Positions 1 through 64,000 of a stretch of DNA of 64,000 nt are shown here, piece by piece. Position 1 is the first letter of the stretch. Every line of letters begins with the position of its first letter. The position numbers were made by a program, and so were the translations under genes. Under the pieces are notes generated by a model. The model had not been told where the DNA came from. It saw only the letters and a program-made list of their open reading frames with translations, and searched no databases. Source of the stretch: Sialis fuliginosa (lineage: Eukaryota; Arthropoda; Insecta; Megaloptera; Sialidae); contig OY540813.1 of the NCBI GenBank assembly GCA_961205875.1, positions 17,951,001-18,015,000 on the forward strand, given 5' to 3'.

Positions 1-405
1 GATTTTTTTTTTTAAAGTTTCTCAGGGGAATATTTTGTAGAGAATTAAGTGCTCAATTCATAAATCCAATAAATTTGAAGAAATCTTTATTTAAAAATTA
101 TCATAAAAATTGGATTTTACTTTTTATGATAATGTTTAAACGAACATATCTTTATCTATGAATTGAGCACTCGGAATCTTTTTTGTAAGAAATTAAAATA
201 AATAAATTTTTCAACGAAATATTCACGCATAAGTAAAAAAGTAATTTTTCCCATGTTAATCAAATGGGAAAAAGACTCGGTTTGCGCCGTCCACAGGTTT
301 GATCTATGAGTCTGAAATTTTGGGACAATTAACTTTTGATCCAAAGCTAAAACATAGGCCTGCGGGACCGAAAAAAAAAACAAAAAAACACCCTAATATA
401 CATAT
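1..405. mobile_element. foldback element copy 1, truncated by window edge
   Basis: The core is an inverted repeat: GTGCTCAATTCATA at 49-62 pairs with its complement at 157-170. It is followed by a segment (about 185-405) ending with the accccta-type end seen also in copy 2 at 1316-1840. The left part matches the complement of copy 2's right part. Chance open frames inside are not genes. Confidence 0.6.
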
Positions 406-420
406 AATAAAAAAGTACTT

Positions 421-1309
421 AAGTACATTTACATGTATTTAAGTACATAAGTACAATTACATTTATTTGAAAAGTAATTAAGTACAGGTACAATCACTCA
501 GAAACGTTTACTTAAGTATATGCACAGCTAGATAATAGTACTTTGATTTGTTTTAAATAATAAATAATATTTAGAGTTTAATACTCATATAAAATCCATG
601 ATGAAATACAGTTCAAAAAGAATATTTGATATTTTATCTACATACTCTTTCAAATTAAAATCAAATTTAATATTAATATCCACAGCTTTGGTAGTGGATG
701 GGGTAATTACCCTTTCATCCCTCTACATAACCCATTGCATGTTGTGCATTGTATTATACATACATGTATAACGCTATTTTTATCAGACTAAAGGAAACTA
801 CATTTATATGTGCATATAACTTTACTTTAATATTGTAAAATACATGTTATCGATTTTAGAAAAGACATAAATAATAATTATCAGTTACAAAGTTTTGGTG
901 CTTCCATAGGTAGTCATTATTGAAACAACCGTCAGAATAAAATGCCTATTCTATATAATTATTTTACTGGAAGTTAACAAAGTATTTTACAATTATACTA
1001 TTGCAAGATTTTGTTATTACGAATGAATTATATTTTAAGTATTAAATGAATCCAATCTTAAGATTAATAATCTACTGTCTGCAACTCTGTCTGCAGCGCG
1101 TATATATTTTAATGCGCGGTTAGACAATGAAATATAATTATAATGTTTTATATCTTTTTAACGATAGTCTAATGCCCGGTTCAGTATTATATAGTAAATG
1201 AGCTTACATACAATATATTGTGATATTATTTATGGATTTGTTTTGGAATTAAGAACAGTGATAATAGCCCAGGAAATAAAGAGAAATAAAATACAAAGAA
1301 AATGTATGA
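421..1309. other. AT-rich stretch, nothing recognised
   Basis: It holds short direct repeats of the aagtacat type near 415-500 and otherwise simple AT-rich DNA. I see no coding frame, RNA gene or repeat boundary. Confidence 0.5.
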
Positions 1310-1315
1310 GGTGCC

Positions 1316-1840
1316 AAATTTTAACAATGATTAACATGGGAAAAATTGCTTTTTTTACTTATGCGTAAATAGCTCGTTGAAAAATGTATTTATTTTAATT
1401 TCTCACAGCAGCATAATATAGATAATTAAATTTCCTACAAAAAAGATCCCAAGTGCTCAATTCATACATAGACCCAGTATTTTTAAAAATATGTTCATTT
1501 AAACATTATCATAAAAAGTAAAATCCAATTTTTATGATAATTTTTAAATAAGTTTATATCTTTAAAATTACTGGATTTATGAATTGAGCACTTAATTCTC
1601 TACAAAATATGGCCCTGATAAATTTTCAAAATTTTTTCAACGAGCTATTTACGTGTAAGTAAAAAGGTCATTTTTCCCATGTTATTTAAATGGGAAAAAT
1701 ACTCGGTTTACGTCGTTCACAGGTTTGATCTACGAGTCTGAAATTTTGGGACAGTTAACTTTTAATCCAAAATTAAAACATAGGCCAATGAGACTGAAAA
1801 AATAAAAATAAAAAATAATAAAAAAACACCCTAATACATA
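1316..1840. mobile_element. foldback element copy 2
   Basis: The left arm (about 1316-1385) is the reverse complement of the right arm (about 1633-1690): both carry the ACTTA(T)GCGTAAATAGCTCG and TTTTTCCCATG stretches. Between them is a second hairpin bounded by GTGCTCAATTCAT (about 1453) and its complement near 1580. It is the same family as 1-405. No transposase is present, so it is non-autonomous. Confidence 0.6.
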
Positions 1841-1845
1841 TATCT

Positions 1846-3120
1846 ATGAATGATGATTTTATTCTCATTTGGAGGTAAAATTGTTCTATCTTTTTGGTAA
1901 AGAATATTCGAAATAATTCTGGAAAAAATTAAATAAGTAGACATATAGAATTTGATCTGTCATTAGAGTTTTATAAAAATATAGTATAGGTAGTATTTTA
2001 TAATTCTTTTAGAAAAAGTATTTTTTTATCTTATAGGTAGAAAATCTAGAAGTACTCACTTATATAAGTTTATAGATATACCAGGTGTTTCATTGATTCG
2101 TATTTTAAATTTTTTCATTGAATAATTTCTACAGACAATTAAAACCTTCGTTGTAATTAGCATCACCGGTGGTTTCTACAAGTCATTCTTTTGAATTTTA
2201 TAACACACCTCGTATTAATGTGGCTTCTATATAGAAAATGATTTTGAAGTATGTAGTGGCTTGTTATATGGTAAATATAGAAATATTTATATGTACGTGA
2301 CACAACGCTATACGACATCTAATAACCCAACCCAGTTAACTATTAAAGTTGCAATAATCGATGTGTATTATTTCTGTATGGCTCCTGATGAAGCACTATA
2401 AAGTTCATGTGGCAGAAACGAATGCCAACGAAGGTGTTAACGCAACGATATGCATATTTTTTAACTTTCTTATATCCATTTGTAAGAAAAAGATATAGTA
2501 TAAGTAAGTATTGTTTATTTTTTAAGCATTTATTCATAAATTAAGTTTTTTTTTCAAAATAAGATATAATTAAGTAGGTAGTTAGCTGTAGTTTTTTTTG
2601 GTATTTACATTGTTTTATTGTAGTTAAGGTATACAGTTTAAGTATATGGTCTATTTGATTAAATTTTCGTTTGTTATTATTTTTAGAATATTTTATCTGT
2701 AGTTAAAATAATATAAAAATAATAATTTTTGTAGATAAAATTATGTAATAATATACAGGATCCACCATTAAAAAAGAAAGATATCGTAACGTAAATATGA
2801 AGTATTAATAAATGAATCTGTAGTTTGATAAAAAAAATGTCTTAACATAATATTTTATTATCAGTTTTTGATACCATGAATTGTAAAAAGAAGATTCAGG
2901 GAAAAGTAGAGATGAATTAACATTTTATAAAATAATCCATGTGGTCGACCCTTGAGGTTCACACAATCAACTTCCCAACATGGTATGACTATAATAAATG
3001 CTTAAATACTGATTATTTATTGTTTCCATATACTTTATGTGAATAATTTTTTTAATATGTACCTATATTAAAATTTTTTATGGAATTTGTCAGAAATAAA
3101 ATTCACCTTTGTTTTATGAA
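1846..3120. other. AT-rich stretch, nothing recognised
   Basis: I see no gene, RNA or repeat boundary. The minus-strand open frame at 2343-2537 has no recognisable domain and fits chance. Confidence 0.5.
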
Positions 3121-3640
3121 TATTAGTTTTCTATTATTCCTAATGCCAATACACATTTTTTCCAAGGCAACATGAATTAGTAAACGTATTTATTAGTATT
3201 TAAAAATCAAATTTTGAGGATGGTTTTCACCTTTTCAGTGACTGTCTAGGCACGTATAAAAAAATACTAAAATACATGTTTCATTATTTGTATTGTATAA
3301 TATTTATTCATGCTGTTTCAAGTGAATCCGACCAAAAAAATATTTTTACCCATACAAACTTTTACACCCTTTTTTATCCCCGTAGGGGTTGAATTTGGAA
3401 AAATCCTTTCTTTCAGATCATATTCACGTCAAGACGCTTAGATTAGCACTCGAACGAAGTCAATATAATTTTTGTTTGCGAGATACGTACATACGTACAT
3501 ACATACACACACACACACACACGCATACATCTTTCTGAAAATAGTGTAAATATACTATAGTGACCTTGAAACATAAAAATATGTTGAAATTATTTGATTT
3601 TCGGACTGATTAGAATAACTTCCTAATGGGAAGTTAATAA
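3121..3640 (-). repeat. interspersed repeat (family B), minus orientation
   Basis: Its end (ttccaaggcaacatgaatta near 3160-3180) and the tgcctaGAC(A)G-type stretch near 3240 recur in the opposite orientation at 12500-12600. The two copies therefore belong to one family. It contains a CA microsatellite (about 3505-3522) and ends in a small inverted repeat, aacttcctaatgggaagtt (about 3619-3637). Confidence 0.5.
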
Positions 3641-3719
3641 TTAAATTATAAGAATACATACATGCATATATTTTAAAGTAAGTAATTACAACATTTACCA
3701 CAAAACCACACCGCAATCA

Positions 3720-4030
3720 GTATAACCTCTTTGCCCACCTCCTCAGGGCAAAGGGGTTGGTAAACATGTTAGCTACGAGGGTGTATCAACTGACTTCGAC
3801 TTCAGTCAGTCTCTGTGTTTGTCCGTGGCGTTTGTGTTATGTGTTTAGCCTATACATAACAATACACGCCTCTACAGATATGTCGAGGTATCCGACGTTT
3901 CTACCAACAATGTGGGTAGTTTGTAATGAGGTCTGTTAATGTCGTGTTATTGTCTGACAGTTGTTTTGTGTCTCTGTTATTGTGCTGTGTCCGTTTATGT
4001 TGTCATTGTCTTCTAAGAAGAGGTAAGAGA
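3720..4030 (+). other. GC-richer island, possible non-coding exon or repeat
   Basis: This stretch is clearly less AT-rich than its flanks. It ends with a good donor-like site, AAGAG followed by GTAAGAG, at about 4017-4028. It could be a 5' leader exon of the globin gene about 15 kb downstream, or an unknown repeat. The 60-codon frame at 3757-3939 has no recognisable domain. Confidence 0.25.
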
Positions 4031-5911
4031 TATGGTTGATATCTTTCTAGTCATGATGGATATTAAAAAATATTATTATTGTTAGAGAGTAGGAATGGCG
4101 GTTTGAAATAATGCGGTATAACTGTTCAGTAATTTGTATGTATACATGTAGATATTTAATGTTATTATATACATTTACATAACATATAAAAAGCAGTTAT
4201 TATTTTTTTGCTTACAATTAGACATGTAGGTACTATAGGAAGAAGACAGAATATTTTTATAAAAAATATCCCCATGATTTTCATATAAATAAATTTAATT
4301 ATAACTTTATTTTTTATTGTTAAAAAAAATAAAATAATAGGTTTATAAACTTTTGTTAATCTGTGATTCATTTTTCACAAGATCAATCCTTTGGAAGTTC
4401 AAATTTATATTAACTCACGTTTATCAACATTTTCCACGACATTCTCAGAATCTATATATGATTTCCCGAAGAGTTGCAACCTATTTAAGAACTACTGGTT
4501 TAAAAGAAACAAATAATCGTACATTCAAAAAATATCTTGACATTTTTCATTAATTTTTTTACAAAAATGGATATAGTACTGCTATAACACTTTTTAAATA
4601 TTATTATAATTATTAATTTTAAGAAAAGTATTCTAAAAATAGTGTTTAATATGTCAAAAGAAAAAAATACAAAATTATAAAATATAATAAAATAACAAAA
4701 TCAAACAGAATAATATTTATAAAAGCAGAGGAATGTATATAGTAAAAAAAGTTGTTCTGTATTTAATTATTTATTAGCTAATTAAATTACTTAAAAACAA
4801 ACTTTTAAATTATCTCATAGTTAAAAAAAAATTAAGAGCCCGTTACTAATTCAAGGTTAATAAAATATTCCATGTTTTTATAACCTACATATCAACTATC
4901 ATCAAATTACATAGATAAAAAGACAATAGTAATTTTGTGTGTGATCTAGCAATTATTACAAGTTTAACTATTATATTTCATATAAAGATAGATTATTTAT
5001 CTAATTGTTCTAAAAATAGACAAAAGTAAAAACTACCTATCTTATCTGATACAGAAAAATGCTTACCTAATGCTATGACAGGAAATAGAGATGTCAAATT
5101 AAAAATAAAATAATTACCTTATATCGTGTTTCTTTAATTGACTTCACAAATATTTTATGTAACAGGTAAAAAAATGTTCATCAATTATTATTATTTTCTT
5201 GAATACGTCACTTTTGAGTAGGTACTTAATACTTAATAATAAGTAAGTTACCTATAGGAGAATCTTTTAAATGAAACATTACACGAATAATATATTTATG
5301 ATTAAGAAGACAAATATTAATATCCATATGGAGATATTTAATTACTAATTGTAAGTGTACTTTGTTCGGGACCCTAATAAGAATTTTTAAACGTACTCAT
5401 AATATATGTAAATTTTGTTTGATAGGAACAATTTCGGAACATTTGTACAGTATTATTTAAAATAAAAAATATATTTACCTATAAGGTACTAGCACCAGTT
5501 ATGGCCGCTATAAGAGCAAGGTTTACTGTTTTTGTGATTGATGGGTTTCTTTTTTGTAATTCTCATGAACTCATGTTACTAATAAAATAAGTAACTCTTT
5601 ATTTAATCAATATAATTACCAAGATCCGCAAATATAGTTTTTTTTTTAATTATAGCCTTTTATTTTGTTTATATTTTTTCTTCAGTAATGTAAAGCCATT
5701 AATGAGCACGCAGTGATGGACACTTGCTAATGATTACAAAATGATAAGTACTATGACACAAAAGATATAATAAAAATAATCGTCAAATTTGAATCAATGT
5801 AAAGTATATAGTTACTATGATAATATAATAATTAATAAATAAATTATACTAATAATAATGTCCACCATTTTGACACCTATTGGCCGATTGTCATCAAATC
5901 ACACTGTAATG
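4031..5911. other. AT-rich stretch, nothing recognised
   Basis: It is poly-A/T-rich DNA. The two overlapping short frames near 4165-4553 show no domain or codon signal. Confidence 0.5.
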
Positions 5912-6046
5912 CCGTGTTCATACCGAAAAAACAAAACAGCAACATCGTGTCTTTTTAACAAAAGTGCAATAAAGCCTATGTATTTTTAAATACGACGTGT
6001 TTTCAAACACCGTGTTGCTGTTTTGTTTTCTTTGGTGTGAACACCG
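5912..6046. mobile_element. short terminal-inverted-repeat element (MITE)
   Basis: The arms of about 40 bp, CCGTGTTCATACC...CAACATCGTGT and its complement ending GGTGTGAACACCG, flank a short core. There is no coding capacity. Confidence 0.6.
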
Positions 6047-8509
6047 CATAAGACAGTTAAATATGTTATATATATATAAATTAATATTTAGAAATGGTAG
6101 TAATCAAATATCAACAAATATGATGCTATGATTATGAAGACTATACCACTGTTTTCAATTTTCTTTTTCAAATTTTTCTGGCTAACTGATAAAAGATAGA
6201 AAAAAATGAATGGGACATAAATTATAAAAAATAACGTATTCTACAATTTTTTAAATATAATTTAAAAAAATAAAATATTAAGTATATTTTCTGCAACTTA
6301 TTTTGTATTCTTTACAAATGTCTATGTATTATATTAAACATCAGGGCGAAAATAGTCAAAATGGAATCAGTAAAGATCAAAATAAATATTTCTATTAAAA
6401 TCTCGAATTCGAAAAATATCGGCTTAACAATACTTACTGATACTATGCATATGGCTGTATGAGGAAGTAAAAATGCGGATAAAGTTAAAATTTAATTAAA
6501 AACTACTACATACATACACCATTGATTATTACTAACCACAAGATTTCCGATTACAACATTAATCAATACACGCACATATTTGTGTTAATATCGTCACAAT
6601 AATTAACGTACGCCTCTGTTCACTTTGTAAGTTTTTTTATCAAACACATCATCACGAATATGTAGAGACAGTAATTAGACAAATATTCCAAAGCATTATG
6701 AATGAGTTTCAGTGCTTTTTACGCAGTTCTCGAACTTACTTCTTTCAGAATATTTTAAATTACATTCATATAAAAAAGTGTAATACATTATAATCTCATT
6801 TATTGAGGAGTGACGGCAAGAGTTATATCTGACAGCTAATCTAGTAAGTATTAATGTAAAATGTATACTTACATACATATATATGTGCCTAACTATTTAT
6901 CAATATCACATTAAGCTTTTTTAAATTATATATTATATATAAATGATTTATTTTTTATTGTGAAAGAAAATTTTATTGGCTAAAGTATTGAAATAACTGA
7001 GCATCGGCTGCATTTATCTATATATTAATACGTGAACATCGAAAATTGTCGTATTTATATTATAAAAGGAGGTGAATAGAACATATTTCATTCGAAAGTT
7101 ATACTGTGCCATAGATGTAATCAAAAAATCATGTGTGTATGTAGAGGTAAGGCAGGTAAAATAAAGTTAACATACACAAATGATTTCCCCTCTGACTGTT
7201 TGCTTATTTCCCTTCGCATCGTTCAATAGCATAACAATACTCTTAGCGCCACCAAACGGCAAAAAGAAATAGTTTTGGGTTTCTGTGAAACGTAGAGAAT
7301 GCATATAGAGATTTCAATTCACAGTATTTTTATTTGGATTTTTTTTTAACAGCAGGTTAGATTAGGTACTGTACCATAGGCGACACAAGTTATATTATAA
7401 TTTATGATAGAAACTAAGTAAATAATGCGGAAAGTTTTATAAAAAAATAGTATTTATTTTACAGCAGAAGAAAATATTTAAATAATTCTTTCCCGGTATA
7501 CTGAAAAGGGATCTAAATATAGACAAAATAAATAACATTTTTTATGTAAATTAAGAAAATTAATCCCATTTATTTCTCAAGGGAAAAACCTTCTACACGT
7601 GAAACGAAACAGCCTTCAAATCGTCCACAATACGTTCCTGTATTAAACTCTTTGGCTTACGCATTTTTATTAAAACTGCACTTATTTGAAGAACATAAAC
7701 GACAACAATGTTACAATTATTTTAATTTCATTCGTATTGCCAAAATATAAGATATGGTGTATTATTTTTTATTGTCTCGAGGGTAGTTTCGCTGTATTAT
7801 TTTACAATTTTTCCATGCGGCACGCAATTTGCCAATGACATTTCCTCACGAAACCTTAGCCGAATCGCAGAACTCGATTAATAAGTAAACTAAGTTGAAA
7901 TCATCTGGTTGCTGTGGTGAAATTAATCAATATTTTTTACCGGTGATTGTTGCGAATTAAATTATTGTTTAGAGTGTACTCAAAATTTTAATTGATTATG
8001 AAGTTAACATTTACATTATATTAATACGAAAGCATGGTTATATTTGTCATAATATTGATTTTTAAATCTTGTGTCGAATCATTAATGTATTAAAGAATAT
8101 TAATCAGTGTTCTAGATCTGAATATTTATTGCTAGTAAATTACAATTATAATAATGATTCGATTTTCAAATGAAAACGACTACATAGTTTGTAAATAACA
8201 TAAAAATACCTGGGAAATAAATTGTATATTGTTGTTTGGGATTTTAATTATTGCACAATTATCTACATACATTTATGTATATGCATACACATATAATGAA
8301 AATATGTATTTAATATAATTTATAGACATATTTAAAACATAAAAAACAAAAATTGTTATTAAATATTGAATATATTAGTTTTTTAGCTTAAAATTAAATT
8401 AAGTAATATAACTCTGTAAAAATAAATTGGAACTATGTGTTTCGTTCGTGATATTGTATTTGGGTAAGTATCTAAAGTAATATTTATGCTATTTTTAATA
8501 AATACCTAT
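6047..8509. other. AT-rich stretch, nothing recognised
   Basis: No gene, RNA gene or repeat boundary was recognised. The open frame at 6696-6878 looks like chance. Confidence 0.5.
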
Positions 8510-8811
8510 CAGTGGCGAGCTAGGGGTTGGCCAAAATGGGGTAGAATAGCTTTATGATTAATAAAAAATGACATGAGGAATAAAAAACGGTCTTCACAAA
8601 TTCACGTGCGCGGCAAAGCATTTCATATGAGAGTGTTCACACGACACACGATCGGCCGTGTGTCGTGTGAACGGGAAAAAGCCGTTACGACGCCGTGTGA
8701 ACGGACTCTTAGGGGCGCTAAATCGACATGATAATGAAACAAAAATTTCAATTACACTAAGGGGGCGCTTTTTTTTGCTTTCGCTTTTCGCGACCTGTAG
8801 CTACGCCATTG
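8510..8811. mobile_element. hAT-like non-autonomous element with a nested palindrome
   Basis: The ends CAGTGGCGAGCTA and TGTAGCTACGCCATTG are inverted repeats of a type common in hAT-like MITEs. A near-perfect palindrome lies inside at about 8636-8673 (GTTCACACGACACACG to its complement), probably a second element inserted in the first. I could not see a clear target-site duplication. Confidence 0.55.
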
Positions 8812-8884
8812 TAAATATTTAATACTGGATTAGCTCCATACAATTCTAAGTTGTTGTTTATAATTGTAACAAATGGCATATGTT

Positions 8885-9119
8885 CAGGGCCGTAACAAGA
8901 GGCTCTAAAGCCCCGGGGCAGCAGGTGACCGAGGGGCCCTCACTATATGCAAAATATAAAAATTAAAGACCTTTTTTTTTCGTTGCTAACTCAATCCGTA
9001 ATTTTACAGTTATTACTAATTTAATTACCTTTTTTTTGTTCCTCAATTTTTACGCTACTGTGGGGGCCTTTTGCGCTCGGGGGCCCCAGGGTACTGCCTC
9101 GATGGTAGTTGCGGCCCTG
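8885..9119. mobile_element. hAT-type MITE with 8-bp target-site duplication
   Basis: The ends CAGGGCCGTAACAAGAGG and its partner ending AGTTGCGGCCCTG are terminal inverted repeats. The flanks catatgtt (8877-8884) and catatatt (9120-9127) agree at 7 of 8 bases, which fits the 8-bp duplication of hAT insertion. It is 235 bp long with no coding. Confidence 0.75.
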
Positions 9120-9127
9120 CATATATT

Positions 9128-11995
9128 ATACAAAGAATTAATACAATTTTTTATTCTTATAGTACCTACCTAAAAAGTTTTAGAAAAAATATTATTATTT
9201 ACTTCCATATTTTTTATACAGTTCTACGGGAAGTTGTTGAAACTAATCAACTGTTATTTTCAACTCATTATTTATTTAAACTTATGTGTTACATCACTTT
9301 ATTTTTGGGCAATAAATTCTCAAATAATTTTTTGTGTTAATTTTAACAGAATTATCGATAATTTTAACATATTTTTTACCAATAAAATAAATTGATGCAC
9401 AAATATTTTATTAAATTTTATGTGTACCCATTAAAAACTGCAGACATTCTTCTTTTCGAGGCTATTTTTTTTTTTTCAATAGCAGCATCCGTTTGAAAAA
9501 TGTATGAGTAGGTACTCGTAAAGGGACACATAAAAAGTATGTATGTAAATGAATTTACTTAAAAAAATAGTGAATATAAAATTTTTATAAAGTATATAAA
9601 ATTTTGAATCTCATATTTAATATCTTTTAAAACTGGATTTTCGAACACGGAATGCTTGGTTAACTTTTTATATTGTTTAAAATTGAATAAACATACTAGC
9701 AGTGTTTTCTATGTAAAAGTGAAATCTCAACAAAGCAATTATATTAACTTGTTGAAACCAAAACAAAGTTCACAAAGTTTAAGTTTCAATGTTGTTTTTC
9801 AAACCTTTTCAATCATTTGTTCATATATATGAATGTCTAACTGAATTAGTTTATATACGAATGTATTTTTTTAATAACATATAATTTTTATAATAACTTG
9901 TTAAAATATTTCATTTGACGTAGTATTAAAACAAAATATTTCTTGATCTTGGCTTATTTTGAAACTAATGAGGAGATTGTTAAAAAAGTAGTAGATATAA
10001 AATGTTTTATATTTATTTGAATCTAAACGCAAATGATTAATAATATATACCTATTAAAAATAATTAAATTATTTAATCCGGTGTTATAATGATTATAATC
10101 TAGAAAAAAATCAAACCAAACGCTATCTGTGAACTTTAAATTTAAATGACAGTTGTATGGCATTTATGAATAATTTATCGCATGGTCTTTAAAATAAGTA
10201 TAAATGCGATATCTAAATGCAGAGTACAGTGTACATCATAGAATAATAGCAACCTTACATTATTATAAATTATTATACAACTGTTCTAAAATCCAGACAA
10301 AATTTTATAGCGATTTGACACCCCTTAGAAAGTAAGGTGTCATATTTTTCATATGAAATGAAATTATATTTATTGTAGATAATAATTATACATTTTATTT
10401 ACGCATAATATTTATTTTCAAATAATTTTATATTTTCTATAGAAATGGAATTTTTAAATGTAATGGTTATTCTGAAGAAGTTCTCTAGAAATAAAAATAA
10501 ACAATATTACAATATTTGAATTATAAGATACGGGAATTTCCTGTCTATAGTAAATATACAATATATGTATATATATCATTGAACGTTTCTGTTATAAATC
10601 CATAGATAACATTATTTGATTAAGGATACGTATACGCCTGTATGTATTATATATTGAAAATTAAGTACCTATATTGATCAGTTATAATATAAGTGGCACA
10701 GTACTTATAAAATAAATATAATTTACAAATTTTAAAATACTTATCTTGCAGTTTTGTAAAAATTTAACAAAATGTTTATATGGTTTTCAAAAGCGAGCAC
10801 GAAATAAGGTATACCTACATTTTTGAATATCAGATTTACTAGATCGTTAAAATAAAATAATGAAAACTTTATTGCATTTAATGCTTTCGAAGTTTTCTTT
10901 ATAATAAATAATACTCAATATATTTTATGTATAGATATTATTTCAATGATTTATATATTAGATATACAATATCATAGTATTTAAATATTTATATGTATAA
11001 AACATATATGATTGGTGTAGTATGTAGTTGTTATAAAAAAATAAATAAAAGTACAGTTAATGTCATAATAAAGTAATAATTATTGTAAGTAATAAAATTG
11101 ATCGATAGTTTTATACCTCATATTTTTAACAAGTAGGTAGATCGGAAATTTAGAAAACAAGTTTTTCTCATCTGACATTGATTCTAATAATAATGTCAAT
11201 GCTATTACATATTTATTAATATATACAAGTAGCTATAGAATCCGTTACTGAAAATCGACCGTGAAAATTTATATAAAAATTATTTTAATAGTTACCACTA
11301 AATCATTGGTCGTAAAATTGAAAATAAAACTTTACAATGAAAATATAACGATGAATGAAATTGCATTCTACGATATATCGAACAGTATTAATTTTAATTT
11401 TTTTTTTGAATTTGTTTAATGGTAACAATTTCTTTGGCAGTTTATTATAAATTTTTGTAGCATAATTTAGAGACGTTTATAAAACAGTCGACAAAGATCT
11501 AGCAGTTTGCAAATAGTCGTCTTTATTCGTAGTATTATAATCGTGAACACGCACGTTATTATTAAATAGATTTGTTCCTTTTTTTGCGAAAATATTCTAA
11601 TATGTATAAAAGCCAGTTAAAGTAAGTATTTTTAATTATTTGAATAAATAAGAACTCTTTCTACAAATAATTTTATATATCTTTTTTGAACAAATGAATA
11701 AATTTTGAGTAGAACTTGAATTTCTTCCAAAAATGTTCCTCAAAGTTCTATGATTACTCATGATATGCAATTATTAATGTTAGTAAGTATAGTTGTATTT
11801 TTCTTTAAAACACAGAGTAAATAGCATAATTTTGTACATTTTATCTATTAAGTGGTAGATGTGAATTTTCCAATTTAGATGTTTATAAAAGACCTAAAAG
11901 TATATCATGTTCAAATTCAATTTTATCATTGGATATTAACTGTAAATTGTTATTTATTCCCCCATACTCTCCAAATTAAATGAATTTTGTTTTTT
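9128..11995. other. AT-rich stretch, nothing recognised
   Basis: It holds many short AT repeats but no gene, RNA gene or element boundary that I can support. The frame that starts inside the hAT element at 9071 is a shadow. Confidence 0.5.
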
Positions 11996-12630
11996 ACTTC
12001 CATGTTCCGAAGGAAATGGAAGTATTGTAATACCATCGAAAAATCGTGTCCGAGAAAATGACAAATTCTGATTGTACTAACTTCAATTACTTCCATGTTC
12101 CGAAGGAAATGGAAGTATTGTAATACCATCGAAAAATCGTGTCCGAGAAAATGACAAATTCTGATTGTACTAACTTCAAAACGTAAAGAAAAGTTAATTT
12201 CCGCATGGCGGCTGTGCGTGTGTCTGTGTGTCTGTGTGTCTGTCTGGCAGGATGTAGATTTTTTTTTCGTTCACGATAACTACTGTAAAAATGCACCGAT
12301 CTGAATTATTTTTGGGGAAAATATTTGTCTCAGTGAGTACTCCAGACCTATTGATTTTGGTGCTAATCGGATAAGGGGTTTTGGAAATATTCGAAATTTT
12401 GTAACTTTTTTCGTCAAAAAAATGAATATTGCGAGTATTATCTCACTAATTTTGATAAGATTTGGTACATTTGTAGTTCAATTGAATCTAAGGGACATTT
12501 ATTATTTGTACGTGCCTAAACAGCCATTAAAGGGATGAAAAACACACTTAAAATTTGAATTTTAAATACTAATATGTCATTAATTCATGTTGCCTTGGAA
12601 ACAAATGCAACTAAATTCAAATTGTCAAAT
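11996..12630 (+). repeat. interspersed repeat (family B) with 93-bp tandem duplication
   Basis: The first 93 bp (acttccatgttccgaagg...) are repeated almost exactly at 12089-12181. After that come a TGTGTCTG microsatellite run (about 12217-12245) and a long tail that shares its end (cctaaac.g, atgttgccttgg) with 3121-3640. A shorter relative lies at 48150-48350. Confidence 0.65.
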
Positions 12631-13223
12631 TAGTTTTTCTACGAATGTGAATTATGTTTTTGACATTAGAAAACTAATATTTATATACAAATGGCAAAAA
12701 GAGCTGTAACCGTTGTAAGTATATATGTGTTTTTAATGTATTACGATATGTATATTCATAGTAGTAGGTTATATAAATAAAATATTTAAAATTAAAAAAT
12801 GTATATTTAAAAATTATTTAAAAAGATAGATAGAACATGGAAGTCATGTATGGTTCTCCATACCGATATTTCTTTATTTAATTGTGAAATATAATCTTCA
12901 AATAAAAACAGTAATAAAGGTCTTAATACAGACATCAGAGGTACACCTCTGCTAATAATATAAAAATATAAAAATATAACGACAACATGCAACAAATAAT
13001 ATACAATTGTTTTAGATTTTCATAGTGACCGTGTGAAATGACCTGCACATACCTTTATCAATTGGCTTTTATTAAGTTAGTTCATTTCAATGATGTAATA
13101 GCTAACAATAAGAAAATGATACATGCTATAAGCTATACAACTAGAAGATACATTAATTAATGTATAGGTTTGTGTATTATTTATTTTATTATATTTAACC
13201 TGAATTATTATTCTTCTTCTTTT
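12631..13223. other. AT-rich stretch, nothing recognised
   Basis: I see no supportable feature. The frame at 12807-12995 looks like chance. Confidence 0.5.
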
Positions 13224-13400
13224 TCATTCATTTTTATTTATCCACTGGATCGGGTCCTTGTAGACAGCTTCGTGTATATTGTGGTTTAGTTGTAAAATGT
13301 GATTGCAATTCTCAGTGTTAGTGTTACTGGAGAGGAGATTGCTAATAAGCCGGTTGTAGTAGGTCTTGACGGTCAAGGAGGCATTTAGGTTTAATTTATT
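13224..13400 (-). pseudogene. possible non-LTR retrotransposon C-terminus relic
   Basis: An open frame of about 58 codons with no Met start, closed by TGA at 13226-13224, has more coding-like composition than its surroundings. It contains SLTVKTYYNRLISNLL and AVYKDPIQWINKN. The pattern loosely recalls the region after the RT domain of jockey-type LINEs (short helices, then a Pro/Trp ending). The frame is closed upstream by TAG, and no RT motifs are seen nearby. The assignment is weak. Confidence 0.25.
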
Positions 13401-14959
13401 CTATGTTTTCGTGTATATTTTATACATATTTCGAGGAAAAGTATTTGAACATTTTTTATACGACAAAGAAAACATTAAATGCAGTGAAAATAGGTATATT
13501 TATTAACATAAACTATTTACTATCACTGATTATTGATTTTCATTATATGATAAATATAACGATGATAAAAAGGAATTTATCTTGAAAGTAAGAATAATAA
13601 AAATAAATTAACTACTAAAGCAAAAAACTACATACTATTGATATACATTGGTAGATGGCTGAAAAGTAAAAAAGAGAATTCAATTTCTAACCAAATATAT
13701 ATATACGTAAATTAATTACATCAATGTGTTTGTTTTGACCCTAACATACAATTAATTGTATTCACTATTATTATTGTAATTAGCCAATGTCATCAATGTT
13801 AATTAGATATTATTTTGTATTCATTGCATCTGTTTATGTTTTTGTTATATTGAATTTTGATTAGCTTAATTTTATTTATCATAGTTGGGTATCTGTTTAC
13901 AATTATTATCACAAATATTCACAATAAATTAATTAATTAAAATTTACTTAATTATTAAGTGCGTATCTACAGATACAGAGCTGGATTTAGGAATTACAAA
14001 AAATTTAATAATATTGTGGCTCCAAGTAGATTATTTTTTGGATTCTTGGCAAACGATTTAGTCAAGGTATTAGAAACAATATTTAACAATAATACATACA
14101 TATATAGATTTCTAGAGGAGAAATTGCCACTTAAGGTGTAATAGAAAATTCGGCACTAGATGTTTATTAAAATTTAAAATTATGGATAATTTTCTAATTG
14201 GTAGGTTTATAATTCGTTACCGTTATTTATGTTATGAAATGTTGTTAAAGTTTCCTTTTCCGTTTTAGAAAGTTTAAACTTTTGATTTTATTCTTTCAAT
14301 TAATACTGTAGTCAGAATTCAGGCTATTTAATTATATTATTAGTTTTAATAGTGTACTATTTGTAAAATATCTATATGTATACAATATGGTAGTGTTATG
14401 TTTTTAGTGTTGCAAGTTTAGCTTTTTTTTATCAAAAATTTTATACTTACGAATTTTTTCGATTTTTTTTAAATATACATTATTTTTGTAAATATTTTGA
14501 GTAGTATCTTTATGAACTCACAAAATATTTTCTAATATTTAATATAATATTCTTCCAATAGGAATAGTAAAAATAAATATTAAATTTTAATGGTTTTATT
14601 AATTCAATATGTACATATTATTATGTATAAAAATATTAATCACTATAAATAGCGTTCTCAAACCTGTATTCTAAAATTGTTTTGTACGAAAAATAATTTA
14701 TAATTTGTAGGATGTCCCTGAACCAGTATTATAAATAATTATTACTTCTTAAAATGTCGAAAATTTTATTGCATAACTTGCAAACATATACTTGTTGACA
14801 GAAAACAAACTGTGAATTTTTAATCACATAACAAGGGGTGTGAAAATTTTCCATGACCCCCTTGTGTGTTGTTCAAATTACAAAAAAGTTTTATGTCGAT
14901 GATATTTTTGAAATAAAAATAAATTAGTATATATATATAACAAACAACAGACAAAAACT
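13401..14959. other. AT-rich stretch, nothing recognised
   Basis: Two short plus frames (13403-13585 and 13959-14141) lack domains. No repeat boundaries were seen. Confidence 0.5.
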
Positions 14960-15180
14960 ATGGTTATGACTTATCAAATACAAATCCCCTAACCATAAAA
15001 ATTGTAAGAGTTTAGACTTACACGTGTTTCAATAGCAATGCTATCATCATCAGAGTCTTAAAGACACTAACTTAAAACTAAATACTACGACTATTTATAT
15101 ACCTTAGAAACTACTGGACCGGAACTTATCCTGGAACGGGTAACGTTGACCGTATAGTATATACTATATACTCGTATACA
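14960..15180 (-). mobile_element. probable Penelope-like element fragment around the ribozyme motif
   Basis: The sequence around the hammerhead motif is denser in G and C than its flanks. No reverse transcriptase or GIY-YIG coding is left in this window, so only an end fragment remains. Limits are approximate. Confidence 0.35.
15011..15062 (-). ncRNA. hammerhead ribozyme-like motif (probable Penelope-type retroelement relic)
   Basis: Read on the minus strand, the order is type I hammerhead. Stem I 5' arm AGACU is at 15058-15054 and box CUGAUGA at 15053-15047. Stem II GAUAGC/GCUAUU has a 3-nt loop (15045-15031). GAA is at 15030-15028, followed by a minimal self-complementary stem III ACAC/GUGU (15027-15020) and H17 = A at 15019. 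The stem I 3' arm AGUCU is at 15018-15014 and pairs perfectly with the 5' arm. Three further U-A pairs follow after one bulged A. One extra U at 15046 sits between the core and stem II, and the first stem II pair is G-U, so activity may be weakened. Very short helix III hammerheads are known from Penelope-like retroelements; that assignment is inference. Confidence 0.6.
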
Positions 15181-15709
15181 TAAATAAATGATATTAAAAA
15201 CTGAAAATAACAAAACATTTCAAGAAAAACACGCAAAATAAAATATTAAATTTTAATGGTTTTAGTTATAGAGCAATAAAATAAAAAAATACATTTTCTT
15301 TGCGTTTCCGGTAAGGACCTGTATAAACGCCTATAATTTTGTGTTTTCTATTTCTGAGGTCGGAATCGCCTACCCCTAGTTACACCTCTAGGAAAGGCAC
15401 AAAAAAAACACTTGATTTTTGTATGAAATGGGATCTTTGGGCTTGTGTTTGACTAGCAATTTCTTCCAGGCTCACAATCAGCTTAATTGATGAATACGTC
15501 ACTCTCAATTCTCTCACCTTGGATTAAATTTCTTATAGCTGAAATTATGTAAATCATGGCCGTCATCGCGCTTCTTATGCTTCTGTGCATCCCTGACATA
15601 ACATATGAATAGATATTTTCTTCACACAGTCAAATCATGTTTGAAAAATAATTATATAGGTATATAAAAAAGTTATGATAACTTGATATTTAAAAAAATA
15701 TTTATTTCA
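15181..15709. other. unassigned stretch
   Basis: The part at about 15300-15600 is slightly less AT-rich but has no long frame and no inverted ends. I recognise nothing. Confidence 0.4.
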
Positions 15710-16280
15710 TACAGTATGTCCCAGGATAGATGTGAATGATATTTGGTGATCGAGTCTTGCTTGATGTAAAACTTACGTATATCAAAAATTAGTTGATTTG
15801 ATCTTTTACAACGCAAAGTTGTAAAAATTACCAAGAACAAATTACCTATATTTTTTAAAATATGAAAAAAAATCCACAAAGAAAATTTGTTTAGAATGCA
15901 ATTTTGTAACCCTATACCGAATTTCAGAGCATTAAAAAAAAACAATTTCAATAAATTAATTAGATCTTATTTTATTGTAAAGTGAAAAGTATGGTTGAAA
16001 ACAACTTAAGAACTAAATAATAATGTGTCTCTAACCCTATTTTACATTAAAAAAAAAAATACTTTGAAATTCAGTAAAGGGCTAAAAAATTGCATTCTAA
16101 ATAAACATTCTTAGTGCAGATAGTTTGTTCTTGGTTATTTTTACAACTTTGCTTATAAAACACCTTGTATAGGTACCTTAATTTTACATCAAACAGGAAT
16201 CGATCACCAAATATCATTCCGAAATTCGAAATTTTTTGTTCATTACATCTCTTGTAACATCTATCCTGAGATATACTGTA
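15710..16280. mobile_element. mariner-like foldback MITE, TA-flanked
   Basis: It starts TACAGTATGTCCCAGGATAG and ends with the complement of a close variant, with TA at 15710-15711 and 16279-16280. The arms extend inward for roughly 250 bp (GATATTTGGTGATCGA on the left, TCGATCACCAAATATC on the right). A partial second copy begins at 36218. Confidence 0.75.
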
Positions 16281-18813
16281 TATTTCATGAAAATTTCCAC
16301 GTTTTTATGAGAGGTTTTTATATGGTTTAAAAGTATTTTATCTGATAAATGTTACCAGATTAACAGATACTTTATTATACTTACATTATAAAATGTCAGG
16401 GTGCGAAATGATATTTATCTGGATAATTATCTCGTCTCGTTTTGTATCGTATGCAGTCTTAATTATTTCGGAAAAAGTTTTGGTTTCGAATAGGTTTCGG
16501 AGGTCAAACTAGTTTCGGATATCCAATAGTTACGGCTTAGGATACGGAGCTCCGTAACATCCCTTGTTTGTTTTATGTGATGGCGTGGTGAAAAATTTGT
16601 CTGAATACTGACATATTTCAACTGAGATTTATTTTATTGGAAATTAAAAAATATATTAAAATCAGTTAATCGTATATAAGTATCTTGATAGTTCTCCAAT
16701 ATTCTATTTTGAAACTATGATCATTTTCATAAAATTTGCAGTCTAAAAATTTATATGTTAGATATGTATAATGTATAATATTATTATTTTAAACGGGATT
16801 ATCTTCCCATTCCCTGGAATCTGCCTGTACAAATAATTACACGTTAATAACAATACAGCAAATAAAAATGCAAAAAAAAAACTATTACAAAATGACCAAA
16901 AACAATTTTTTTTATAAAAAACAACTGCTCTGATCACGCAACAAACATTGGTCAATTAAACTCGGAAACAGACATAGGATATATAATTAAATTACAATGT
17001 TTACAATAATAATAATTATAGTCACAGCAATTAGCGATTTTACACCCGTATCGTGACATCAACATTTGTCGGAGTGAGTGATGTAGAGGGGGTGCGAGAT
17101 AATACAAGAAAATGACCTGCAGTGCTTCCAAAACCTGGAATGATTTTTTATTAGAATATAATTTTTGAGATAAAGAGCTTATAAACACATTTTGGTTTGG
17201 TTTGATCGAAAGTAGGTTTATTTGTAATAATAATATATAAAAAATTTAGATACCATTGCTGAAATAAGCATGGATTTCATACGTCCAAACTGTTTATATT
17301 ATGGTCGGTGGCCTCCTCTCGCCAAAAAAGGTTGATTAGCCTGGTAGCCTGTGGCTAAATGGGGCATGGCGAGTTGAGTCCTGACAGCCATTCTCTCGCT
17401 TTTTGGTTCTTATTATTTTTGAAGAAAAAAATAAAAAACCACACATAAACAGTACTAATTACTTACACATAAAATGCAAATGGATTAGTAAATTTTTGAC
17501 ATACATTTTGCTTATTTTCTTATTTGTTGGTTACCCAGTAGGAAACTGTTTTATATAAAGGCATACATGGACTATTATTATCAATTCATATTAGTTTACG
17601 ACTTGAACCTGAATTTTCCGGGAAACATTTTTAGATCTGATTGGATCACTTAAGATCTAAAATTTTTCCTCGGGTTATTTATGGTTCGTGTTCAATATCA
17701 TCAACATCATTTTTGGTATCTTTTCAACGGAATTTTTTTAGGAATTGTGTTTGTATATTATATTAGTATTTAAAAAATTTCGTGTATAAATAATAATCAA
17801 AATCACTACTTCATATATTATAATATATAATAATAGTAACGTTTTGAATAAACGTTGGCCCACATTTAAAAAGGGTTTGTATATTCTGAAAATTACATTA
17901 AAATAAAGCTAGGGAGAAAAATATAAAGAAGAATTTGTTAATTAACCATATATGTATATTATAAAAATAACCAATTGTTAAATATACAAATCAAATTTTT
18001 GTATCAACCTTTTCTGACACTAATTTTAACACGTTGTATTTTTTGTATTCTTTCATCTCTGCAAAAATAATTAATTTTTTTACTGAAAATATTTTCATAA
18101 ATCTTTTAAAAATCAAAAAAGAAAACCGATTAAAATATTACAAATATTTTTTTTAACTTATTAAAAATAACATAAAAATATAAGGTTTAGTTCCCTGATT
18201 TAAAAAAAAAAATGATATGTACGTGTTTTAGAAACACTGTTCTACAACAAGCAATTGAAAGAGTGAGTGAGAGCAAGCAAGATAAGTGGGAGGGAGTATG
18301 TGTAAGAGACAATGAGAGATGTTGACCATAGGAATATGTATGTATATTGAATATTTGATTTGGATCTAAATTACAGACGGCTACTAGCTTGTACAACTTG
18401 TTGACGATTTTTGTTTGTTATTGTGCCTTAACAGAACTAGTGTTTATTATAGTGTACTTAAAGGTTTGATATGTCTTTTGATATTTTATTTTATTTTCAT
18501 TGAGTTAATAAATTGTTGTAAAAAGTTAAAAAAAATAATTTTTTTTCACACTTCAGGATAATTTAATAGATATATTAAATTAATATGAATTGTGAAAAGT
18601 TATTTATAATTTATAATAATACTTCTTTTTGATGTTATTTACATTAAAAGTGGAAATATTTGCCCCAGGGTTACTATATTTTGTATTTAATTATGACTGA
18701 TGATAAACGATTATGATATTTTTAAATTTTGTACTTGAATGCTAAAAGGACTTAATGTTAAAATATTGAGTTCGGCGATTTAAGTGTGTCTTATAAAAAA
18801 TTGAAATGAATAT
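16281..18813. other. mostly AT-rich, with one unexplained GC-richer patch
   Basis: The patch at about 17300-17405 is G/C-rich compared with its surroundings. It lacks an open frame of note and does not show a tRNA B box. The rest shows nothing. The frames at 16758-17188 and 18187-18396 look like chance. Confidence 0.4.
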
Positions 18814-18869
18814 AAAAGTGCTCAAAAGCTGATAAATTATAAATTAAAATAATCTTTTTGAGCACTTTT
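18814..18869. repeat. short inverted repeat (hairpin)
   Basis: AAAAGTGCTCAAAAG pairs with CTTTTTGAGCACTTTT, with a loop of about 24 nt. Function is unknown. Confidence 0.6.
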
Positions 18870-19128
18870 TCTTGTTTTTATTTATTTATTCACGACTTGA
18901 CGATGGTCTAATTAAAAAGGGCATTATTTTTTTTATAAGAAACACTTCAAAGTTAAAATTGAAATTTTGACACCATAGGATTACAAATATGTATAACAAT
19001 ATCCTCTTTTCGCGATCTTTTTCAGAAAAAAATATGAAACATAAAATTAAAAACTAAAAGGAAACTATAATGTAATATGGTATATTCTACATATACAAGT
19101 CTTGAGGTTTCCGCGGTGATCTTGGTAT

Positions 19129-19277
19129 GGATCTTGGCTTCTGGGTATAAACCGCGTCGATTTGGTCGTATTATCAGCCAATGTTCCGCCAAACATTGCA
19201 GTGTGCATCTTCAGGGCTCTTCTAAAAATAACTTTTAGAAGAGCCCTGACGCGGCTTATACCCAGAAACCAAGATCC
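19129..19277. repeat. nested palindrome upstream of globin exon 1
   Basis: Outer arms of 30 bp (19129-19158 and 19248-19277, GGATCTTGG...AAACCGCGTC) enclose an inner perfect 16-bp hairpin, CAGGGCTCTTCTAAAA (19212-19227) with its complement (19233-19248). The left side carries 53 unpaired bases. It ends 168 bp before the splice acceptor of the start-codon exon. Open frames in it on both strands are an effect of the palindrome. Confidence 0.75.
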
Positions 19278-19445
19278 ATTGCACATTCTATTTATTAATT
19301 TTAAAATAATAAAAATTAGAAGAGCTAATATTTTTCTATTTTTATTGAAAACATGAATACAGTATTAGTGAAGTAAAAAAATATATGGATTTTAATTTAT
19401 ACTTTTTTTTTTAATTCTAAGAAATTAATTTTACATCTTTGCAGG

Positions 19446-19648
19446 ATGGGTAACCTGTTGGACTATTTCTGGGGCGCAGTCGGTGGTGGGGGCAGGAGTA
19501 GCCGAGTGGATCCACTTCCAGACAACGCAGCTTTCGATGTTCCCGATCACGTGACAGGACTGACTCCTAGAGAAATCCACGCGATTCGGGATACGTGGTA
19601 CGCCATGAAGAAAGATATCAAAGGGATTGGAGTTAGCTTATTTATAAA
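19446..19648 (+). CDS. globin exon 1 (start codon, N-terminal extension, helices A to B)
   Basis: The exon begins one base before the ATG, at an acceptor with a T-rich tract and cag ending at 19444; the donor GTAAGG starts at 19649. It encodes 67 full codons plus two bases. The protein starts MGNLLDYFWGAVGGGG, followed by an acidic linker, then LTPREIHAIRDTW (helix A, conserved Trp) and the start of helix B ending GVSLFI. The leading Met-Gly could suggest N-acylation as in some membrane globins, but the residue at position 6 is Asp, which does not fit the usual myristoylation consensus, so I do not claim it. The upstream leader exon was not identified. Confidence 0.95.
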
Positions 19649-22600
19649 GTAAGGAAATATATAATATAGCATATAGCCCTTTCGGATTTTATTTCAAAAT
19701 CTGTATGTAATGAATTTTTTAAATTGAAGTTTCATATTGACGAAATAAAATAAACTGTGTTATATCAAGTGTTTACCTACTCACGTTATTAATATTTGTG
19801 ATTTTGATATTAACCCTAGAACCTTACACAGGGATTACCCAGAACCCACAAAATTTGTGAAAAATGGTAAAATAAATTTTCTTTCATTGTCCAATCGCAT
19901 TTTTCACGGCGAAAAAATAATAATACCTACTATATTTTTTCCAATGTCCTATTCCATTGTTCAGACTTTGAGCTTGCAAATGAAAAAAAAAGTATCTCTA
20001 CGACCAACAGTCAGTTCAACACACTGATTTAATGTGTTGGGGGTGTGTGTAAGCCCTGTGTAGGTTATTTGTTTCATACAATATAATGTAGGGTCCTAAG
20101 GTTAAAACAATAAAAAATATACATAAGTATACATGTATATTTTATGTGCATAAACTATTGTAGATTTTCAGGGTTTTCGTTTTTTTAATATATTTATTTA
20201 TTCACTAGGGAACCTCTTAAATGTACCATTTCTGATTTTGTTTAGATTGAAATATGGCATGTGTATTTTTAATAGCAATACAATAGGTTTAAATAAAATC
20301 ACTATTTATAATAAAAAATTAACGCGGTGGGAATTAAATCCGGATGTAACATTTCTTTATCTGAAATCTCTACCAGTGGATCTCCGGTCTTTTGTTTATA
20401 TAGGGTTTAAAATAGTTTAAATATATTAAATGTACATAAAATATATTTTGTTATACCTTGTAATCAATGACACGTCTACCACCAAAATCAGGTGTGTATT
20501 ATCTACACCATATTTCAGTATGAAAAAATCGAAAGCGATCCCCGTTGCCAGTTAATTATTACATTTCTTCAATGACTAGTATTTGCCTTATTCTTTACAT
20601 TAATATTAAGAAATTTTTCTTAATAATATATTGTACTATGGTGAAAATGAATACTTATTTATTTCAAAGGTTATTCTCAAAGTATCCGAAATACAAAGCA
20701 TACTTCAAGGCGTTCAAAGATATACCAATAATGCAGTTGCCAAACAATGTGAAGCTCCAGGCGCACGCCACGGGCGTCATGTACCAGGTGATGTGTTTGA
20801 TAGACACATTAGACGATCCTGAAACTCTTATTGCCATGTTACACAAAGTCGGAGACAATCACGGGAAGCACAATGTCACAGAACAAGCCTTCTGGGTGAG
20901 TAGTACAGAGAGGGAGTTATTCAAGCGTAATGCTAGCTAGATGCATATTTTAATTTGCACTGTTTTCATTAGTTTGTGATCAGTGGCGTAGTAACAAAGT
21001 GGACTATAAATAAAGTAGAACTCCTTATTTTTTTCATCTCCTTATCATTTTATTTTCTATGGCTTCACACGCTAGAACTGGGTAAATATCATATTAAATA
21101 TTATAACTTATTCGTTGGCCAGTAATGCTGAAGAGTTTTTATTTGACAATTTTTACCCATTAAATCCCATAAAGGTGGAAACTATAAAAATGTAGTTTGA
21201 CAAAAATTTACTTTCGGTTGTTCTCTCGACTATAAAACTGCATCAGTTTTAGGGGTACACCGAAAGTGAAATTTTCAATTTCGGCCGGAACCGGATTACC
21301 GGAATTCACAAAAAAATCTGTTTTTATTAGTAATAATAATTAAATAATTTAAATTTTATACCATAATCCGAAATTTTTAAAAATCTTTGATTTATACTTG
21401 AACAGTTCAATGTTCATAATATAATGACATTTTTATTAATATATTATTATAAAAAAATTTTGTTTATTTAATATCTCAGCTTGGCGCGATCCTACAAACT
21501 CAAACTTTTTTTTAAATATAGCTTACACCATTAACATTAAGAGTATCAAGTGCCCTTAGACCGTCGTGACCCTTTTCTCCTATTATAAACAAATTAAATT
21601 TGATAAATTTATAAATAAGCTGGATAATTTAGGCCAATTTATAAATGTTATAATTACAACTAAACCATACTTATGCCGAACAAAATGTAAAAAATTGCAT
21701 TTGTGTTATGAAATTATTGTTCCCATTAAAATTTTTGTTAATAAAATGTTGTTATATCATAATTATTATATTTATATTAGATTTTTTAAACAAAAATAAC
21801 GTGTATTATTTATGAGTTTCTTTGTAGATAGTAATAATAAAATTTAAAAATTCCGGGAAAATCAGGTCAGAATTTACCAGTTCAGGCCGGAACCGGAACC
21901 GGAATAAAATTGCGAATTCCGGGACACCCCTAATTAGTTTATACAATTTCGCACGGAACTAGAATTTTTTTAAATGAGTTTATAGTTGCTATAAAATAAT
22001 ATATCCTTATCGAAGAAAACAATTTTATTTAAATTCTCTTTGAAATATGTTACCATCTCTCAAAATTAATTGCCAAATGACTTGTTAACGAATTTCTATT
22101 AAAAGTATGTTAAGTTGTGAAAAGATTTTACAAATTTTAAATTGATTTTTCATGGAAAATTTATGATAATCAAAATGTCTTAGGTCAGACTAATTACTCA
22201 GGCTTTTTATAGAAATTAAATACATATATTAAATTGATATTAATAGCACCAAAATATTAATTGTTGACTTTGACTACTTTTGAATTATCATTATTTTTTT
22301 TAGACCTTATAGGTATATTGTATATTATTATTGTATTTTGCTTAATTTCTTAAGCCGATGAAAAGAACTCTGTGGATACATTTTTCATGCAAGATAATAA
22401 TTTAATTATTTGATTTAATCACATACTTATGCGGAAACAAGAAACGCATTTTTAATATTACATTAATTCTACTTACGTAATATTTCAACAGCCATAAAAG
22501 TGATCTTTATTCTGTATGTACTCATATGGCTTAGTTAGGCAAGCATGAAAAATAAGAAGCAAAAGAAGAGAGAAAAAGGGAGTATGATAACTATTTAAAA

Positions 22601-25600
22601 TTCTTTTAAAATGTTTGAAATTACTTAAAATGGAATAGTTAATAGATTGAACATTTGCGTTCTTAGAATTTTCTTCGAAATATGAATTGTAAATTAATAA
22701 TTTCAAATTTAAATAAACAATAAAAGATAGATATATATCTACAGGGTTGCGGAAATTGCAAGTATTAGTTTGATTTATTATCGAACAGTGGTTACATTTG
22801 TAAGTAATATTGGGGTTAAAACGTTGGTTATCTCCTTCCTATAACTACACGGATAAACTATTCCTATTATTAAAATTAAATTTTTGACTATCCAATATGT
22901 CACTTCTATAAGTATTATACATATGTCCTCGTTTTTGCCTCACCTTTAAAAATTAATTATTAATTCAACACCTATAAATAATCGTGACTTGTTAAATAAT
23001 TTTATTTTAAATTAAAATCCTTTATTCATTTAGATGTACATTTACGGTTTCATTTAATTTAACCCTTGTGTATCCATTAGGATAGTTACCCGACGAATTC
23101 TGTATGTAATTATTTTTTTGATTTTATTGTTATGCTATTTCTTAAGAAAAAATAAAAAAGTATTTGGAAGTGACCGATTTTTGAACCTAGATTTAAACGA
23201 ACGTTGGTTAATGGATTAAGATGAAATCTGGTATACGGACGTAGATTGATAACTCAAAAACAGAAATTATGAAATTAAAAAAAACATTTTTTTGGACCCC
23301 CCTAACATAGACTGAAAAGTGTACTCAAAAAATGTTTTTCACTTAGGGTGTCATTAGATAGGCCTCTCAAAATACAACAAAAAATGTTCTAAGAAGTTTT
23401 AATTTTAACCCATCAGTCACGAGAACAGAAAAGAAATATATTTAAGAAATTTATCTTTTTTGTAAAAAAAATATAATATAATTTACCTTCTAAATTGAAC
23501 GTCATAATAAAAACACTACCGTTTGTAATATCGAAACTTTTACATTGATGTTAATAACATTTGTTTTCTATTTACATATTTTCATTGATTTTAAAATGAT
23601 TATTTAAAATAAAATGTAAGGTCATTAACAGTAACATTAAATTTGATAACAATAACATAGGGTTAAAGTGTATTATATTTTCAGTTTCATATTTTGACTT
23701 TCAGTTAAAATTTTCAAATAAAGTATGAGCGAAACATATATAATATGAGAAAAGAATAACAGTTCTACACTTTTTTGTTTACATATATGCCACCACTGTA
23801 TTTCAATAGAAAATTACAATTTAAAATGAATATGTTCGGTCGATATTGGGGTAGAGTCCATGTTAGTCTTAGTGCTTTTAGAGGTCAGAACTCAAATAGG
23901 TCGTTACCATATATTATGTCCAGCACTAGTTTTAACTCAGCCCGCAAAAGATCGTCTGCATGCAATGATATATGTGCAAGTACAGATAAACACTGCTATT
24001 AAATGTGGTATAGGTACTATGTATAACAGTGCTTTTAAAAATGTTATGTATTGTTCAATTCAAACATTTAATACATATATTAATACATAACATCCTATTG
24101 TAACCCAGTCAATAGGCAATTTTGGGTCAAGGTATATTAAGACAAGGTAGTCTCATTAGCTCCTTAACCAATTAAAGATGGCGCGGGAATTGATGTGACT
24201 ACGAAGACATTCAAATCTTATAAATATATAATTGAATATCAGTTACAAAAAATGCTTTAATTTATTCTTGTTTTCATTATTTTGATTTTTTAACACATAC
24301 AATCAAAGAAATACAAATTCGACATTGCAAAATCATAAAAAAATGTCAGAATCACAGAACGTATTACCAATAGTAAGAATGATGCTTCCCGAATAGACCA
24401 AAATTTCTGTGACAGTTTTTTTGTGATTTTGCAATTTCGAATTTGTACTTATTTGATTGTATGTGTTGTGAAAATATCAAAAAGTACGAAAACAAATGTA
24501 AATAAAGGAATTTTTTGTAATTGATATTCAATTATACATTTATACGATTTGAATATGTCTTCGTGGTGACGTCAATTCTCGCGTCAACCTTGATTGGTGA
24601 AGGAGCTGATGAGACTACCTTGTCTTTATATACCTTGATTTTGGGTAACATTAAATCCAGGAGTTTTGATATTTAAAAGGTTCACGTAATTTTGGGTTCT
24701 ATATATAATTGGTGAGTTTTTGACCTTGGCGCTGCCACGACAATATTAATAAAAAATTCGTACTTTTTCGACTATTGTAAGTTTTGACAACAAGGATTCG
24801 AAAATATGAAATTTTATTTTCCTACAACACATTTTAAAGCAGGTATAAATAGTAGGGTGTTAAATCCAGTTATAAAATGTATATTGTTTGTCTAATTAAT
24901 TAAATAATACATTTATCATTGTTGTGTTCCTTGATTATTTATGTTTTGTGCATTATAGGTTCACAACTATTGTGATTTAATTTTATATAGGGAAAATAAT
25001 CACTTCATTTTCGGGTATAAACTACGGAAATGATGATATTTAGTATAATAAAAATTATAATATTTATATAGTATATATTTGGTAAGGTTAACCAGGTATA
25101 TTTTTTTTATTAAGGAGGAAATATTAATATATGTAATATATGTTCTAGGATCTAAAAGACGTATTAATGGAATTATTAACAGAGGAACTTGGCACAAAAT
25201 TCACTACCGAGAGGTCAGATGCGTGGGGAAAAATGTTGGATACTGCTATAACAGTTATAGTTACAAAATTGGACGCAACAGACACTACATAGATTCAATT
25301 AATTCAATTTGATCGATGTCTTATAGAATTTAACTTTTTTTAAATCTGAAATATTAGTTTTTATTTGAATAATCTGTTCATAGGTAAATACTTAATTAAT
25401 TTTTTGAGCACTTCATATACTTTAAATATATACCTACCTAATATGTTGGTAGTTTATGTTTCAGAATAAATCCGTCAAACATTTATATGCGGTACTGTTG
25501 ACATTATATAAGCTACCTAAATATATGTATATTATTTACTTATCTATACAGTGCATTCCAAAAGTTCCGGGCCACCTAAATAACTTTTGAATGGTTTAAA

Positions 25601-28600
25601 ATATAGGATTTCAATTTATAAGGATACAATGGGATTACAAAGTCTATTATTTAACCATAAAAACACTCACCTGTACACACCTGGGTGGCGGGGGCAAGAA
25701 ATCTTAAATGGCACGTGGGGTCGAGTGAAGGCTCGTTCGAAAGGGTTTTCCAAGACGAAAAACAACGCGGGGTCGTCGAGATCTCTACAATTTTTTTTCG
25801 AAGATTTATGATCATTTGAACATACCTATTGAGATTAGGTTAACGGCGTTTTCAAAAATGTTCTGAAATGAAAAAAAACAGAAGAGTAGAATTTTGTGAC
25901 ACAATGATGACACGATTTGCTGATAAACGTCAGGTTTTCAATTGGATAAAATTTTTTCATTTTAGAACATTTTTGAAAATACATTTAACTTAGAGACCTA
26001 TGCGATCCCGCGTTTTTTTTGTCTTGGAAAGCCCTTTCAAACGAACCCTCACTCAACCCCATGTACCATTTAAGATTTCTTGACCCCTCCCCCCGCCATG
26101 CAGGAGGGTATTTTTGTAGTTAAATAATACACTTTTCATTTCAATCATATATTTTAAACCATTCAAAAGTTATTTAGGTGACCCGGAACTTTTGGAATAC
26201 ACTGTATATGTATATATTATTAAATTTTCCTTGGCCTTGAGAGGTAAAGGTAAATAATTTTGTACTCACTAAGGTCCCTTTCAAGTAGAATCGAAGATAG
26301 TTTACTGTGAGACGATTATTCTGAAATGTATGTGAATGAAAACAAAATAATATATTTTTATATTTTATAGTTTTTATATAAGGTACAAAGAAAAATATTT
26401 TTATAGCTTTAACTAGAGATTAAATAGGATTTAATATTTTTAATAATGTATATTAAAAAAATAAAAATTTTATTGGTTTGTTTGACTTTATTTTATAAAA
26501 TAAGTTATCATTTTTTTTACTAAAGTTAATTTAATACTTTTCCAAATTTTATAGTATAGGACGGATGGCCAACCTTCTTCTTTTTTTCCTTTCTTGGCTA
26601 CCTTTTCTACGTAAACCAGTCACATTTTATGGCGGTCCTATGCACGTGAATATTCTACATGCTTTTTTGTGAAATAATAATTATTTTTGTGTTAGTTTTG
26701 TTCTTTTCATATCTTATTGAAAACCTCTTATAATAAATTGTAATCATATTTTGAAATTTAATTTTTTATAATTAATAAATTAGCTGGCATGTTAGCATTT
26801 TTTTTGATTTTAGCACGCGAGCAAAAAAGGTTCGCCATCCCTGGTATATAGGAGCTAATTTGTTCTTGTATATATAAAACAATTTTAGCATTTAAAAAAA
26901 AAAATGGTGAGCACAAATATTAATTTTCAATTTTTCTGGTAAATCATTAAACATTATAAAAAAATATTTCATTTAAAATGGAGTTTAAGAACAAGTCTCT
27001 GTGTTATTAAATAAATTCCAAAATGACAGTAATTTGGTATTTTTGAAGGTGATATTTTTTTAGTTTCCGGTTAGTAATAACTTTTCTATAAAAGTGGATA
27101 ATTATAAATAATGTTATTTATTTGCTATGGATAATAAAAAATGTACACGCGTTATTACCATGTTTTGCCCTTGAAAACATTAAATACGTGTTATATTTTC
27201 GATTCTCTTTGTTAATTCTGGTCATGGATTTCACACTTAATAAATAAAAAAATATATACTAGGTAATTACACTTTAAACAATTATTGTAACATAGAAATA
27301 GAAATGTTTTTATTTGGAATACGATCATCTACAGAAAATTCTGAATCTAAATGTTTATGGTAAATTGTAAATTAAGAAAAAATATTTTACTTTCCTTTTG
27401 ATTTGGGGAATAGTAATGAATTTTCAAGTAATATTAAATAATTTATAAAATACCCCGAATATGGTGGCAGTAATGTTGAATCCCATGATTGATCGTTACT
27501 TTTATGATGTTAAATATATAGTTGGTTATGATACAAATAATAAATTTATGTAGTATTTTTTGAGTTCTTTTTTTTATAAGCATTATTATATTATAAGAAA
27601 ATTTAAAATATTTTTATCAACGAACAAATAAATAAATAAATTTAAAAAATATTAATATAATACCAACCGAATATTTTACATCTTTAGAAACACTAAATAA
27701 ACTATTGACTTAATATGCATTGCCATATCCAATATGAGATAGTCAATGTTGTTTTAGTTATTGAATGAACGTAAATAATTTATAAGTATTTATTTCCTCA
27801 ATAACTATTTTCTTAACACATTGTGTGCAGTATAGATGGCCCACGGGTACTTACAAACATTGTAGCCACGCAGTAAACACAGTAGCCATGTTCAGTGAGT
27901 TTGTACGATATACATACATATATGTATACATATGTATGTATGTATATTATTGTATATGCTCAATATTCTTTAAACAATTGATTTTATATTTTCATTTTTA
28001 GGTTATTTTGTGGTATATTATAAAGAATATTTTATGTTTTTTTAGTTTTTTAAATTATTTAAAATTTGTTAGCCAAGCACGAATGTTCTAAATATTTCGT
28101 TCGCATTGAATGTGTTAAACGTTTACTATCATTCTAGTGATTAATTATCTATTGAAGTCTCCACTAATTTAATAATTATTATACATATCACTGTTTTTGT
28201 CAATCTTTTTTTATATTAGATTTTAAATTTGTATAACTAATTAATTATTACATCAGTTAATAGTATTATTTACGTATAGGTAAATAGATCATCAATTAAT
28301 AAATATTGTGCTATACTCGTACAATACTTTACGAAAACACGCAAGCGCAGTGACAGAAATGTTGAACCCATTATTTCCGTTAATCTTCGGGGCTTAGTAT
28401 AGCTGTATCCCAAGTTTCCCCTTGTCACCGGACCTGAAGACATATCTAAGTTTATGTTTATCTACCTACATCATTTCTGTGCCCCCTATGTTCGTTGCAC
28501 GTTGTACCAATTTAAAATTTTGATGTAAGAATATACTAAAATAAGACTGAATAAACCATTTTCTGTTTCAGGATCTGAAGGTCGTGCTCATGGAACTCCT

Positions 28601-28718
28601 TTCTGAATATTTTGGACCTAAATTGACGATCGAACAAACAAAAGCGTGGGACAAGATGTTAGATAAAGCATTTTTCTTGATATTCCAGAAACTACATTCG
28701 CCTATTGAAATTGAATAA
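19446..28718 (+). CDS. globin gene with two alternative terminal exons (gene-level entry)
   Basis: This is an intracellular heme globin, expected to bind O2 reversibly. The coding parts are 19446-19648, 20670-20895, and then either 25149-25292 (190 aa) or 28572-28718 (191 aa). The join exon 1/exon 2 is phase 2 and the join exon 2/exon 3 is phase 0. These fall at the ancestral globin intron positions B12.2 and G7.0. The heme-pocket residues are visible: Phe in AFKD (CD1), His in LQAHA (E7), and His in DNHGKH (F8). A conserved Trp (DTW) sits in helix A. The extension of about 35 residues before helix A (MGNLLDYFWG, then a Gly-rich stretch) resembles the N-terminus I recall for insect glob1-type globins. 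The start-codon exon is preceded directly by an acceptor (cag at 19442-19444), so the 5' UTR is split. Globin identity is certain; use of both terminal exons is inferred from their integrity. Confidence 0.93.
19649..20669 (+). other. globin intron 1
   Basis: This is a 1,021-bp phase 2 intron with donor GTAAGG and acceptor caaag. The acceptor tract is weak (only a short T run before it). No element was recognised inside. Confidence 0.85.
20670..20895 (+). CDS. globin exon 2 (helix B end to helix G start, heme pocket)
   Basis: The acceptor AG is at 20668-20669 and the donor GTGAGT starts at 20896. The first base completes a Lys codon (AA from exon 1 plus G). The next 75 codons run LFSKYPKYKAYFKAFKD (B/C helix and CD1 Phe), then LQAHATGVMY (E helix with distal His E7), then LHKVGDNHGKHNVTEQAFW (proximal His F8 and the start of G). 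The exon ends in phase 0 directly after the Trp codon, which is the G7.0 boundary. All residues expected for a six- or five-coordinate heme are intact. It lies 1,021 bp after exon 1. Confidence 0.96.
20981..21060. mobile_element. possible solo end of a hAT-like element
   Basis: It begins CAGTGGCGTAGTAACAAAG, like the end at 8510, within globin intron 2. A matching right end was not found, so limits are uncertain. Confidence 0.3.
21250..21932. mobile_element. hAT-type element with 8-bp target-site duplication (globin intron 2)
   Basis: The ends are TAGGGGTACACCGAAAG and its partner ending GGGACACCCCTA. Sub-terminal CGGCCGGAACCGG and CCGGTTCCGGTTCC stretches also mirror each other. The flanks atcagttt (21242-21249) and attagttt (21933-21940) match at 7 of 8 bases. 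The inside is AT-rich; the frame at 21566-21799 is not transposase-like. Confidence 0.7.
21941..24118. other. globin intron 2, unassigned AT-rich part
   Basis: I recognise no gene or element. Short frames at 22485-22706 and 23775-24090 show no domains. Confidence 0.5.
24119..24646. mobile_element. foldback element with perfect 9-bp target-site duplication (Mutator-like)
   Basis: The element body, 24128-24637 (510 bp), starts CAAGGTATATTAAGACAAGG and ends with the complement of a near-identical sequence. The arms run about 240 bp each to a centre near 24385. The 9-bp flanks attttgggt (24119-24127 and 24638-24646) are identical. Long arms with a 9-bp duplication fit non-autonomous Mutator-like elements. 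It sits in globin intron 2, 500 bp before exon 3a. Confidence 0.8.
25149..25292 (+). CDS. globin alternative terminal exon 3a (helices G-H, stop)
   Basis: The acceptor ttctag ends at 25148 and the exon opens in phase 0 with DLKDVLMELL. It continues to KMLDTAITVIVTKL and stops at TAG 25290-25292: 47 codons plus stop. The frame has no defect, and residues expected in helices G and H (Leu-rich G helix, AWGKML in H) are kept. About half of the residues are identical to exon 3b (I count 24 of 47 by eye), so the two are homologous but well diverged. An AATAAA lies at 25465-25470, upstream of a foldback transposon that starts at 25547, so a transcript ending here could be complete. The alternative view, a pseudo-exon, is less likely because acceptor, frame and stop are all intact. 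Confidence 0.9.
   Translation, partial: DLKDVLMELLTEELGTKFTTERSDAWGKMLDTAITVIVTKLDATDTT
25465..25470 (+). terminator. candidate polyadenylation signal for globin exon 3a
   Basis: A canonical AATAAA hexamer lies 173 nt after the 3a stop and before the foldback element at 25547. In AT-rich DNA the hexamer is common, so position is the only support. Confidence 0.4.
25547..26206. mobile_element. mariner-like palindromic MITE between globin exons 3a and 3b
   Basis: It is TA-flanked (25547-25548 and 26205-26206) with ends CAGTGCATTCCAAAAGTTCC and complement. The inverted arms are very similar for about 59 bp and recognisable for about 250 bp, so the whole element folds into one long hairpin. The frame at 25587-25811 is a by-product. 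Confidence 0.85.
26207..27812. other. AT-rich spacer between alternative globin exons
   Basis: I looked for remains of duplicated globin exons 1 and 2 and saw none. No other feature was recognised. Confidence 0.5.
27813..28118. mobile_element. piggyBac-type MITE, TTAA-flanked
   Basis: It begins TTAACACATTGTGTGCAG with TTAA at 27813-27816 and ends GCATTGAATGTGTTAA with TTAA at 28115-28118. The TTAA duplications and TTAACACATT ends are typical of piggyBac-derived MITEs in insects. It lies 453 bp before exon 3b. Confidence 0.8.
28572..28718 (+). CDS. globin alternative terminal exon 3b (helices G-H, stop)
   Basis: The acceptor gtttcag ends at 28571 and the exon opens in phase 0 with DLKVVLMELL. 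It continues to KMLDKAFFLIFQKL and stops at TAA 28716-28718: 48 codons plus stop. It matches exon 3a position for position in helices G and H without gaps until the divergent tails (SPIEIE here, DATDTT in 3a). An AATAAA lies at 28925-28930. It sits 3.3 kb beyond the 3a stop, with a palindromic mariner-like element and a piggyBac-like element between. I saw no copy of exons 1 or 2 between 3a and 3b, so this looks like exon duplication and not the remains of a tandem gene copy. Confidence 0.9.
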   Translation, partial: DLKVVLMELLSEYFGPKLTIEQTKAWDKMLDKAFFLIFQKLHSPIEIE

Positions 28719-28924
28719 ACTAATTTGTAGATAATAATTAGAGTATCGTTTAATTGTTATGGGGAAACTGATTCTCTAAAAAATTGGCAGGAATGCCATT
28801 TAGGTGTATATACATATTTTCGTAACTTTGGACATTCTCCCCATCTTCCCCGATTACCAAATATTGTATTGTGCTCCTATTTCAGTAATGAGATGCTTAG
28901 AAGCCAAAACGAGAAATATCAGTA

Positions 28925-28930
28925 AATAAA
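28925..28930 (+). terminator. candidate polyadenylation signal for globin exon 3b
   Basis: AATAAA lies about 207 nt after the 3b stop. No stronger downstream element could be judged by eye. Confidence 0.4.
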
Positions 28931-29499
28931 AATCAAGGGTTTTATTATAAAATGTATATAAATATTCATTTAATTCACCATGTTTGTTTATAAATGACTT
29001 GCTTAAGCATGGACGTGTATTTATTTTATTTTGAGTTAAAAGAAGACTTTTAAAAGTTTTTTATGAAGATCGTATTTAGTAAAAACTACGCCCATATGAT
29101 GTCCTTTTTAAAGCGTTTTTTGTAGATAGCGCATGATGTTACATTATACCTTTCTTGCTCATGCAGACAACGTAAAATTAAAAACAGATATCGTTTCGTT
29201 TGTTATACGAAAATTATTATACAATTTTATAGGTACTGCTGGTACTGTGTACGGTACTTTGAATTTTTTTTATAATTTATATTTTATTTTTGGGAATTTT
29301 TTCAGGCAAGAGTTGACATACATATAAATATATTTAAAGATAAATATGAAAATATGAACATATAAATTGTTAATTTTAAATCGACAATGAAAGTATTTAA
29401 ATAAAAATACCAAAATATTACACAAAATGTTTAAAATATAAATTGAGATTATATTATTTATATTTGAACTCGTGGTATTTACCCAAGATATGTAAAGTA

Positions 29500-29667
29500 C
29501 AGGGTAGCCTCAATAGCTCGGTGCGAGAGAGGGAAATACGTTATTTGGGGTGCCCAAAATGTGGAGAGGAGAAATGATGTACCCAATCATAATAAATATA
29601 GCTTTGTAAGTCGGTGCGAGAAGGGGAAAATACGTCATCTGGGGTCAAAAGCTATTGAGGCAACCTG
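29500..29667. mobile_element. short TIR element with internal direct repeat
   Basis: The ends CAGGGTAGCCTCAATAGCT and AGCTATTGAGGCAACCTG are inverted repeats. Inside, a stretch of about 35 bp (TCGGTGCGAGA...GGGGT) occurs twice in direct orientation. A target-site duplication is not evident. Confidence 0.6.
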
Positions 29668-32600
29668 AAAATTAATAACCTTGGTATTTACTTACTTTAA
29701 GTGGTTGCTAATCACATTTTTGGTAAATCTATTGTAGATATTGCATCGTTTCTCGATTTATTGATAATTGAAATTGATACGTAGATCAGAGTTATTTATA
29801 TTAACAATGACAATCAGAGACGAATACTTTTTACTCTTCTGTAAAATAATTATGAATTTTAATTTACATCTTCTAATATAGCTTTAATTAGATTATTAAT
29901 AAAATGTAACTTATTATTAAATATACTATTGTATAATATTAACATTTAAAACAATTCCATTCACGGGCGTATTGATGGAATTTAAAATTATATACAAAAA
30001 TATTGTATTTATTGTTATCTGCTTTTGGATTTTAAATTCTGAATGTGCCTATGATTTATTTATAAATTTTAAAAATTATTTTAATATTGTACAAATGATA
30101 TTAGGCTATATTGTTTGTTAAATAATTAATTGATTATTTTATGTTTGTTTGTTAAGAAAAACGACACAGAGCATGTAAAGTATTTATAAATTAAATAATA
30201 ATAAAATATATTTAACGTTTAAAATGTTATGATTAATTTTGTATTGTTCCTCATTCAACTTGCTTCTCAACTCGTTTTTTTGTAAATAGTGCTATAAAAT
30301 AATGAAGATATAAGAGGAGTTTGATTCGATATAAAAAATCAACAAAATTTACATATCAATATTTTATTTTATAAAGCAAAATTGTAAAAACAAAGCAACA
30401 ATTCGATAACAATGTTTATAACTACGCCTTTGCGTCTAACAATTAATAGTTCATAGCATTTGTTTTAGGTGACACAACACGAGTGTAGACACACCTACAC
30501 TTTTTACACTATTTAATTTTTTATTACATATCTATAATGTTTTTTTTTATACCATAACTATACCAAATAATATTTTCAGATTGTAAGTACATGTTATTTT
30601 TTTTTAATCTGGCGAAAAATTGTTATTGGATTTTAAATGAATAATTCTTATATGTAATGAAATGTAAAAAGAAAATATTTCTGGTACAGTGACTTTAAGA
30701 TTAAGTGTACAGTGTACAGAATTAATTTACCTCTTCCGGGCTTGACATAGATGAGATGGAATTAATGAAAAACCTCAAATTGTATATGAACATGTTTTGG
30801 TGATAATTTTTTTAGTTTATGTATGTACTCTTAAAAATAGATACATAATTTCATATACTACATACGCTATACAAACAATACATAATTCTTAATGTGATAA
30901 ATATATAAAACAATTAACCCAACAAATGTAAATATAAACTTATAGCTCATTTAATATGGATTTAATTAAATAATTAAACCCGTTTTTTACAAATAATGTC
31001 TATAAAAACACCATTTGTGTAAATGATTGTTTTTCATGAAAAAGTTAATTCATTTTTTTCTATGTATATTTATAAATAATTGATAGATTATTTAAATCTA
31101 TATAATTGAATGTAGATGAATTAATATCAAAAATTAACATTAAGATATTATTTTTATAGATGTTATTTTGTGCAATATCGTAAATAGTGTAGTTGGTGTA
31201 CACTTTTATATATTTATATAAATTAATCGCAATATGTTCCCATTTTTAAAGTAGAGCAATATTAATAGATTTTTTTTTGATAAAATCTATTTCATCCATC
31301 ATAATATAATAATTAACAAATCAATTCCTCGTCTTTATATTTTAATAAGATATATTCACCGTAGTCTTTTAAAAAACAGAATAACTATTTTATACACTTC
31401 ATTCTCAACTTTAGAAGTCATATAAATTTTTTTTAGTATGCGGTATTACTTTATTGTATAAAATGCCAGTTAGTATGTTTATGAATCAAAAATAAAATAT
31501 ACATTTTTATAAAATGAGCAAGAAGAAACTAATGTAAGATTGAAAAAACATAGAACGAAAAGTATTTAGTTATTCTGATAATAAAATATTTGTGGTGAAT
31601 CGTTTTTTTTTTTTCATATACAAGACATTAATTATTTATTTTTCTATTTTAATTTATGTTCGAATACATTTTTCGATGATGGACATATTATGTACGAATT
31701 TTTGTGTGCATAATTCGAATTTGGTCGTTCTACTTTACATTTATTTTATATAATTTATGTTTTTACATGTTTTTATGTACACATATATAATTGTAGAAAT
31801 ATTGTTTTAATATAACTACTTTTATATTTGTGTATATAGATCACATATACAACATATATTTTATTTATTTTTTTATATATTATTTAGATTACACATGTTT
31901 TAACTGTTCTACATACTAAGTAAGATATCATAATTAAAATAATATTTAATTTGATATTTTACATTATTTTCAACTAATTAAAATTTTAAACGACCAAAAG
32001 TTCTGAAATAATATTTTTGATTGCAGTTATATATTTAGAAATAAATTGTAATTGTTTAAAATACTTTTAAGGTGAGAAATTTGAATGTTTTAACAATATA
32101 TAATTACTACTGAAAATCATATATAGATTAGCTATTAGTTTGATTTTTATAAATATTGAAATTAAAATTTAATGGAAATTACTACTTCATATTTATTCTA
32201 AATAAATCACTGCATTTTCAGTGAGAATTTTAACATATAATATATTCTTGAAATTTATAACAAAATGAAACAAAAAAACATAACATTCTTGTGATATTAT
32301 CATATATAATATATTATAATAAATATAAAAACAAAATATATAAACATCTATCTCCATTTATTTTATTGTGCTACTACGAAATTTATATATTTTAAAGTTT
32401 TATTTTATTTATTTTTTGTTTTTCATTGCTACATTTATTTATTCTTATATTAATAGTATAAAATAAATTCTACAAAGTGTTCTTGATCTAAAATATTTCT
32501 AACAAATAGTAAATAATAATAATAAGAATACAATTACTATTTATATTAATCATAAACCAGTGGTAATGAAACTAACACAGAATATTGAGTATAATATTAA

Positions 32601-34044
32601 GAGCCACTGGTATGAAATATCAGAAAAAAATATTTTGATTTATTTAAAAATAATAACAATAATAATTATTAATGTAAGTATTAATATATATTAACAATTT
32701 TAGATTATTTTTATTTATTTTTATAATTTTTTAGTATTCGATTTTTAAATTTGATGTACAGTCATTGGTTGGTATACTACATACATATTGAGTACATCTC
32801 TACATTCATTTTTAATAGTAGTATTTAAATTATAATAAATAAATAATATTATATTTATGTATATGTATAATGTATATTGAGCAGTAACAATTTTACAGTT
32901 CGTTTTTTACTTATTTTTAGACCTATTTTATAAAATTCGATTATATTTCTATTAAAAACACTTTCTTCTCTATTATCACTAAAAAATTTCGTCCCCTTTA
33001 ATATAAGTTTTGTTTTAGTATTTTATCACTAAATGATATGAAAGAGGAGGGGTGGATAAGAAGAAATTAAATGACTTTTATGGAAATATGGAAGTTTTAG
33101 GGCTGTTAAGTATTTGCTGAAATGTATAAAACGAAAAAAAATAATTAAAAACGTTATAGACTATATATGACTATACCAAACTAGCTTAATTTAACATTTT
33201 CCTGATATTTATTATTAAAATATACATATAATACGTGTGTAATATATATTTTGTAACATACATATTACACTTGATTATTTCCAAATTTTGTCGCGTATAG
33301 TTTCCCGTTATTTTAATGAAGGACTAATAACTAAATATTATATATACATTTAAGTAAATAATTAATTCTGAGCAATTTAATGGCAGTATTTTATTTTGAT
33401 AAAATTACTTATACTCACATATTTGGATTAAATTAGAATTTTGAAAATAAAAATAAATGTTGGCTATTTGCGATGAATTTTTGTAATTTACATTATTGCT
33501 GTACAAATTTTTATAAAAAATATGACGGTTTTTAACAGTAAAATATATTTTTTTTATTGAATTCCAATAAAACTACAATAATTTATAATTATATGTATAA
33601 TAAATGAACATAAATTTCTAAAATATTCTTTGAGATTAGAACATCATTATAATTATAAAAAAATATTTTATTTCAAAATTTATAAAATACTTGTAGTAAT
33701 CATTATTTGGTGATTTGTGGTATAATCAAAATTCATATTTTTATAATCTACATAAGCCAAAAAGGCCGAACATTTTAACTGTTTTTGAGATATAAACAGT
33801 TTTATCTAAATTCGTTTTGCACCTTTAAAATCAAATAGGAAATTATTTGTGTTACAAAATGTAGGTAGTTATCAAGGATATAACCTTTTTTAATTTCAAT
33901 ACTTCTTCATAATAACAAATCAATGAAAAAAATACTTATTACTTTGACTTAGGCCTTTTTGTTTTATGAAGGCAAATATGTGTATTTACGTTCTTAAAAA
34001 AAAGATACTTCACTAACACTTACAATTTAGAATTCTGTATACGT

Positions 34045-34050
34045 TTTATT
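34045..34050 (-). terminator. candidate polyadenylation signal of the nAChR gene
   Basis: AATAAA on the minus strand (TTTATT on plus) lies about 135 nt past the stop codon. It is the first such hexamer I see; later ones occur too in this AT-rich region. Confidence 0.4.
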
Positions 34051-34184
34051 ATTCAAATAAATTGAATTTAAATTATCACCTAAAAACATATTATAAATGC
34101 TAATTTAAACCTACTGCTAAGGGTCAAAAATATGAACACCAATCACTTAATAGCCCTAAAAGGAGTAGATGAGTTGGGATTATG

Positions 34185-34376
34185 TTACTGGGGTGGACAT
34201 CGCACTACGGTGGTTGTAGCGAATTCAGAGAACTTTTTGTCGATTGGTACGCGGTCGTCGTACAGAGTAGGTGCCTGCAGGATGATTCCCGCAGTTCCGG
34301 CCAACACGGCCAAGGTGAATATCCACAGGAACAGTCGATCCAATACCATCGCTACGTATTTCCAATCTTCTTTCAC
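34185..34376 (-). CDS. nAChRalpha4: nAChR exon 11 (M4 and C-terminus, stop)
   Basis: The acceptor atttgcag precedes 34376; the stop TAA is at 34187-34185. It encodes 63 residues: [36 protein letters not shown] (M4), then an extracellular tail [15 protein letters not shown] ending [20 protein letters not shown] is the conserved MA-M4 junction. Three other open frames overlap it and are shadows. Confidence 0.97.
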
Positions 34377-37300
34377 CTGCAAATTTATAAATGGTTTGTT
34401 TACAATGTAAGATTGATTTGTCATTTTGGCTCATAACATTTTTGTCCCTTTTTTATGCACGATATTATAAATAATTTTGCCCATACTAAAACCTAATCAA
34501 ACGCTTTCTGCAGGGTATTAAATTAAAATGACAATTATTATATTTATTATTGATTTAGCACATGCGTGCTTTAATTAGAAATCTGTGGTCCGTAAGCAGT
34601 GGTGATTGGTGTATACCAAGCAACAATATCAGAGTTACATAATTGTTAATTTATTAGTTACCACTAAATTATGTATAATACCCTAGGGTTCCAATAATTG
34701 TTTATGCAATAAAATAATAACTACAATTTCAATTTATGATAAAGTTAAAACGATGTTAGGACAAAGTGATAAGGTTTAAAATGTTTTTTTTTTGCTGTCC
34801 TGCAAATGTGAGTGTATTGGTCTGAATATCTTCGATTTATAAATCCATCGGGTTTGTTTGTACCTTAGATTAGGAAAGACTATGCATACAGAACAACCAA
34901 TGCTAGTCCGTATATGAAAGTGTTACCAAAATTTGTCGGCTGCCATCTTTTTTTAATTGTCAAAATCGCATATTATCCCATAGGCGACAGTTGAATAGTT
35001 ATAATATGCCAATATGCTTTAAATTGTAATTGAATTTAGTATGTATGAGAGATGATAGTTCCAAATAGATATTTCTCTGTTAATCAATTATCACTGAAAT
35101 ACTTTTAAACTCAATATAAAACATTTATTATTAATTAATTTTATAATTCAAAACAATTGATATTTATTTTAAAATCTGAATGGTACGTCAATGATCCGTG
35201 GAGCGATTTTTCGTGGTGAGATATGGTAACAACGCTAGGTAATGTGTTGTCTAAGGTTTGTACAATGAAAACATTTTTAAGTTTTGAGTTATTACGTTGT
35301 TTTACATGTAACATAATCGTTTTTGATAAGTTTTTAGAATTTTTGTGTTTTTATTTCTGTTCCATGTTAACTTGAAAATTACTGTACCGCTTTTGATGGA
35401 ACTACTATTGCTAAAAAAATTTTGACAACAGAATAAGTTTCTTTTAGATATCAACATATTACTACTACAGCATGGTTAAAGTTGTACGTGAATTATTATT
35501 CGCGATTTCGATTATTATCAAGTGTATACTTTAAAAAAAACTTACTTCTCTCCATCATAGCTTTTCTATTTTAAAAATTTTCTTTTATACGACCTTAAAA
35601 GTTTATCATAAGGTTAGTTCGATTCTTTTATAAACCGAAAAATTGGTATACAGTTTATTTTTTATGATAATGTTGACCATAAAAACTTCTTAATTTTTAT
35701 ATGTTTTCAAAATATTTTATGTCACTCTTTATTATTTTCTAATAATAAGTAGTAATAAGTCGATATTTATTCAATAAAAATACCACTTCGACAACCGACT
35801 GTTTTTTTAGCGGGAAAGTTTCAATATATTAGCTTTTATAAATATATACCTAATCTATTGCAACAATTACTGACTACTGACACATATTACAGACGCCTTA
35901 TACACGAAGCTTTAGTCTGCTAGGACAAACGTTGGAATAACACGTTTCCACAATACATCATAGATGTTTATTTGAGGGTGACATTTATTTTAGACTCCCG
36001 ACAGAGAAGTACAAACATTGAGCTATAATGATCAAGAGTACGTCCCCGAATTCCACATAAACATTTGTATAGTAGTACTACTACATTTATTTGTGGGCTG
36101 TTCTAGTAGTAAACGCTGTCAAATTTTACAACAACGTATACCATATGTATTTGTTTATTTATGTACTTAATTTGCTCCATGTGGATTTTACGATAAGTTT
36201 AGCAATTACGAATAATATACAGTGTGTCCCAGGATAGATGTATCAAGAAGTGTAATTAATTTTTTTTTCGAATTTCGGAATGACATTTGGGGATCGAGTA
36301 CTGCTTGATGTAAAAAAAAGGTCTTTTACAGGTTGTTTTAAAAGAAAAATTGTAAAACTTAACAAGAACTAAGAATTAAGTAGATATTTTATTGTAAAGT
36401 GAAAAGTAGGGTATGGAAACAACAATAGAGACACATTATTTAGTTGTTATTGACTTGTTATTTATCGTATCGTTCCAAATAAAAAGCAATTTAATAATTT
36501 TTTTTTAATTTCAATTTTTTAAAGTTATTTCTGAAATTGAATATGAAGTGCCAAAATTCATTTTTAAACAACTTTTCTTATTATTATGTACTTGTAGTAC
36601 ATATTTTGAATTAATTATTAATAAAAAATTATTTAGGAGTCAAATTGACTAAGTAGTGGTGTTAGGGTATGTGAGGTTCTATGGACAAGCTTGTAAATGC
36701 TCAATTTTGGCCCCAAAATTTTTGTTTATGTTAAATAATAATCAAATTTTGTCAAAGTCTTAAAATTTTCATTATCTGAATTGAAAAATTACAATTTCCA
36801 TAATTAATCAACTAATATTTGTTAATTTGATTTATAACATATGTATATGATACATATTTAAAAAAAAAACAATTTATTAAATTGATGACTAATATATAAA
36901 AAATTGAAAATTCGAATGAAAATTTAACAAAACAAATATAGAAAATTCAAAATACAATATTAATGATATTTAAATATACTGGATGTTTTTTAAAGTCTTT
37001 TCAGCGGAATATTTCCAAAATAACGAATTTCAGAAAAAAATATTTCAGACAAAAATTTAATGATTTCGAGAGCGCTAAATATTGACATTATGAGGTGACC
37101 TTAGAAAAATCCCGTTGGTTGGTTTTCAGGTTTAACTTTTCTTTTTTAAATCTAAATCTATATTTTTGTCGTAGATTCATAATTTAAAAAAAAAAAAAAC
37201 AATTTTTTTCTCTGAAAATGTACATTTTTTTATGATATGGACTAAAATGGAGCAAACCAACTAGAATTTTCTGGATTTTCAATAATTTACACGTAAAATA

Positions 37301-40300
37301 TTAATTTGAAAATATAATCGCAGTTATTAAGAAGTGCTTAGATTTAAGCAAGGATGATTCTCACAGATTTGTTTTTTTTTTTTTTTTAATTTCAAAAAAA
37401 TTAATTTTATAAAAAAGTTTCACAAAAAAATTAATAATAAAGTTTATCTTGCTCCATATCAATTAAAAACCAATAAAACAATTCTTCTAGCTTTATTAAA
37501 AAAAAACTCTCATAATTATTATTTTTAAAGATGGACTTTCATATTTTTTATTTGTTTGTTATTTTTATAACGCACGAACGTAGCTTCAGAACTAAAAATG
37601 AAGTTGATTACGAACTTATGAAAAAAACAATTGAAATTTATCGTAGTTACATCAAAAATTAAAATTTTTATTTTAAAACAGTTATAATGAAAACATCATT
37701 AAATTTAACCATTTTATTCGATTTGAAATAATTTATTTATAGTAGGATTACACCACTGCAATACAAAAAGAGTGTACTTCATTTGTAGATTATTCACAAA
37801 AATATTTTGCCCTTTTTGTAAAATATTAAAAATAATGGTAGGGGTATAATATAATATATATATTATATATACGAGGGTTGCAGGCGAAGGCTGAGACCCG
37901 AGTAAATAAAGCTCCTAGTAATACAATAAATACATCCATATTAACGAAACATACCTTTGTCGAGTCTTCTAGCATCTTAGTGTGTTCTGCGATAAAGCGT
38001 ACACAGAAACAGGATTTGTGTATCTCCGGGGGACAATGCGAATGGGAGAACGCTGGATTCCTTAGCACCGGACTCTTGATGGTCGCTGTTCCACCGCATA
38101 CACCACCTACACCAGCTACACCTACACCTACACCACCTACCGCCGAGTCTTCGCCGATGTCACCCATGCTCAGTTCCTCGGACTCGGAATGTGGACCGTG
38201 GATTTGACAGCTGCCTCCGAACGGGCCGCCGTCAATTAGGCTGAAAGAGTAGTCCGTAAAATAAAATTTACAAAGTGTAATTGCTACTAAAATTAATATT
38301 TAGTTTAGGACCTAAAGTTTAAAAAAAAAACAATATAAGAGAAGTTTGATTACAAATTCAAGTGTTAATATAAATGTGACTTAATTTTGGATAGATACTT
38401 CAATATCTATAACTTTTACCGAAAATAGGTGAAACCATCAAGTAAATGTCACAATGATAATATAAAATTAAACGTAGCTTGAAGATTAATTGTAACACTT
38501 GATCGCGTTAGTTAGCATGAAGCATGAAATTAACTGTTTTGGGTGAAAGGGTAATGATAGTATAAAAGGGACTTTATAACTTATAAGTTACATTTAAATG
38601 CCTCTAAAAATAAATTAATATCTCTCTATGATTGAATTGAATAATAATTATCTTTTAAGACATAGTTATTGAATAATGATTACTTAGAAAATTATATAAC
38701 ATCATTAATAAATTGTTTTTACCAATGTTTTAACATATATTGCTTCCATATCATATCCGAAAGAGTAAATATTTTTTGTTCCATGTCTGTCAGTCTGTTC
38801 CATTTAAACGATTTTGATTAAACTGGTTTTCTTAGTTGGGTCTAGTTAGGGGGGAAAGGTGGCATTTCAAAATTGTTATTTTTTAAAAATAATTCGAGAA
38901 CGGTAGATAAAACGTGAAATATAGAATCTTTTTTGTAAAATATTCTTTTACGAAGAGATATACGAGTATGTATCAGTACTATGTCTATTTGCTTTTAATT
39001 CAATTAAAAAAGTTGTCAATTGTTTTTCTATCACCGTTTTTTTACATTGACATATAAGTAGAAAAATTTAGATTTAGATTGAAATTGATAAAAATAAAAA
39101 ATTCCGAAAAGTAGATATATGAAAATCAACACGTATTAAGAAAAATTTTAAATTAATATTTTCAAATAAAATTTTATAGAAACTAAATGGTTAACCAATG
39201 GCAGTATATGTATATGTATGTCTTACAGTAACTCGTTAATTGAATTCAATTGTGGTAAAATAAAATAAAATATCTTAATTAGAATACAATTTTGTTAAGA
39301 ACACCCTCAAAATCCTGCGTGAAGGAATTGAAACAGAAATAAATAAATTCAATGATTGCTATCCATAGTTCAATACTTACCTAGCCGGTGACAAATCTTC
39401 TTTGGACGGTGTTTTGCTGATGTACCGTTTGGGGCTACAGGAAATATCGTCGTTCTGTGCCGTAGGCTGATAAGGATAGTAGCAGGGTTCTCTACTGGAC
39501 CCTTGTAACAGCATTCTGCCTGACCTATAGTTCAAATAATAATTAATTCAAATTAGTTAATGTACATGTATGTAGGTACAATGCATTAGGGATCGATAAC
39601 AGTATTATCTGTTTAACGATTCAACATTTAAAAAAGGTAAATTGAAGAAAGGATTATGTGAAGTAGTTGCAGATTATATACAGTTTAATTGCCGATAATT
39701 GCTATAATGATTGGTATTTTCCTATTGGCATACATGCAAAACATAATTTCGTAGTTATTTTATAAACAATTCTGTTTTACAAGCATGTAATAATTGGATT
39801 CTGGGTATATAAAATACAATCATTTATATACGACATTCTTTAAAAAAGACATATATGATGAAAGGATGCAAATTAATCATTTGAAATTATTGTTACGAGC
39901 TCGTTTCTGGTGCCATTCTTGAGTTTGAAAAAGTATCAAGTTCTACCGATTAAGGGTTGATCTAGATTCTAGATAATCGAGTCGATTTCGGGCTGGTCTC
40001 GATCCGGTTTCGCTTCAGTCAAATATTCAGTATAGTAATACTGTATCGGAGTGTGATTGGACCGAGACATGATCGATATCTATAGTGTGAATGATTTTAT
40101 TGTTTATTATTTATTTATATTTGATTGGAGCGAGACCGAACCGAGGCCGACTCGATAGTCTGGATGGACCCTAAGACCTACATTTTGATACTCCATGTTT
40201 CCGTCTAGCTTTAGCTCTATTGTACTTATCTGACGGTCAGATGATAAAGCGAGATTAATATGGTTTTACCCACTGTTATATACTTACGTAAGATGACACC

Positions 40301-43300
40301 TTGGTTGATATAATGACTAAAATTATATCATTTACACCCGGAAACGTAATAACAATTATATTGAAGTATTACAAATAAATACAGCACAATAGACTTTAAT
40401 TAAATGTCAATGTATTCTAATTAAACTAAAATATTCAATGATAAGTATTCGAAAACTTACCTCGAAGTTTCGAATGAGTACTGTGGTCTTCGCATGACCA
40501 ACAAACGTGGTAGGATGTGTATGAAGACACGTTTTACCCAAGGGGCCATTCGGTGGGTCTGCGGGGACCGGAAATGGACGTTCAGAACTACCACAGTGAC
40601 ACATATACTGTAATATAACACATGATATTATTGTACAGTTACTTTTCTTCATTTTCTTTGTTGCATGATTAAAACTAAAATTGCGTTGTTGATGATAGAA
40701 TTACTCACGAGCAATATAGATTTTCATGAAAATATTATTTTATTTTATTATAATTATAATCATGGACAGATCCAGTGAGAAGGGGAGTATTACCGAGAAG
40801 AGAAATGTAAAGAACTTTTAGTTCTAACTAATTACTTCTTCCCTCTAATAAATGATAGTTGAATTTTCTTTCTTCGAAACTATTTTAACGAAACATTCGT
40901 TTTAAATGAGACATTTTAAACGTTTTCTCTCATCTGGTGATATTGAATTATATGTTTCGACAGTACATGCCAAGGACCTTTCTAATAATTAATAGATTTA
41001 AACTACAATGCGTCATAAATGTTATTGTCTCAAATTCCGAAACCGATTTATTAGATTGGCATTATTAATTGCAAATATCATCGGATACCATGTGACATAA
41101 CCAAGTGGTGAACTCTTGATTCCATGTGTTGTTATGATTTATCGAATGCGTTTCTATTAAACTATTAGAATCTGTGTATTACTATAGTCTGTTTCATTTA
41201 AGATTGCATCGATAGTTAACATAGGAAGCTTAATACGTGCTCCGGATTGGGCAAAACGCCAGCCATATAAGGATATTAGAAAACAAATATTCATAATACA
41301 AAGGTGAGTTTTATTTATTAGAAATTTTAGAGTATATGTCAAAACGATTGCCAGTTGTTTAACGTGGAGTATCGTTTCTAACTATCTTTATTCTGTGGGC
41401 TAGCCTAGTACGAGAATAGTGCCTGTATGAATCGTACCGTCTAATCCCCGCCCACCACTGCAATCTTAAATGAAACAGACTATAAGTGCAACAATCGTTC
41501 AATATCATTAACTGTTATCAGTGTTTTAACCAAGTGTATTTGGAGGTAGAAATATTATCTGTTTCTGGAAGAACAAAATATATTTTGATCTCCCGCTCAC
41601 ATTACTGACAGAATCGATGGATGATACATCTCCCAAACTGGTGATTACTATAAGATATTTTATTTATTTATTTGCACATGGTAATGCTTTTTTTCTTTTA
41701 TATTTGGTTATTAATATTTAATATACAGTGAGCTGGCGTATGTTAATACCCTGGGGTGCCTCACTGTGGGGCTAAATGACACATGTTTGCGCGAAATTTC
41801 GCTTCAAGCCAATTTTCAACTAATGTTAATGCAGTCGAATGCATTTGAAATTTATGTAAATATAAATATGTTAATAATATACGTATTTGTACATATATTT
41901 ATTAACAGAGGAGATATCGAAAAAATACGAGATTATTATTTAACCTGTATATATGTAGATATGTTCACACATGTTTTTCACATGCGGTATAATAGTACTT
42001 ACTAGCAAATTAAACATTATATCTGTGCAGTATCTTACTCGCTTAACTAATTTACGAATTTATCGTTTAATCGATTTTCAGATTTAAGGGGCGAAAGAGT
42101 AATTGAGAGAGTGAATTGACTATTCTTGGAGTAATTTTTATAAACTACAACTATTTACCTTCCAAATGCGATCAACTGCATTAAAATTGGTTGAAAATTA
42201 GCTCGAAGCGAAATTTTGCGTTAAAATGTGGTACTGTGCGCAAGGATACCAGGGTATGAAGCCAATGTTCACGAAGCCATCATCCATGGTTTATTTCGTA
42301 GGATCTAGACTAATTATACATATACTTCCTGTCTAAATACGAGAAGCCTTGTCCTTTTTTATATATTTAAAATATTAATAAATTTTAAAATAATAATAAA
42401 AAAATATATACCATGCAAATAATTGAAATATAATTTAAATTGGAAGAGAGCAAAGTCAATTTGCCCCAGGTGCAGAAATACCTTGTTACGGTATTATATA
42501 AGAATATTTACGTATGAATACATACCTTATCGAAACGAGTATCATAGCAAATATTAGATATTTTCCTAAAAGTGGTACAACCAAAGACGTAGGTGGGATA
42601 ATTTCTACAACCAGCAAAAAGAACACGTGGAGACTAATAAGAATTGATATTGACAGCGTTACCTGTAACATAATACAAATATTAAATTAAATAATTTAAG
42701 TAATAATAAATGACAAATTGATAAATGGATTATACAATTTATTATTATAATCAATACAAGGTGAGTAAGTTAAAATAAAATTTTATATAAATTTACATAC
42801 AGGCAATTGATGCATAAATAACGAGATTATTCATTATTCTTGTTTGACCCACTGTGGTCCGACATTTTAAAACTCGTAGAGTAATCTGCTTAATTCTGGA
42901 AGCGAGAAGTATGTATATTATTGTATACATTTATTTTATTTTTTACATAATTTAAATAACGAGGTAGAAAAAATGTGTTACGAGCTGAAAATTAGGCAGT
43001 GTTCATTTAATAAAGCATTATGAATTTTTATTTCGAAGAAAGAGCTGTTTACAGAAAAACAATTCACTTAAGATATAAAACTCAATTTAGTGGGGCAATG
43101 TCATGATATTTATTTATTTTCTATTTGTGGGTGTTCTTCATGGGTTTTTAATAGTAAAATTAAAAATTAATATTAAATCGAGGCGATTTAAAAAATAATC
43201 ACAACGCGAGTTTTGTTATTTATATAAAATGAATTAATCCAGACAAAAAGTAAAACAGAAAAAACAATAAGCATTTTCTTGTTCAAGCTTTTTAAATTAT

Positions 43301-46300
43301 TAAAACATAAATCGTTACCATTAAAAATAAAAACTATAAAATTAACCACAAATAAAAAACATCATAATATTGCTCCCTTCAAACTAAATGATTTCTGTCT
43401 GAAAAGTTTTCTTGTAAACAACAGCTTACGAGTACTTTTTGAATTAAAAACTCGTAACGTTTTATTTTGAACACCCGGTATAACATTTTTATTGCTCATT
43501 TTTATCACCTTCCATTACATTTTTTTGAAAAATTTCCCACACTTTGTTCGATAAAGTTGTAATGCTTTGATGCACAATTTCACGTTGGTACTCATTCTAT
43601 AAAATAATGTTCTTTTGAAGGTGCTTTTACAGAATTGAATAAAAGAAACTCGGATGAGACTAAGTTCGGGTTATAAGACAGGTGAAGCACAATTTTCCGT
43701 TGGAATTCCTGTAAATTTTGTTGGATAACTGAAAACATATGTGGCTAACAATTGTGCTGTTGGTAAAGTAGATTACATACCTTCTGTTCGCTAAAATAAA
43801 TCGTACCTACATTTTTCTTCAATTGCTTTCTTTAATTTGCCCACTTGTCGGCAATTGATGGTATTCTTTTGGTTTTAAAAGCCAACTCCACAATTTAACA
43901 GTAACACAATTCAATTCTGCACGTAAATTTTTAGTCCAATTTTTTAATGGATTTAAGATTCCTTACTCGAACGTTTTTAAAATTAATTTCTTGAAATTTT
44001 GGCTAATAAACAGTAGCTGGAAAACTTTTGAAATATTAATTATCTGGTGAGCTACACATCGGCTCTATTTAAAGTATATTTATGATTTTACGTATTAAGT
44101 ATTAAGCGAAGACCGCCACCGTATCGACCTTAAAAATCTGTTATATGTTTAACATTTCTGTATGGAGGTTAGAACGCGCAGAAGTGGACGTACTTTAAAA
44201 TAATTAGACAACAAAAAATCAGGAAAAGGTGGTAAATAATTAAACAGTTATGATCGAACAATAACAATGAACAGAAAGTAGAAATCCTGATAATAATGAT
44301 GTTTTACTGTAATTACTTAAAATGATTTTCTGTAATCGAAAATTGTGTGCAAGTTTATTGTTAAAATATTATATAAAAAATTGTATGAGAAAAAAGTGTC
44401 TAATTATTATAATTAATTTCAAATATGAAGAAGTTAAAAACTGATCAGTTCAAATAAATAGCATTTTATTATATAAAACAGAGGTTTCTACTGTATTTTT
44501 ACCTATACAGAACATTAAAATAATCTCAAAACTTATGGATCAATCTGTATATGTTCTTAAATCTCCAAACCGTTTATTGTTAGTAGGTTCTGGAACATTA
44601 TTAAATAGTTCCAGTTACTTTAAAACATAATAAAGTAGAACAACGGAGTAACAAATTGTTCAAACATACGAACTTAATTTAACATTAATATAAATTAGTG
44701 CATTTGTAATTTGTTTATGTCCTAATTTACAAGGGATGGAGCTTGTCTCGTTGATTACTTACCTTCTCCCCGCTGTCTGAAGGTAGGTAGAAGGTCAGAA
44801 CAGTTAAGAATGATATTCCCATGCATGGGATGATTATATTTACTGTGTAGAACAATGTTTTTCTTCTCATTGTTATGTTGAATGTAATATCGAGATAAGG
44901 TTCGTCACAGCATGTGTAAAATTTTTCATTCCTAGAGAAAAATAGAATGTTAATAGTTATTACAGTATTACCTAGGAAGGTAAAATTTGAGGTTACTAAT
45001 ATAAACCAAAAATAGTTAAACTTATTATTTTATTTGATGTGGAATGAGTTTTTATGTAATTTTGGAGGAAGAGAGGAAATATACTTTTAGAAGGATTATG
45101 AAGTTTATATGTTTCGGGAACTACTATAACTACTATAAGTGTTCCAGACTACTCGTCCACTATGCTTTACGCCCAAACTATTGAAGATAGAGTTTTATGA
45201 TAAAAAAATTTATTGTATATATCGACCCTAAAAAATTTCAGGAAAATATTTTCAACCCCCTAAAACCCCTTTTGGGGGGGGGGGGGTAGTTTGAGGGGTG
45301 TATGCTCATTTCTAAGTAAAATCAAATAGAACGGTATATCCAAAAAATAATTTTTAAAGATCATAGAAAAGTAAGAAACTTTTGTAAAAAAAATTTTTAT
45401 AGGTACATTCAATTGTTTAGAAAATAAATTTTAGGCAGAAATAATGAACTTTCTAATGATGTATATGATTTTTTGAGATTTGGATAGTTTAAAGTGTTAT
45501 ATGCGAAACTGTTTTTAATTAATATATTTATACTTTTCAGTATTTTTGGTCCTTTTTTTAAGTCATTTTATTTTTTTAAGTTTTTACAGTAGTCAAAATG
45601 TTTAAAAATTTTATTATCTTGCAAGTTGCAATAACATTAAATTTGTTTTTACCTTTGATCAGAATATGAAGTATAAACGAAAAATTATATTGTTTGAATA
45701 TTTATGAACAGTACTTCGTATATGTACACACATACAAATGTATACAAATATTTACTATCGATTTATATTTAATATTTAATAAAAACTGCTATCCCTAGAT
45801 CTAAGTTTTAAGCTTTTGTAAAACATCGTATTTTAAGAGCTCTTACAGAGTTTTAAGGATCAGTAAAAATAAAGAAATAAAAGAATTGGTTCAGTGAAGA
45901 AAAGTTGTGTTAAAGCTGTTTTAGAAACTTTAGTATAGATGTTAAAGGAGATACTGATAAATCTTAGATAGACTATATAGTGTTTGGGTAAAATTTTTCA
46001 GTCAATATGCTGTAGTTATTAGCAGGGCTGACCTTTTTGTTCCCTATGGCTATATTAAAATCAAGCCCAGTAGATATTGCCTCCTTTATTTAAAAATTTT
46101 CATTCTCTTAAATTAAATGCAATTAGATAAAAAAATGAAAAAATAACTTTTCATTTATCGCAAACGAAAACAAATTTTGTATTTATTTTAATTTACTAAC
46201 ATTCAAATTTACCATATGAAAAAGTAATCAATACAATTGTACTGCATGACGCAAGTATTATTTAATTAAACGTTCTGTTAGAGTACCTAAAATAAAATTT

Positions 46301-49300
46301 TGTTATAAAATAGTTTTTACTTATTTTTTTTTTTAAATTAATTTTGACAGACCCAAAGTAGCACAATTAAGTATATATATTCGTGTATATATTCTATACC
46401 AAACAAACAAGTGCAAGAAAATAATTAAACTCATAAGAAATTTAAATAGAAAAAACACTAAATATATCTCACTAACTAATTGCTTCCTCGCAATATCGAA
46501 GATACGAGAAGCTATGTGATCGTTTCAGATTGAGACAAAAAAGTTCTCCAATTTCAAAATTTTAAATTGATTTATCCAAACACTTATTTAAGACAAACAC
46601 TTTTCGTTCCGTGTCTGTCTGTCTGTCCGTGTGTCCGTGTGTCCGTCCGTCTGTCCCCTGAATCCTTGTCACACGCATAACTCATGAACCACTGAACCGA
46701 TAATATTGAAACTTGGTCGGATGGTTGGGTTTGATTTGAGGACGGTCCCATTTCAAAATCATAAAAATCGTGTGTAAGGGGGAGGGGTGACACCCCAAAA
46801 TATTTCTTTTTTCAAGATATCTCAAGAACGACACATGTTACGAGAAAATTTTATAGAATATTTTTTGTAGAGCATTAAATTTCCTATAATATGGGTCTAC
46901 TACGTTTGCTGTAAAATATTCCCTTACAAAGATTTATTTCAATTTATTTTAAAAATTCGTGTTTTGTTTTTCTAAATTGATATTTGATTGGATATTATAT
47001 TAAATGTCATTCTGACGTTTTAAATGTCATTTTGGCGTTTTAAATTTCACTTTGACGTTTTAAATGTCATTTTGACATTTGCATAAATTTAGATTTAGAT
47101 TGAAATTGTCAAAAAATTAAACATATATGAAAAAATATTCAGGTGCGTTTTAAGAAAAATTTCGAACTAAGATTTTTTAGTAAAATTTGTATAAAAATTA
47201 AATGGTTAACCAATGCCCGGCAATTTATCTGAACACTATCGGTTTTAGTGAATTTAGCACGAGGAAGTACTGTGCATTTACTTGGCAGATGTTTTTTTCT
47301 TTATTTATTTTTATTTATAATTTCACAGACTATTTATTGTTAAGTATGCCTATACTCGTTTTTCTTTACCCCATAAACGAAATTGTCACATATATACACA
47401 AATAAATAGTTACCTTACTGCTGGTACTTCTAGAATATCCCATTCTACAGACATGTAGAATTCTGAAAGGTCTACCCCAACTTCCACGACGTTACTCCCA
47501 GCTTTCTCGTCCATGTGTCGTAGGTCGACCTATGTACCCACATATTGTTAGCCAAGAGTAGACACATATCTTTTTCACATAAAATGTAGATATGATGGCA
47601 CATATATATTTACAGTTTCATCAACCCTATACCGGATACTCTGTGATATATTTTTGAGAAAATATATAAATTTTTATCGTAAAATGTATGACAATTAATT
47701 GATACATACTGAAAATGTTTTAAGTTAAAATTTGATAAAAATGATGTTAGATAAGAAGTATTTTTTTTTGTTAAAATGGTCAAGTTAAAATAAACACACT
47801 ATAATATACGGTTTCAGTTTTTATAATTCTCATTAAATGCGTAATATATTTCAACAAATTATTTTAATTAAAATTTTATTCTTTTAAATACATGTGCAGT
47901 GTTGTCATAATAAAAGAAATACTTCCGCTTATAACTTTCTTTTGTATAATAAAACAAGCGAGCAGTAGAGGGTTGAATTTACAAACATTTCATTTACTAA
48001 AAGCTAGGTTTGTCCAACTGTGAGTAAAAATTAAGCATCTGTACAAAGGTTTACAATTAAAGTTCGTATGTATGTGTGTGTGTCGACATGCATGTTTTCA
48101 CGGAGTAAGATTGTAGGTAGGTACGTATCTACAAACACAGGATTATTACTTTTTTTCACTTTCATATGTTCCGAAGGAAAATCGTGTCCGAGAGAAGGAT
48201 AGATTCTACCTTTAAACCGTAAATAAAAAGTGTTTTTCCCTTGGCAGCTGTGTGTGTGTCTGTCTGGATGTTGATTTTTCTTTCATTCATGACAATTTAT
48301 GTAAAAATACACCGATTTGAATATTTTTTTCCAAAATAGCAGTTCTCACTATCGCCCAATTTTATTTTATGTACCCAATTTATATAATATAAAAAAATGT
48401 CCATAGGTATTAAATATTATAGAACATAAGCCTATAAGACCTCCCACTTCCCGTGGAATTATAAATTTCCTTAAAGATATTTGAATTACTCGATTCTAAA
48501 AATTATTTTCATATATACTCATTTTAAATTTTAATATTTTCTTACTACACCACTGAGTTTTAAATAACAATTTCAACAAGAGCAGCCTGGTGTCATTAGC
48601 CTAACAACGTCGTCAACTAGTGTTTAAGTGTTGTGTGGTTTATTAGCCCCCCTCCCCTACCCCCTCAACCGTACACACACGCACACATACACACGACAAT
48701 AATAATAGACACTAAAGGAAGTTTGTTTAGGTGTATTTACATTTTTAATTGGTACAGAACATTGTGCTATTTTATTTTGCATGCACTGGTGTATTTTATA
48801 CATAAAATAAAACAACAGATAACAGGGGTTGTGTACATTTATTTTTTTGTAATTTCTATAATTTCAAATAGTTCATATTATTTTCATTTCTGAAGTTTGC
48901 TTTGAGATATTTGTTACTAATATATTTAAAAAAATCGTCGCAGACAAGTAAGAAAATTCAGAAATGATAATAATAATCATGAAAATCGAACAATAAATAT
49001 TTAAAATACACCAAGATGAGGTGAAATATAGTTATTATAAAACGTTCAATTTGGTGGTCTTGAAATTAACCCGGATAATACCAAAAAAAGTTAGTTGTTT
49101 TTTTTGCGATATTTTAAATAGATTATAAAGACGAAAGTAAGAAAAATGTGCACAAAAATTGATGCAATTTAATTAAAAAAAGAAGAAGAAAATATAGATG
49201 AAATGAGTACGTTTACACAGCGCTGTTGTTCCGGTTTTACTGTAACCGATGTAGTTAAACCGTCTTAAGAGATGCTGTTTACACATACGAGAATAAGTAA

Positions 49301-52300
49301 CGTCAGCTGGAATTATAATTCCGATTTGAAGTACGCTATAAGTTCGATGGCATACCAACAAGAAATTCCAAAAATATTTCGTTCGAATTTCACGAATTAC
49401 GCTTTCTTTTGTTTTCAATCTCTTCAACTCAGGTGTTTTAAACTTATTTTAACTGACGATGCTTTTTCAAATGTGAATACATTATGATGAAATCCCTATA
49501 CTTCGTAGATATTTATATTTTTTTGGGGTTGGCTAAATAGATATTACTATGTCAATGCAGTTCACACGCGTTTTTATTCCGTTTCTATCCCGGTTTAGTT
49601 ATGCTATGCCTGTAGGTCAAGAGGAACAGCATAACTAAACCTGATCAGTCTTGTCAGGTGTAATACACCATCTACACACATTTTTAAACCCGGTTTCACT
49701 ACATCGGTTACAATAAAACCGGAATAACAGCGCTGTAAACGAACACAGTGATGGTCTTATCCGGGTTAAAGATTTGGACCGGCATTTTTTGAATCTACAA
49801 ATAAATCTATTTACAAAAATTTCAGTTTTTTTTTTGCTTTGATTATTTTTTATTGGAAAAATAAAAATATTCTAATATTATTCAACAAAAATCACATGCA
49901 AAAATATATTAAATAAATATAAATTCAACGAAAGCTCTGTATAGAATTCACAAACAGTTTGTATTTGAAGCTTAGTTTCATACAAAATTAAATTTATACC
50001 TTTTTAGCAAAAACTAGTTTACATAAAATGAATCTGTAAAATAATAATTAATTGTTATATTCTGTTATAAGAAAACAGAATGCATTCTAAAGTAACGTTT
50101 ATTAACGTTAATTCAATCCAATTTCTAAAAAAAAAAACGGTACAAAATCATTACCCGTTGTAAAATATACAGAAAACTTCTGATTATTTTTTAATACAAT
50201 TTGTAGATGGCTCAATTCAAATTAGCATTTTAACAGATTCTTCTAAATAAGTTATTAGAAAATAGAACTAAAAGCAATAACTTTTATAAATTAAAAATGC
50301 AAACTACATCTAAAAGTATTTTTGTACAAAAAGTCTGTAATTGTGTATTGTAAATATATACAAAAAAAAGTTTTCAAATAAAAAATTAGACTAAAATAAA
50401 TTGTGTCAATTTTTGTATTATTATATTGTAAACGAAATATACGTATATACATAAATACCAACATAAGAAAATAAATACGATAACTTTTTACATTTAAAAT
50501 AAATTTAGACATATAATTTTGATTAATTTTTTTCGACTGTGTTAAAAATATTTTTTATTATCATGCTAAATAAAAACGTCGATTTTTTCTACATTTTAAT
50601 AAAATATTTACATATATGTATATGTATATAAAATACCTACACATTCAACATATAGTCTAAAACATATTTTCTAGCCCCTCCCCACCATTTTCAATCCACA
50701 AAAACCGTTGGAAAAGGTATAAAATTAGTGCGTGTCAAAAAAAGTTTCCGCACAATTTTTACTTGAAGCATCAAAAATCAAAAAAATTGCTTCAAGTTTG
50801 ATTTAATTTTTTTTAAATTAAATTTGTTCAAGTTTTAAAAATATATTTTGTTGTAGGTTTTATAAAAGATTTTTAAAAGATTAAAGTATTAATGAATTAA
50901 ATGTAAGGAAAAGTTAAATATGGATTTAAAAAATATAACGACTAATGTTTAAAAAGTACATTAGTTTTTTATTTTTAATTTTTAATAAATTCTTGCACGC
51001 GTGTTTGAGAATTAACCAAAAACAGTTTTAAAATAGTTTTTCCTTTATTAATATTAAATAATTTTTTTAAATAAATTATTTATTTTTTATTTAAAAAATC
51101 ATACGTTATTGTTGAAATTATGTAAATACAAAAAAAACTGTTTATCTAATAAATACTAGCAGTAATGTATTTCAGATAATGAATTATTTTAGACCATTAT
51201 TAGGTCAATCAATATTTTAATATTGTATCAATAATAGATCAGTGTTTTACCATTATTAGTTCTGGGGAAATACATATACCCATGGATTTTTCAGAATTGA
51301 AAATTTTAACAAATGTTTTTTTTGTTTGTGTGTCGTGGTTGGCTTGTAATGGATTAATATTGATAGGTATGTATATGTTCTTAGTGTTAGATAAGCACTT
51401 TGGGCCCATTTTTCCAATCTCTATAAGATGGAATTATTCTCATGCTCGGTTCAACAAACAAGCAGTTATCTAGCATGTATAGCTATCTTTTTCTTTAGGG
51501 GATTTCTTAAATTGTCAGTTTATCTCTAAACCAGCATAGTGTAAATTTTGGCTCGTTTAATATTGAACCAAGTTACTTTTGCTGTAATTCTTGTTTCCAT
51601 TAAAACAAAAATAATTATTATATCAAAAATTTTACAAAATAAACATGATTAAATATAATTTCATATAATATTCTTGATTTCTGGCTATAAACCTCGTCTT
51701 CTTGGCATAATATTATGTCAAAATTTCATTTTATTTTAAAAAGAGTTCTATCAATTTTCAGTGCGATCAAAAAGACGTGGCTTGCACTCAGAACCCCAAA
51801 ATTTTACTATCTTTTTGATATTCACTTCACAATAATGTTTAATTCTCATATGCCCGATTGTAATAATCTGTGCCCGTGACCGATACATAATCAATGATCA
51901 AGTTAAACTCCAATTCCGAAATCCCAAGGGAGTTGTGTGCAAATGTAAAGGGACGTTTAATGAGATAAGATATAATTATTACTGGAATTACTACGTACAT
52001 ATTCATGTAAATGATTTGGTTAACTAATTGTTTTGTAGCGTTTATTACATTGTAAGATAAATATGTTTTTGTTTTTAACTCTTAAATCTTGATTAGTATT
52101 TCAGGTTTCTAAAAATAACCTGTACCTTATTGGTTTTTAAACATTATATTTCTTCTTTTTTTCAAGTAACGAAATTTTGACATTGAAAAAACAAGAAGAA
52201 GCGATTTATAGGAAGAATTTGATATAATGTATTTGTGTTGAACATTTTTTAACCTATCCAAAACACTTTTAATTAGTCATTAAGAACAAGTACTTAACTG

Positions 52301-55300
52301 GCCAAGTATTTATTAAATACGTAAATTTGCGAGTACAGTAAAATAAGCAAGGCTGGTGATAATGGTATCAAAAACAAGAAATTATTCAATTTCAGGATTT
52401 AAGAGTTTAGTATAACAATACCTTAGTCGCTTATAATTTAAGTAGCAGTTATTGTGTTTTATTCATTAAAATGGTAATTAAATATAAGCAGTTAACAAAG
52501 GGATTATTTTTTATTATTATGAATTTTATATTATACATAAAATCCATTATGATGAAATTAAATTTTAAACATGAAAATGGTTGTTGATGAAAAATTATGT
52601 TTATAAAGATTTAGATTAATTTATGTAAAAAAAAATGTCGTAGATTATTTTTTATTTTTATTATTTAATATTTTAATACGATTTGTTATGTATTAAAGAT
52701 GATAAAAAAATCTATTAAAAATACACAAAAATATTTTGATGACTATAACTACTATAAAAGACAGTAAAATAATATGAATTTAGTGCTTACAAATTGTTTT
52801 TTCTTCGGTGTCAGTAAAAAATCCTCACACATTTTAGAAACCGAAAAATAGTTCACTCATAATAAATGTTTCTTATATTTGCATTATAGACCTTGCCTAA
52901 TCATAAGTTATATTAATAATCGGGTTTTGATCTATTTTTATTCATACGAACAAATGAAATTCAAAAATAAATAAATAGACAATTAATGAACTTTATGACA
53001 GACACTGTTTCTCTTTCTATTTGAAAAATGTTTTACAATAGAACATTGATGTAGTTTAAAATTCAAATTTGATATTTTTGACATGGCCGGTATTGAAAAT
53101 ATATGAACCAATTTATTATCTAATACAAAAAATTTTTAAAATCCAATAAATCGGTACTCTAAATAAAAAAGTCTACCCAAAACATTATACTTAAACCGAA
53201 CATTATCAAAAATGACGGATATTTATTTATCGCGAAAATTTTGTTTTTGTTTTTGTTAAATTTAGTATTTTTACCGAAACTAAATAAATTTTATACCTTT
53301 CCCAGATAATACATTAAACAACATCTAGTAAACAAAACGCGACATTCCGGCGATAGTTTCGTCTCTCTCTAACTCCAAATCCATTCCAGCATCGCCGGAC
53401 AAAATTAGTTTTTCTTTGTACAGTGACTTTATAATGAGTACGTGGCCAAAGTATTACATGGTTTTAGTCATTGTGGGTAAAGAAAATTCAAGCAATTTCA
53501 AGGTTCTTCGCGTTTCAAAAAGTTGTAATTTCTTTTTCTTTTGTTACATCGTCACTCGCAATTTTTATGTAAAAAAAACTATCGAGATAATAAAGTTTAA
53601 TTTTCAATGGTAAAATTGCAGTTTGAAGAGTAATTAAAATATTATATAGATTATAGAATCACTGTTGTTCTGTACAACTGCCAGCTATGCCTTTGATTCC
53701 AATGCATATTTTTATTAAATTTATTATTCTTAAATAAAATTTTTGACAGCTATTCTCTAGTATAATTAATAAAAAAGTGCATTGCAATAGTGAATAGATT
53801 GGATTTAAACGAATAGTTTGTGAACTGATTTTGAGTTTTTGACACATATACTATGTTTGTTCAAAAACAGAGGAAATATTTACACGGGGGAAATTATTAA
53901 ATGAAAATTATAATTATAACTAGTAAATATAACTGAAAATAAATGTTTGTTTTATTTTATATATTTTCAAGTTTATTTACATTTTATAATAGTGTTAATA
54001 AAATAATAATTTTTGAATTTCATGAATATTTACAATGTACATAATTTTATTTTATTAAATAGACAAATAGAAGTATGTTTTTTTGATAATTTGGATTAAT
54101 TTTAGTTTTGTTTCATTACTATCTGATTTAAATGTAATATATTTATTTAATTGTTTTTGTCTTTGGTCTATTTAACTTTCAATATAAATACCAAAAATCT
54201 ATAAAAGCATTTTCAACCTAGTTGTTGATTATAAAACCAAAGAAAGGATTTTTACAAGTGCATGAAATAAAAACCCTTCCTTCTGAAAAGTGTAAATTTA
54301 TTGTGTTTTATGTACATTAAAAATAAGTGTGTCCCAAAACACATGAAAGTATTTTAATAAAAATGGAATGTGTTAGTTTGTCTCAATAATATTATTAATC
54401 AAATAAGTGAATTTATAATCAATGTTTTTTACACGTCGATAAAACTTTTACGTTTTTAGAGTTTCGTAGATCTTACTTTGTTATCCGTCCAGCCGTCATG
54501 TATAAGTAAGAAACTTAAGATGGAAAAAAATTATTTCTTTAAAATTTTTATTTTATAAAATCTAGCACATTTACAGATGTTCAAATGGTTTTAAAAACTA
54601 TTTCATTTTATACTCTTTCAAAAAACCTACCATAATAACTGCATGAATATGCTATTTTTGTTAAAAAAATTTCTTTTATCTCAGAATAAATAAGATTTTT
54701 TAATTTTTTCGATCGTAGTATGCTATTTTAAATAACTCATTAAAAACGTGATGCGATATTAAAAAAAAAATTATTATACACATTGGACAGTGTAACATCT
54801 ACTCCTGTGCAAAGGATGATCCTGTCCATTGAGTATAAAAAATTATTTGAAAAGTATCACATTTTTAATGACTTATTTAGAATAGTAAAAAAAGTAAGTT
54901 TTTTTAACAAAAAAGCCAGTTTATGTAGGTAATATATATGGAGCAGTTTTTTTGAACCAGTTGAACATATGTAAGTGTGCTAGATTTTATAAAATTATTT
55001 AAAAAAAATAATTTTATCAAAGTTAAAAACTGCAGTAATTTTTTTTTGTTATTAATTAATTTTATTTTGATCTGATTGTTTAGCATAAACATTTGAGTAA
55101 TACAAAAATCATGTTTAAAAAATATAGGCTCTTTAACTTTTGAACTTTTGCGACATGTATAAATCTGGGTTCTTAAAAAGATACAAAAATGGCCGATATA
55201 ACAAAAACTGTTGCACTTTGTTAGGTGTATTTGCTTAAATTACTTCCAAATGACTCATTCTACCTTTCTTCAAAATATTCGTATCGCTGAACCAAACACC

Positions 55301-58300
55301 CTGTATATATTTATTATTTGCATTCCTTTATCTTAAATGTAAGAGAAAGGCAAATTATCCACGTACTCAGAAGGTTTCTACGAAACTCTAAGAACATACA
55401 CCCATTAAATTGTTGAATATTTGCATAATTGGGACACATTTCCAATTAAAACCATCTACATGAAAAAAAACTTATTTAATAATAATTTGTTATTTTGAGA
55501 AATAACTAACTTTCAATAAACAATCTACGAACGCATGAACTGAATTATATGTTATAATACATGCATGTTGTTTTTGAACACACAGTACGTGTAAGTAAAC
55601 TCAAAATCTGTTGACAAGAAAACACCGACCGCTGATGCACGACTAACAGTGAACGAACCAAATGGACGGTCATCTAGAGTATTCTAGAGGTTTCCACCGT
55701 ATCAATTATCCAGAAACATGAAGTTGCTATGTATATGTACACGTGAAAATATATGCAAAACATGTATAGAGTTTAAATTAGTCTGTGGTTTAATAGTTGC
55801 TCGAAATTAAGATATTGTTGATTGGTGTTATGATATTATGAAAAAAATAATTGAAAAAATTATAAGAAAACATTCCAAAAATAACAAACGGATGAATTCA
55901 AAACTTACGTGCATATGGATACTTCATTTATTATTAAGTATTCTCCTAATGAAATTAATAAATTTTTTTATAAAATGATAGAAAATCAACAAATAATATA
56001 TTTAAAGCTGCAGTTCAAACTTACTAATTTAATGCAGTTTTAATTTGAATAAGTGAAAAGTCACTTAAGTTATAAACTTATAAATCTGTTTGTGAATATC
56101 AATTTTTTTTCTGCATTATACGCTATGCAATATTTAAACATCGCTTTGTTAATTCTGATTAATATTTTTTTATATATATTATTAGTGTAAGGGTATTTCA
56201 CAAATTCGTCAAAAATCCCTAATTTCTAAATTATTGACACCAATCAGACAATTTAAACATTATTCGACATGAGGTCTTCATTTATATATTTTTATTTGTT
56301 TTAAAATGAATGCTCTTGATATAGAAATGATCCGCCTTCTCTAATATTAAATTTCTTCAGTTCCTCAAATATTTTGATCAAGAATATAAAAATGAATTTA
56401 TCATGTCATGAGATGAAATCCGACTCTGGATAAGAGATACGTGTGGCGCTGTCCTAAGGTTCACCTTAAAACCGTCATACGTCCAACTTCCTAACTTCAA
56501 AACGCAGGTTTGTACGTCGTACGGGAAAAACTCAACGTCTATCGAACAGGAGGATTTATAGACAGCCGGTGGCTGCCACACGACAACGCCCGAGCTGTAC
56601 ACAGTTGCTTTGGTCATCAACGTTACCTCGTAGTTTCCATCTGCGCTGCAACCAAACCCTAAGTCAGAGTCTAGTTGGTTTACTAACTCCGACCCGCGCG
56701 AGCTGGCATCAATTTATGTGTATCTCAGAAATATAACACGAGTTAAAATTAAATAATTCAAATTAAGTTTTAAATAAAGTGCCAAAAAATATATTATATT
56801 ACTTACTAAAAAAATTTTATCGGTCATTTTGAAATGGAAGTCTAAATTTTCCAGGAGGAGCAAAAAACCTTTTAACAGAAGAAATATTTTTCATTTTCTA
56901 TGGCCAACTGAGTGTATACCGGGTAGTCTATAGTCTATTTAAATTGAGATAAGAAAATATCTCAAAAACTAAAGTTTTTTAGAAAAAATGTTTAGTACAA
57001 AAGTTTCAGGGTTTGGAGGGAAAAATCAATGAAGGTAAAATTTTTGACTTGGAGTTGAGGTTTCAAAGGCATTTTTTTTAAATGGAAACCTATTTTTTGC
57101 GTATTAGTATTTATCAAAAAAAAAATAAAAATAAAACTTTTGTCTGAAAAGTTTTTTCAAAAATCTCAATTTTAACTTTTTTTATTAAAAAAATAACAAT
57201 TTGAATTTCTTTCCATTAAAAATCCTTTAAATTGAATAGATCCGTAAACACGTAAAATTAATTATAATAAATAATAATTTCAGAATTTTTTAATAAAAAA
57301 TAATAATAATAAAAAATTGTCCTTTAAAATTTTTTGATTTTCCCCTTTCTAACCTTGAATCTTTTGTACCAAACATTTTTCTTGGAAAACCTTAGTATTC
57401 GAGATATTTATTTGTTTCAATTTAAATATGATGGCTAAGAAAAATGAATATGGCTCATTTAATCCAGAATCATGTGCATTTACCCACAGCTTTATAAAAT
57501 GTCAAAAAATAAATTTTTCGAAAAATTGAATCGATTCAATTATTCCTCGCTTCGTCAAGGTAAATGAGTGAATGCTTGGCAAATAAGAAGCATTTCGACT
57601 CGTTCTATCCTATTGCTTAAAACGCGGCAGTGTATCAAAGATTCCATGATACAGCGGAATTTTAAGTGTCTTATTTGATACTCCAGCATGTTTTTAAGAT
57701 ATGGGATAGAACGTGCGTCGAAACGCTTCTTATTTGCCATGTTTTTTTTTATCTTACCTACTGTGGAATTTAACATCAGAAAACTTCCTTATATATAAAG
57801 GTTGTATTACAGTTTTAACATCCGTACACATTTATTTATTATAATTTAAAAATTTTGTGAATACTGCCTAATCTTTAAGGTTGATATTTGTATCGGAATC
57901 ATCAAAAAGACTTAACAAAAGAAATATCAAAAATAGTGTGAAATTAAATAAATTTAGAAGCATAACAAACTTATTCTTTTTGTGTTTTCGAAATTTAATA
58001 ATGCTTATTTGACGCATGAAAAAATTCAAGGGAAAACAATGTTAGATAAAAAAAGAACACGATGTTGAGAAGGTAACAATTTTAAATTAATGTTTCATTC
58101 AATTTCAATTATAAAGCACAAATCAGAAATATAAAAATCAATATTCTATAATTCTAAATCATTTTATTTATTGATTATATTCATATAACTAGAATATATG
58201 AATAATGTATAATTATAAGATTATAATATAAATCGAATATGCAGATTAACAATTTCTTTATTATGAAAATAAGCATATAATAATTCAAGTTAACACACTA

Positions 58301-60557
58301 TGACAAATTATATACACTTCTTTTTGAAAAGTATGACAAAGTATAGAACGCAATAATTGCGAGTAGAAATTATTATGTGACATCACTTTTGACACTTTAA
58401 TGAAAAAGATTTTAGCCCCAGACTACAATTGCTAGCGTACTTAACGCTGGCGAAAATTTCAGCTTTTATTAATGTTCTTTTCTTTGCTTAAAGAAGATGA
58501 AAAAATTTGTAACAGGAAAGTAGCATTAATAATAAATGTTAGTATATTAATTTATACATTATTAAATATGTAAAAACAATTTGATATTTTATTATAGTTT
58601 GAATATATGTATAGAAATTAAAAAAAAACAACAACTTTATAGGTAAAAGCTATAAACCCAACTTCATTTGTAGTCTTCTTGATGATATAGATTATAGATT
58701 ATTGGTTATAGATTCATAGGTGATTCATTTAGTAAATAGTGATTTTTGTCTCTTGAATGTAATATTTATTGGTGTATTTATTTGCAAAAACCCCAAGTAA
58801 GTAAAATTTTAGTTTATTTAAATGAAATTAATAATATCCATACCTAAATCTTAAAGTACATTCGAGACTAAAATTTTAAAAATATAGAGAGAAAATTATT
58901 ATTTGCTAAGAAAATAATTGCACTTTGGGAGAGTCGATAGTTAAATAATTTATTTCTTTTTTCTATTAAATTTTACTTTAATAATACATGAACTTCTTTT
59001 ATTATGTTTCGTACAAGAAATTTATCATGTAACAACACAGTATGTATATATTTCTGAGATATCTTACTTACGCCACACTCTTCGGAAAATAAGAAGAAGA
59101 TATCAGACTGGTCTTATGGTAGTTACGTGAATAGAATAATATAATTTTTTGCGTTATAAGATCGCTATATTAGAGTACCTTATTTTAAAGTATTGTTTTT
59201 AAATCGGTTTTGATATTGTATAATATATTTTCTGTTAACCAAAACATTTTATAAATGCCTTGTTCAATCAATATTACACTATATTCAAAACCATTGAAAT
59301 TATTTTATACTTGATATAATTATCATTTATTTATTATATTTTGCAAAATATGAATTTATTTATGCAATAGTTTATTTTTATATTTATATATTTATTAGTT
59401 ATTTTTTTAGTAGATTTATTAATTATTTAATTTATTTCACAACGCTTCGATAAAAATAATAATAAAATAATAAAAATTGAAAAACAGAAATGTAGCTGAA
59501 ATATTAAACATAGTTATTAGTGTAGATTTATATTGTTGTAATGTAAAAACATGTAAATTTAAAAAATGCATACAGAAAAAAAACATTTCGTTTTTATTCA
59601 AGTTTTCATTGCATTTTGCATTTTTTCAAAAACAATGATAGTAAACAACAAAATTCAGACGAACCATATAAAATAAATAAATATCAATATTAAATATATT
59701 TTTAAATGTTTATGTAAAATAATTTTGAAAAATATGCCAAATAAAATTCCAGTATTAAAAATATCTTAACTGCTAAACATAAAGTAAATACATGTTGTGG
59801 TACTTGTAAAAAATTGAAATGTTAAGAGGGAGTAAAAAAAGAAGAAAAGAAACATATCAAAATAAATTTCAATTATTTAAAATAATTTTAAATATCTGAA
59901 TAATACAAAGTGTGGATTGTAATATATACACGTATTTGTGAAATGTATTTTGATTTAAATGTTTCTTATTTGCAAGTAGATATTTAAGTGATACGTTTTT
60001 GATTGAAGTTATGTAAATGCACTATTATATGTGAATCAACTTAAGCGTGATGAGTAAACTACTGAAGCATACATATATATGTTTTATCTATGGTAAAGGA
60101 AATGTACTTGGATTGTATGAATTCACGAAATATTATTTTATTTACAAACAATAGTTCCTGAGTGGAAGTTAATATTTATAATATATGCAATGTGCACAAA
60201 AATAGTTAAAATTAAATTAATTTGAATATTTCGTGAATCATAAATGATATCAAATAAAACCTAAGATTGTCGAATGCAATGAAAACCCAAACATCTACTC
60301 GAAATGAAAATATAAATAATAATAATAATACAATAACGATATACAGAACATGATGAAACCGTGCATGTGGTCTCACCTTGAATCCATCGTACGTCCAACT
60401 ACCAAACTTAAGTACACAAGTCTGCTCGTCAAATGGAAAATACTCTACGTCAATCTCGCAAGATGATTTGTAAATAGCCGGGGGCTTCCACTCGACCAGG
60501 CCCTGGTGATAGATGGTTGCCTTGGTCGCGAGAGTCACCTCGAAGTTACCGTCAGCG
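34185..60557 (-). CDS. nAChRalpha4: nicotinic acetylcholine receptor alpha subunit, probable alpha4, 5' part outside window
   Basis: This is a ligand-gated cation channel subunit acting in the neuronal plasma membrane at cholinergic synapses. The coding parts in order on the minus strand are 60557-60377 or 56645-56465, then 47529-47414, 44931-44763, 42662-42526, 40607-40461, 39524-39381, 38240-37955 and 34376-34185. All joins keep frame, and about 456 residues are present. Visible hallmarks are the 13-residue Cys-loop (twice, in alternative exons), GSWTYDGFK (loop B), YTCCDEPY (vicinal cysteines that define alpha subunits), M1 to M4, and a variable cytoplasmic loop. The signal peptide and loops D and A are missing because exons 1-3 lie past 64000. 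The call as alpha4 rests on the duplicated exon 4, known for insect alpha4. The family call is certain; the paralogue call is about 75% sure. Confidence 0.93.
34377..37954 (-). other. nAChR intron 10
   Basis: This is a 3.6-kb phase 0 intron. It holds the partial mariner-like element at 36218 and AT-rich DNA with long A and T runs near 37180-37390. No further exon was seen. Confidence 0.8.
36218..36450. mobile_element. partial copy of the 15710-16280 MITE family
   Basis: It starts TACAGTGTGTCCCAGGATAG and matches the left arm, then the centre (TATTTTATTGTAAAGTGAAAAGTA type), of the copy at 15710. The right arm is missing. Confidence 0.6.
37955..38240 (-). CDS. nAChRalpha4: nAChR exon 10 (cytoplasmic loop with Val/Gly repeat, MA helix)
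   Basis: The acceptor ctttcag precedes 38240 and the donor gtatgt follows 37955. It completes Ser and encodes 95 codons. It has an acidic start ([15 protein letters not shown]), then a low-complexity Val/Gly run made by a degenerate six-base repeat (GGTGTA type, about 38090-38145). It ends with the conserved [18 protein letters not shown] and [18 protein letters not shown], the amphipathic MA helix before M4. Phase is 1 to 0. Plus-strand frames here are antisense shadows. Confidence 0.95.
38757..39215 (+). repeat. interspersed repeat (family C), copy 1
   Basis: It shares with 46590-47215 the CATGTCTGTC start, a TCGAGAAC(G)GTAGA-type middle, and the tail TTAGATTTAGATTGAAATTG...ATGGTTAACCAATG. 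It lies in nAChR intron 9. Confidence 0.6.
39381..39524 (-). CDS. nAChRalpha4: nAChR exon 9 (variable cytoplasmic loop)
   Basis: The acceptor aactatag precedes 39524 and the donor gtaagt follows 39381. It completes Arg and encodes 47 codons plus two bases: [18 protein letters not shown], then [18 protein letters not shown] and [11 protein letters not shown]. This is the poorly conserved part of the M3-M4 loop, rich in Ser, Pro and Tyr, where phosphorylation commonly occurs in the family. It is supported mainly by its splice sites, phase, and open frame of coding character. Confidence 0.9.
39951..40173. mobile_element. short TIR element in nAChR intron 8
   Basis: The ends TAAGGGTTGATCTAGATTC...AATCGAGTCGATTTCGG and CCGAGGCCGACTCGATAGTC...GACCCTAA are imperfect inverted repeats; no coding. 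Confidence 0.5.
40461..40607 (-). CDS. nAChRalpha4: nAChR exon 8 (end of M3, start of cytoplasmic loop)
   Basis: The acceptor tattacag precedes 40607 and the donor gtaagt follows 40461. It completes a Ser codon and encodes 48 codons plus two bases: [18 protein letters not shown], then [18 protein letters not shown] and [12 protein letters not shown]. The HFRSP and APWVKRVF stretches are the conserved start of the M3-M4 loop (MX helix). Confidence 0.96.
41183..41484. mobile_element. TA-flanked MITE in nAChR intron 7
   Basis: TATAGTCTGTTTCATTTAAG at the left is mirrored at the right by CTTAAATGAAACAGACTATA, with inverted repeats of about 25 bp. The length is near 300 bp. The open frame across its left end (41157-41342) is not a gene. 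Confidence 0.7.
41747..42256. mobile_element. foldback element in nAChR intron 7
   Basis: The arms TACCCTGGGG...GCGAAATTTCGCTTCAAGCC and GCTCGAAGCGAAATTTTGCG...ACCAGGGTA mirror each other for about 100 bp. The chance frame 41766-42005 lies inside. Confidence 0.65.
42526..42662 (-). CDS. nAChRalpha4: nAChR exon 7 (M2 pore helix and first half of M3)
   Basis: The acceptor gttacag precedes 42662 and the donor gtatgt follows 42526. It encodes 45 codons plus two bases: [20 protein letters not shown] (M2), then [18 protein letters not shown] and AMILVSI (M3). Counting from Lys 0', position 9' is Ile and 12' is His, with Glu at 20'. Vertebrate alpha7 has Leu 9' and Thr 12'. The substitutions may be normal for this insect subfamily; I cannot check that here. 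Confidence 0.96.
42663..44762 (-). other. nAChR intron 6
   Basis: This is a 2.1-kb phase 0 intron with the decayed mariner transposase fragment at 43455-43960. The rest is AT-rich without recognised features. Confidence 0.8.
43455..43960 (-). pseudogene. decayed Tc1/mariner transposase fragment
   Basis: On the minus strand, a short frame closing at 43594-43592 contains [15 protein letters not shown], then [17 protein letters not shown]. This corresponds to the region around the second catalytic Asp in mariner transposases (family pattern: HPPYSPDLAPSDFHLF); here the Asp positions read Asn and Glu. The adjacent upstream piece [11 protein letters not shown] is in a different frame, and stops interrupt the downstream part. 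It is therefore a frameshifted, catalytically dead relic. It lies in nAChR intron 6. Confidence 0.6.
44763..44931 (-). CDS. nAChRalpha4: nAChR exon 6 (loop C with YTCC, M1)
   Basis: The acceptor ttctctag precedes 44931 and the donor gtaagt follows 44763. It completes Arg and then encodes 56 codons: [18 protein letters not shown], then [18 protein letters not shown] (start of M1) and [15 protein letters not shown]. The adjacent cysteines of YTCC mark an alpha subunit. The GEK at the end is the cytoplasmic lip of the pore (Glu -1', Lys 0'). Confidence 0.96.
46590..47215 (+). repeat. interspersed repeat (family C), copy 2
   Basis: It has a GTCTGTCTGTCCGTGTG microsatellite start and a G-rich middle (gggggaggggtgacacccc near 46780). 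It ends in a tail shared with 38757-39215. It carries the 4 x 20-bp tandem array at 47001-47080. Confidence 0.6.
47001..47080. repeat. four tandem 20-bp units
   Basis: The units of the type TAAATGTCATTTTGACGTTT start at 47001, 47021, 47041 and 47061, with one to three changes each. Confidence 0.85.
47414..47529 (-). CDS. nAChRalpha4: nAChR exon 5 (loop F region, beta8-beta9)
   Basis: The acceptor tacatag precedes 47529 and the donor gtaact follows 47414. It encodes 38 codons plus two bases in phase 0 to 2: [18 protein letters not shown], then [20 protein letters not shown]. It joins cleanly to either version of exon 4 after the GFK residues. The residue split across the next intron is Arg (AG plus G). 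Confidence 0.95.
48150..48350 (+). repeat. family B repeat fragment
   Basis: Matches 12090-12330 in order: ATGTTCCGAAGGAAA, ATCGTGTCCGAGAGAA, a TGTGTGTCTGTCTGG run, then ACACCGATTTGAAT. It is shortened. Confidence 0.6.
49210..49741. mobile_element. TIR element of about 530 bp in nAChR intron 4
   Basis: The ends CGTTTACACAGCGCTG and CAGCGCTGTAAACG, followed inward by CCGGTTTTACTGTAACCGAT and its mirror, form inverted repeats of about 55 bp. Internal inverted pieces (cccggtttagttatgct / agcataactaaacctg) are also present. No transposase is seen. Confidence 0.7.
56465..56645 (-). CDS. nAChRalpha4: nAChR alternative exon 4' (downstream copy)
   Basis: On the minus strand the acceptor ggttgcag precedes 56645 and the donor gtgaac follows 56465. 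The length (181 nt) and entry and exit phases match the upstream copy exactly. The residues read [18 protein letters not shown], then [11 protein letters not shown], then the Cys-loop with [10 protein letters not shown], then [10 protein letters not shown]. The agonist-contacting loop B segment is identical in both copies, while loop E and the Cys-loop differ. Choosing between them should change agonist response or assembly without removing the binding site (inference). It lies 3.7 kb after the other copy and 8.9 kb before exon 5. Confidence 0.96.
56646..60376 (-). other. spacer between alternative exons 4 and 4'
   Basis: 3.7 kb of AT-rich DNA with the hairpin at 57577-57739. No third exon copy was seen. 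Confidence 0.7.
57577..57739. repeat. 163-bp hairpin between alternative exons 4 and 4'
   Basis: The arms of about 64 nt (TGGCAAATAAGAAGC...GTATCAAA) pair with few mismatches around a 34-nt loop. The minus-strand frame at 57555-57776 simply runs through it. It could be a small MITE or a transcribed hairpin; nothing decides this. Confidence 0.7.
60377..60557 (-). CDS. nAChRalpha4: nAChR alternative exon 4 (upstream copy, loop E, Cys-loop, loop B)
   Basis: On the minus strand the acceptor ttacag precedes 60557 and the donor gtgaga follows 60377. The single leading base completes a codon from exon 3; 60 codons follow. They read [18 protein letters not shown], then [11 protein letters not shown], then the Cys-loop with [10 protein letters not shown], then GSWTYDGFK. 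It ends in phase 0. It differs from the copy at 56465-56645 at 14 of 60 residues by my count, chiefly in the loop E region and inside the Cys-loop (CEID against CSID, FDEQ against YDVQ). It is likely mutually exclusive with that copy, since both are 181 nt, not a multiple of three. Confidence 0.96.
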
Positions 60558-63500
60558 CTGTAAGCGAATTAACCACAACACACCAGCAACCGACAACGAG
60601 TAACCACCTATCGCTCGCTCTCTGTCTCTCTACCACATACGCACGCATTCGCACACACTCGAATGTACTCGTATGCACGAGTCGAAGATAAGTATACAGT
60701 ATGTTCATGGATAGGTAATGTGTTTACATAACAGTGCTTCTCTTTTAGATATAAACTCGAACGGAATGGAATGTGGAATACATTCACGGATAGGGAATAT
60801 TATAAAATATGTTAAAAAGAATATAAACTCGTATGAATTGGCATGTACACATATGTACGAATATACGACAAAATGAAATGGCAGTGTAACTTATATTACG
60901 GTGACTCTATTTTTCTTTTAAGAACCGTATGAATTCTTGTGTTTTATATATTGAAGAGATACAGGAACCATATATTTTTGTAATATATTTATAGTAAAGT
61001 TATACTTTCTTTTCGTTTTTTCCCTTTTTCCTTTTAACCGGTATAAACAATTGTATAAACATGGTTAGAATCGGTAGCAATTTGCGGAAAATAAGAAAAA
61101 ACATTGTTGGGTCAAAACGCTATATATTTAAGACTTTAAGGTTCTTGTTCACTACTGCTCTGCTAAGCAAAAATATGGTATCTGCATTTAGATGAAAGTA
61201 GAGAAAATTCAGTTTATATTTTTAAATTGTTTCCTTGCATTTAATACTTGCTAAAAATTATAAATAAAGGTTTTATCTAAAGTATTTTCTTTAGATGAAT
61301 TCATTTTTTAAATAATAAATGTGATAGAATGAATATTTCCTATTAAAAAAGCGCAGATAAAATTTTACAGATTTGTAAGCCCACTGATTTTACTAAGCTA
61401 TTTTACTGTAACTACTCTTTACTTACAATTAGACATATACTCATGGTATCTGCACGCAAAAAATACCTAGTAATGTATAGTTACATGAAAATGGCTTACA
61501 ATTAGTAAAGTTTTTAAATATGGTTTATATTAATTTCTAAAAATTAAAAGAAATGAACCAATTTTTGTCACATTATCAATAGATTATTAAAAGTTAGCTT
61601 ATCAATAATTCTTAGTACACTGCAGATACAACAATATAGTCTAGTAACTCAGCTTCAAATGCTGATAACAGTAAATAAAAAAAGTTATTTTTATTAGAAA
61701 AAACAATTATATCCACTATATTTAACACTAGTAAGACGCAGGAAGATATAGATAATGCCATTTTGTGCTTAACTCAATTTTGACAAAACGGCCAGATACC
61801 ACATTTGTGCTTAGCATGGAAGACTACTACTATGACGGGATTAAAATTATATTATTCTCTGTACAGTAACTATAATATCTGTGAATATGGTTTTTTCCTT
61901 AAAACCTGAAGAGACTAACTGAAAATGAAAATACATTACCCTTATTATTTAAAAATAAATATTACATTTAAAAAATTAAAATAAAAAACACAAACAAATC
62001 ACATATAATACTCCATGCACTAAGAATGTCACACATAATAAAAAATAAATAAAACGATAAATTAAAATTAGTCGAAAAACTCTTTAAACCTAGAGAGCTG
62101 AAACTTGTCATTATTTGCATAATACATTTATTTAAAATGACTGTTATATAAAACGGTCACAGTCTGTGGTCATATACAACAAAATTTTTTTGAGAATTAT
62201 AGAAAAGAATGTGAATATTCTTTAATGGTGGCAGATGTCAGTCTTCTCCCTTCCTGCTGCTCGAAAGCTTGAATAGAAAATTGGCACGGGCAGATTCAGT
62301 GGCGGTTCGTAATGTAAAACAGATGGACGTCGATTCCACTTGATTTTGCCGCACGCCGATATAAAATTATGTTAAAATCATTCGTATACCGAGTTGGTAG
62401 TTTTAAGTGTATGTCTGTTTGTCTTCTAGAACTAGAAACCTGAGATTTGGCATTATTATAATAAATGGTGAACCTTGATTTCTAAAAATATAATTTTCAG
62501 TTTTTGGTACTTTTTAAAAAGGGAAAATGGATTACCAAACAAATATAATAAAAGCTGACAATTCAAGAATTTTTCAATATGTAAAACGTTTTGTTATTAT
62601 TAAAATATCATTTAACAATTAAAAAATATCGTAAAATATTTGTCCTCATCTCTGAAAGCAATGTGATGCCGGAATCACAAAAAAAATATCAGCAATTATC
62701 GCATTTACGTATTTTAAAAAACATGCTACGTATTTGTTAAAAAACAAAATTAGGAATAATGCTAATTGGTTTTTAATTTTCTTAAAAGTTTTTAATCTAC
62801 GATATAGGACAATAGTACACGATACTCAACTGGCATTTGATTTTTTAATCGCTATATACCAAGTAAATATCACGGAAAGAGGATATTAAAAAATTAAGTA
62901 CACCTTCGTATACTGTATTCTTTTATAGTAGTGGCTACACGAACTTTTTTACTTTTTTATACCCATTTATATGGAATATACATACATATAGTATAAGTAA
63001 AGTATTGTTAGGTTAGGTTACAAAAATCAAATAGAAATTGCTTTTAACACAAGCCACTAGTCAGAATATCTCTATACAGAGTTCAGAATTATATTAATAT
63101 GTTTATAATTCGAAGGCTATATTAAAATTACCTTACTAAAATTAATCAACAACGTAACACATTATCAAAAGCTTAATAATGGGCAGCACTCTATAGAGGC
63201 AGTTTAATTTTCTTGAGCTTTAAAGCAATTTCTATATGATAATAATGTCAAACGGTACATATTTTTTTATGGTGGAGGTGCAATGTAAAATATAATTACA
63301 TTCTTCTTTGAAATTCTAGTGAAGACCCTCATACACTTTTGGGTTTACCATTTAAATCTTTAAGGTTAAAAATGAGAGTGTATGGAAGCCTTTAATTCTA
63401 TTTAAAAATCAAATAATTAATTAATTTTCAAACATTGTAAAATTTCAATGTAAAAAAAATAATAGTAAAGAAACACGAATAACTTTTTTTTTCTTAGAAC

Positions 63501-64000
63501 GCCAATGAATGAAATGGTGCTTGATAACATAGCGAAAGATTACAAAAACGTAAACAACCCTGAAGTCGCCAGAAATATCTTTTCATATATTTTTTTTTGT
63601 TTTCCGTTGTTTTCTTCTTCTATTCTGTTGTAGGTGGATGATATATTTGCTGATTTGTTATTGTTATCGTTAAAATGTTTAATTGAATGTCTGTCAAAAT
63701 GGTAGTAAAGTTTTTCAGACCAAAAATTTTCTACAATAAACTATTGTGGAAATAAAATTAGTATAAAATAGGTATTGTTATGTATACAAAAATTCAGCTC
63801 TTTGTGAATTTTTCCCCAGACACATCTATTTTTCGTCTAAATGTACTGGACTAGTATGTAAACATTAAGAATTAAATTGCTTGTATAAAAACTTTTCAGA
63901 CAAAAGTTACTAAATTTGGCGGGAGCAATATCGTATATTTTTTTAAGTTTTTTAAATGAGAACCCATATATTTGATATGGTTCTATGAGAAAAAAAAAAT
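60558..64000 (-). other. nAChR intron 3 (incomplete)
   Basis: This is the sequence upstream of the first alternative exon. I searched for exon 3 (loop A, WLPDIVLYN type) and did not find it. The part at 60570-60690, next to the acceptor, is purine-rich in the sense strand and GC-richer than the rest. Elsewhere I recognise nothing. Confidence 0.6.

Follow-up and report, generated by a model that had tools for sequence, protein, structure and literature searches.

A globin gene of Sialis fuliginosa with two intact, homologous terminal exons split at the G7.0 intron

Described globin genes and exon swaps

Arthropod hemoglobin-like (HbL) globin genes have a pattern of two introns, at B12.2 and G7.0 (PMC7457136, section 15). 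The G7.0 position is one of the two most conserved intron positions in globins, and its adaptive value is stated in the same section not to be known. A gene of Sialis fuliginosa shares with the HbL genes, as these are presented in the sections of PMC7457136 covered here, the three-exon body, the B12.2/G7.0 introns, the globin fold and a glycine at position 2 (Gly2). It differs from them in its terminal exons: one is found in the HbL genes of those sections, and two, termed 3a and 3b, are found here. The gene is located in a stretch of 64,000 nt, called the window, that represents positions 17951001-18015000 of contig C5 in a 392-Mb assembly of 20 contigs. Alternative splicing was looked for in the available text of the arthropod globin survey (PMC7457136); the string 'splic' occurs there only twice, both times in the reference list.

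Tandem-duplicated homologous 3′ exons that swap the C-terminus of a protein are found in tropomyosins (PMC9741552). According to the covered part of that paper, C-terminal swaps represent 77 of 236 human tandem-duplicated exon substitution events. In the tropomyosins described there a coiled coil or a tail is swapped, whereas here it would be helix G (from G7) and helix H of a globular heme domain, in an arrangement deduced from genomic sequence. The insect nAChR alpha4 gene, with its exon 4/4′, also displays a tandem exon duplication and alternative forms in insects, but the exon described in the covered text is internal and has no ends of its own (PMC2064938). The convergent neighbour of the globin gene in the window resembles an nAChR alpha4 gene.

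Several mRNA forms have been reported for globin genes as well. For the Caenorhabditis elegans globin T19C4.5 an alternative splice variant is stated, but the passages of PMC2228317 covered mention no duplicated terminal exon and do not give the anatomy of the variant. The Lucina pectinata HbI and HbIII genes have several mRNA forms, but according to the sections of PMC4732748 covered it is the 5′ UTR (HbI) or the poly(A) site (HbIII) that varies, and the globin domain is unchanged. Insect hemoglobin 'splice variants' are mentioned, without their anatomy, in the covered part of PMC7274415. Since splice variants are mentioned in the covered parts of both PMC7274415 and PMC2228317, isoforms of the type considered here may already be present in public annotation. 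Among the matches listed from the open-access literature (titles and the opening lines of abstracts), no globin with swapped terminal exons is described. The HbL body is known already, and so are tandem-duplicated terminal exons in other genes; what appears to be new is this arrangement in a globin, with the reservation that absence from the matches listed is no proof.

Exon anatomy, homology and relatives

Table 1. Features of the globin gene (positions in the window) and coding exons of its paralogue on contig C9 (L008 coordinates)
Feature	Position	Strand	Details
Exon 1	19445..19648	+	acceptor tttgcag/G; CDS 19446-19648; donor GTAAGG; ends in phase 2 (B12.2)
Exon 2	20670..20895	+	from the end of helix B as far as G6; phase 0 at its 3′ end (G7.0); donor TGG/GTGAGT
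Terminal exon 3a	25149..25292	+	47 aa and TAG (25290-25292), DLKDVLMELLTEELG...; preceded by ...gttctag
AATAAA, candidate poly(A) signal for 3a	25465..25470	+	not significant alone
Fold-back (MITE-like) inverted-repeat element between 3a and 3b	25545..26208	.	outer arms 71 nt, 93% complementary
Terminal exon 3b	28572..28718	+	48 aa and TAA (28716-28718), DLKVVLMELLSEYFG...; preceded by ...ctgtttcag
AATAAA, candidate poly(A) signal for 3b	28925..28930	+	not significant alone
C9 paralogue, exon 1 CDS	5773-5882		by eye
C9 paralogue, exon 2	6021-6246		by eye
C9 paralogue, exon 3	9187-9315		by eye

The features of the gene are given in Table 1. The exon 1-exon 2 junction is in phase 2, at B12.2, and the exon 2-exon 3 junction is in phase 0, at G7.0; both introns are thus of the HbL type. 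The G7 register is that given by alignment of the tail to solved hemoglobins. The ATG is found one base after the start of exon 1, which has a good acceptor, and an additional exon with 5′ UTR is therefore to be expected upstream. The N-terminus reads MGNLLDYFWG..., where Gly2 was noted by eye; by a similar comparison with the acylation section of PMC7457136, it is a candidate myristoylation site. In an alignment to solved globins, the E7 and F8 histidines are at the expected places. Both are in the shared exon 2, in agreement with the earlier proposal that the two heme-ligating residues are common to both forms. The body of the gene looks like that of an ordinary insect HbL globin. Two tandem repeats are present in the region 18000-31000 and neither overlaps an exon; Rfam gave 0 matches at gathering score, and 0 tRNAs were found. 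The fold-back element between 3a and 3b has, as far as known, no part in the mechanism discussed below.

Both terminal exons are preceded by an acceptor AG, open in phase 0 at G7.0 and end in a stop codon of their own. They align without gaps, with 24/47 amino acids and 77/141 nucleotides identical. The coordinates, acceptors, phase, gapless alignment, identity of about one half and separate stops given in the earlier note are all confirmed by these results. Its central claim, that one gene body has two intact homologous terminal exons split at G7.0, is borne out by the exon phases and by a search of the window. In the tblastn search of the window the 3a and 3b tails find one another with E-values of 1.2e-11 and 1.5e-11, and the homology is therefore not a matter of chance. 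For a random frame of 47 codons with this intron's composition, the probability of being open is ~0.015. With the Pfam Globin profile (PF00042, cut-off 22 bits), the shared part alone scores 51.3 bits; the score is 79.2 bits with 3a and 75.3 bits with 3b, gains of 27.9 and 24.0 bits, respectively. When tails alone are compared with solved structures (PDB), 3a matches 1hlm (E 0.009) and 1hlb (E 0.018), and the best E-value for 3b is 0.92.

We consider it likely that this is a single HbL gene whose two homologous terminal exons are used as alternatives and go back to an ancient duplication of exon 3. The exon 2 donor would be joined to 3a, with cleavage and polyadenylation following behind 3a. 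Alternatively, 3a would be skipped and the same donor joined to 3b, 3.4 kb further on. We infer that both junctions are used. The two mRNAs would encode globins of 190 and 191 amino acids, with residues 1-143 in common. The common residues would comprise the N-terminus, helices A to G6 and both histidines, and the forms would diverge from G7 onwards. To judge from the two related exon versions and the protein-level selection on both (see below), the gene probably yields two globins, which would share a predicted heme-binding body and differ in the last quarter of the chain.

A globin profile search of the assembly reveals exons on contigs C5, C6 and C9; in the genome-wide searches only the best candidates are scored. 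For the shared exons four candidates were scored, and the matches are this gene and one gene on C9; for the 3b tail three were scored (E <= 10), and these are 3b, 3a and exon 3 of the C9 gene. With 3b as the tail query, the HbL parts found are two bodies and three tails, the extra tail being in the gene described here. Elsewhere in the genome, the C9 gene matches best, with 55/107 amino acids identical. It has retained the two introns as well as a terminal exon, and a second terminal exon was not found in the 18 kb around it. The globin on C6 is GbXL-like and much more distant than the C9 gene. When 41 residues of 3a and 3b are compared together with the paralogue tail, the two that are closest are 3a and 3b in 8362/10000 bootstraps; the other outcomes are 3a-paralogue (903), 3b-paralogue (75) and ties (660). 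The pattern fits a duplication of exon 3 that would have taken place after the two HbL genes split, although the bootstrap is no proof. Relatives were also sought by a protein search with the 3b form, where none of the 64 candidates is at E <= 0.001. One pattern match in viral contigs and nine in genome contigs yielded no relative.

The spare exon might instead have come from a second globin gene in tandem that lost exons 1 and 2 by deletion, such that 3a or 3b was left as an orphan tail. HbL genes often duplicate in arthropods (PMC7457136, in section 14), and the intervening DNA has repeats that resemble mobile elements. But a second copy of exon 1 or exon 2 was not found by tblastn in the window, and the genome candidates scored do not include a third HbL body. 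Furthermore, such a history explains an origin and not disuse, as an orphaned tail downstream of a functional donor would remain an alternative last exon. We regard this history as very improbable.

Selection and splice signals

At the level of codon positions, 3a and 3b are identical at 26/47 first, 37/47 second and 14/47 third positions, which is a coding pattern (p 1.2e-5). Synonymous sites are saturated, and in a pairwise codon model the best fit has a time that goes to infinity and an omega close to 0. Relative to the best fit, 2dlnL is 22.0-22.6 in four settings for an omega of 0.5, which is rejected, and 2.7-4.0 in four settings for an omega of 0.1. Had one copy evolved without selection ever since the exon was duplicated, and had both sides evolved for the same time, an omega of ~0.5 or more would be expected. 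The drift of a neutral copy was simulated with substitutions only. At 0.5 substitutions/site, an open frame together with an identity of at least 24/47 is retained in ~0.2% of 20,000 runs, and at 0.75 substitutions/site or more in 0 runs. Since an omega of 0.5 is rejected and simulated neutral copies fail fast, both exons have been protein-coding for most of their separation. By these codon comparisons, protein-level selection has acted on 3a and 3b over most of that time; their present-day use is a separate matter.

The dN/dS comparison of the two exons proposed in the earlier note holds for the pair, where an omega of 0.5 is rejected, but rates are not separable per exon. A three-branch codon model (3a, 3b and the paralogue tail; 41 codons) does not separate the branches, as saturated branches trade off against one another. 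In this model two constrained fits beat the 'free' fit, with the optimiser unconverged.

A short recent neutral period is possible for one exon. One of the two, most likely 3a, might therefore be a relic that was coding for a long time and recently fell out of use, with only the 3b gene active. In the simulations a copy is still open in 20-47% of runs at 0.1-0.2 substitutions/site (20-25% at 0.2) and in 12-16% at 0.3, and a short neutral period would thus often leave the frame open. Third positions of 3a resemble background composition: GC3 is 15/47, compared with 78/142 in exons 1-2 (Fisher p 0.007), and the comparison with window GC gives p 0.41. But background-like GC3 is equally compatible with low expression. 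For 3b, GC3 is 20/48 (p 0.13 against exons 1-2) and lies above window GC (p 0.02); 3a and 3b show no difference from each other (p 0.40).

Splice sites were scored with approximate general matrices that are fitted to no data of this species. On these scores the 3a acceptor is weak, with a poor pyrimidine tract, and 21% of all + strand AG in the window score equal or better. This too would be expected of a relic. But exon 2, whose use is obligatory, also has a modest acceptor (11% of AG), so that a weak acceptor is not equal to disuse. In addition, the acceptor AG, phase, frame, length and stop of 3a are all intact, and by both the Pfam gains and the PDB matches given above its tail fits globins slightly better than that of 3b. 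That 3a is a relic is on balance unlikely.

The acceptor of 3b is strong (top 0.2% of AG in the window), and so is the donor of exon 2 (top 0.4% of GT). A weak proximal and a strong distal acceptor would suit a regulated, tunable choice between the last exons. The weak 3a acceptor ahead of the strong one is also what might be seen in an ordinary gene in which 3a is spliced as low-level noise, or as an unproductive regulatory end where premature polyadenylation lowers output, and no functional second globin is made. But the protein-level constraint on the pair is unexpected if the 3a protein never mattered, and the chance that 3a is such an end seems very slight indeed. The use of 3a as an internal cassette before 3b was considered and rejected: the best donor-like site within 3a, after 25213, would end in phase 2 and frameshift 3b.

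With respect to the 3′ ends, the earlier note had pointed to a nearby AATAAA. The motif does lie 3′ of both exons, and a further AATAAA at 28714 overlaps the 3b stop codon. But the frequency of AATAAA is 3.4/kb here, such that by chance about half of all stops would have one within 210 nt; the motif was rejected as evidence for either end and carries no weight. A duplex search for docking/selector pairing, with 60 mononucleotide shuffles for each pair of regions, reveals no suggestive base-pairing. Duplexes between the start of the intron and the regions upstream of 3a and 3b are weaker than shuffled (z +2.4 and +1.5). The region downstream of 3a paired with that upstream of 3b has z +0.2, and the two upstream regions paired with one another z -2.0.

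Possible effects of the proposed exon choice, and significance

The heme contacts within the tail are, by beta-globin numbering, presumably G8, H15 and H19. These residues (Leu, Ala and Ile, respectively) are identical in 3a and 3b. Also identical are G11-G16, H7, H8 and H10-H13. The exons differ at G10, G17 (T/S), the GH corner (E/Y, L/F, T/P, F/L), H2 and H4-H6, and further at H9, H14, H16-H18, H20, H21 and the C-terminus. The calculated charge of the tails is -5.2 vs -2.1. A helical-phase test of the agreement between 3a and 3b is not significant (p 0.10 for helix G, 0.13 for helix H).

An altered heme pocket, and with it a changed oxygen affinity, had been proposed as a possible result of the swap. 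The proposal now appears weak, as the presumed heme contacts of the tail, which are only three, are all identical. Differences at the GH corner, at other H-helix positions and at the C-terminus suggest an effect on surface, partner or stability. Accordingly placed residues point to surface properties, contacts with partners or within oligomers, or stability as what the swap would be likeliest to affect, rather than heme contacts.

Perhaps this is an old splice-switched globin pair that is present in a whole insect clade. The last exon would then be chosen by cell type, stage or condition, the body would possibly be membrane-anchored via Gly2, and the swap would change partner, oligomer state or stability and not the heme contacts. 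We offer this wider picture tentatively, as quite possible but somewhat short of probable.

In the globin papers covered, globin diversification is attributed mainly to gene duplication. If the reading of two alternative last exons is true, the swap of helices G and H by last-exon choice represents another route of diversification for globins. The combination of one body with two ends would also provide a natural protein pair with which to probe the role of the G and H helices in insect globins, whose function is debated. Globins with swapped exons could be sitting unremarked in existing insect transcriptomes.

Further globin loci in the assembly

The HbL paralogue on contig C9 is identical to the window globin at 55 of 107 amino acids in the part they share. 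Its N-terminus reads MACPVTG and lacks the Gly2 motif and, in an ungapped alignment read by eye, the distal E7 residue is Phe as against His in the window globin. A more distant globin exon on C6 appears GbXL-like on inspection by eye. Among the matches listed by a Globin profile search of the 392-Mb assembly, no globin places were found besides those on C5 (the window contig), C9 and C6. A genome lacking GbX would be consistent with a holometabolan insect, but a search exon by exon may overlook such a gene.

Features at the globin loci and in the neighbouring gene (window positions unless a stretch is named)
Feature	Position	Strand	Basis
HbL paralogue	L008:5773-9315 (C9)		sequence comparison
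Third, distant globin exon	L010:8856-9053 (C6)	-	
Fold-back inverted-repeat elements, MITE-like	19127-19279; 24127-24638; 25545-26208		
Homologous ligand-binding exons, convergent gene	60374-60559; 56462-56647	-	pairwise comparison
Additional receptor-gene exons	near 44.8-45.0 kb		Pfam
Additional receptor-gene exons	~34.2-34.4 kb		by eye

Repeats and contig ends

The MITE-like fold-back elements lie within the globin introns and 5' region. Near the C6 globin, weak tblastn matches recur at a regular interval and mark an array with a period of ~184 bp (L011:2998-6548). TTAGG/CCTAA telomere arrays are present at five of six contig ends examined (L012, L013, L014, L015, L016, L017), the sole exception being the C9 end, L017, where none was found. 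The start of L013 carries a reverse-transcriptase-like frame, seen by eye.

The convergent receptor gene

The convergent neighbour of the window globin gene is a neurotransmitter-gated ion channel and, as judged by eye, appears to encode a nicotinic acetylcholine receptor subunit. Its two homologous ligand-binding exons are identical at 48 of 62 amino acids, and the pair resembles the known exon 4/4' pair of insect nAChR alpha4 (PMC2064938).
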